Shown: positions 1 to 64,000 of the stretch, piece after piece
How positions within the stretch are numbered: the stretch's first letter is position 1
How the letters are laid out: each line of letters starts with the position of its first letter
Position numbers and translations under genes: made by a program
Assembly (NCBI GenBank): GCA_963971285.1
Contig: OZ020261.1
Span: forward strand, 2,790,001 to 2,854,000
Reading direction: 5' to 3'
Source: Astropecten irregularis
Lineage: Eukaryota > Echinodermata > Asteroidea > Paxillosida > Astropectinidae
DNA length: 64,000 nucleotides
The notes under the pieces: model-generated
The model's input: only the letters and a program-made list of their open reading frames with translations
Databases searched by the model: none
Told to the model about the DNA's origin: nothing

Positions 1-974
1 ATGACGTGCAACTATCGTGGCATAACAAGGCACGATGATGAGGTGCAACCAACAAGGCACAATAATCTAGGCACACTAAGGCACAGTGATGAGGTACAGC
101 GATTAAGACAATAATGAGGGATGAGGCACGGTGATGAGGTACAACAATCAAGGCACAACAAGGCACGATGATGAGGTGCAACCAACGAGGCACAATAAGG
201 CACAATGATCAAGGCATACAGAGGCACAGTGATGAGGTACAGCGATTAAGACCCAATCAATGAGGCACAAAGAGGAACGCTGATGAGGTACAACAGTCGA
301 GACACAACAAGGAACAATGATAAGAAGCAACCAACTAGGCACAATGATCTTGGCACACCAAGGCACAGTGATGAGATACAACGATTAAGACACAATGAGG
401 CATAATGAGGCACGCTGATGACGTACAACAATCGAAACACAACAAGACATGATGATGAATTACAAACAACTAGCCACAATAAGGCACAATGATGAGGTAC
501 AATGATCTAGGCACACTAGGGCACAATGATGAAATACAATGATTAAAACACAATGAGGCACACTGGAGATGTACAACAATTGTGGCATAACAAGGCACGA
601 TGATGAGGTGCAACCAACAAGGCACAATGATCTAGGCACACTAAGGCACAGTGATGAGGTACAGCGATTAAGTCACAATCAACGAGGCACAATGATGAGG
701 TACAATGATCTAGGCACACTAAGGCACAGAGATGAAACACAACAATTAAAACACAATGAGGCACACTAATGATGTACAACAATCGTGGCATAACAAGGCA
801 CGATGATGAGGTGCAACCAACAAGGCATAATAAGGCACAATGATCTAGGCACACTAAGGCACAGTGATAGAGGTACAGCGATTAAGACACAATCAATGAG
901 GCACAATGAGGCACGCTGATGACGTACAACAATCGAGGCACAAAAAGATACGATGATGCAGTGCTACCAACAAG

Positions 975-2857
975 GCACAATGAGGCACAGTAATGAGGAA
1001 AAACAATTGAGATATATCAAGGCACGATGATGAGTAGCAACCAACAAGGCACAATATGCTGATGCGTACAACAATCGAGGCACAATAAGGCACAGTGATG
1101 AGGTACAGCGATTAAGACACAATCAATGAGGCACAAAGAGGCACGCTGATGAGGTACAACAGTCGAGACACAACAAGGAACAATGATAAGAAGCAACCAA
1201 CTAGGCACAATGATCTTGGCACACCAAGGCACAGTGATGAGATACAACGATTAAGACACAATGAGGCATAATGAGGCACGCCGATGACGTACAACAATCG
1301 AAACACAACAAGGCATGATGATGAGGTACAAACAACTAGCCACAATAAGGCACAATGATGAGGTACAATGATCTAGGCACACTAGGGCACACTGATGAAA
1401 TACAATGATTAAAACACAATGAGGCACACTGGAGATGTACAACAATTGTGGCATAACAAGGCACGATGATGAGGTGCAACCAACAAGGCACAATGATCTA
1501 GGCACACTAAGGCACAGTGATGAGGTACAGCAATTAAGTCACAATCAATGAGGCACAATGAGGCACGCTGATGACGAACAACTACCGAGGCACAACAAGG
1601 CACGATGATGAGGTGCAACCAACAAGGCACAATTAGGCACAATGATCGAGGCAAACTAAGGCACAGTGATGAGGTACAGCGATTAAGACACAATCAATGA
1701 AGCATAATGCACACTGATGACATTACAACAATTCAGACACAACAAAACACGATGAGGTGCAACCAACAAGGCACAATAAGGCACAATGATGAGGTACAAT
1801 GATAAAGGCACACTAGGGCACAATGATGAGGTACAGCGATTAAGACACAAGCAATGAGGCACAATGAGGCATGGTAATGAGTTACAACAATCGAGACACA
1901 TCGAGGCACAATGATGAATAGCAACCAACAAGGCACAATAAGGAACAATGATCTAGGCACACAAAGGCACAGTGATGAGGTACAGCGATTAGGACACAAG
2001 CAATGAGGCAAAATAAGGCAAGGTGATGAGGTACAACAATCGAGACACATCAAGGCACGATGATGAGGTACAATGATCTAGGCACACAAAGGCACAGAGA
2101 TGAAACACAACAATTAAAACACAATGAGGCACACTTATGATGTACAACAATTGTGGCATAACAAGGCACGATGATGAGGTGCATCCAACAAGGCATAATA
2201 AGGCACAAGGATCTAGGCACACTAAGGCACAGTGATAGAGGTACAGCGATTAAGACACAATCAATGAGGCACAATGAGGCACGCTGATGACGTACAACAA
2301 TCGAGGCACAAAAAGATACGATGATGCAGTGCTACCAACAAGGCACAATAAGGCACAATGATCTAGGCACACAAAGGCACAGTGATGAGGTACAGCGATT
2401 AAGACACAAGCAATGAGGCACAATGAGACACAGTAATGAGGAAAAACAATTGAGACATATCAAGGCACAATGATGAGTAGCAACCAACAAGGCACAATAA
2501 GGCACAATGATCAAGGCAAACTAAGGCACAGTGATGAGGTACAGCGATTAAGACACAATCAATGAAGCATAATGCACACTGATGACATTACAACAATTGA
2601 GACACAACAAAACACGATGAGGTGCAACCAACAAGGCACAATAAGGCACAATCTTGAGGTACAATGATATAGGCACACTAGGGCACAATGATGAGGTACA
2701 GCGATTAAGACACAAGCAATGAGGCACAATGAGGCACGGTAATGAGTTATAACAATCGAGACATATCGAGGCACAATGATGAGTAGCAACCAACAAGGCA
2801 CAACCACCAATCGAGACACATCAAGGCATGATGATGAGGTACAATGATCTAGGCACA
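975..2857. repeat. 4,390-bp-offset duplicated block
   Basis: This block of about 1.9 kb recurs at about 5365-7247 with only scattered substitutions, for example CACATCG against CATATCG near 2765/7155. The right breakpoint is visible where one copy continues AAGGCACAGAG and the other GGGCACACTG. It appears again in the copy beyond 10145. Confidence 0.8.
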
Positions 2858-5744
2858 CTAAGGCACAGAGATGAAACACAACAATTAAAACACAATGAGG
2901 CACACTTATGATGTACAACAATCGTGGCATAACAAGGCACGATGATGAGGTGCAACCAACAAGGCACAATGAGGCACAATGATCTAGGCACACTAAGGCA
3001 CAGTGATGAGGTACAGCGATTAAGACACAAGCAATGAGGCAAATGAGGCACGGTGATGAGGTACAACAATCGAGACACATCAAGGCAGGATGAGGTACAA
3101 TGATCTAGGCACACTAAGGCACAGTGATGAAATACAATGATTAAAACACAATGAGGCACTGATGACGTGCAACTATTGTGGCATAACAAGGCATGATGAT
3201 GAGGTACAATGATCTAGGCACACTAAGGCACAGAGATGAAACACAACAATTAAAACACAATGAGGCACACTTATGATGTACAACAATCGTGGCATAACAA
3301 GGCACGATGATGAGGTGCAACCAACAAGGCACAATGAGGCACAATGATCTAGGCACACTAAGGCACAGTGATGAGGTACAGCGATTAAGACACAAGCAAT
3401 GAGGCAAATGAGGCACGGTGATGAGGTACAACAATCGAGACACATCAAGGCAGGATGAGGTACAATGATCTAGGCACACTAAGGCACAGTGATGAAATAC
3501 AATGATTAAAACACAATGAGGCACTGATGACGTGCAACTATTGTGGCATAACAAGGCAGGATGATGAGGTGCAACCAACAAGGCACAATAAGGCACAATA
3601 ATCTAGGCACTCTAAGACACAGTGATGAGGTACAGCGATTAAGACAATAATGAGGGATGAGGCACGGTGATGAGGTACAACAATCAAGGCGCAACAAGGC
3701 ACGATGATGAGGTGCAACCAACAAGGCACAATAAGGCACAATGATCTAGGCATACAAAGGCACAGTGATGAGGTACAGCGATTAAGACACAATCAATGAG
3801 GCACAATGAGGAACGCTGATGACGTACAACAATCGAGGCACAACAAAACACAATGATGAGGTGCAACCAACAAGGCACAACATATAGGCACAATGATCGA
3901 GGCACACTAAGGCACATTGAGGAGGTACACCGATTAAGACACAATCAATGAGGAATGAGGCACGGTGATGAGGTACAACAATCGAGGCACAACAAGATAC
4001 GATGATGAGGTGCAACGAACAAGGCACAATAAGGCACAATGATCTTGGCACACAAAGACACAGTGATGAGGTACAGCGATTAAGACATGAGCAATGAGAC
4101 ACAATGAGACACGGTAATGAGGTACAACAATCGAGAAACATCAAGGCACGATGATGAGTAGCAACCAACAAGGCACAATAAGGAACAATGATCTAGGCAC
4201 ACAAAGGCACAGTGATGAGGTACAGCGATTAAGACACAAGCAATGAGGCAAATGAGGCACGGTGATGAGGTACAACAATCGAGACACATCAAGGCATGAT
4301 GATGAGGTACAATGATCTAGGCACACTAAGGCACAGTGATGAAATACAACAATTAAAACACAATGAGGCACACTTATGTCGTACAACAATTGTGGCATAA
4401 CAAGGCACGATGATGAGGTGCAACCAATAAGGCACAATGATCTAGGCACACTAAGGCACAGTGATGAGGTACATCGATAAAGACACAATCAATGAGGCAC
4501 AATGAGGCACGCTGATGCGTACAACAATCGAGGCACAATAAGGCACAGTGATGAGGTACAGCGATTAAGACACAATCAATGAGGCACAAAGAGGCACGCT
4601 GATGAGGTACAACAGTCGAGACACAACAAGGAACAATGATAAGAAGCAACCAACTAGGCACAATGATCTTGGCACACCAAGGCACAGTGATGAGATACAA
4701 CGATTAAGACACAATGAGGCATAATGAGGCACGCTGATGACGGACAACAATCGAAACACAACAAGGCATGATGATGAGGTACAAACAACTAGCCACAATA
4801 AGGCACAATGATGAGGTACAATGATCTAGGCACACTAGGGCACACTGATGAAATACAATGATTAAAACACAATGAGGCACACTGGAGATGTACAACAATT
4901 GTGGCTTAACAAGGCACGATGATGAGGTACAGCGATTAGGACACAAGCAATGAGGCAAAATAAGGCAAGGTGATGAGGTACAACAATTGAGACACATCAA
5001 GGCACGATGATGAGGTACAATGATCTAGGCACACTAAGGCACAGAGATGAAACACAACAATTAAAACACAATGAGGCACACTAATGATGTACAACAATCG
5101 TGGCATAACAAGGCACGATGATGAGGTGCAACCAACAAGGCATAATAAGGCACAATGATCTAGGCACACTAAGGCACAGTGATAGAGGTACAGCGATTAA
5201 GACACAATCAATGAGGCACAATGAGGCACGCTGATGACGTACAACAATCGAGGCACAAAAAGATACGATGATGCGGTGCTACCAACAAGGCACAATAAGG
5301 CACAATGATCTGGGCACACAAAGGCACAGTGATGAGGTACAGCGATTAAGACACAAGCAATGAGGAACAATGAGGCACAGTAATGAGGAAAAACAATTGA
5401 GATATATCAAGGCACGATGATGAGTAGCAACCAACAAGGCACAATATGCTGATGCGTACAACAATCGAGGCACAATAAGGCACAGTGATGAGGTACAGCG
5501 ATTAAGACACAATCAATGAGGCACAAAGAGGCACGCTGATGAGGTACAACAGTCGAGACACAACAAGGAACAATGATAAGAAGCAACCAACTAGGCACAA
5601 TGATCTTGGCACACCAAGGCACAGTGATGAGATACAACGATTAAGACACAATGAGGCATAATGAGGCACGCCGATGACGTACAACAATCGAAACACAACA
5701 AGGCATGATGATGAGGTACAAACAACTAGCCACAATAAGGCACA

Positions 5745-8696
5745 ATGATGAGGTACAATGATCTAGGCACACTAGGGCACACTGATGAAATACAATGATT
5801 AAAACACAATGAGGCACACTGGAGATGTACAACAATTGTGGCATAACAAGGCACGATGATGAGGTGCAACCAACAAGGCACAATGATCTAGGCACACTAA
5901 GGCACAGTGATGAGGTACAGCAATTAAGTCACAATCAATGAGGCACAATGAGGCACGCTGATGACGAACAACTACCGAGGCACAACAAGGCACGATGATG
6001 AGGTGCAACCAACAAGGCACAATTAGGCACAATGATCGAGGCAAACTAAGGCACAGTGATGAGGTACAGCGATTAAGACACAATCACTGAAGCATAATGC
6101 ACACTGATGACATTACAACAATTCAGACACAACAAAACACGATGAGGTGCAACCAACAAGGCACAATAAGGCACAATGATGAGGTACAATGATAAAGGCA
6201 CACTAGGGCACAATGATGAGGTACAGCGATTAAGACACAAGCAATGAGGCACAATGAGGCATGGTAATGAGTTACAACAATCGAGACACATCGAGGCACA
6301 ATGATGAATAGCAACCAACAAGGCACAATAAGGAACAATGATCTAGGCACACAAAGGCACAGTGATGAGGTACAGCGATTAGGACACAAGCAATGAGGCA
6401 AAATAAGGCAAGGTGATGAGGTACAACAATCGAGACACATCAAGGCACGATGATGAGGTACAATGATCTAGGCACACAAAGGCACAGAGATGAAACACAA
6501 CAATTAAAACACAATGAGGCACACTTATGATGTACAACAATTGTGGCATAACAAGGCACGATGATGAGGTGCATCCAACAAGGCATAATAAGGCACAAGG
6601 ATCTAGGCACACTAAGGCACAGTGATAGAGGTACAGCGATTAAGACACAATCAATGAGGCACAATGAGGCACGCTGATGACGTACAACAATCGAGGCACA
6701 AAAAGATACGATGATGCAGTGCTACCAACAAGGCACAATAAGGCACAATGATCTAGGCACACAAAGGCACAGTGATGAGGTACAGCGATTAAGACACAAG
6801 CAATGAGGCACAATGAGACACAGTAATGAGGAAAAACAATTGAGACATATCAAGGCACAATGATGAGTAGCAACCAACAAGGCACAATAAGGCACAATGA
6901 TCAAGGCAAACTAAGGCACAGTGATGAGGTACAGCGATTAAGACACAATCAATGAAGCATAATGCACACTGATGACATTACAACAATTGAGACACAACAA
7001 AACACGATGAGGTGCAACCAACAAGGCACAATAAGGCACAATCTTGAGGTACAATGATATAGGCACACTAGGGCACAATGATGAGGTACAGCGATTAAGA
7101 CACAAGCAATGAGGCACAATGAGGCACGGTAATGAGTTATAACAATCGAGACACATCGAGGCACAATGATGAGTAGCAACCAACAAGGCACAACCACCAA
7201 TCGAGACACATCAAGGCATGATGATGAGGTACAATGATCTAGGCACACTAGGGCACACTGATGAAATACAATGATTAAAACACAATGAGGCACACTGGAG
7301 ATGTACAACAATTGTGGCATAACAAGGCACGATGATGAGGTGCAACCAACAAGGCACAATGATCTAGGCACACTAAGGCACAGTGATGAGGTACAGCAAT
7401 TAAGTCACAATCAATGAGGCACAATGAGGCACGCTGATGACGAACAACTACCGAGGCACAACAAGGCACGATGATGAGGTGCAACCAACAAGGCACAATT
7501 AGGCACAATGATCGAGGCAAACTAAGGCACAGTGATGAGGTACAGCGATTAAGACACAATCACTGAAGCATAATGCACACTGATGACATTACAACAATTC
7601 AGACACAACAAAACACGATGAGGTGCAACCAACAAGGCACAATAAGGCACAATGATGAGGTACAATGATAAAGGCACACTAGGGCACAATGATGAGGTAC
7701 AGCGATTAAGACACAAGCAATGAGGCACAATGAGGCATGGTAATGAGTTACAACAATCGAGACACATCGAGGCACAATGATGAATAGCAACCAACAAGGC
7801 ACAATAAGGAACAATGATCTAGGCACACAAAGGCACAGTGATGAGGTACAGCGATTAGGACACAAGCAATGAGGCAAAATAAGGCAAGGTGATGAGGTAC
7901 AACAATCGAGACACATCAAGGCACGATGATGAGGTACAATGATCTAGGCACACAAAGGCACAGAGATGAAACACAACAATTAAAACACAATGAGGCACAC
8001 TTATGATGTACAACAATTGTGGCATAACAAGGCACGATGATGAGGTGCATCCAACAAGGCATAATAAGGCACAAGGATCTAGGCACACTAAGGCACAGTG
8101 ATAGAGGTACAGCGATTAAGACACAATCAATGAGGCACAATGAGGCACGCTGATGACGTACAACAATCGAGGCACAAAAAGATACGATGATGCAGTGCTA
8201 CCAACAAGGCACAATAAGGCACAATGATCTAGGCACACAAAGGCACAGTGATGAGGTACAGCGATTAAGACACAAGCAATGAGGCACAATGAGACACAGT
8301 AATGAGGAAAAACAATTGAGACATATCAAGGCACAATGATGAGTAGCAACCAACAAGGCACAATAAGGCACAATGATCAAGGCAAACTAAGGCACAGTGA
8401 TGAGGTACAGCGATTAAGACACAATCAATGAAGCATAATGCACACTGATGACATTACAACAATTGAGACACAACAAAACACGATGAGGTGCAACCAACAA
8501 GGCACAATAAGGCACAATCTTGAGGTACAATGATATAGGCACACTAGGGCACAATGATGAGGTACAGCGATTAAGACACAAGCAATGAGGCACAATGAGG
8601 CACGGTAATGAGTTATAACAATCGAGACACATCGAGGCACAATGATGAGTAGCAACCAACAAGGCACAACCACCAATCGAGACACATCAAGGCATG
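5745..8696. repeat. Tandem pair of a 1,476-bp array block
   Basis: Positions 5745-7220 and 7221-8696 are direct tandem copies. The identity runs on to 8873, where AGCAATT in the first copy faces AGCGATT in the second. The left breakpoint is at 5744/7220 (A against G). The same pair exists in the 10,144-bp duplicate at 15889-18840, so this duplication came first. Confidence 0.85.
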
Positions 8697-10144
8697 ATGA
8701 TGAGGTACAATGATCTAGGCACACTAGGGCACACTGATGAAATACAATGATTAAAACACAATGAGGCACACTGGAGATGTACAACAATTGTGGCATAACA
8801 AGGCACGATGATGAGGTGCAACCAACAAGGCACAATGATCTAGGCACACTAAGGCACAGTGATGAGGTACAGCGATTAAGTCACAATCAACGAGGCACAA
8901 TGATGAGGTACAATGATCTAGGCACACTAAGGCACAGAGATGAAACACAACAATTAAAACACAATGAGGCACACTAATGATGTACAACAATCGTGGCATA
9001 ACAAGGCACGATGATGAGGTGCAACCAACAAGGCACAATGAGGCACAATGATCTAGGCACACTAAGGCACAGTGATGAGGTACAGCGATTAAGACACAAG
9101 CAATGAGGCAAATGAGGCACGGTGATGAGGTACAACAATCGAGACACATCAAGGCAGGATGAGGTACAATGATCTAGGCACACTAAGGCACAGTGATGAA
9201 ATACAATGATTAAAACACAATGAGGCACTGATGACGTGCAACTATTGTGGCATAACAAGGCATGATGATGAGGTACAATGATCTAGGCACACTAAGGCAC
9301 AGAGATGAAACACAACAATTAAAACACAATGAGGCACACTTATGATGTACAACAATCGTGGCATAACAAGGCACGATGATGAGGTGCAACCAACAAGGCA
9401 CAATAAGGCACAATAATCTAGGCACACTAAGGCACAGTGATGAGGTACAGCGATTAAGACAATAATGAGGGATGAGGCACGGTGATGAGGTACAACAATC
9501 AAGGCACAACAAGGCACGATGATGAGGTGCAACCAACAAGGCACAATGGGGCACAATGATCTAGGCATACACAGGCACAGTGATGAGGTACAGCGATTAA
9601 GACACAAGCAATGAGGCACAATGAGGCACGGTAATGAGTTACAACAATCGAGACACATCAAGGCACAATGATGAGAAGCAACCAACAAGGCACAATAAGA
9701 AACAATGATCTAGGCACACAAAGGCACAGTGATGAGGTACAGCGATTAGGACACAAGCAATGAGGCAAAATAAGGCAAGGTGATGAGGTACAACAATCGA
9801 GACACATCAAGGCACGATGATGAGGTACAATGATCTAGGCACACAAAGGCACAGAGATGAAACACAATTAAAACACAATGAGGCACACTTATGATGTACA
9901 ACAATCGTGGCATAACAAGGCACGATGATGCAGTGCTACCAACAAGGCACAATAAGACACAATGATCTAGGCACACAAAGGCACAGTAATGAGGTACAGC
10001 GATTAAGACACAAGCAATGAGGCAAATGAGGCACGGTGATGAGGTACAACAATCGAGACACATCAAGGCAGGATGAGGTACAATGATCTAGGCACACTAA
10101 GGCACAGTGATGAAATACAATGATTAAAACACAATAAGGCACTG

Positions 10145-13100
10145 ATGACGTGCAACTATCGTGGCATAACAAGGCACGATGATGAGGTGCAACCAACAAG
10201 GCACAATAATCTAGGCACACTAAGGCACAGTGATGAGGTACAGCGATTAAGACAATAATGAGGGATGAGGCACGGTGATGAGGTACAACAATCAAGGCAC
10301 AACAAGGCACGATGATGAGGTGCAACCAACGAGGCACAATAAGGCACAATGATCAAGGCATACAGAGGCACAGTGATGAGGTACAGCGATTAAGACCCAA
10401 TCAATGAGGCACAAAGAGGAACGCTGATGAGGTACAACAGTCGAGACACAACAAGGAACAATGATAAGAAGCAACCAACTAGGCACAATGATCTTGGCAC
10501 ACCAAGGCACAGTGATGAGATACAACGATTAAGACACAATGAGGCATAATGAGGCACGCTGATGACGTACAACAATCGAAACACAACAAGACATGATGAT
10601 GAATTACAAACAACTAGCCACAATAAGGCACAATGATGAGGTACAATGATCTAGGCACACTAGGGCACAATGATGAAATACAATGATTAAAACACAATGA
10701 GGCACACTGGAGATGTACAACAATTGTGGCATAACAAGGCACGATGATGAGGTGCAACCAACAAGGCACAATGATCTAGGCACACTAAGGCACAGTGATG
10801 AGGTACAGCGATTAAGTCACAATCAACGAGGCACAATGATGAGGTACAATGATCTAGGCACACTAAGGCACAGAGATGAAACACAACAATTAAAACACAA
10901 TGAGGCACACTAATGATGTACAACAATCGTGGCATAACAAGGCACGATGATGAGGTGCAACCAACAAGGCATAATAAGGCACAATGATCTAGGCACACTA
11001 AGGCACAGTGATAGAGGTACAGCGATTAAGACACAATCAATGAGGCACAATGAGGCACGCTGATGACGTACAACAATCGAGGCACAAAAAGATACGATGA
11101 TGCAGTGCTACCAACAAGGCACAATGAGGCACAGTAATGAGGAAAAACAATTGAGATATATCAAGGCACGATGATGAGTAGCAACCAACAAGGCACAATA
11201 TGCTGATGCGTACAACAATCGAGGCACAATAAGGCACAGTGATGAGGTACAGCGATTAAGACACAATCAATGAGGCACAAAGAGGCACGCTGATGAGGTA
11301 CAACAGTCGAGACACAACAAGGAACAATGATAAGAAGCAACCAACTAGGCACAATGATCTTGGCACACCAAGGCACAGTGATGAGATACAACGATTAAGA
11401 CACAATGAGGCATAATGAGGCACGCCGATGACGTACAACAATCGAAACACAACAAGGCATGATGATGAGGTACAAACAACTAGCCACAATAAGGCACAAT
11501 GATGAGGTACAATGATCTAGGCACACTAGGGCACACTGATGAAATACAATGATTAAAACACAATGAGGCACACTGGAGATGTACAACAATTGTGGCATAA
11601 CAAGGCACGATGATGAGGTGCAACCAACAAGGCACAATGATCTAGGCACACTAAGGCACAGTGATGAGGTACAGCAATTAAGTCACAATCAATGAGGCAC
11701 AATGAGGCACGCTGATGACGAACAACTACCGAGGCACAACAAGGCACGATGATGAGGTGCAACCAACAAGGCACAATTAGGCACAATGATCGAGGCAAAC
11801 TAAGGCACAGTGATGAGGTACAGCGATTAAGACACAATCAATGAAGCATAATGCACACTGATGACATTACAACAATTCAGACACAACAAAACACGATGAG
11901 GTGCAACCAACAAGGCACAATAAGGCACAATGATGAGGTACAATGATAAAGGCACACTAGGGCACAATGATGAGGTACAGCGATTAAGACACAAGCAATG
12001 AGGCACAATGAGGCATGGTAATGAGTTACAACAATCGAGACACATCGAGGCACAATGATGAATAGCAACCAACAAGGCACAATAAGGAACAATGATCTAG
12101 GCACACAAAGGCACAGTGATGAGGTACAGCGATTAGGACACAAGCAATGAGGCAAAATAAGGCAAGGTGATGAGGTACAACAATCGAGACACATCAAGGC
12201 ACGATGATGAGGTACAATGATCTAGGCACACAAAGGCACAGAGATGAAACACAACAATTAAAACACAATGAGGCACACTTATGATGTACAACAATTGTGG
12301 CATAACAAGGCACGATGATGAGGTGCATCCAACAAGGCATAATAAGGCACAAGGATCTAGGCACACTAAGGCACAGTGATAGAGGTACAGCGATTAAGAC
12401 ACAATCAATGAGGCACAATGAGGCACGCTGATGACGTACAACAATCGAGGCACAAAAAGATACGATGATGCAGTGCTACCAACAAGGCACAATAAGGCAC
12501 AATGATCTAGGCACACAAAGGCACAGTGATGAGGTACAGCGATTAAGACACAAGCAATGAGGCACAATGAGACACAGTAATGAGGAAAAACAATTGAGAC
12601 ATATCAAGGCACAATGATGAGTAGCAACCAACAAGGCACAATAAGGCACAATGATCAAGGCAAACTAAGGCACAGTGATGAGGTACAGCGATTAAGACAC
12701 AATCAATGAAGCATAATGCACACTGATGACATTACAACAATTGAGACACAACAAAACACGATGAGGTGCAACCAACAAGGCACAATAAGGCACAATCTTG
12801 AGGTACAATGATATAGGCACACTAGGGCACAATGATGAGGTACAGCGATTAAGACACAAGCAATGAGGCACAATGAGGCACGGTAATGAGTTATAACAAT
12901 CGAGACATATCGAGGCACAATGATGAGTAGCAACCAACAAGGCACAACCACCAATCGAGACACATCAAGGCATGATGATGAGGTACAATGATCTAGGCAC
13001 ACTAAGGCACAGAGATGAAACACAACAATTAAAACACAATGAGGCACACTTATGATGTACAACAATCGTGGCATAACAAGGCACGATGATGAGGTGCAAC

Positions 13101-16100
13101 CAACAAGGCACAATGAGGCACAATGATCTAGGCACACTAAGGCACAGTGATGAGGTACAGCGATTAAGACACAAGCAATGAGGCAAATGAGGCACGGTGA
13201 TGAGGTACAACAATCGAGACACATCAAGGCAGGATGAGGTACAATGATCTAGGCACACTAAGGCACAGTGATGAAATACAATGATTAAAACACAATGAGG
13301 CACTGATGACGTGCAACTATTGTGGCATAACAAGGCATGATGATGAGGTACAATGATCTAGGCACACTAAGGCACAGAGATGAAACACAACAATTAAAAC
13401 ACAATGAGGCACACTTATGATGTACAACAATCGTGGCATAACAAGGCACGATGATGAGGTGCAACCAACAAGGCACAATGAGGCACAATGATCTAGGCAC
13501 ACTAAGGCACAGTGATGAGGTACAGCGATTAAGACACAAGCAATGAGGCAAATGAGGCACGGTGATGAGGTACAACAATCGAGACACATCAAGGCAGGAT
13601 GAGGTACAATGATCTAGGCACACTAAGGCACAGTGATGAAATACAATGATTAAAACACAATGAGGCACTGATGACGTGCAACTATTGTGGCATAACAAGG
13701 CAGGATGATGAGGTGCAACCAACAAGGCACAATAAGGCACAATAATCTAGGCACTCTAAGACACAGTGATGAGGTACAGCGATTAAGACAATAATGAGGG
13801 ATGAGGCACGGTGATGAGGTACAACAATCAAGGCGCAACAAGGCACGATGATGAGGTGCAACCAACAAGGCACAATAAGGCACAATGATCTAGGCATACA
13901 AAGGCACAGTGATGAGGTACAGCGATTAAGACACAATCAATGAGGCACAATGAGGAACGCTGATGACGTACAACAATCGAGGCACAACAAAACACAATGA
14001 TGAGGTGCAACCAACAAGGCACAACATATAGGCACAATGATCGAGGCACACTAAGGCACATTGAGGAGGTACACCGATTAAGACACAATCAATGAGGAAT
14101 GAGGCACGGTGATGAGGTACAACAATCGAGGCACAACAAGATACGATGATGAGGTGCAACGAACAAGGCACAATAAGGCACAATGATCTTGGCACACAAA
14201 GACACAGTGATGAGGTACAGCGATTAAGACATGAGCAATGAGACACAATGAGACACGGTAATGAGGTACAACAATCGAGAAACATCAAGGCACGATGATG
14301 AGTAGCAACCAACAAGGCACAATAAGGAACAATGATCTAGGCACACAAAGGCACAGTGATGAGGTACAGCGATTAAGACACAAGCAATGAGGCAAATGAG
14401 GCACGGTGATGAGGTACAACAATCGAGACACATCAAGGCATGATGATGAGGTACAATGATCTAGGCACACTAAGGCACAGTGATGAAATACAACAATTAA
14501 AACACAATGAGGCACACTTATGTCGTACAACAATTGTGGCATAACAAGGCACGATGATGAGGTGCAACCAATAAGGCACAATGATCTAGGCACACTAAGG
14601 CACAGTGATGAGGTACATCGATAAAGACACAATCAATGAGGCACAATGAGGCACGCTGATGCGTACAACAATCGAGGCACAATAAGGCACAGTGATGAGG
14701 TACAGCGATTAAGACACAATCAATGAGGCACAAAGAGGCACGCTGATGAGGTACAACAGTCGAGACACAACAAGGAACAATGATAAGAAGCAACCAACTA
14801 GGCACAATGATCTTGGCACACCAAGGCACAGTGATGAGATACAACGATTAAGACACAATGAGGCATAATGAGGCACGCTGATGACGGACAACAATCGAAA
14901 CACAACAAGGCATGATGATGAGGTACAAACAACTAGCCACAATAAGGCACAATGATGAGGTACAATGATCTAGGCACACTAGGGCACACTGATGAAATAC
15001 AATGATTAAAACACAATGAGGCACACTGGAGATGTACAACAATTGTGGCTTAACAAGGCACGATGATGAGGTACAGCGATTAGGACACAAGCAATGAGGC
15101 AAAATAAGGCAAGGTGATGAGGTACAACAATTGAGACACATCAAGGCACGATGATGAGGTACAATGATCTAGGCACACTAAGGCACAGAGATGAAACACA
15201 ACAATTAAAACACAATGAGGCACACTAATGATGTACAACAATCGTGGCATAACAAGGCACGATGATGAGGTGCAACCAACAAGGCATAATAAGGCACAAT
15301 GATCTAGGCACACTAAGGCACAGTGATAGAGGTACAGCGATTAAGACACAATCAATGAGGCACAATGAGGCACGCTGATGACGTACAACAATCGAGGCAC
15401 AAAAAGATACGATGATGCGGTGCTACCAACAAGGCACAATAAGGCACAATGATCTGGGCACACAAAGGCACAGTGATGAGGTACAGCGATTAAGACACAA
15501 GCAATGAGGAACAATGAGGCACAGTAATGAGGAAAAACAATTGAGATATATCAAGGCACGATGATGAGTAGCAACCAACAAGGCACAATATGCTGATGCG
15601 TACAACAATCGAGGCACAATAAGGCACAGTGATGAGGTACAGCGATTAAGACACAATCAATGAGGCACAAAGAGGCACGCTGATGAGGTACAACAGTCGA
15701 GACACAACAAGGAACAATGATAAGAAGCAACCAACTAGGCACAATGATCTTGGCACACCAAGGCACAGTGATGAGATACAACGATTAAGACACAATGAGG
15801 CATAATGAGGCACGCCGATGACGTACAACAATCGAAACACAACAAGGCATGATGATGAGGTACAAACAACTAGCCACAATAAGGCACAATGATGAGGTAC
15901 AATGATCTAGGCACACTAGGGCACACTGATGAAATACAATGATTAAAACACAATGAGGCACACTGGAGATGTACAACAATTGTGGCATAACAAGGCACGA
16001 TGATGAGGTGCAACCAACAAGGCACAATGATCTAGGCACACTAAGGCACAGTGATGAGGTACAGCAATTAAGTCACAATCAATGAGGCACAATGAGGCAC

Positions 16101-19100
16101 GCTGATGACGAACAACTACCGAGGCACAACAAGGCACGATGATGAGGTGCAACCAACAAGGCACAATTAGGCACAATGATCGAGGCAAACTAAGGCACAG
16201 TGATGAGGTACAGCGATTAAGACACAATCACTGAAGCATAATGCACACTGATGACATTACAACAATTCAGACACAACAAAACACGATGAGGTGCAACCAA
16301 CAAGGCACAATAAGGCACAATGATGAGGTACAATGATAAAGGCACACTAGGGCACAATGATGAGGTACAGCGATTAAGACACAAGCAATGAGGCACAATG
16401 AGGCATGGTAATGAGTTACAACAATCGAGACACATCGAGGCACAATGATGAATAGCAACCAACAAGGCACAATAAGGAACAATGATCTAGGCACACAAAG
16501 GCACAGTGATGAGGTACAGCGATTAGGACACAAGCAATGAGGCAAAATAAGGCAAGGTGATGAGGTACAACAATCGAGACACATCAAGGCACGATGATGA
16601 GGTACAATGATCTAGGCACACAAAGGCACAGAGATGAAACACAACAATTAAAACACAATGAGGCACACTTATGATGTACAACAATTGTGGCATAACAAGG
16701 CACGATGATGAGGTGCATCCAACAAGGCATAATAAGGCACAAGGATCTAGGCACACTAAGGCACAGTGATAGAGGTACAGCGATTAAGACACAATCAATG
16801 AGGCACAATGAGGCACGCTGATGACGTACAACAATCGAGGCACAAAAAGATACGATGATGCAGTGCTACCAACAAGGCACAATAAGGCACAATGATCTAG
16901 GCACACAAAGGCACAGTGATGAGGTACAGCGATTAAGACACAAGCAATGAGGCACAATGAGACACAGTAATGAGGAAAAACAATTGAGACATATCAAGGC
17001 ACAATGATGAGTAGCAACCAACAAGGCACAATAAGGCACAATGATCAAGGCAAACTAAGGCACAGTGATGAGGTACAGCGATTAAGACACAATCAATGAA
17101 GCATAATGCACACTGATGACATTACAACAATTGAGACACAACAAAACACGATGAGGTGCAACCAACAAGGCACAATAAGGCACAATCTTGAGGTACAATG
17201 ATATAGGCACACTAGGGCACAATGATGAGGTACAGCGATTAAGACACAAGCAATGAGGCACAATGAGGCACGGTAATGAGTTATAACAATCGAGACACAT
17301 CGAGGCACAATGATGAGTAGCAACCAACAAGGCACAACCACCAATCGAGACACATCAAGGCATGATGATGAGGTACAATGATCTAGGCACACTAGGGCAC
17401 ACTGATGAAATACAATGATTAAAACACAATGAGGCACACTGGAGATGTACAACAATTGTGGCATAACAAGGCACGATGATGAGGTGCAACCAACAAGGCA
17501 CAATGATCTAGGCACACTAAGGCACAGTGATGAGGTACAGCAATTAAGTCACAATCAATGAGGCACAATGAGGCACGCTGATGACGAACAACTACCGAGG
17601 CACAACAAGGCACGATGATGAGGTGCAACCAACAAGGCACAATTAGGCACAATGATCGAGGCAAACTAAGGCACAGTGATGAGGTACAGCGATTAAGACA
17701 CAATCACTGAAGCATAATGCACACTGATGACATTACAACAATTCAGACACAACAAAACACGATGAGGTGCAACCAACAAGGCACAATAAGGCACAATGAT
17801 GAGGTACAATGATAAAGGCACACTAGGGCACAATGATGAGGTACAGCGATTAAGACACAAGCAATGAGGCACAATGAGGCATGGTAATGAGTTACAACAA
17901 TCGAGACACATCGAGGCACAATGATGAATAGCAACCAACAAGGCACAATAAGGAACAATGATCTAGGCACACAAAGGCACAGTGATGAGGTACAGCGATT
18001 AGGACACAAGCAATGAGGCAAAATAAGGCAAGGTGATGAGGTACAACAATCGAGACACATCAAGGCACGATGATGAGGTACAATGATCTAGGCACACAAA
18101 GGCACAGAGATGAAACACAACAATTAAAACACAATGAGGCACACTTATGATGTACAACAATTGTGGCATAACAAGGCACGATGATGAGGTGCATCCAACA
18201 AGGCATAATAAGGCACAAGGATCTAGGCACACTAAGGCACAGTGATAGAGGTACAGCGATTAAGACACAATCAATGAGGCACAATGAGGCACGCTGATGA
18301 CGTACAACAATCGAGGCACAAAAAGATACGATGATGCAGTGCTACCAACAAGGCACAATAAGGCACAATGATCTAGGCACACAAAGGCACAGTGATGAGG
18401 TACAGCGATTAAGACACAAGCAATGAGGCACAATGAGACACAGTAATGAGGAAAAACAATTGAGACATATCAAGGCACAATGATGAGTAGCAACCAACAA
18501 GGCACAATAAGGCACAATGATCAAGGCAAACTAAGGCACAGTGATGAGGTACAGCGATTAAGACACAATCAATGAAGCATAATGCACACTGATGACATTA
18601 CAACAATTGAGACACAACAAAACACGATGAGGTGCAACCAACAAGGCACAATAAGGCACAATCTTGAGGTACAATGATATAGGCACACTAGGGCACAATG
18701 ATGAGGTACAGCGATTAAGACACAAGCAATGAGGCACAATGAGGCACGGTAATGAGTTATAACAATCGAGACACATCGAGGCACAATGATGAGTAGCAAC
18801 CAACAAGGCACAACCACCAATCGAGACACATCAAGGCATGATGATGAGGTACAATGATCTAGGCACACTAGGGCACACTGATGAAATACAATGATTAAAA
18901 CACAATGAGGCACACTGGAGATGTACAACAATTGTGGCATAACAAGGCACGATGATGAGGTGCAACCAACAAGGCACAATGATCTAGGCACACTAAGGCA
19001 CAGTGATGAGGTACAGCGATTAAGTCACAATCAACGAGGCACAATGATGAGGTACAATGATCTAGGCACACTAAGGCACAGAGATGAAACACAACAATTA

Positions 19101-19548
19101 AAACACAATGAGGCACACTAATGATGTACAACAATCGTGGCATAACAAGGCACGATGATGAGGTGCAACCAACAAGGCACAATGAGGCACAATGATCTAG
19201 GCACACTAAGGCACAGTGATGAGGTACAGCGATTAAGACACAAGCAATGAGGCAAATGAGGCACGGTGATGAGGTACAACAATCGAGACACATCAAGGCA
19301 GGATGAGGTACAATGATCTAGGCACACTAAGGCACAGTGATGAAATACAATGATTAAAACACAATGAGGCACTGATGACGTGCAACTATTGTGGCATAAC
19401 AAGGCATGATGATGAGGTACAATGATCTAGGCACACTAAGGCACAGAGATGAAACACAACAATTAAAACACAATGAGGCACACTTATGATGTACAACAAT
19501 CGTGGCATAACAAGGCACGATGATGAGGTGCAACCAACAAGGCACAAT
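10145..19548. repeat. 10,144-bp-offset duplication, copy 2
   Basis: This is the second copy of 1-9404. The 741 bp between the copies (9405-10144 relative to copy 1) are ordinary array sequence, so the event looks like a tandem duplication of a unit of about 10.1 kb. It contains the same internal 1476-bp tandem pair, shifted to 15889-18840. Confidence 0.9.
14104..14252. repeat. Single 149-bp unit absent from the paralogous block
   Basis: Sequence left of 14103 matches the block 6069 bp downstream, and sequence right of 14253 matches 5920 bp downstream. The difference is exactly 149 bp. At 20172/20173 the paralog joins GAG directly to ACACGGTAATG. One copy has therefore gained or lost exactly one higher-order unit, which independently fixes the unit length. 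Confidence 0.85.
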
Positions 19549-20971
19549 GAGGCACAATGATCTAGGCACACTAAGGCACAGTGATGAGGTACAGCGATTA
19601 AGACACAAGCAATGAGGCAAATGAGGCACGGTGATGAGGTACAACAATCGAGACACATCAAGGCAGGATGAGGTACAATGATCTAGGCACACTAAGGCAC
19701 AGTGATGAAATACAATGATTAAAACACAATGAGGCACTGATGACGTGCAACTATTGTGGCATAACAAGGCAGGATGATGAGGTGCAACCAACAAGGCACA
19801 ATAAGGCACAATAATCTAGGCACTCTAAGACACAGTGATGAGGTACAGCGATTAAGACAATAATGAGGGATGAGGCACGGTGATGAGGTACAACAATCAA
19901 GGCGCAACAAGGCACGATGATGAGGTGCAACCAACAAGGCACAATAAGGCACAATGATCTAGGCATACAAAGGCACAGTGATGAGGTACAGCGATTAAGA
20001 CACAATCAATGAGGCACAATGAGGAACGCTGATGACGTACAACAATCGAGGCACAACAAAACACGATGATGAGGTGCAACCAACAAGGCACAACATATAG
20101 GCACAATGATCGAGGCACACTAAGGCACATTGAGGAGGTACACCGATTAAGACACAATCAATGAGGAATGAGACACGGTAATGAGGTACAACAATCGAGA
20201 AACATCAAGGCACGATGATGAGTAGCAACCAACAAGGCACAATAAGGAACAATGATCTAGGCACACAAAGGCACAGTGATGAGGTACAGCGATTAAGACA
20301 CAAGCAATGAGGCAAATGAGGCACGGTGATGAGGTACAACAATCGAGACACATCAAGGCATGATGATGAGGTACAATGATCTAGGCACACTAAGGCACAG
20401 TGATGAAATACAACAATTAAAACACAATGAGGCACACTTATGTCGTACAACAATTGTGGCATAACAAGGCACGATGATGAGGTGCAACCAATAAGGCACA
20501 ATGATCTAGGCACACTAAGGCACAGTGATGAGGTACATCGATAAAGACACAATCAATGAGGCACAATGAGGCACGCTGATGCGTACAACAATCGAGGCAC
20601 AATAAGGCACAGTGATGAGGTACAGCGATTAAGACACAATCAATGAGGCACAAAGAGGCACGCTGATGAGGTACAACAGTCGAGACACAACAAGGAACAA
20701 TGATAAGAAGCAACCAACTAGGCACAATGATCTTGGCACACCAAGGCACAGTGATGAGATACAACGATTAAGACACAATGAGGCATAATGAGGCACGCTG
20801 ATGACGGACAACAATCGAAACACAACAAGGCATGATGATGAGGTACAAACAACTAGCCACAATAAGGCACAATGATGAGGTACAATGATCTAGGCACACT
20901 AGGGCACACTGATGAAATACAATGATTAAAACACAATGAGGCACACTGGAGATGTACAACAATTGTGGCTT

Positions 20972-23900
20972 AACAAGGCACGATGATGAGGTACAGCGAT
21001 TAGGACACAAGCAATGAGGCAAAATAAGGCAAGGTGATGAGGTACAACAATTGAGACACATCAAGGCACGATGATGAGGTACAATGATCTAGGCACACTA
21101 AGGCACAGAGATGAAACACAACAATTAAAACACAATGAGGCACACTAATGATGTACAACAATCGTGGCATAACAAGGCACGATGATGAGGTGCAACCAAC
21201 AAGGCATAATAAGGCACAATGATCTAGGCACACTAAGGCACAGTGATAGAGGTACAGCGATTAAGACACAATCAATGAGGCACAATGAGGCACGCTGATG
21301 ACGTACAACAATCGAGGCACAAAAAGATACGATGATGCGGTGCTACCAACAAGGCACAATAAGGCACAATGATCTGGGCACACAAAGGCACAGTGATGAG
21401 GTACAGCGATTAAGACACAAGCAATGAGGAACAATGAGGCACAGTAATGAGGAAAAACAATTGAGATATATCAAGGCACGATGATGAGTAGCAACCAACA
21501 AGGCACAATATGCTGATGCGTACAACAATCGAGGCACAATAAGGCACAGTGATGAGGTACAGCGATTAAGACACAATCAATGAGGCACAAAGAGGCACGC
21601 TGATGAGGTACAACAGTCGAGACACAACAAGGAACAATGATAAGAAGCAACCAACTAGGCACAATGATCTTGGCACACCAAGGCACAGTGATGAGATACA
21701 ACGATTAAGACACAATGAGGCATAATGAGGCACGCCGATGACGTACAACAATCGAAACACAACAAGGCATGATGATGAGGTACAAACAACTAGCCACAAT
21801 AAGGCACAATGATGAGGTACAATGATCTAGGCACACTAGGGCACACTGATGAAATACAATGATTAAAACACAATGAGGCACACTGGAGATGTACAACAAT
21901 TGTGGCATAACAAGGCACGATGATGAGGTGCAACCAACAAGGCACAATGATCTAGGCACACTAAGGCACAGTGATGAGGTACAGCGATTAAGTCACAATC
22001 AATGAGGCACAATGAGGCACGCTGATGACGAACAACTACCGAGGCACAACAAGGCACGATGATGAGGTGCAACCAACAAGGCACAATTAGGCACAATGAT
22101 CGAGGCAAACTAAGGCACAGTGATGAGGTACAGCGATTAAGACACAAGCAATGAGGCAAATGAGGCACGGTGATGAGGTACAACAATCGAGACACATCAA
22201 GGCAAGATGATGAGGTACAATGATCTAGGCACACTAAGGCACAGTGATGAAATACAACAATTAAAACACAATGAGGCACACTTATGTCGTACAACAATCG
22301 TGGCATAACAAGGCACGATGATGAGGTGCAACTAATAAGGCACAATGATCTAGGCACACTAAGGCACAGTGATGAGGTACAGCGATTAAGACACAATCAA
22401 TGAGGCACAATGAGGCACGCTGATGCGTACAACAATCGAGGCACAATAAGGCACAGTGATGAGGTACAGCGATTAAGACCCAATCAATGAGGCACAAAGA
22501 GGAACGCTGATGAGGTACAACAGTCGAGACACAACAAGGAACAATGATAAGAAGCAACCAACTAGGCACAATGATCTTGGCACACCAAGGCACAGTGATG
22601 AGATACAACGATTAAGACACAATGAGGCATAATGAGGCACGCTGATGACGTACAACAATCGAAACACAACAAGACATGATGATGAATTACAAACAACTAG
22701 CCACAATAAGGCACAATGATGAGGTACAATGATCTAGGCACACTAGGGCACAATGATGAAATACAATGATTAAAACACAATGAGGCACACTGGAGATGTA
22801 CAACAATTGTGGCATAACAAGGCACGATGATGAGGTGCAACCAACAAGGCACAATGATCTAGGCACACTAAGGCACAGTGATGAGGTACAGCGATTAAGT
22901 CACAATCAACGAGGCACAATGATGAGGTACAATGATCTAGGCACACTAAGGCACAGAGATGAAACACAACAATTAAAACACAATGAGGCACACTAATGAT
23001 GTACAACAATCGTGGCATAACAAGGCACGATGATGAGGTGCAACCAACAAGGCATAATAAGGCACAATGATCTAGGCACACTAAGGCACAGTGATAGAGG
23101 TACAGCGATTAAGACACAATCAATGAGGCACAATGAGGCACGCTGATGACGTACAACAATCGAGGCACAAAAAGATACGATGATGCAGTGCTACCAACAA
23201 GGCACAATGAGGCACAGTAATGAGGAAAAACAATTGAGATATATCAAGGCACGATGATGAGTAGCAACCAACAAGGCACAATATGCTGATGCGTACAACA
23301 ATCGAGGCACAATAAGGCACAGTGATGAGGTACAGCGATTAAGACACAATCAATGAGGCACAAAGAGGCACGCTGATGAGGTACAACAGTCGAGACACAA
23401 CAAGGAACAATGATAAGAAGCAACCAACTAGGCACAATGATCTTGGCACACCAAGGCACAGTGATGAGATACAACGATTAAGACACAATGAGGCATAATG
23501 AGGCACGCCGATGACGTACAACAATCGAAACACAACAAGGCATGATGATGAGGTACAAACAACTAGCCACAATAAGGCACAATGATGAGGTACAATGATC
23601 TAGGCACACTAGGGCACACTGATGAAATACAATGATTAAAACACAATGAGGCACACTGGAGATGTACAACAATTGTGGCATAACAAGGCACGATGATGAG
23701 GTGCAACCAACAAGGCACAATGATCTAGGCACACTAAGGCACAGTGATGAGGTACAGCAATTAAGTCACAATCAATGAGGCACAATGAGGCACGCTGATG
23801 ACGAACAACTACCGAGGCACAACAAGGCACGATGATGAGGTGCAACCAACAAGGCACAATTAGGCACAATGATTGAGGCAAACTAAGGCACAGTGATGAG

Positions 23901-26900
23901 GTACAGCGATTAAGACACAATCACTGAAGCATAATGCACACTGATGACATTACAACAATTCAGACACAACAAAACACGATGAGGTGCAACCAACAAGGCA
24001 CAATAAGGCACAATGATGAGGTACAATGATAAAGGCACACTAGGGCACAATGATGAGGTACAGCGATTAAGACACAAGCAATGAGGCACAATGAGGCATG
24101 GTAATGAGTTACAACAATCGAGACACATCGAGGCACAATGATGAATAGCAACCAACAAGGCACAATAAGGAACAATGATCTAGGCACACAAAGGCACAGT
24201 GATGAGGTACAGCGATTAGGACACAAGCAATGAGGCAAAATAAGGCAAGGTGATGAGGTACAACAATCGAGACACATCAAGGCACGATGATGAGGTACAA
24301 TGATCTAGGCACACAAAGGCACAGAGATGAAACACAACAATTAAAACACAATGAGGCACACTTATGATGTACAACAATTGTGGCATAACAAGGCACGATG
24401 ATGAGGTGCATCCAACAAGGCATAATAAGGCACAAGGATCTAGGCACACTAAGGCACAGTGATAGAGGTACAGCGATTAAGACACAATCAATGAGGCACA
24501 ATGAGGCACGCTGATGACGTACAACAATCGAGGCACAAAAAGATACGATGATGCAGTGCTACCAACAAGGCACAATAAGGCACAATGATCTAGGCACACA
24601 AAGGCACAGTGATGAGGTACAGCGATTAAGACACAAGCAATGAGGCACAATGAGACACAGTAATGAGGAAAAACAATTGAGACATATCAAGGCACAATGA
24701 TGAGTAGCAACCAACAAGGCACAATAAGGCACAATGATCAAGGCAAACTAAGGCACAGTGATGAGGTACAGCGATTAAGACACAATCAATGAAGCATAAT
24801 GCACACTGATGACATTACAACAATTGAGACACAACAAAACACGATGAGGTGCAACCAACAAGGCACAATAAGGCACAATCTTGAGGTACAATGATATAGG
24901 CACACTAGGGCACAATGATGAGGTACAGCGATTAAGACACAAGCAATGAGGCACAATGAGGCACGGTAATGAGTTATAACAATCGAGACACATCGAGGCA
25001 CAATGATGAGTAGCAACCAACAAGGCACAACCACCAATCGAGACACATCAAGGCATGATGATGAGGTACAATGATCTAGGCACACTAAGGCACAGATATG
25101 AAACACAACAATTAAAACACAATGAGGCACACTTATGATGTACAACAATCGTGGCATAACAAGGCATGATGATGAGGTGCAACCAACAAGGCACAATGAG
25201 GCACAATGATCTAGGCACACTAAGGCACAGTGATGAGGTACAGCGATTAAGACACAAGCAATGAGGCAAATGAGGCACGGTGATGAGGTACAACAATCGA
25301 GACACATCAAGGCAGGATGAGGTACAATGATCTAGGCACACTAAGGCACAGTGATGAAATACAATGATTAAAACACAATGAGGCACTGATGACGTGCAAC
25401 TATTGTGGCATAACAAGGCAGGATGATGAGGTGCAACCAACAAGGCACAATAAGGCACAATAATCTAAGCACTCTAAGACACAGTGATGAGGTACAGCGA
25501 TTAAGACAATAATGAGGGATGAGGCACGGTGATGAGGTACAACAATCAAGGCGCAACAAGGCACGATGATGAGGTGCAACCAACAAGGCACAATAAGGCA
25601 CAATGATCTAGGCATACAAAGGCACAGTGATGAGGTACAGCGATTAAGACACAATCAATGAGGCACAATGAGGAACGCTGATGACGTACAACAATCGAGG
25701 CACAACAAAACACGATGATGAGGTGCAACCAACAAGGCACAACATATAGGCACAATGATCGAGGCACACTAAGGCACATTGAGGAGGTACACCGATTAAG
25801 ACACAATCAATGAGGAATGAGGCACGGTGATGAGGTACAACAATCGAGGCACAACAAGATACGATGATGAGGTGCAACGAACAAGGCACAATAAGGCACA
25901 ATGATCTTGGCACACAAAGACACAGTGATGAGGTACAGCGATTAAGACATGAGCAATGAGACACAATGAGACACGGTAATGAGGTACAACAATCGAGAAA
26001 CATCAAGGCACGATGATGAGTAGCAACCAACAAGGCACAATAAGGAACAATGATCTAGGCACACAAAGGCACAGTGATGAGGTACAGCGATTAAGACACA
26101 AGCAATGAGGCAAATGAGGCACGGTGATGAGGTACAACAATCGAGACACATCAAGGCATGATGATGAGGTACAATGATCTAGGCACACTAAGGCACAGTG
26201 ATGAAATACAACAATTAAAACACAATGAGGCACACTTATGTCGTACAACAATTGTGGCATAACAAGGCACGATGATGAGGTGCAACCAATAAGGCACAAT
26301 GATCTAGGCACACTAAGGCACAGTGATGAGGTACATCGATAAAGACACAATCAATGAGGCACAATGAGGCACGCTGATGCGTACAACAATCGAGGCACAA
26401 TAAGGCACAGTGATGAGGTACAGCGATTAAGACACAATCGATGAGGCACAAAGAGGCACGCTGATGAGGTACAACAGTCGAGACACAACAAGGAACAATG
26501 ATAAGAAGCAACCAACTAGGCACAATGATCTTGGCACACCAAGGCACAGTGATGAGATACAACGATTAAGACACAATGAGGCATAATGAGGCACGCTGAT
26601 GACGGACAACAATCGAAACACAACAAGGCATGATGATGAGGTACAAACAACTAGCCACAATAAGGCACAATGATGAGGTACAATGATCTAGGCACACTAG
26701 GGCACACTGATGAAATACAATGATTAAAACACAATGAGGCACACTGGAGATGTACAACAATTGTGGCTTAACAAGGCACGATGATGAGGTACAGCGATTA
26801 GGACACAAGCAATGAGGCAAAATAAGGCAAGGTGATGAGGTACAACAATTGAGACACATCAAGGCACGATGATGAGGTACAATGATCTAGGCACACTAAG

Positions 26901-29900
26901 GCACAGAGATGAAACACAACAATTAAAACACAATGAGGCACACTAATGATGTACAACAATCGTGGCATAACAAGGCACGATGATGAGGTGCAACCAACAA
27001 GGCATAATAAGGCACAATGATCTAGGCACACTAAGGCACAGTGATAGAGGTACAGCGATTAAGACACAATCAATGAGGCACAATGAGGCACGCTGATGAC
27101 GTACAACAATCGAGGCACAAAAAGATACGATGATGCGGTGCTACCAACAAGGCACAATAAGGCACAATGATCTGGGCACACAAAGGCACAGTGATGAGGT
27201 ACAGCGATTAAGACACAAGCAATGAGGAACAATGAGGCACAGTAATGAGGAAAAACAATTGAGATATATCAAGGCACGATGATGAGTAGCAACCAACAAG
27301 GCACAATATGCTGATGCGTACAACAATCGAGGCACAATAAGGCACAGTGATGAGGTACAGCGATTAAGACACAATCAATGAGGCACAAAGAGGCACGCTG
27401 ATGAGGTACAACAGTCGAGACACAACAAGGAACAATGATAAGAAGCAACCAACTAGGCACAATGATCTTGGCACACCAAGGCACAGTGATGAGATACAAC
27501 GATTAAGACACAATGAGGCATAATGAGGCACGCCGATGACGTACAACAATCGAAACACAACAAGGCATGATGATGAGGTACAAACAACTAGCCACAATAA
27601 GGCACAATGATGAGGTACAATGATCTAGGCACACTAGGGCACACTGATGAAATACAATGATTAAAACACAATGAGGCACACTGGAGATGTACAACAATTG
27701 TGGCATAACAAGGCACGATGATGAGGTGCAACCAACAAGGCACAATGATCTAGGCACACTAAGGCACAGTGATGAGGTACAGCGATTAAGTCACAATCAA
27801 TGAGGCACAATGAGGCACGCTGATGACGAACAACTACCGAGGCACAACAAGGCACGATGATGAGGTACAGCGATTAGGACACAAGCAATGAGGCAAAATA
27901 AGGCAAGGTGATGAGGTACAACAATTGAGACACATCAAGGCACGATGATGAGGTACAATGATCTAGGCACACTAAGGCACAGAGATGAAACACAACAATT
28001 AAAACACAATGAGGCACACTAATGATGTACAACAATCGTGGCATAACAAGGCACGATGATGAGGTGCAACCAACAAGGCATAATAAGGCACAATGATCTA
28101 GGCACACTAAGGCACAGTGATAGAGGTACAGCGATTAAGACACAATCAATGAGGCACAATGAGGCACGCTGATGACGTACAACAATCGAGGCACAAAAAG
28201 ATACGATGATGCGGTGCTACCAACAAGGCACAATAAGGCACAATGATCTGGGCACACAAAGGCACAGTGATGAGGTACAGCGATTAAGACACAAGCAATG
28301 AGGAACAATGAGGCACAGTAATGAGGAAAAACAATTGAGATATATCAAGGCACGATGATGAGTAGCAACCAACAAGGCACAATATGCTGATGCGTACAAC
28401 AATCGAGGCACAATAAGGCACAGTGATGAGGTACAGCGATTAAGACACAATCAATGAGGCACAAAGAGGCACGCTGATGAGGTACAACAGTCGAGACACA
28501 ACAAGGAACAATGATAAGAAGCAACCAACTAGGCACAATGATCTTGGCACACCAAGGCACAGTGATGAGATACAACGATTAAGACACAATGAGGCATAAT
28601 GAGGCACGCCGATGACGTACAACAATCGAAACACAACAAGGCATGATGATGAGGTACAAACAACTAGCCACAATAAGGCACAATGATGAGGTACAATGAT
28701 CTAGGCACACTAGGGCACACTGATGAAATACAATGATTAAAACACAATGAGGCACACTGGAGATGTACAACAATTGTGGCATAACAAGGCACGATGATGA
28801 GGTGCAACCAACAAGGCACAATGATCTAGGCACACTAAGGCACAGTGATGAGGTACAGCGATTAAGTCACAATCAATGAGGCACAATGAGGCACGCTGAT
28901 GACGAACAACTACCGAGGCACAACAAGGCACGATGATGAGGTGCAACCAACAAGGCACAATTAGGCACAATGATCGAGGCAAACTAAGGCACAGTGATGA
29001 GGTACAGCGATTAAGACACAAGCAATGAGGCAAATGAGGCACGGTGATGAGGTACAACAATCGAGACACATCAAGGCAAGATGATGAGGTACAATGATCT
29101 AGGCACACTAAGGCACAGTGATGAAATACAACAATTAAAACACAATGAGGCACACTTATGTCGTACAACAATCGTGGCATAACAAGGCACGATGATGAGG
29201 TGCAACTAATAAGGCACAATGATCTAGGCACACTAAGGCACAGTGATGAGGTACAGCGATTAAGACACAATCAATGAGGCACAATGAGGCACGCTGATGC
29301 GTACAACAATCGAGGCACAATAAGGCACAGTGATGAGGTACAGCGATTAAGACCCAATCAATGAGGCACAAAGAGGAACGCTGATGAGGTACAACAGTCG
29401 AGACACAACAAGGAACAATGATAAGAAGCAACCAACTAGGCACAATGATCTTGGCACACCAAGGCACAGTGATGAGATACAACGATTAAGACACAATGAG
29501 GCATAATGAGGCACGCTGATGACGTACAACAATCGAAACACAACAAGACATGATGATGAATTACAAACAACTAGCCACAATAAGGCACAATGATGAGGTA
29601 CAATGATCTAGGCACACTAGGGCACAATGATGAAATACAATGATTAAAACACAATGAGGCACACTGGAGATGTACAACAATTGTGGCATAACAAGGCACG
29701 ATGATGAGGTGCAACCAACAAGGCACAATGATCTAGGCACACTAAGGCACAGTGATGAGGTACAGCGATTAAGTCACAATCAACGAGGCACAATGATGAG
29801 GTACAATGATCTAGGCACACTAAGGCACAGAGATGAAACACAACAATTAAAACACAATGAGGCACACTAATGATGTACAACAATCGTGGCATAACAAGGC

Positions 29901-32900
29901 ACGATGATGAGGTGCAACCAACAAGGCATAATAAGGCACAATGATCTAGGCACACTAAGGCACAGTGATAGAGGTACAGCGATTAAGACACAATCAATGA
30001 GGCACAATGAGGCACGCTGATGACGTACAACAATCGAGGCACAAAAAGATACGATGATGCAGTGCTACCAACAAGGCACAATGAGGCACAGTAATGAGGA
30101 AAAACAATTGAGATATATCAAGGCACGATGATGAGTAGCAACCAACAAGGCACAATATGCTGATGCGTACAACAATCGAGGCACAATAAGGCACAGTGAT
30201 GAGGTACAGCGATTAAGACACAATCAATGAGGCACAAAGAGGCACGCTGATGAGGTACAACAGTCGAGACACAACAAGGAACAATGATAAGAAGCAACCA
30301 ACTAGGCACAATGATCTTGGCACACCAAGGCACAGTGATGAGATACAACGATTAAGACACAATGAGGCATAATGAGGCACGCCGATGACGTACAACAATC
30401 GAAACACAACAAGGCATGATGATGAGGTACAAACAACTAGCCACAATAAGGCACAATGATGAGGTACAATGATCTAGGCACACTAGGGCACACTGATGAA
30501 ATACAATGATTAAAACACAATGAGGCACACTGGAGATGTACAACAATTGTGGCATAACAAGGCACGATGATGAGGTGCAACCAACAAGGCACAATGATCT
30601 AGGCACACTAAGGCACAGTGATGAGGTACAGCAATTAAGTCACAATCAATGAGGCACAATGAGGCACGCTGATGACGAACAACTACCGAGGCACAACAAG
30701 GCACGATGATGAGGTGCAACCAACAAGGCACAATTAGGCACAATGATTGAGGCAAACTAAGGCACAGTGATGAGGTACAGCGATTAAGACACAATCACTG
30801 AAGCATAATGCACACTGATGACATTACAACAATTCAGACACAACAAAACACGATGAGGTGCAACCAACAAGGCACAATAAGGCACAATGATGAGGTACAA
30901 TGATAAAGGCACACTAGGGCACAATGATGAGGTACAGCGATTAAGACACAAGCAATGAGGCACAATGAGGCATGGTAATGAGTTACAACAATCGAGACAC
31001 ATCGAGGCACAATGATGAATAGCAACCAACAAGGCACAATAAGGAACAATGATCTAGGCACACAAAGGCACAGTGATGAGGTACAGCGATTAGGACACAA
31101 GCAATGAGGCAAAATAAGGCAAGGTGATGAGGTACAACAATCGAGACACATCAAGGCACGATGATGAGGTACAATGATCTAGGCACACAAAGGCACAGAG
31201 ATGAAACACAACAATTAAAACACAATGAGGCACACTTATGATGTACAACAATTGTGGCATAACAAGGCACGATGATGAGGTGCATCCAACAAGGCATAAT
31301 AAGGCACAAGGATCTAGGCACACTAAGGCACAGTGATAGAGGTACAGCGATTAAGACACAATCAATGAGGCACAATGAGGCACGCTGATGACGTACAACA
31401 ATCGAGGCACAAAAAGATACGATGATGCAGTGCTACCAACAAGGCACAATAAGGCACAATGATCTAGGCACACAAAGGCACAGTGATGAGGTACAGCGAT
31501 TAAGACACAAGCAATGAGGCACAATGAGACACAGTAATGAGGAAAAACAATTGAGACATATCAAGGCACAATGATGAGTAGCAACCAACAAGGCACAATA
31601 AGGCACAATGATCAAGGCAAACTAAGGCACAGTGATGAGGTACAGCGATTAAGACACAATCAATGAAGCATAATGCACACTGATGACATTACAACAATTG
31701 AGACACAACAAAACACGATGAGGTGCAACCAACAAGGCACAATAAGGCACAATCTTGAGGTACAATGATATAGGCACACTAGGGCACAATGATGAGGTAC
31801 AGCGATTAAGACACAAGCAATGAGGCACAATGAGGCACGGTAATGAGTTATAACAATCGAGACACATCGAGGCACAATGATGAGTAGCAACCAACAAGGC
31901 ACAACCACCAATCGAGACACATCAAGGCATGATGATGAGGTACAATGATCTAGGCACACTAAGGCACAGATATGAAACACAACAATTAAAACACAATGAG
32001 GCACACTTATGATGTACAACAATCGTGGCATAACAAGGCATGATGATGAGGTGCAACCAACAAGGCACAATGAGGCACAATGATCTAGGCACACTAAGGC
32101 ACAGTGATGAGGTACAGCGATTAAGACACAAGCAATGAGGCAAATGAGGCACGGTGATGAGGTACAACAATCGAGACACATCAAGGCAGGATGAGGTACA
32201 ATGATCTAGGCACACTAAGGCACAGTGATGAAATACAATGATTAAAACACAATGAGGCACTGATGACGTGCAACTATTGTGGCATAACAAGGCAGGATGA
32301 TGAGGTGCAACCAACAAGGCACAATAAGGCACAATAATCTAAGCACTCTAAGACACAGTGATGAGGTACAGCGATTAAGACAATAATGAGGGATGAGGCA
32401 CGGTGATGAGGTACAACAATCAAGGCGCAACAAGGCACGATGATGAGGTGCAACCAACAAGGCACAATAAGGCACAATGATCTAGGCATACAAAGGCACA
32501 GTGATGAGGTACAGCGATTAAGACACAATCAATGAGGCACAATGAGGAACGCTGATGACGTACAACAATCGAGGCACAACAAAACACGATGATGAGGTGC
32601 AACCAACAAGGCACAACATATAGGCACAATGATCGAGGCACACTAAGGCACATTGAGGAGGTACACCGATTAAGACACAATCAATGAGGAATGAGGCACG
32701 GTGATGAGGTACAACAATCGAGGCACAACAAGATACGATGATGAGGTGCAACGAACAAGGCACAATAAGGCACAATGATCTTGGCACACAAAGACACAGT
32801 GATGAGGTACAGCGATTAAGACATGAGCAATGAGACACAATGAGACACGGTAATGAGGTACAACAATCGAGAAACATCAAGGCACGATGATGAGTAGCAA

Positions 32901-34719
32901 CCAACAAGGCACAATAAGGAACAATGATCTAGGCACACAAAGGCACAGTGATGAGGTACAGCGATTAAGACACAAGCAATGAGGCAAATGAGGCACGGTG
33001 ATGAGGTACAACAATCGAGACACATCAAGGCATGATGATGAGGTACAATGATCTAGGCACACTAAGGCACAGTGATGAAATACAACAATTAAAACACAAT
33101 GAGGCACACTTATGTCGTACAACAATTGTGGCATAACAAGGCACGATGATGAGGTGCAACCAATAAGGCACAATGATCTAGGCACACTAAGGCACAGTGA
33201 TGAGGTACATCGATAAAGACACAATCAATGAGGCACAATGAGGCACGCTGATGCGTACAACAATCGAGGCACAATAAGGCACAGTGATGAGGTACAGCGA
33301 TTAAGACACAATCGATGAGGCACAAAGAGGCACGCTGATGAGGTACAACAGTCGAGACACAACAAGGAACAATGATAAGAAGCAACCAACTAGGCACAAT
33401 GATCTTGGCACACCAAGGCACAGTGATGAGATACAACGATTAAGACACAATGAGGCATAATGAGGCACGCTGATGACGGACAACAATCGAAACACAACAA
33501 GGCATGATGATGAGGTACAAACAACTAGCCACAATAAGGCACAATGATGAGGTACAATGATCTAGGCACACTAGGGCACACTGATGAAATACAATGATTA
33601 AAACACAATGAGGCACACTGGAGATGTACAACAATTGTGGCTTAACAAGGCACGATGATGAGGTACAGCGATTAGGACACAAGCAATGAGGCAAAATAAG
33701 GCAAGGTGATGAGGTACAACAATTGAGACACATCAAGGCACGATGATGAGGTACAATGATCTAGGCACACTAAGGCACAGAGATGAAACACAACAATTAA
33801 AACACAATGAGGCACACTAATGATGTACAACAATCGTGGCATAACAAGGCACGATGATGAGGTGCAACCAACAAGGCATAATAAGGCACAATGATCTAGG
33901 CACACTAAGGCACAGTGATAGAGGTACAGCGATTAAGACACAATCAATGAGGCACAATGAGGCACGCTGATGACGTACAACAATCGAGGCACAAAAAGAT
34001 ACGATGATGCGGTGCTACCAACAAGGCACAATAAGGCACAATGATCTGGGCACACAAAGGCACAGTGATGAGGTACAGCGATTAAGACACAAGCAATGAG
34101 GAACAATGAGGCACAGTAATGAGGAAAAACAATTGAGATATATCAAGGCACGATGATGAGTAGCAACCAACAAGGCACAATATGCTGATGCGTACAACAA
34201 TCGAGGCACAATAAGGCACAGTGATGAGGTACAGCGATTAAGACACAATCAATGAGGCACAAAGAGGCACGCTGATGAGGTACAACAGTCGAGACACAAC
34301 AAGGAACAATGATAAGAAGCAACCAACTAGGCACAATGATCTTGGCACACCAAGGCACAGTGATGAGATACAACGATTAAGACACAATGAGGCATAATGA
34401 GGCACGCCGATGACGTACAACAATCGAAACACAACAAGGCATGATGATGAGGTACAAACAACTAGCCACAATAAGGCACAATGATGAGGTACAATGATCT
34501 AGGCACACTAGGGCACACTGATGAAATACAATGATTAAAACACAATGAGGCACACTGGAGATGTACAACAATTGTGGCATAACAAGGCACGATGATGAGG
34601 TGCAACCAACAAGGCACAATGATCTAGGCACACTAAGGCACAGTGATGAGGTACAGCGATTAAGTCACAATCAATGAGGCACAATGAGGCACGCTGATGA
34701 CGAACAACTACCGAGGCAC
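20972..34719. repeat. Tandem pair of a 6,874-bp array block
   Basis: Copy 1 is 20972-27845 and copy 2 is 27846-34719. Identity at this offset starts at 20972/27846 (T against C just before) and ends at 27866/34740 (A against G just after). The exchange therefore happened in a 21-bp stretch, 27846-27866. Compared markers, including rare variants, are identical between copies. Confidence 0.87.
26770..28921. repeat. Tandem pair of a 1,076-bp array block
   Basis: Copies are 26770-27845 and 27846-28921. The flanking matches start and stop at the same 21-bp stretch (27846-27866) that bounds the 6,874-bp duplication, so one exchange junction explains both offsets. A paralogous pair lies at 43816-45967. 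Confidence 0.85.
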
Positions 34720-35882
34720 AACAAGGCACGATGATGAGGTGCAACCAACAAGGCACAATTAGGCACAATGATCGAGGCAAACTAAGGCACAGTGATGAGG
34801 TACAGCGATTAAGACACAAGCAATGAGGCAAATGAGGCACGGTGATGAGGTACAACAATCGAGACACATCAAGGCAAGATGATGAGGTACAATGATCTAG
34901 GCACACTAAGGCACAGTGATGAAATACAACAATTAAAACACAATGAGGCACACTTATGTCGTACAACAATCGTGGCATAACAAGGCACGATGATGAGGTG
35001 CAACTAATAAGGCACAATGATCTAGGCACACTAAGGCACAGTGATGAGGTACAGCGATTAAGACACAATCAATGAGGCACAATGAGGCACGCTGATGCGT
35101 ACAACAATCGAGGCACAATAAGGCACAGTGATGAGGTACAGCGATTAAGACCCAATCAATGAGGCACAAAGAGGAACGCTGATGAGGTACAACAGTCGAG
35201 ACACAACAAGGAACAATGATAAGAAGCAACCAACTAGGCACAATGATCTTGGCACACCAAGGCACAGTGATGAGATACAACGATTAAGACACAATGAGGC
35301 ATAATGAGGCACGCTGATGACGTACAACAATCGAAACACAACAAGACATGATGATGAATTACAAACAACTAGCCACAATAAGGCACAATGATGAGGTACA
35401 ATGATCTAGGCACACTAGGGCACAATGATGAAATACAATGATTAAAACACAATGAGGCACACTGGAGATGTACAACAATTGTGGCATAACAAGGCACGAT
35501 GATGAGGTGCAACCAACAAGGCACAATGATCTAGGCACACTAAGGCACAGTGATGAGGTACAGCGATTAAGTCACAATCAACGAGGCACAATGATGAGGT
35601 ACAATGATCTAGGCACACTAAGGCACAGAGATGAAACACAACAATTAAAACACAATGAGGCACACTAATGATGTACAACAATCGTGGCATAACAAGGCAC
35701 GATGATGAGGTGCAACCAACAAGGCATAATAAGGCACAATGATCTAGGCACACTAAGGCACAGTGATAGAGGTACAGCGATTAAGACACAATCAATGAGG
35801 CACAATGAGGCACGCTGATGACGTACAACAATCGAGGCACAAAAAGATACGATGATGCAGTGCTACCAACAAGGCACAATGA

Positions 35883-35887
35883 GGCAC
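35883..35887. repeat. Target-site duplication, left copy (GGCAC)
   Basis: GGCAC occurs directly before the left transposon end and again at 41899-41903 directly after the right end. The unoccupied paralog at 51156-51160 has it once. The repeat family itself is full of GGCAC, but the offset arithmetic supports a real duplication. Confidence 0.85.
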
Positions 35888-36520
35888 TATGGTGGCTTTA
35901 AAGGGACATCGCAAACAAATATTGACGTCAATATTGACGCCAATATTCACGACTTTTACCCCAAGTCGCAAATATTGACGCCAATATTGACGCCAATATT
36001 GACGACTTGGCCTCAAGTCGCAAATATTGACGTCAATATTGACGCCAATATTCACGACTTGGCCTCAAGTCGTAAATATTGACGCCAATATTGACGCCAA
36101 TATTCACGACTTAGCCTCCAAGTCGTAAATATTGACGCCAATATTGACGCCAATATTAACGACTTGGGCCCCAAGTCGTAAATATTGACGCCAATATTGA
36201 CGCCAATATTCACGACTTTTACCCCAAGTCGTAAATATTGACGTCAATATTGACGCCAATATTTACGACATGGCCTAAAGTCGCAAATATTGACGACAAT
36301 ATTGACGCCAATATTCACGCTTGGGCCCCAAGTCGCAAATATTGACGACAATATTGACGCCAATATTCACGACTTGGGCTCCAATTAGTCGCAAATATTT
36401 ACGCCAATTTTGACGCCAAAATTCACGACTTGGACCCCAAAGCGTAAATATTGACGCCAATATTGACGCCAATATTCAAGACTTGGGCCCCAAGTCGCAA
36501 ACCCACTCAGGCGTGAATTT
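35888..36520 (+). repeat. Left terminal inverted repeat of the foldback element
   Basis: It is about 633 bp. After a unique lead of about 45 bp come roughly 11 tandem monomers of about 53 bp. Each has two or three AATATTGACGCC 12-mers, then AATATTCAC and a short palindrome of the GACTTGGGGCCCCAAGTC type. The spacer within the palindrome varies (TTTACCCC, GGCCTC, GGGCCCC, AGCCTCC). It ends in a non-repetitive CACTCAGGCGTGAATTT that is mirrored at the inner end of the right repeat. Confidence 0.9.
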
Positions 36521-37179
36521 GTGGATTTTTTTAGTAACCTAGGTAGCTCGGTATGTTATGAAATAGTCTGGTGCACCCGTCTCGCTCGTGGTTGCGTGCA
36601 CTGATTGATTTTTGTCACTAACTGCGGTGTTGTACCAGCTCTATGCATGCTATGCTGTACGCATGCCACTCCGCCTCGCGAAAATGGAGACTGAAAACCG
36701 GGTAAATATAATTGTATTTCTTATTAGGCCTACTTTATTTATGTTTGTCATTAAAGTGACCCGAAATGAGTTGTTCCACTTGCGGTTGTCTTCCTGGGGA
36801 TTCATATTACTAAATTAGGCCCCCAATCCTCGATGTACTACCGGTTTTCGAGGGTGTGGTAGGCCTACGTAAGCATTAATTATTCCAAGCAAGACAAAAA
36901 GTCACATACAGAAGTTAACTGTTGATGACATGTAGTTTCGGCTTGCGGGGCCGGGGAGCACGTACGTACATAAAACAAATCAACTGATTGTATGATACAG
37001 GCCTGGGAGTCGCTACCAATGATAGGAGGTCAATCCTCAAAAACTTGATACCTCGACAACAGGTACACTGACGATTATAATCATATTCGTAAAAATAGCC
37101 CCTCACCTAACTGAACTCATTCCTCACCTTAATTATTATGAAAGCCAGCCCAGTATCATTACTTCCATTCCACCTGTCA

Positions 37180-37195
37180 CCCCCCCCCCCCCCCC
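37180..37195 (+). repeat. Poly-C tract (16 C)
   Basis: This is an uninterrupted run of 16 C inside the foldback interior, a likely slippage and sequencing-error hotspot. It has no evident role. Confidence 0.95.
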
Positions 37196-37584
37196 AACAA
37201 AGATGCCCCTAACAAATTCACCCTCAAACCAGCTGGTTAGGAGGCAACTTTGTTGGGGGCGACTTCTTGTTGGGGCCGAGCTTGCTGGGGGGAGAGCGGG
37301 GGACGACATGACCAGCCCCCAACTTGAATAAATTAAACCCATCAATATGTTTTAGGTTGTTCCATTTTGATCAGTGCAATTAGGTACAGTACTCGTAAGT
37401 CATAGTTATGTTTACAATGCTGCTGTTGCTATCTTAGAGATGTACATTGTAAGCACTTTACTTGTATCAATGCTGAAATGTTATTATTTGCAATCCTACA
37501 GTTGTTTACTGTTTATATAATTTAATGATGTAAAATCATTGACACAATTTTAAGATCGTTGTTTAAAAGGCAAATACATTTTAA

Positions 37585-37740
37585 ATGTCACTTAGTGTTG
37601 AGTTTGAGTCATACTCGTCAAGTCAGAGTCTCTTGCCTAACATAACTCAAGACTTAAGTCGAGTGCAAGTCAACAAAATTGCAACTTCAGGCCGAGTCCT
37701 GGACTCGAGTGACAGTTCCCATAATGAACTAAGTGAAGTA
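37585..37740 (+). repeat. Degenerate AAGTC/GAGTC simple-sequence tract
   Basis: GAGTC, AAGTC and CTCAAG words recur irregularly here (GAGTTTGAGTC, GTCAAGTCAGAGTC, GACTTAAGTCGAGTGCAAGTC). It resembles a decayed form of the clean AAGTC repeat at 61440-61525. A 65-codon open frame over it is best explained by the five-base periodic words. Confidence 0.55.
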
Positions 37741-37847
37741 TCTGTAGTTTTTACCTCCTATACCCCTCATTTAAAGTACTAACTACTATTCCCCTTTTCA
37801 ATGGCTTGTGTTCAGCATGTTTACTAAAGATTATGTTTTTCTTAAAG

Positions 37848-37953
37848 GTGACTTCCTCCATGATTCCTTCTATGTCTGATGATGAGTTGAAATCATTGGG
37901 AGTATCGAAGATTGGTGATCGCTATGAATTAAAAAGACAGTGCCAAGCTGTAG
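37848..37953 (+). CDS. Candidate exon, C-terminal half of a SAM-like domain (inside the transposon)
   Basis: The 106-bp segment is preceded by TTTTTCTTAAAG (acceptor) and followed by GTAG|GTGAGT, a consensus donor. It is open in one frame for 35 codons plus one base. It contains SDDELKSLGVSKIGDRYELK, matching the helix 4 to helix 5 pattern of SAM domains (acidic-x-L-x-x-LG-V/I-x-x-x-GDR-x-x-L-x-x). The first half of a SAM domain is not seen. SAM domains usually mediate protein oligomerisation. The exon could belong to a gene captured by the foldback element or to an element-encoded accessory protein. A phase-compatible downstream exon exists at 40806. Transcription is not shown. Confidence 0.5.
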
Positions 37954-38561
37954 GTGAGTTTTCATCAAGGAAGAGGGATATTTGACAATACACGGGTGTA
38001 CACTTCGAAAAATGCGCATGCGTGATAGCGCCTCGTTTTGAAGTTGTGATCAAAATCTAAGATGGCCACCAATGTGTAAACCCGTGTTTAGACCCCTTGC
38101 ATAACCCTTGCATAATGTGCAGCACTGCTGGTATGCTGATGTCATGTTAACTGTTTTACACCAGGCAGCTGTGGTTTAGTGTTCTGCTTGTTTTTGCCTC
38201 AGTGTGGGCGTTGTTTGAGTGCAGTGGCATACTACAGGTGGTTTGTTCAAGGTTTCCTGATATGGACAACCATTTGTCAAATGCTTGCTAAAATATTTTT
38301 ATTTTGGAATAGAACTTAACTACATTATGTCTTATTATTAATGTCAATTTCAATTTCAGGCCCTGTATGAAAGCTGGGTTCACATATGAATGTCAAATTA
38401 CAAAAATGATAGGCTATGGGTCAATTTGTTACCTGAATTGGAATATTGTAAGCTTTGTCCTTCCACACTCCATCTACATCAATATTTGCAATCCATTATA
38501 TGTTAACAGCTTTTCGAGACCCACTTTTCTTTTCTTTTCTTTTCTTTTTCTCCACTCATAG

Positions 38562-38611
38562 CACCGACTTCTCATTCAGTGGCTGATTATGACACGAGGC
38601 ATGTGCAGTGA
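38562..38611 (+). CDS. Possible alternative terminal exon after the SAM-like exon
   Basis: A strong acceptor precedes it: a long CTTTTCTTTTC pyrimidine tract, then CTCATAG. Joined to the one-base overhang of the exon at 37848-37953 it would read APTSHSVADYDTRHVQ and stop at 38609-38611. An AATAAA lies at 39346-39351. The splice site is better than the coding evidence, since the encoded tail has no recognisable domain. It may be a non-coding or alternative 3' exon. Confidence 0.25.
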
Positions 38612-38861
38612 TGAGGATAGTCCACCAACGAATCGTGGGAGTACAAGAACAAATTACGCTTAGAATTTGACGTGCTGTGCTGCATTAGATTTTTGTCCTG
38701 TATGTAGTAATATACCAGCAATGACATTCATTTTCTGTCATTTACGTAAAATACGCACACCATGTGCATGAAAGTACATGTATTCGCAAACTGTAGTGTA
38801 CATGTACCTTAACATGCTCAATAACAAGTAATGGTTTGGGTTTACATAACATGTATGTTTG

Positions 38862-39097
38862 AAAGAAGGTAGGTTTGCGGTGACACATGTAATCTTTTCT
38901 GTGAGAGTGTGTGGTTCTGAGAAGAACCGATGGTATTATTTTGAAACTGTGTGCTCTGTTTATCCTCAGTCACTCTCCTGAGGACAAACAGAGCACACTG
39001 TTCGGAATGTCGAGATAACTTCCACCGGTTCAAGTTCTCAGAAACAAACACTCTCGCAGAAGAGATTACATGGTGTCACCGCAAACCTACCTTCTTT
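38862..39097. mobile_element. Palindromic MITE-like element, 236 bp, nested in the foldback interior
   Basis: The ends are inverted copies starting AAAGAAGGTAGGTTTGCGG. They continue with a few mismatches for about 60 bp (GTGACAC, ATGTAATCT, TTCTG, GAGAGTG, TTCTGAGAA), and a second inner inverted repeat (GTGTGCTCTGTTT) surrounds a short central loop. The whole segment would fold into one long hairpin. No clear target duplication was found, so the superfamily is unknown. Coding frames across it are incidental. Confidence 0.75.
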
Positions 39098-40123
39098 TAG
39101 TACTTCCACCATGCATAGCTTCAAGTCTTATTTATGTATGTTTCATCAATATACATGTGTACTTAAATGGGTTTGTGTATCTGCAGCTTTTTTGTGATAC
39201 TTCTCCAGATAAAACTTTCAACTATGCCTCCATAATAAGTTGCAACCCATCACTTCTTAGCAGTCTTCAGAATGGGATTGTTTTTAATACTGCAAAACAT
39301 GCCTGTCTCAAAGTGTTGTTATTGGGATGCTTGTAAAAAAACTCAAATAAATACAGTACTTTCAAAGTTTTTGAAAAGCTGCAGATTTATCAGGCTTTTC
39401 TGATTTATCAAAATTGAACATTTATTTATTTGATGTGTGTATCGAAATATTGTATTTCAGTTCACTGAGTATATGGAACTTTAAATGATGCCTTTATAAT
39501 TTAAGTTATGCCACCATCACTCATTGGCAGATAGCAGTTTTACAGCTTACTGACAAGTATGGCTTTGGTGCATATTATTTTGAAGCTACATAAAATGGTA
39601 CGGTTTAAAACTAATATAAATTTTTGAATGAAAATGTTAAAAGACTTCACAGTTTCATCACAGGGAATGATTACACCCTTCAGTTCTGTGCACATATAAT
39701 GCACATCTACCTTGGAAGTTTAGTTTGAACATGTTTGTATTATTGTACACTGAAACATACACAACACGAATTATGCCATCATACTCAAAAAGGTTTTATT
39801 TTTACTGTATATTGTTGTCATGTACTTATTAATGGGACAATAATTATTTAGCAGAAATCAGTTCACAATACTTGGTTTGATTGTTAAGTAAGGGGGATTA
39901 TTTTGACATCTTAAACCCAATTTTATGAAAGTGGGATGTATGCACAGCATGTACGTACATATTTTCTACCATTAATTATGTCAACGCTGAACATGTTTAT
40001 TTACTATGCTTGAGTACATGTCATGTACATGTATATAGAACTTGTGTTTCAATCACATAATATGCTCGGTCACCCCTTACTTAGCAGGTTGAAAAATTCT
40101 GTCATATTAGTGAACACAGGGGG
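39098..40123. other. Foldback interior, no recognised gene
   Basis: This is AT-rich sequence with an AATAAA at 39346-39351 and several TACATGTA-type words. An 88-codon plus-strand frame (39070-39336) starts inside the MITE-like arm and has no recognisable domain. Nothing else is supported. Confidence 0.5.
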
Positions 40124-40520
40124 GTCAGACGAGTCGACCGGTGGGACAACTCGACTTGAGATAGGTCGACCGGTGAGACAGGTCGACCGGTGAGACATGT
40201 CGACCGTTGAGACAGGTCGACCGGTGAGACACAGGTCGACCGTTGAGACAGGTCGACCGGTGAGATAGGCCGAGACAGGTCGACCGGTGAGAAATATACC
40301 TGTCTCACCGGTCGACCTGTCTCGGCCTATCTCAACGGTCGACCTGTCTCAACGGTCGACCTGTCTCACCGGTCGACCTGTCTCACCGGTCGACCTGTCT
40401 CAACGGTCGACCTATCTCAACGGTCGACCTGTCTCACCGGTCGACCTGTCTCAACGGTCGACCTGTCTCACCGGTCGACCTGTCTCAAGTCGAGTTGTCC
40501 CACCGGTCGACTTGTCTGAC
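40124..40520. repeat. Second foldback palindrome built from GGTCGACCGGTGAGACA repeats
   Basis: This is a 397-bp inverted repeat. The left arm begins GTCAGACGAGTCGACCGGTG and the right arm ends in the inverse, CACCGGTCGACTTGTCTGAC. Each arm consists of tandem 17-bp units of the GGTCGACCGGTGAGACA type, alternating with a CGTTGAGACA variant, and the arms meet near 40298. The arms have unequal unit numbers (about 8 left and 11 right). ACACAGG occurs on both sides (40114-40120 and 40526-40532), but not directly at the arm ends. It is a small nested foldback element or an expanded minisatellite hairpin. Confidence 0.85.
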
Positions 40521-40805
40521 ATTCTACACAGGTATTAATCATAAGACAAATATCTAGGGCATCTAAGTAGGACAGTTACCTTCATTGCCACTGTAAAGTA
40601 TAGGCTTGATAGTTTGTTAATAGTGGTATTTTTAATTAAGGTATAATGTTAGTGTACTCAGTTTCTCAAAGAAAAAATAAATACATGCACATTTTATGTG
40701 TTACATGATGTGAAATAAAGATTTTGGTGACTATTCTATGCTTGAATTTTTTGTGTCTATATAATTATTATGAACAAATATAATTATAAAAAAAAAATCT
40801 TTTAG
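40521..40805. other. Foldback interior, AT-rich intron-like stretch
   Basis: There is no gene here. It contains AATAAA-type words (one at 40714-40719) and ends in an A-rich run followed by TCTTTTAG, a possible acceptor for the exon at 40806. Confidence 0.4.
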
Positions 40806-40972
40806 ATTGCCTTGCCACACTAATTCAGAGACAAAGTGCTACACTTTCAGAAATATTATCAAGAATAGAAGTCAGTGTTTTCCAACATCTTCATCGATCT
40901 TTATTCAATAATAACTCTTCAAATCATGTTAATTATCAAAACTGGGGAGTGGGGAGGCAATCATTTAAATAA
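40806..40972 (+). CDS. Candidate 3' exon, helical tail of the SAM-like gene
   Basis: After ATCTTTTAG an open frame of 55 codons runs to TAA at 40970-40972. With the one-base overhang from the exon ending at 37953 it starts with Asp and continues CLATLIQRQSATLSEILSRI, an apparently amphipathic helix, followed by an Asn-rich, low-conservation tail. There is no ATG at its start, which fits an internal or terminal exon. Phase agreement is a one-in-three coincidence, and no polyadenylation signal follows before the right terminal repeat. Treat it as a hypothesis. Confidence 0.28.
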
Positions 40973-41427
40973 TCAGATTTTTTAATCACAGCCAAAAGAC
41001 TACTAAAGTATTGGGAAGTGGGGTTTTGAGAAGGAAACCCGTACGTTCCTTCTCGATGACTCATGAATGTACATAACTGATACGCTATGAAATTGGTGGC
41101 GAAATTCACGGGGGTGAAGTGACTTGGGGCGAAATATTCATAGAGTGCACGCGAAAAAACCTAACTCGCCCCATATGTCCGTGTTTTCGCCCTCAACCTT
41201 TTTTGCCGAATTTCTCCCAAACGTGGCACTTTTGCACAAGGGGGAACAAGCAAATAATTATATGATCAGCATGTCCTAATAGTCAACTGGTGCAAAATTC
41301 AGCCCCTCCCTCGATGGTGGCCACGAAAATCATTTTCTAGAAGACTTTTTGCACTTCGTCCCATAAGATCGGTGGGTCTGGGTGCCAGACGGTGTAGGAA
41401 ACGGACGCCCCAAGTTGCTGTAAAAAA
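40973..41427. other. Foldback interior, 3' part
   Basis: No gene is recognised. Motifs such as GGCGAAATTCACGGGGGTGA and GACTTGGGGCG loosely resemble the terminal-repeat vocabulary. The stretch ends in a poly-A run just before the right terminal repeat. Confidence 0.45.
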
Positions 41428-41898
41428 AATTCACGCCTGAGTGGGTTTACGACTTGGGCTTAGTCGTGAATATTGGCGTCAATATTGGCGTAAATATTCG
41501 CGACTTGGGGCCCAAGTCGTGAATATTGGCGTCAATATTGGCGTCAATATTTACGACTTGGAGGCTAAGTCGTGAATATTGTCGTCAATTTTGGCGTCAA
41601 TATTTACGACTTGGGGTAAAAGTCGTGAATATTGGCGTCAATATTGGCGTAAATATTTGCGACTTTGGGGCCCAAGTCGTGAACATTGACGTCAATATTG
41701 GCGTAAATATTTACGACTTGAGGCCAAGTCGTGAATATTGGCGTCAATATTGACGTCAATATTTGCGACTTGATGCCAAGTCGTAAATTTTGGCGTCAAT
41801 ATTGGCGTCAATATTTGCGACTTGGGGTAAAAGTCGTGAATATTGGCGTCAATATTGGCGTCAATATTTGTTTGCGATGTCCCTTTAAAGCCACCATA
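41428..41898 (-). repeat. Right terminal inverted repeat of the foldback element
   Basis: It is about 471 bp and is the inverted counterpart of 35888-36520, with about 8 monomers instead of 11. The outer lead and the inner boundary word match the left repeat, so the length difference comes from monomer copy number alone. Frames reading NIGVNI or WRQYWRQY through both repeats are by-products of the 12-bp period. Confidence 0.9.
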
Positions 41899-41903
41899 GG
41901 CAC
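41899..41903. repeat. Target-site duplication, right copy (GGCAC)
   Basis: This is the partner of 35883-35887. The array resumes immediately with AGTAATGAGG, the same continuation seen after 51160. Confidence 0.85.
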
Positions 41904-43815
41904 AGTAATGAGGAAAAACAATTGAGATATATCAAGGCACGATGATGAGTAGCAACCAACAAGGCACAATATGCTGATGCGTACAACAATCGAGGCACAA
42001 TAAGGCACAGTGATGAGGTACAGCGATTAAGACACAATCAATGAGGCACAAAGAGGCACGCTGATGAGGTACAACAGTCGAGACACAACAAGGAACAATG
42101 ATAAGAAGCAACCAACTAGGCACAATGATCTTGGCACACCAAGGCACAGTGATGAGATACAACGATTAAGACACAATGAGGCATAATGAGGCACGCTGAT
42201 GACGGACAACAATCGAAACACAACAAGGCATGATGATGAGGTACAAACAACTAGCCACAATAAGGCACAATGATGAGGTACAATGATCTAGGCACACTAG
42301 GGCACACTGATGAAATACAATGATTAAAACACAATGAGGCACACTGGAGATGTACAACAATTGTGGCTTAACAAGGCACGATGATGAGGTACAGCGATTA
42401 GGACACAAGCAATGAGGCAAAATAAGGCAAGGTGATGAGGTACAACAATTGAGACACATCAAGGCACGATGATGAGGTACAATGATCTAGGCACACTAAG
42501 GCACAGAGATGAAACACAACAATTAAAACACAATGAGGCACACTAATGATGTACAACAATCGTGATATAACAAGGCACGATGATGAGGTGCAACCAACAA
42601 GGCATAATAAGGCACAATGATCTAGGCACACTAAGGCACAGTGATAGAGGTACAGCGATTAAGACACAATCAATGAGGCACAATGAGGCACGCTGATGAC
42701 GTACAACAATCGAGGCACAAAAAGATAGGATGATGCGGTGCTACCAACAAGGCACAATAAGGCACAATGATCTGGGCACACAAAGGCACAGTGATGAGGT
42801 ACAGCGATTAAGACACAAGCAATGAGGAACAATGAGGCACAGTAATGAGGAAAAACAATTGAGATATATCAAGGCACGATGATGAGTAGCAACCAACAAG
42901 GCACAATATGCTGATGCGTACAACAATCGAGGCACAATAAGGCACAGTGATGAGGTACAGCGATTAAGACACAATCAATGAGGCACAAAGAGGCACGCTG
43001 ATGAGGTACAACAGTCGAGACACAACAAGGAACAATGATAAGAAGCAACCAACTAGGCACAATGATCTTGGCACACCAAGGCACAGTGATGAGATACAAC
43101 GATTAAGACACAATGAGGCATAATGAGGCACGCCGATGACGTACAACAATCGAAACACAACAAGGCATGATGATGAGGTACAAACAACTAGCCACAATAA
43201 GGCACAATGATGAGGTACAATGATCTAGGCACACTAGGGCACACTGATGAAATACAATGATTAAAACACAATGAGGCACACTGGAGATGTACAACAATTG
43301 TGGCTTAACAAGGCACGATGATGAGGTGCAACCAATAAGGCACAATGATCTAGGCACACTAAGGCACAGTGATGAGGTACATCGATAAAGACACAATCAA
43401 TGAGGCACAATGAGGCACGCTGATGCGTACAACAATCGAGGCACAATAAGGCACAGTGATGAGGTACAGCGATTAAGACACAATCGATGAGGCACAAAGA
43501 GGCACGCTGATGAGGTACAACAGTCGAGACACAACAAGGAACAATGATAAGAAGCAACCAACTAGGCACAATGATCTTGGCACACCAAGGCACAGTGATG
43601 AGATACAACGATTAAGACACAATGAGGCATAATGAGGCACGCTGATGACGGACAACAATCGAAACACAACAAGGCATGATGATGAGGTACAAACAACTAG
43701 CCACAATAAGGCACAATGATGAGGTACAATGATCTAGGCACACTAGGGCACACTGATGAAATACAATGATTAAAACACAATGAGGCACACTGGAGATGTA
43801 CAACAATTGTGGCTT

Positions 43816-45967
43816 AACAAGGCACGATGATGAGGTACAGCGATTAGGACACAAGCAATGAGGCAAAATAAGGCAAGGTGATGAGGTACAACAATTGAGA
43901 CACATCAAGGCACGATGATGAGGTACAATGATCTAGGCACACTAAGGCACAGAGATGAAACACAACAATTAAAACACAATGAGGCACACTAATGATGTAC
44001 AACAATCGTGGCATAACAAGGCACGATGATGAGGTGCAACCAACAAGGCATAATAAGGCACAATGATCTAGGCACACTAAGGCACAGTGATAGAGGTACA
44101 GCGATTAAGACACAATCAATGAGGCACAATGAGGCACGCTGATGACGTACAACAATCGAGGCACAAAAAGATACGATGATGCGGTGCTACCAACAAGGCA
44201 CAATAAGGCACAATGATCTGGGCACACAAAGGCACAGTGATGAGGTACAGCGATTAAGACACAAGCAATGAGGAACAATGAGGCACAGTAATGAGGAAAA
44301 ACAATTGAGATATATCAAGGCACGATGATGAGTAGCAACCAACAAGGCACAATATGCTGATGCGTACAACAATCGAGGCACAATAAGGCACAGTGATGAG
44401 GTACAGCGATTAAGACACAATCAATGAGGCACAAAGAGGCACGCTGATGAGGTACAACAGTCGAGACACAACAAGGAACAATGATAAGAAGCAACCAACT
44501 AGGCACAATGATCTTGGCACACCAAGGCACAGTGATGAGATACAACGATTAAGACACAATGAGGCATAATGAGGCACGCCGATGACGTACAACAATCGAA
44601 ACACAACAAGGCATGATGATGAGGTACAAACAACTAGCCACAATAAGGCACAATGATGAGGTACAATGATCTAGGCACACTAGGGCACACTGATGAAATA
44701 CAATGATTAAAACACAATGAGGCACACTGGAGATGTACAACAATTGTGGCATAACAAGGCACGATGATGAGGTGCAACCAACAAGGCACAATGATCTAGG
44801 CACACTAAGGCACAGTGATGAGGTACAGCGATTAAGTCACAATCAATGAGGCACAATGAGGCACGCTGATGACGAACAACTACCGAGGCACAACAAGGCA
44901 CGATGATGAGGTACAGCGATTAGGACACAAGCAATGAGGCAAAATAAGGCAAGGTGATGAGGTACAACAATTGAGACACATCAAGGCACGATGATGAGGT
45001 ACAATGATCTAGGCACACTAAGGCACAGAGATGAAACACAACAATTAAAACACAATGAGGCACACTAATGATGTACAACAATCGTGGCATAACAAGGCAC
45101 GATGATGAGGTGCAACCAACAAGGCATAATAAGGCACAATGATCTAGGCACACTAAGGCACAGTGATAGAGGTACAGCGATTAAGACACAATCAATGAGG
45201 CACAATGAGGCACGCTGATGACGTACAACAATCGAGGCACAAAAAGATACGATGATGCGGTGCTACCAACAAGGCACAATAAGGCACAATGATCTGGGCA
45301 CACAAAGGCACAGTGATGAGGTACAGCGATTAAGACACAAGCAATGAGGAACAATGAGGCACAGTAATGAGGAAAAACAATTGAGATATATCAAGGCACG
45401 ATGATGAGTAGCAACCAACAAGGCACAATATGCTGATGCGTACAACAATCGAGGCACAATAAGGCACAGTGATGAGGTACAGCGATTAAGACACAATCAA
45501 TGAGGCACAAAGAGGCACGCTGATGAGGTACAACAGTCGAGACACAACAAGGAACAATGATAAGAAGCAACCAACTAGGCACAATGATCTTGGCACACCA
45601 AGGCACAGTGATGAGATACAACGATTAAGACACAATGAGGCATAATGAGGCACGCCGATGACGTACAACAATCGAAACACAACAAGGCATGATGATGAGG
45701 TACAAACAACTAGCCACAATAAGGCACAATGATGAGGTACAATGATCTAGGCACACTAGGGCACACTGATGAAATACAATGATTAAAACACAATGAGGCA
45801 CACTGGAGATGTACAACAATTGTGGCATAACAAGGCACGATGATGAGGTGCAACCAACAAGGCACAATGATCTAGGCACACTAAGGCACAGTGATGAGGT
45901 ACAGCAATTAAGTCACAATCAATGAGGCACAATGAGGCACGCTGATGACGAACAACTACCGAGGCAC
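43816..45967. repeat. Second occurrence of the 1,076-bp tandem pair
   Basis: Copies are 43816-44891 and 44892-45967, matching 26770-28921 at an offset of 17,046 bp. The shared junction shows that the 1,076-bp duplication predates the larger duplication that placed it on both sides of the transposon. Confidence 0.8.
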
Positions 45968-48900
45968 AACAAGGCACGATGATGAGGTGCAACCAACAAG
46001 GCACAATTAGGCACAATGATTGAGGCAAACTAAGGCACAGTGATGAGGTACAGCGATTAAGACACAATCACTGAAGCATAATGCACACTGATGACATTAC
46101 AACAATTCAGACACAACAAAACACGATGAGGTGCAACCAACAAGGCACAATAAGGCACAATGATGAGGTACAATGATAAAGGCACACTAGGGCACAATGA
46201 TGAGGTACAGCGATTAAGACACAAGCAATGAGGCACAATGAGGCATGGTAATGAGTTACAACAATCGAGACACATCGAGGCACAATGATGAATAGCAACC
46301 AACAAGGCACAATAAGGAACAATGATCTAGGCACACAAAGGCACAGTGATGAGGTACAGCGATTAGGACACAAGCAATGAGGCAAAATAAGGCAAGGTGA
46401 TGAGGTACAACAATCGAGACACATCAAGGCACGATGATGAGGTACAATGATCTAGGCACACAAAGGCACAGAGATGAAACACAACAATTAAAACACAATG
46501 AGGCACACTTATGATGTACAACAATTGTGGCATAACAAGGCACGATGATGAGGTGCATCCAACAAGGCATAATAAGGCACAAGGATCTAGGCACACTAAG
46601 GCACAGTGATAGAGGTACAGCGATTAAGACACAATCAATGAGGCACAATGAGGCACGCTGATGACGTACAACAATCGAGGCACAAAAAGATACGATGATG
46701 CAGTGCTACCAACAAGGCACAATAAGGCACAATGATCTAGGCACACAAAGGCACAGTGATGAGGTACAGCGATTAAGACACAAGCAATGAGGCACAATGA
46801 GACACAGTAATGAGGAAAAACAATTGAGACATATCAAGGCACAATGATGAGTAGCAACCAACAAGGCACAATAAGGCACAATGATCAAGGCAAACTAAGG
46901 CACAGTGATGAGGTACAGCGATTAAGACACAATCAATGAAGCATAATGCACACTGATGACATTACAACAATTGAGACACAACAAAACACGATGAGGTGCA
47001 ACCAACAAGGCACAATAAGGCACAATCTTGAGGTACAATGATATAGGCACACTAGGGCACAATGATGAGGTACAGCGATTAAGACACAAGCAATGAGGCA
47101 CAATGAGGCACGGTAATGAGTTATAACAATCGAGACACATCGAGGCACAATGATGAGTAGCAACCAACAAGGCACAACCACCAATCGAGACACATCAAGG
47201 CATGATGATGAGGTACAATGATCTAGGCACACTAAGGCACAGATATGAAACACAACAATTAAAACACAATGAGGCACACTTATGATGTACAACAATCGTG
47301 GCATAACAAGGCATGATGATGAGGTGCAACCAACAAGGCACAATGAGGCACAATGATCTAGGCACACTAAGGCACAGTGATGAGGTACAGCGATTAAGAC
47401 ACAAGCAATGAGGCAAATGAGGCACGGTGATGAGGTACAACAATCGAGACACATCAAGGCAGGATGAGGTACAATGATCTAGGCACACTAAGGCACAGTG
47501 ATGAAATACAATGATTAAAACACAATGAGGCACTGATGACGTGCAACTATTGTGGCATAACAAGGCAGGATGATGAGGTGCAACCAACAAGGCACAATAA
47601 GGCACAATAATCTAAGCACTCTAAGACACAGTGATGAGGTACAGCGATTAAGACAATAATGAGGGATGAGGCACGGTGATGAGGTACAACAATCAAGGCG
47701 CAACAAGGCACGATGATGAGGTGCAACCAACAAGGCACAATAAGGCACAATGATCTAGGCATACAAAGGCACAGTGATGAGGTACAGCGATTAAGACACA
47801 ATCAATGAGGCACAATGAGGAACGCTGATGACGTACAACAATCGAGGCACAACAAAACACGATGATGAGGTGCAACCAACAAGGCACAACATATAGGCAC
47901 AATGATCGAGGCACACTAAGGCACATTGAGGAGGTACACCGATTAAGACACAATCAATGAGGAATGAGGCACGGTGATGAGGTACAACAATCGAGGCACA
48001 ACAAGATACGATGATGAGGTGCAACGAACAAGGCACAATAAGGCACAATGATCTTGGCACACAAAGACACAGTGATGAGGTACAGCGATTAAGACATGAG
48101 CAATGAGACACAATGAGACACGGTAATGAGGTACAACAATCGAGAAACATCAAGGCACGATGATGAGTAGCAACCAACAAGGCACAATAAGGAACAATGA
48201 TCTAGGCACACAAAGGCACAGTGATGAGGTACAGCGATTAAGACACAAGCAATGAGGCAAATGAGGCACGGTGATGAGGTACAACAATCGAGACACATCA
48301 AGGCATGATGATGAGGTACAATGATCTAGGCACACTAAGGCACAGTGATGAAATACAACAATTAAAACACAATGAGGCACACTTATGTCGTACAACAATT
48401 GTGGCATAACAAGGCACGATGATGAGGTGCAACCAATAAGGCACAATGATCTAGGCACACTAAGGCACAGTGATGAGGTACATCGATAAAGACACAATCA
48501 ATGAGGCACAATGAGGCACGCTGATGCGTACAACAATCGAGGCACAATAAGGCACAGTGATGAGGTACAGCGATTAAGACACAATCGATGAGGCACAAAG
48601 AGGCACGCTGATGAGGTACAACAGTCGAGACACAACAAGGAACAATGATAAGAAGCAACCAACTAGGCACAATGATCTTGGCACACCAAGGCACAGTGAT
48701 GAGATACAACGATTAAGACACAATGAGGCATAATGAGGCACGCTGATGACGGACAACAATCGAAACACAACAAGGCATGATGATGAGGTACAAACAACTA
48801 GCCACAATAAGGCACAATGATGAGGTACAATGATCTAGGCACACTAGGGCACACTGATGAAATACAATGATTAAAACACAATGAGGCACACTGGAGATGT

Positions 48901-51900
48901 ACAACAATTGTGGCTTAACAAGGCACGATGATGAGGTACAGCGATTAGGACACAAGCAATGAGGCAAAATAAGGCAAGGTGATGAGGTACAACAATTGAG
49001 ACACATCAAGGCACGATGATGAGGTACAATGATCTAGGCACACTAAGGCACAGAGATGAAACACAACAATTAAAACACAATGAGGCACACTAATGATGTA
49101 CAACAATCGTGGCATAACAAGGCACGATGATGAGGTGCAACCAACAAGGCATAATAAGGCACAATGATCTAGGCACACTAAGGCACAGTGATAGAGGTAC
49201 AGCGATTAAGACACAATCAATGAGGCACAATGAGGCACGCTGATGACGTACAACAATCGAGGCACAAAAAGATACGATGATGCGGTGCTACCAACAAGGC
49301 ACAATAAGGCACAATGATCTGGGCACACAAAGGCACAGTGATGAGGTACAGCGATTAAGACACAAGCAATGAGGAACAATGAGGCACAGTAATGAGGAAA
49401 AACAATTGAGATATATCAAGGCACGATGATGAGTAGCAACCAACAAGGCACAATATGCTGATGCGTACAACAATCGAGGCACAATAAGGCACAGTGATGA
49501 GGTACAGCGATTAAGACACAATCAATGAGGCACAAAGAGGCACGCTGATGAGGTACAACAGTCGAGACACAACAAGGAACAATGATAAGAAGCAACCAAC
49601 TAGGCACAATGATCTTGGCACACCAAGGCACAGTGATGAGATACAACGATTAAGACACAATGAGGCATAATGAGGCACGCCGATGACGTACAACAATCGA
49701 AACACAACAAGGCATGATGATGAGGTACAAACAACTAGCCACAATAAGGCACAATGATGAGGTACAATGATCTAGGCACACTAGGGCACACTGATGAAAT
49801 ACAATGATTAAAACACAATGAGGCACACTGGAGATGTACAACAATTGTGGCATAACAAGGCACGATGATGAGGTGCAACCAACAAGGCACAATGATCTAG
49901 GCACACTAAGGCACAGTGATGAGGTACAGCGATTAAGTCACAATCAATGAGGCACAATGAGGCACGCTGATGACGAACAACTACCGAGGCACAACAAGGC
50001 ACGATGATGAGGTGCAACCAACAAGGCACAATTAGGCACAATGATCGAGGCAAACTAAGGCACAGTGATGAGGTACAGCGATTAAGACACAAGCAATGAG
50101 GCAAATGAGGCACGGTGATGAGGTACAACAATCGAGACACATCAAGGCAAGATGATGAGGTACAATGATCTAGGCACACTAAGGCACAGTGATGAAATAC
50201 AACAATTAAAACACAATGAGGCACACTTATGTCGTACAACAATCGTGGCATAACAAGGCACGATGATGAGGTGCAACTAATAAGGCACAATGATCTAGGC
50301 ACACTAAGGCACAGTGATGAGGTACAGCGATTAAGACACAATCAATGAGGCACAATGAGGCACGCTGATGCGTACAACAATCGAGGCACAATAAGGCACA
50401 GTGATGAGGTACAGCGATTAAGACCCAATCAATGAGGCACAAAGAGGAACGCTGATGAGGTACAACAGTCGAGACACAACAAGGAACAATGATAAGAAGC
50501 AACCAACTAGGCACAATGATCTTGGCACACCAAGGCACAGTGATGAGATACAACGATTAAGACACAATGAGGCATAATGAGGCACGCTGATGACGTACAA
50601 CAATCGAAACACAACAAGACATGATGATGAATTACAAACAACTAGCCACAATAAGGCACAATGATGAGGTACAATGATCTAGGCACACTAGGGCACAATG
50701 ATGAAATACAATGATTAAAACACAATGAGGCACACTGGAGATGTACAACAATTGTGGCATAACAAGGCACGATGATGAGGTGCAACCAACAAGGCACAAT
50801 GATCTAGGCACACTAAGGCACAGTGATGAGGTACAGCGATTAAGTCACAATCAACGAGGCACAATGATGAGGTACAATGATCTAGGCACACTAAGGCACA
50901 GAGATGAAACACAACAATTAAAACACAATGAGGCACACTAATGATGTACAACAATCGTGGCATAACAAGGCACGATGATGAGGTGCAACCAACAAGGCAT
51001 AATAAGGCACAATGATCTAGGCACACTAAGGCACAGTGATAGAGGTACAGCGATTAAGACACAATCAATGAGGCACAATGAGGCACGCTGATGACGTACA
51101 ACAATCGAGGCACAAAAAGATACGATGATGCAGTGCTACCAACAAGGCACAATGAGGCACAGTAATGAGGAAAAACAATTGAGATATATCAAGGCACGAT
51201 GATGAGTAGCAACCAACAAGGCACAATATGCTGATGCGTACAACAATCGAGGCACAATAAGGCACAGTGATGAGGTACAGCGATTAAGACACAATCAATG
51301 AGGCACAAAGAGGCACGCTGATGAGGTACAACAGTCGAGACACAACAAGGAACAATGATAAGAAGCAACCAACTAGGCACAATGATCTTGGCACACCAAG
51401 GCACAGTGATGAGATACAACGATTAAGACACAATGAGGCATAATGAGGCACGCTGATGACGGACAACAATCGAAACACAACAAGGCATGATGATGAGGTA
51501 CAAACAACTAGCCACAATAAGGCACAATGATGAGGTACAATGATCTAGGCACACTAGGGCACACTGATGAAATACAATGATTAAAACACAATGAGGCACA
51601 CTGGAGATGTACAACAATTGTGGCTTAACAAGGCACGATGATGAGGTACAGCGATTAGGACACAAGCAATGAGGCAAAATAAGGCAAGGTGATGAGGTAC
51701 AACAATTGAGACACATCAAGGCACGATGATGAGGTACAATGATCTAGGCACACTAAGGCACAGAGATGAAACACAACAATTAAAACACAATGAGGCACAC
51801 TAATGATGTACAACAATCGTGATATAACAAGGCACGATGATGAGGTGCAACCAACAAGGCATAATAAGGCACAATGATCTAGGCACACTAAGGCACAGTG

Positions 51901-52560
51901 ATAGAGGTACAGCGATTAAGACACAATCAATGAGGCACAATGAGGCACGCTGATGACGTACAACAATCGAGGCACAAAAAGATAGGATGATGCGGTGCTA
52001 CCAACAAGGCACAATAAGGCACAATGATCTGGGCACACAAAGGCACAGTGATGAGGTACAGCGATTAAGACACAAGCAATGAGGAACAATGAGGCACAGT
52101 AATGAGGAAAAACAATTGAGATATATCAAGGCACGATGATGAGTAGCAACCAACAAGGCACAATATGCTGATGCGTACAACAATCGAGGCACAATAAGGC
52201 ACAGTGATGAGGTACAGCGATTAAGACACAATCAATGAGGCACAAAGAGGCACGCTGATGAGGTACAACAGTCGAGACACAACAAGGAACAATGATAAGA
52301 AGCAACCAACTAGGCACAATGATCTTGGCACACCAAGGCACAGTGATGAGATACAACGATTAAGACACAATGAGGCATAATGAGGCACGCCGATGACGTA
52401 CAACAATCGAAACACAACAAGGCATGATGATGAGGTACAAACAACTAGCCACAATAAGGCACAATGATGAGGTACAATGATCTAGGCACACTAGGGCACA
52501 CTGATGAAATACAATGATTAAAACACAATGAGGCACACTGGAGATGTACAACAATTGTGG
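45400..52560. repeat. Paralogous block spanning the unoccupied transposon site
   Basis: Roughly 45.4-51.16 kb copies 30.1-35.89 kb (offset 15,273). 51.156-52.56 kb copies 41.90-43.30 kb (offset 9,257). Together they reconstruct the array around the foldback insertion without the element. Start and end are approximate because the flanking repeats are themselves similar. Shared private variants such as CGTGATATAAC (42563, 51820) and GATAGGATGATG link the two. Confidence 0.85.
51156..51160. other. Unoccupied foldback target site (single GGCAC)
   Basis: The sequence AATGA-GGCAC-AGTAATGAGG is uninterrupted here. The paralog at 35883-41903 carries the 6011-bp element between two copies of GGCAC. 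The same uninterrupted sequence also occurs in other array copies, for example near 980, 11124, 23209 and 30084. Confidence 0.88.
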
Positions 52561-52618
52561 CTTAACAAGGCACGATGATGAGGTGCAACCAACAAGGCAC
52601 AATGATCTAGGCACACTA

Positions 52619-52767
52619 AGGCACAGTGATGAGGTACAGCGATTAAGTCACAATCAATGAGGCACAATGAGGCACGCTGATGACGAACAACTACCGAGGC
52701 ACAACAAGGCACGATGATGAGGTGCAACCAACAAGGCACAATAAGGCACAATGATCGAGGCAAACTA
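52619..52767 (+). repeat. Representative 149-bp higher-order unit
   Basis: This is one full unit, from AGGCACAG at 52619 to just before the next AGGCACAG at 52768, exactly 149 bp. Module order is 27 bp (GATGAGGTACAGCGATT type), 14 bp (AGTCACAATCAATG), 10 bp, 27 bp (AGGCACGCTGATGACG type), 10 bp, 27 bp (AGGCACGATGATGAGG type), 10 bp, 14 bp (AGGCACAATGATCG) and 10 bp. These lengths sum to 149. Other units vary by module loss or gain, so local periods differ. Confidence 0.85.
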
Positions 52768-52799
52768 AGGCACAGTGATGAGGTACAGCGATTAAGACA

Positions 52800-55640
52800 C
52801 AATCAATGAAGCATAATGCACACTGATGACATTACAACAATTCAGACACAACAAAACACGATGAGGTGCAACCAACAAGGCACAATAAGGCACAATGATG
52901 AGGTACAATGATATAGGCACACTAGGGCACAATGATGAGGTACAGCGATTAAGACACAAGCAATGAGGCACAATGAGGCATGGTAATGAGTTACAACAAT
53001 CGAGACACATCGAGGCACAATGAAGAGTAGCAACCAACAAGGCACAATAAGGAACAATGATCTAGGCACACAAAGGCACAGTGATGAGGTACAGCGATTA
53101 GGACACAAGCAATGAGGCAAAATAAGGCAAGGTGATGAGGTACAACAATCGAGACACATCAAGGCACGATGATGAGGTACAATGATCTAGGCACACAAAG
53201 GCACAGAGATGAAACACAACAATTAAAACACAATGAGGCACACTTATGATGTACAACAATTGTGGCATAACAAGGCACGATGATGAGGTGCAACCAACAA
53301 GGCATAATAAGGCACAAGGATCTAGGCACACTAAGGCACAGTGATAGAGGTACAGCAATTAAGACACAATCAATGAGGCACAATGAGGCACGCTGATGAC
53401 GTACAACAATCGAGGCACAAAAAGATACGATGATGCAGTGCTACCAACAAGGCACAATAAGGCACAATGATCTAGGCACACAAAGGCACAGTGATGAGGT
53501 ACAGCGATTAAGACACAAGCAATGAGGCACAATGAGGCACAGTAATGAGGAAAAACAATTGAGACATATCAAGGCACAATGATGAGTAGCAACCAACAAG
53601 GCACAATAAGGCACAATGATCGAGGCAAACTAAGGCACAGTGATGAGGTACAGCGATTAAGACACAATCAATGAAGCATAATGCACACTGATGACATTAC
53701 AACAATTGAGACACAACAAAACACGATGAGGTGCAACCAACAAGGCACAATAAGGCACAATCTTGAGGTACAATGATATAGGCACAATAGGGCACAATGA
53801 TGAGGTACAGCGATTAAGACACAAGCAATGAGGCACAATGAGGCACGGTAAAGAGTTATAACAATCGAGACACATCGAGGCACAATGATGAGTAGCAACC
53901 AACAAGGCACGACCACCAATCGAGACACATCAAGGCATGATGATGAGGTACAATGATCTAAGCACACTAAGGCACAGAGATGAAACACAACAATTAAAAC
54001 ACAATGAGGCACACTTATGATGTACAACAATCGTGGCATAACAAGGCACGATGATGAGGTGCAACCAACAAGGCACAATGAGGCACAATGATCTAGGCAC
54101 ACTAAGGCACAGTGATGAGGTACAGCGATTAAGACACAAGCAATGAGGCAAATGAGGCACGGTGATGAGGTACAACAATCGAGACACATCAAGGCAGGAT
54201 GAGGTACAATGATCTAGGCACACTAAGGCACAGTGATGAAATACAATGATTAAAACACAATGAGGCACTGATGACGTGCAACTATCGTGGCATAACAAGG
54301 CACGATGATGAGGTGCAACCAACAAGGCACAATAAGGCATAATAATCTAGGCACACTAAGACAAAGTGATGAGGTACAGCGATTAAGACAATAATGAGGG
54401 ATGAGGCACGGTGATGAGGTACAACAATCAAGGCGCAACAAGGCACGATGATGAGGTGCAACCAACAAGGCACAATAAGGCACAATGATCTAGGCATACA
54501 AAGGCACAGTGATGAGGTACAGCGATTAAGACACAATCAATGAGGCACAATGAGGAACGCTGATGACGTACAACAATCGAGGCACAACAAAACACGATGA
54601 TGAGGTGCAACCAACAAGGCACAACATATAGGCACAATGATCGAGGCACACTAAGGCACATTGAGGAGGTACACCGATTACGACACAATCAATGAGGAAT
54701 GAGGCACGGTGATGAGGTACAACAATCGAGGCACAACAAGATACGATGATGAGGTGCAACGAACAAGGCACAATAAGGCACAATGATCTAGGCACACAAA
54801 GACACAGTGATGAGGTACAGCGATTAAGACATGAGCAATGAGACACAATGAGGCACGGTAATGAGGTACAACAATCGAGAAACATCAAGGCACGATGATG
54901 AGTAGCAACCAACAAGGCACAATAAGGAACAATGATCTAGGCACACAAAGGCACAGTGATGAGGTACAGCGATTAAGACACAAGCAATGAGGCAAATGAG
55001 GCACGGTGATGAGGTACAACAATCGAGACACATCAAGGCATGATGATGAGGTACAATGATCTAGGCACACTAAGGCACAGTGATGAAATACAACAATTAA
55101 AACACAATGAGGCACACTTATGTCGTACAACAATTGTGGCATAACAAGGCACGATGATGAGGTGCAACCAATAAGGCACAATGATCTAGGCACACTAAGG
55201 CACAGTGATGAGGTACATTGATAAAGACACAATCAATGAGGCACAATGAGGCACGCTGATGCGTACAACAATCGAGGCACAATAAGGCACAGTGATGAGG
55301 TACAGCGATTAAGACACAATCAATGAGGCACAAAGAGGCACGCTGATGAGGTACAACAGTCGAGACACAACAAGGAACAATGATAAGAAGCAACCAACTA
55401 GGCACAATGATCTTGGCACACCAAGGCACAGTGATGAGATACAACGATTAAGACACAATGAGGCATAATGAGGCACGCTGATGACGGACAACAATCGAAA
55501 CACAACAAGGCATGATGATGAGGTACAAACAACTAGCCACAATAAGGCACAATGATGAGGTACAATGATCTAGGCACACTAGGGCACACTGATGAAATAC
55601 AATGTTTAAAACACAATGAGGCACACTGGAGATGTACAAC
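52800..55640. repeat. Diverged copy of the 46.07-48.9 kb block (offset 6,735)
   Basis: Order and rare markers match 46.07-48.9 kb, for example AACATATAGG at about 54622. Substitutions are more frequent than between the interior blocks. It marks the transition to the diverged edge of the array. Confidence 0.75.
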
Positions 55641-56039
55641 AATTGTGGCATAACAAGGCACGATGATGAGGTGCAACCAACAAGGCTCCATGATCTAGGC
55701 AGACTAAGGCACAGTGATGAGGTAAAGCGATTAAGTCACAATCAATGAGGCACAATGAGGCACGCTGATGACGAACAACTACCGAGGCACAACAAGGCAC
55801 GATGATGAGGTGCAACCAACAAGGCACAATAAGGCACAATGATCGAGGCACACTAAGGCACATTGAGGAGGTACAACGATTAAGACATAATAAATGAGGC
55901 ATGAGGCACGGTGATGAGGTACAACAATTGAGACACATCAAGGCACAATGATGAGTTGCAACCAACAAGGCACAATAAGGCACAATGATCAAGGCACACA
56001 AAGGCACAGTGATGAGGTACATCGATTAAGACACAAGCA

Positions 56040-57290
56040 ATGAGGCAAAATGAGGCACGGTGATGAGGTACAACAATCGAGACACATCAAAACACGATGA
56101 GTAGCAACCAACAAGGCACATTAAGGAACAATGATCGAGGCACACAAAGGCACAGTGACAAGGTACATCAATTAAGACACAAGCAATGAGGAACAATGAG
56201 GCACAGTAATGAGGTACAACAATTGAGACATATCAAGGTACGATGATGAGTAGCAACCAACAAGGCACACTAAGGCACAATGATGAAATACAACGATTAA
56301 AATACAATGAGGCACACTGATGAGGTACAACAATCGTGGCATAACAAGGCACGATGATGAGGTGCATCCAATAAGGCACAATGATCTAGCCACACTAAGG
56401 CAAAGTGATGAGGTACAGCGATTAAGACACAATCAATGAGGCACAATGAGGCACGCTGGGGATGTACAACAATCGAGGCACAACAAAACACGATGATGAG
56501 GTGCAACCAACAAGGCACAACAAGATACGATGATGAGGTGCAACCAACAAGGCACAATAAGGCACAATGATCGAGGCACACAAAGGCACAGTGATGAGGT
56601 ACATCGATTAAGACACAAGCAATGAGGCAAAATGAGGCACGGTGATGAGGTACAACAATAGAGACACATCAAGGCACGATGATGAGTAGCAACCAACAAG
56701 GCACAATAAGGAACAATGATCTAGGCACACAAAGGCACAGTGATGAGGTACAGCGATTAAGACACAAGCAATGAGGCAAAATGAGGCACGGTGATGAGGT
56801 ACAACAATCGAGACACATCAAGACACGATGAGTAGCAACAAACAAGGCACATTAAGGAACAATGATCGAGGCACACAAAGGCACAGTGACAAGGTACATC
56901 AATTAAAACACAAGCAATGAGGAACAATGAGGCACAGTAATGAGGTACAACAATTGAGACATATCAAGGCACGATGATGAGTAGCAACCAACAAGGCACA
57001 CTAAGGCACAATGATGAAATACAACGATTAAAATACAATGAGGCACACTGATGAGGTACAACAATCGTGGCATAACAAGGCACGATGATGAGGTGCATCC
57101 AATAAGGCACAATGATCTAGCCACACTAAGGCAAAGTGATGAGGTACAGCGATTAAGACACAATCAATGAGGCACAATGAGGCACGCTGGGGATGTACAA
57201 CAATCGAGGCACAACAAAACACGATGATCAGGTGCAACCAACAAGGCACAACAAGATACGATGATGAGGTGCAACCAACAAGGCACAATA
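56040..57290. repeat. 731-bp-offset tandem duplication near the array edge
   Basis: Diagnostic strings such as CACAGTGACAAGGTACATC and ATTAAGGAACAATGATCG recur exactly 731 bp apart (about 56150 and 56881). Both copies carry a GCTGGGGATG variant. A few substitutions separate the copies. Breakpoints are approximate. Confidence 0.75.
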
Positions 57291-59159
57291 AGGCACAGTG
57301 ATCTAGGCACACAAAGGCACAGTGATGAGGTATAGCGATTTAGACACAAGCAATGAGGCACAATGAGGCACGGTGATGAGGTACAACAATCGAGACACAT
57401 CAAGGCACTATGATGAGTAGCAACCAACAAGGCACAATAAGGAACAATGATCTAGGCACACAAAGGCACAGTGATGAGGAACAGCGATTAAGACACAAGC
57501 AATGAGGCAAATGAGGCACGGTGATGAGGTACAATAATCGAGACACATCAAGGCACGATGATGAGGTGCAACCAACAAGGCAAAATAAGGCACAATGATT
57601 GAGACACACTAAGGCACATTCAGGAGGTACAGCGATTAAGACACAATAACGAGGGATGAGGCACGGTGATGAGGTACAATAATCAAGGCACAACAAGATA
57701 CGATGATGAGCTGCAACCAACAAGGCACAATAAGGCACAGCGATCTAGGCACACAAAGGCACAGTGATGAGGTACAGCGATTTAGACACAAGATATGAGG
57801 AGCAATGAGGCACAGTAATGAGGTACAACAATCGAGACACATCAAGCCACGATGATGAGTAGCAACCAACAAGGCACAATAAGGAACAATGATCGAGGCA
57901 CACTGAGGCACAGTGATGAAATGCAACAATTAAAACACAATGAGGCACACTTATGTTGTACAACAATCGTGGCATAACAAGGCACGATGATGAGGTGCAA
58001 CCAATAAGGCACAATGATCTAGGCACACTAAGGCACAGTGATAAGGTACAGCGATTAAGACACAATCAATGAGGCAAAATGAGGCATGGTGATGAGGTAC
58101 AACAATCGAGACACAACAAAACACGATGATGAGGTGCAACCAACAAGGCACAACAAGATACGATGATGAGGTGCAACCAACAAGGCACAATAAGGCACAG
58201 TGATCTAGGCACACAAAGGCACAGTGATGAGGTACAGCGATTTAGACACAAGCAATGAGGCACAATGAGGCACAGTAATGAGGTACAACAATCGAGACAC
58301 ATCAAGCCACGATGATTAGTACCAACCAACAAGGCACAATAAGGAACAATGATCGAGGCACACAAAGGCACAGTGATGAGGTACATCGATTAAGACACAA
58401 GCAATGAGGCAAAATGAGGCAAGGGGATGAGGTACAACAATCGAGACACATCAAGGCGCGATGATGAGGTACAATGATCTAGGCACACTAAGGCACAATG
58501 ATGAAATCCAACAATTAAAATACAATGAGGCACACTGATGATGTACAACAATCGTGGCATAACAAGGCACGATGATAAAGTGCAACCAACAAGGCACAAT
58601 AAGGCACAATGATCTAGGCACACTAAGGCACAGTGATGAGGTACAGCGATTAAGACACAATCAATGAGGCACAATGAGGCACGCTGATGCGTACAACAAT
58701 CGAGGCACAACAAAACACGATAATGAGGTGCAACCAACAAGGCAAAATAAGGCACAATGATTGAGACACACTAAGGCACATTCAGGAGGTACAGCGATTA
58801 AGACACAATAACGAGGGATGAGGCACGGTGATGAGGTACAACAATCGAGGCACAACAAGATACGATGATGAGGTGCAACCAACAAGGCACAATAAGGCAC
58901 AGTGATCTAGGCACACAAAGGCACAGTGATAAGGTACAGCGATTTAGACACAAGAAATGAGGAGCAATGAGGCACAGTAATGAGGTACAACAATCGAGAC
59001 ACATCAAGCCACGATGATGAGTAGCAACCAACAAGGCACAAAAAGGACCAATGATCGAGGCACACAAAGGCACAGTGACAAGGTACATCGATTAAGACAC
59101 AAGCAATGAGGCACAATGAGGCACGCTGATGATGTACAGCCAACAAGGCACAATAAGGC

Positions 59160-59533
59160 CAAAACAAAAAAATTGTTGTATTGGAGTCACGGATGGTTGG
59201 AAAATAGGGTAGGGCGGGCGGATTTTTTTTTTTTTTCCTGTATTAAATTTTTTTTTCCCTGTATATCACAGTATTTGACGAGTCAAATAAAGACAAGAAA
59301 TGACATAACAACTTTAACCAGTCTGGTTTCCATCTTTTGCTCCTTTTAAGCTTTTAATCTGCATACAAATTTGCGTGTTTTTTTTTGTTGTTTTTATTTT
59401 GGGGGGGTTTCCCAGTTTTTATTTTTAAATTTGTTGTTTTATTTTTTTTTTTTTTGGTTTAAAATGTTAACGGTGGGGGCATATTTTTGGGTCGGGCGGG
59501 TTACGCCAATACAACAATTTTATTTTATGAGCT
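59160..59533. mobile_element. Small non-autonomous insertion with terminal inverted repeats
   Basis: This insertion of about 374 bp splits a satellite unit. AAGGC (or TAAGGC) is repeated at 59155-59159 and 59534-59538. The arms share AAATTGTTGTATTGG and its inverse, CCAATACAACAATTT, near the ends. The interior has long T runs, a GGGCGGGCGG word and its approximate counterpart GGGTCGGGCGGG. It has no coding potential. It resembles a MITE, but the outermost bases are imperfectly inverted, so the exact ends are uncertain by a few bases. Confidence 0.75.
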
Positions 59534-61030
59534 AAGGCACAATGATCGAGGCACACTAAGGCACATTGAGGAGGTACAGCGGTTAAGACACAATAATGAG
59601 GGATGAGGCACGGTGATGAGGTACAACGATCGAGGCACAACAAGGCACGATGATGAGGTGCAACCAACAAGCCACAATAAGGCACAATGATTAGGTACAA
59701 TGATCAAGGCACAATAAGGCACAGTGATGATGTACAGAGATTAAGACACAATCAATGAGGCATAATGAGGTACGCTGTTAACGTACAACAATCGAGACAC
59801 GTCAAGGCACGATAATGAGGTGCAACCAACAAGGCACAATGATCTAGGCACACAAAGGCACAGTGAGGAGGTACAGCGATTAAGACACAAGCAATGAGGC
59901 ACAATGAGGCATGATGATGAGGTACAACCAACTTGGCACAATAAGGCACAATGATGAGGTACAATGATCTAGGCACAATAAGGCACAGTGATGAAATACA
60001 ATGATTAAAACACAATGAGGCACAATAAGGCACAATGATGAGGTACAAATCTAGGCACAGTAAGGCACAGTGATGAAATACAATAATTAAAACACAATGA
60101 GCCATGCTGATGATGTACAACAATCGAGGCACAACAAGGCACGATGATGAGGTGCAACCAACAAGGCACAATAAGGCACAATGATGAGTTACAGTGATTA
60201 AGACACAATCAATGAAGCATAATGAGGTATGCTGATGATGTACAACAATCGAGGCACAACAAGGCACGATGATGAGGTGCAACCAACAAGGCACAATAAG
60301 GCACAATGATCTAGGCACACTAAGGCACAGTGAGGAGGTACAGCAATTACGACACAATCAATGAGGCACGGTGATAAGGTACAACAATCGAGGCACAACA
60401 AGGCATGAAGATGGGGTGCAACCAAATAGGCACAATAAGGCAAAATTATGAGGTACAATAAACAAGACACAATAGGGCACGCTGATGATGTACAACAATC
60501 GAGGCACAACAAGGCACGATAATGGGGTGCAACCAACAAGGCACAATAAGGCATTATGATGAGGTACAATGATCTAGGCATGCAAAGGCACAATGATGAG
60601 ATATAACATTTGAGACACAATGAGGCACGCTGATAACGTACAATAATTGGGGCATAACAAGGCATGATGAGGTACAACCAACTAGGCACAAAAAGGCACA
60701 ATGACGAGGCACAATGAACTTGGCATCATAAACACAATGATGAGGCACAACGATCAAGTCACAAGGCACAATGATCAGGTATAACAAACAATTGAGGCAC
60801 AATAACGGACAAAGATGAAGTACAACAATTGAAGGAACAATATGGCACAATGATGAGGTACAATGATCTAGGCACACTAAGGCACAGTGATGAAATACAA
60901 CGATTAAAACACAAAAAGAGGCACAATGAGGCACACTGATGACGTACAACAATCGAGGCACAACAAGGCATGATGATGAGGTACAACCAACTAGGCACAA
61001 TAAGGCAGAATGATGAGGTACAATGATCTA
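59534..61030. repeat. Satellite array, segment III (diverged right edge)
   Basis: The array continues after the small insertion with irregular module order, shortened units and many private substitutions. The last recognisable module is GAGGTACAATGATCTA near 61030, after which unique sequence starts. A 201-codon minus-strand frame here (59752-60357) is low-complexity and built from the same repeat peptides, so it is not annotated as a gene. Confidence 0.93.
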
Positions 61031-61121
61031 ATTGCATTAATGGAACAAGGGCATTACATCTGCAGCTTTTGTAAACAAGCTTGTTGATAACTATTAACAT
61101 TCAATATGTATGCTTAATTAC

Positions 61122-61233
61122 CTTCTGCTTTACTAGGCATCTTGTCAAGATGAGTGGCTACAATGACTACATCAGGTTTAGTCTGATAGGCATAGTCATG
61201 TCCTGCCTTGATAAATGCCAACCATCTGCGTAT
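61122..61233 (-). CDS. Exon of a ROCO/LRRK-like gene (Roc GTPase segment)
   Basis: This is a 112-bp minus-strand exon. On that strand GGAATGTTTCAG precedes it and GCAGAAG|GTAATTAAG follows it, both good splice sites. It encodes 37 residues plus one base, beginning IRRWLAFIKA and containing KPDVVIVATHLDKMPSK. The W-L-x-x-I-K spacing before P-x-V-x-x-V-x-THLD matches the Roc domain, in which THxD replaces the NKxD guanine-specificity motif of small GTPases. LRRK1/2, MFHAS1-like and DAPK-like proteins share it. Roc domains bind GTP and are followed by a COR domain. The preceding P-loop and switch exons and the following exon are not in the window. The donor points toward the satellite, so downstream exons must lie beyond it. 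Which ROCO subfamily is involved cannot be decided from 37 residues. Confidence 0.75.
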
Positions 61234-61439
61234 CTGAAACATTCCAAGCAAACAAACATTTTACCTCAAACAACTAACTCAAACCGCAGACGTCTTTGAT
61301 AATTAATTCAATAATCACTTGGATTATTACATTCAATTTTTGAAGAACAATTATTCGTAATTTTTGTAATTTTATTTACTTTCAAGTATTAGTGGAAAAT
61401 CGACCTCAATGAGTGGAATGCAGAGTCAAATTTTCACAA
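61234..61439. other. Probable intron upstream of the ROCO-like exon
   Basis: This is AT-rich unique sequence with no open frame of interest. On the minus strand it supplies the pyrimidine-containing acceptor region of the exon ending at 61233. Confidence 0.5.
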
Positions 61440-61525
61440 CTCAAGTCACAAGTCAAGTAAAAAAAAAAGTCAAGTCAAGTCACAAGTCATTTTTGTCAAG
61501 TCAAGTCAAGTCAAGTCAAGTCAAT
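61440..61525 (+). repeat. AAGTC pentanucleotide repeat
   Basis: TCAAG/AAGTC is repeated, most cleanly at 61496-61523, with a poly-A interruption and CACAAGTC variants at the left. It is an ordinary polymorphic-type microsatellite, probably intronic. Confidence 0.9.
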
Positions 61526-61622
61526 CTTGAGAATGCAAAATGAGAAACATACTTTGAAAAAAAGTAAATGCAAATTGTTGGCGTCGGTTACACAAAAAAA
61601 AAGTTGGGTAGACGGGTTTTTC

Positions 61623-61682
61623 ATTTTAGAGACACTATATTTGATGGGCTTTTTAATTTTAGAGACACTATATTTGATGGGC
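61623..61682 (+). repeat. 33-bp direct duplication
   Basis: ATTTTAGAGACACTATATTT plus GATGGGC occurs at 61623 and again 33 bp later at 61656. A short local duplication with no recognised role. Confidence 0.8.
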
Positions 61683-61814
61683 CTAGCTTTGTACATATTG
61701 TGCTAGACATTTACTTTATTCACAGAAAAATGGAAAGAGAAATTTACATTCATTACAAAAGTAATGGGCCGTATGCATAAAAAGAAGCAATTGCTTGTAC
61801 TAGCCTTTTACTTG

Positions 61815-61840
61815 AATAATAATAATAATAATAATAATAA
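61815..61840 (+). repeat. (AAT)n tail of the LINE
   Basis: About eight AAT triplets sit directly at the 3' end of the minus-strand LINE (TTATT-type tail when read in the LINE sense). The adjoining AAGCGCTATATAAATG on the minus strand is the usual tail of such elements. Confidence 0.85.
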
Positions 61841-61899
61841 ACATTTATATAGCGCTTAATACAGGCGTTTCTAAGCGCTTACCAGATAATGATTGGTGA

Positions 61900-62610
61900 T
61901 CAAGGTTTATTAAATAAGTGTGTTTTGAATAGGGATTTAAAAATATCAACAGATGAGGCGTTTCTTATTTCTAATGGTAATTAATTCCAAATCTTAGGGG
62001 AAATTAAGGAAAATGCTCTGTCACCATATTTTGTGTTAGTACGGGGTCCTTGAGATAGTGTAAGAGGATGTGAAGAACGGAGTTGCCTGACCGATGAACT
62101 TGAACGTAAGGGTATCAATTCTTTAAGATAATTGGAGGCGATTTGATGGAAAACTTTATATGTAAGGAGGAGAACTTTAAATGTGGTTCGATGATGAACA
62201 GGGAGCCAGTGGAGTGAGCGGAGTAAAGGTGTGATGTGATCTGTTTTTCTGGACAGGGTGACAAGTCTTGTAGCAGAGTTTTGGATTCGTTGTAGTGGGG
62301 CGATATGAGATATTGGGAGACCAGCTAAAAGAGAATTGCAATAATCCAGATGTGATGATATGAAGGCATGAACAACCTGTTCTGTTGATGATTTATCTAA
62401 AAACCGCCTGATTTTGCCAATTTTATGAAGTCCCCAAGATGCAGCCCGGCAAACATTCTTTATATGTTGAGTCATTGCTAAGTGTTTATCAAATGTCACG
62501 CCAAGATTTTTGACATGATCTGAATACTGGATAATACTTCCATTGAAGTTGTAGTCTGGCAGCGGTAATGTTTTTCGAAATTTGGAGGATACATGGAGAA
62601 TTTCATATGC
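61900..62610 (-). pseudogene. 5'-truncated CR1/L2-type LINE reverse transcriptase, C-terminal fragment
   Basis: The frame encodes the thumb and C-terminal part of a non-LTR reverse transcriptase. Landmarks are VKNLGVTFD, SSHLDYCNSLLAGLP, LQRIQNSATRL, LRSLHWLPVHHR and the terminal PKIWN...LPLEIRN. A TAA at 61981-61983 falls exactly between WN and LP, where intact relatives read through. The same frame then continues 26 codons to TGA at 61900-61902. The polymerase palm and the endonuclease are missing, as expected from 5' truncation during target-primed reverse transcription. The first few residues of the open frame (above 62610) come from the host TIR element. This is a dead copy. Confidence 0.9.
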
Positions 62611-63253
62611 ATAATCCGTATGCATAAAAATAAGTCATTGCTTGCAAGCAAAAGCTTTTGCTAGCAAGCACAAGCAATAACTTGCGGACAGCAAGCAATA
62701 GCTTAAAGATAAGCAATTGCTATAGAAAACGTATGTATAAAACGAACCTTTTGCTTGCTCTTATGAGCAATTGCTTACGTTTTTTTAAGCTCCGTCATAC
62801 CAGTTTGAGCTCTTGCTTAATCATGATGTTCATGATCGTAAGAGAAACCTCGAAGTTGTACAGGAGTAGAATAAATCAAGAAGAAATAGCTCCAGCGACC
62901 TATCGCAAATTATTCTGTTTGTGTTTTGTTTTCGCTCTTGTCTTCATTGGTTTTTCATCCATCCTTTTGCCAATACTGGTCATGATTTTTGGTCTTTGCC
63001 TGCTGTAGAGCCACCTCCCCACCCACGTTACATATTATTACGTAATCCACCTTTATACTCCCATGAATGGTTCTTGCACTGGCGTGGTGTCCTTATTGTT
63101 GAAACCTCAAGCAATTGCCTGCTGAAAGCAAGCAAAAGGTTTAAGCAGAAGCAAAAGTTTATGCATACGGATTTAAGCAATTGCTTAAAGCTTGATCTTT
63201 TGCCTGACTGTTTTCAAGCAATTGCTACTTTTTATGCATACGGCCCATTGACA

Positions 63254-64000
63254 GATGACAAATGATAAAACTAAATCTATATAGCTTAATAGCGAAAAAT
63301 AATCCATAGTTCAGATGAACATGAAACATTCTTACATGGAGATAATCATGGAGGAAGAAAGGACAAACTTAACAACAAAAGTAAAAGTTTCTGTGCTCCA
63401 CGGCACAAAGTAGGTAGCGTGTCCACACAGAATGTTGACCGTCCGCACAAAGCATTTGCCTCATGGCCGTCACACAGCACAACACGGTAAGGTAAATTTG
63501 CGTTGCAGCAAGAAGTGTCAACAGTTGCAATCACAAACTCAGCATTTTTTGTAAGCATATGTACCTCGAAATTTCTTTAAATGGCCTCTCATGTTGCTGT
63601 GGATGTACGAGAAATCTTCAAAAATGTAGTTTGAATAAAGCAACCTCATTTAAAACGCTGTATCTTGGGAAGAATAAGTGAAGAAGTTTCGCTAAGCTTC
63701 GACGACGAACAAGATAGTTACGAACACCAAAATATATTATTTTCTCGTTGGACGGCCACGAGTGCAAAAATCGATGGATTTGAGCATGGTGCTCTAGAGA
63801 AGAAACGGTTTTAAATGCATCAAGTCGAAACAGGAGACCAGATTTTGTGTAAATTAATGTGAACATGCACAGATCACATGCAGCAAAAGTCGATTGCGGT
63901 TCAGTACATTATACAGTACGTCCAGTGTGTGAATACGTTGTACATAAAAATGTACAATGTACAATGTAAAACTACGAACAATTACCGAACTTGACAGGCG
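63254..64000. other. Right flank with nothing recognised
   Basis: This is unique sequence. Two minus-strand frames of 70 and 82 codons (63346-63558 and 63618-63866) have no recognisable domain, no convincing splice borders and no resemblance to the missing Roc P-loop region. TACAATG is repeated three times near 63950-63966. It is probably intron or intergenic. Confidence 0.45.

Follow-up and report, generated by a model that had tools for sequence, protein, structure and literature searches.

Foldback of Drosophila and Tm1 of nematodes are foldback-type transposons. Among the other elements with this architecture, Tetris was placed in the Mutator superfamily and has target duplications of 8–10 bp, and that report suggests that the foldback structure arose in different lineages, mostly within Mutator (PMC4079207); Galileo, a member of the P superfamily (PMC3573991), is an exception to this Mutator majority. 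For the IS3EU superfamily, published work describes TA..TA termini for all complete families, usually together with 6-bp duplications (PMC10045372), and, in rust fungi, TAYGG..CCRTA ends, terminal inverted repeats (TIRs) of more than 30 bp and 6-bp duplications, alongside hAT families with duplications of that same length (PMC12730594). In addition, a survey of oyster satellites contains a table in which two satellites are labelled IS3EU (PMC8268682). A foldback-type IS3EU element was not seen in the part of the literature naming this superfamily that we surveyed.

Here, we describe a foldback-like element and its empty site within one satellite array of the starfish Astropecten irregularis (genome of 475.7 Mb on 168 contigs). 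The window, meaning the whole stretch of 64,000 nucleotides that was analysed, spans positions 2790001–2854000 of contig C25. Most of it, up to approximately position 61,030, is filled with satellite units of the type GGCACAATGATGAGG, as judged from the 150 of 483 unit matches listed. The array (1–35887 and 41904–61030) contains nested and very recent large duplications; a T-rich stretch devoid of array units at 59400–59525 is perhaps a second interruption. As originally predicted, a 6,011-bp element with inverted ends (35888–41898) lies between two copies of GGCAC, which were found on the forward strand at 35883–35887 and 41899–41903. The prediction that a paralogous block (45351–52638, forward strand) reads through the same spot uninterrupted, at 51156–51160 and thus approximately 9 kb from the element, was likewise confirmed by the flank matches. 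Indeed, the forward-strand block left of the insertion (30078–35887) had no mismatch over 5,810 bp when compared to 45351–51160, and the one to its right (41904–43381, forward strand) differed from 51161–52638 by one mismatch in 1,478 bp, located at position 43336. With the insert left out, filled and empty blocks therefore differ by one mismatch in 7,288 bases, an identity that is far above chance level. The arithmetic of the offsets also holds, given that 15,273 minus 9,257 equals 6,016, that is, the 6,011-bp element plus 5 bp. We took the empty site as the ancestral state because all 16 of the 16 other occurrences within the window of a 34-bp string starting with the site's GGCAC were uninterrupted. 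Taken together, these data support the insertion of a foldback-like transposon into this array, where a near-identical block shows the empty site.

The element starts with TATGG and ends with CCATA, and carries a 25-bp tip at its left (35888–35912, forward strand) and, inverted, at its right end (41874–41898, reverse strand), so that TATGGTGGCTTTAAAGGGACATCGC is present at both ends in inverted orientation. Behind these tips lie arms built from a 53-bp tandem repeat, with 11.1 copies (586 bp) in the left arm (35916–36501, forward strand) and 8.1 inverted copies (425 bp) in the right arm (41446–41870, reverse strand). The inverted ends (35887–36121 versus 41665–41899) are 96% complementary over 235 nt. 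Such long and internally repetitive inverted ends represent a foldback architecture, whose hallmark, long inverted repeats made from tandem subrepeats, is seen here as the 53-bp unit in both arms. The middle region contains a palindrome of 17-bp repeats (40124–40520) with two 106-nt arms that are 94% complementary, and the surrounding sequence (40110–40530), folded as single-stranded DNA, gave a predicted hairpin that was 38 standard deviations better than those of 100 shuffled sequences.

No long reading frame was found in the element: the longest stop-to-stop frame was 105 aa inside the window copy and 201 aa across 20 other copies of the family. The element seems to lack a working gene. Among the four frames of the window copy that were tested against Pfam, one contained a remnant of a SAM-domain reading frame (37848–37949, forward strand; SAM_2, E-value 1.9e-4, 22 bits for a cut-off of 20.5), which is common to other copies of the family. 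The SAM-like frame of one such copy, L026 (126 aa), had 47 matches in the genome, four of them exact (L026 counted), and the best 14 lay in copies of the element family; against solved structures it gave two weak matches, both to SAMHD1 chains (E-values 0.31 and 0.32).

Searching the genome for the 25-bp tip with at most three mismatches gave 271 matches (139 forward and 132 reverse), while the reversed pattern, used as control, gave none. From the tip matches listed (the first 100 of the 271 places), we retrieved 20 copies of 4.2–6.6 kb and later also shorter copies and single ends (L002–L008 are the same places as L009–L015 and were counted once). The TATGG..CCATA ends are carried by the window copy and most of the retrieved copies, with a changed second end in a few short ones. 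The family also includes short, MITE-like copies that have the same 25-bp tips as the window element without its middle region; those of 131–840 bp mostly showed 6-bp duplications when scored. Two places on contig C17, approximately 163 kb apart, carry copies (L097 and L098) with 701 identical bases and the same 6-bp flank, and this pair perhaps arose when a genomic segment containing the element was duplicated.

Target duplications could be scored for 44 insertions including the window copy, which comprised 30 of 31 examined insertions (L018, which lacks a right tip, was left out), two elements of a second subfamily (see below) and 12 of 42 ends, the other 30 ends having no partner within 731 bp. 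Exact 6-bp duplications were found in 33 cases (32 independent ones, since L091 and L092 stem from a single insertion), 6-bp duplications with one mismatch in five and none in another five, while a 5-bp duplication was found in the window copy alone. The original prediction had described a 5-bp duplication for the window copy and had named consistent duplications of another length in other copies as a refuting outcome; the comparison gave this outcome for the length, as 38 of the 43 other scored insertions (33 exact, five with one mismatch) carry 6 bp and none of the 43 carries 5 bp. The family duplicates 6 bp, and the window insertion is an exception. Across 26 exact duplications, the target preference was symmetric, with G or C at either end (81% and 92% at the two outer positions, at most 35% inside) and mostly A or T within. 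The window site fits this preference poorly, whether read as AGGCAC or as GGCACA. Its 5-bp duplication may reflect a variant stagger or, alternatively, a 6-bp duplication (AGGCAC or GGCACA) that was shortened when one A disappeared from one of the junctions. A further suggestion, namely a 3-bp GCA duplication with CTATGG/CCATAG ends, had to be abandoned because the base preceding TATGG is not fixed but differs among the other copies.

ProtoRAG transposons have CACTATG ends and 5-bp duplications. The left junction CACTATGG prompted a ProtoRAG-like reading, which we rejected: the other copies have CAC outside the element and a 6-bp duplication.

The unpaired ends revealed that the same tip is combined with different arms. 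Eight of the 30 have arms of the type found in the window copy, whereas the remaining 22 carry a different tandem unit (approximately 42 bp, by eye) behind a tip that is identical for 26 bp. These 22 ends, together with L051 plus L058 and L053 plus L059, form the second subfamily. The two of its elements that were followed to their far end measured 3,911 and 4,777 bp, and both had right tips with two mismatches and exact 6-bp duplications. A pattern for a third tip (first 20 bases exact), which is blind to partners with a changed tip, gave two matches, both with aberrant ends and one of them being the short copy L029. Because the two subfamilies share their tip but differ in their arms, we infer that the transposase recognizes the 26-bp tip and leaves the arms free to differ. 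This could make the elements a modular foldback family within IS3EU, with at least two kinds of tandem arms behind one identical 26-bp transposase-recognition tip, a proposal that we put forward tentatively and hold with slightly less than even confidence. If true, the tip alone would suffice for mobilization, foldback arms would have arisen independently within IS3EU, and one member of the family would have entered a rapidly duplicating satellite, where it left a 5-bp duplication of atypical length.

Profile searches of the genome with the IS481 and IS3 models did not reveal a transposase associated with these tips. For IS481, none of the 69 scored matches exceeded the family cut-off; 54 lay in frames longer than 900 aa and 15 in shorter ones. 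The IS3 model behaved similarly, with 76 scored matches, none over the cut-off, 52 in frames above 900 aa and 24 in shorter frames. Matches in frames of more than 900 aa are what would be expected of the pol genes of LTR elements, and the three shorter-frame matches that were read by eye were all of the LTR-type pol as well; an IS3EU gene may be among the remaining shorter-frame matches. Likewise, no transposase was recognized by eye in ten of the unpaired ends read 3 kb inward, two of them further.

Considering these findings, we regard it as likely that the element, with its foldback-like arms, is a non-autonomous DNA transposon that was moved in trans by a cut-and-paste mechanism. Most likely it belongs to the IS3EU superfamily and reached its present spot after the two array blocks had split. 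According to this scenario, a transposase supplied in trans would recognize the shared 26-bp tip and cut the target with a 6-bp stagger, after which the gaps would be filled; at the window site, the stagger might have been 5 bp, or one junction base might have been lost later. The element would most likely have arrived after the split of the two near-identical blocks and would have carried its private substitutions over from an earlier site. The 5-bp duplication of the window copy, which departs from its family, counts against this explanation, as do the poor fit of AGGCAC and GGCACA to the target preference and the failure of the searches to reveal a transposase with these tips.

The timing of the insertion deserves particular consideration, as array turnover had been predicted to date the transposition. 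In an alignment of 21 copies, 17 private substitutions were counted for the window copy (over 4,684 columns), compared to 10 (4,501 columns) and 22 (4,479 columns) for its nearest relatives L009 and L010, and from 1 to 151 across the whole set, although some of these might be shared, given that the alignment omits at least four partial or nested copies (on contigs C1, C14, C15 and C20). If element and array evolved at the same rate and the 17 substitutions had arisen in place, approximately 53 mismatches between the blocks would be expected (47 when two CpG changes are disregarded), and only one was observed. For this reason, the lineage of the element looks older than the split of the blocks, unless the array was homogenized: either the element had already diverged when cut-and-paste transposition placed it in a young block, or an older insertion persisted while the array around it was homogenized. 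The latter would alter the date only, making the insertion as old as the divergence of the sister copies, with the blocks being equalized later by gene conversion or unequal exchange from empty copies, in which case block identity would be uninformative on the time of insertion. Besides the expected mismatches, the three-way comparison fits such a history, with 20 private differences in the window copy versus 19 and 32 in L009 and L010, as does the strong turnover of the array, which is apparent because large repeats at offsets of 10,144 (9,404 bp) and 6,874 (6,895 bp) are mismatch-free, in addition to the one at 9,257 (7,288 bp without the insert, one mismatch). Nevertheless, homogenization would need to equalize 5.8 kb to the left and 1.5 kb to the right up to the very junctions while keeping the insert, whereas an element moved by cut and paste would bring its own substitutions and render homogenization unnecessary. 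We therefore favour cut-and-paste arrival, which needs no extra event, and judge an older insertion in a homogenized array to be rather unlikely. Thus, the original dating claim stands only in a weaker form, namely that the two block sequences had probably split before the element arrived here, and 17 private substitutions against one block mismatch do not force a date: the identity of the array may bound the arrival at the window spot and does not date the element itself.

Array repeats of 7–9 kb that are identical or nearly so would also be compatible with an assembly artefact, in which the insertion or the additional array blocks stem from a haplotype switch or a false duplication; with intact tips and a target duplication at this site, as in 38 other insertions genome-wide, we consider this highly improbable. 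As to the superfamily, the element could belong elsewhere (a Mutator-type foldback, hAT6 or an undescribed group) and resemble IS3EU at its ends only. The outcome of the profile searches is compatible with such an origin, as is the existence of hAT families with 6-bp duplications described in the rust-fungus study (PMC12730594). By contrast, the TATGG..CCATA ends, which begin and finish with TA, fit the TAYGG..CCRTA form published there exactly; the 235-nt inverted arms exceed 30 bp, and the family has 6-bp duplications, though the window copy itself has 5 bp. A Mutator-type foldback is disfavoured by duplication length, since neither the 6 bp of the family nor the 5 bp of the window copy corresponds to the 8–10 bp given for Tetris. 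We therefore think it unlikely that the element belongs to another superfamily. As the transposase was not found, the assignment to IS3EU rests on the ends, and judging from these sequences the family most likely belongs to this superfamily.

The locus offers a clean pair of filled and empty sites within a young satellite block, and illustrates that very different ages can be read for one and the same insertion, depending on whether the identity of the satellite blocks or the divergence of the element is considered. Moreover, the uncoupling of tip and tandem arms in this family helps to tell the requirements of a transposase apart from features that merely accumulate.

With respect to known systems, the family appears to fall into an already known transposon group. 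By architecture, the window element can be likened to Tetris and Galileo, which also have long and internally repetitive inverted repeats; the middle part of Tetris is likewise described as having no apparent coding capacity, while its duplications of 8–10 bp differ from the 6 bp of the family studied here (PMC4079207). Compared to IS3EU, the window element differs by its arms of 586 and 425 bp, which consist of 53-bp tandem repeats, and by its transposase, which was not found; yet the TAYGG..CCRTA ends, the 6-bp duplication and the TIRs of more than 30 bp that are published for IS3EU (with GingerRoot) are all present in its family.
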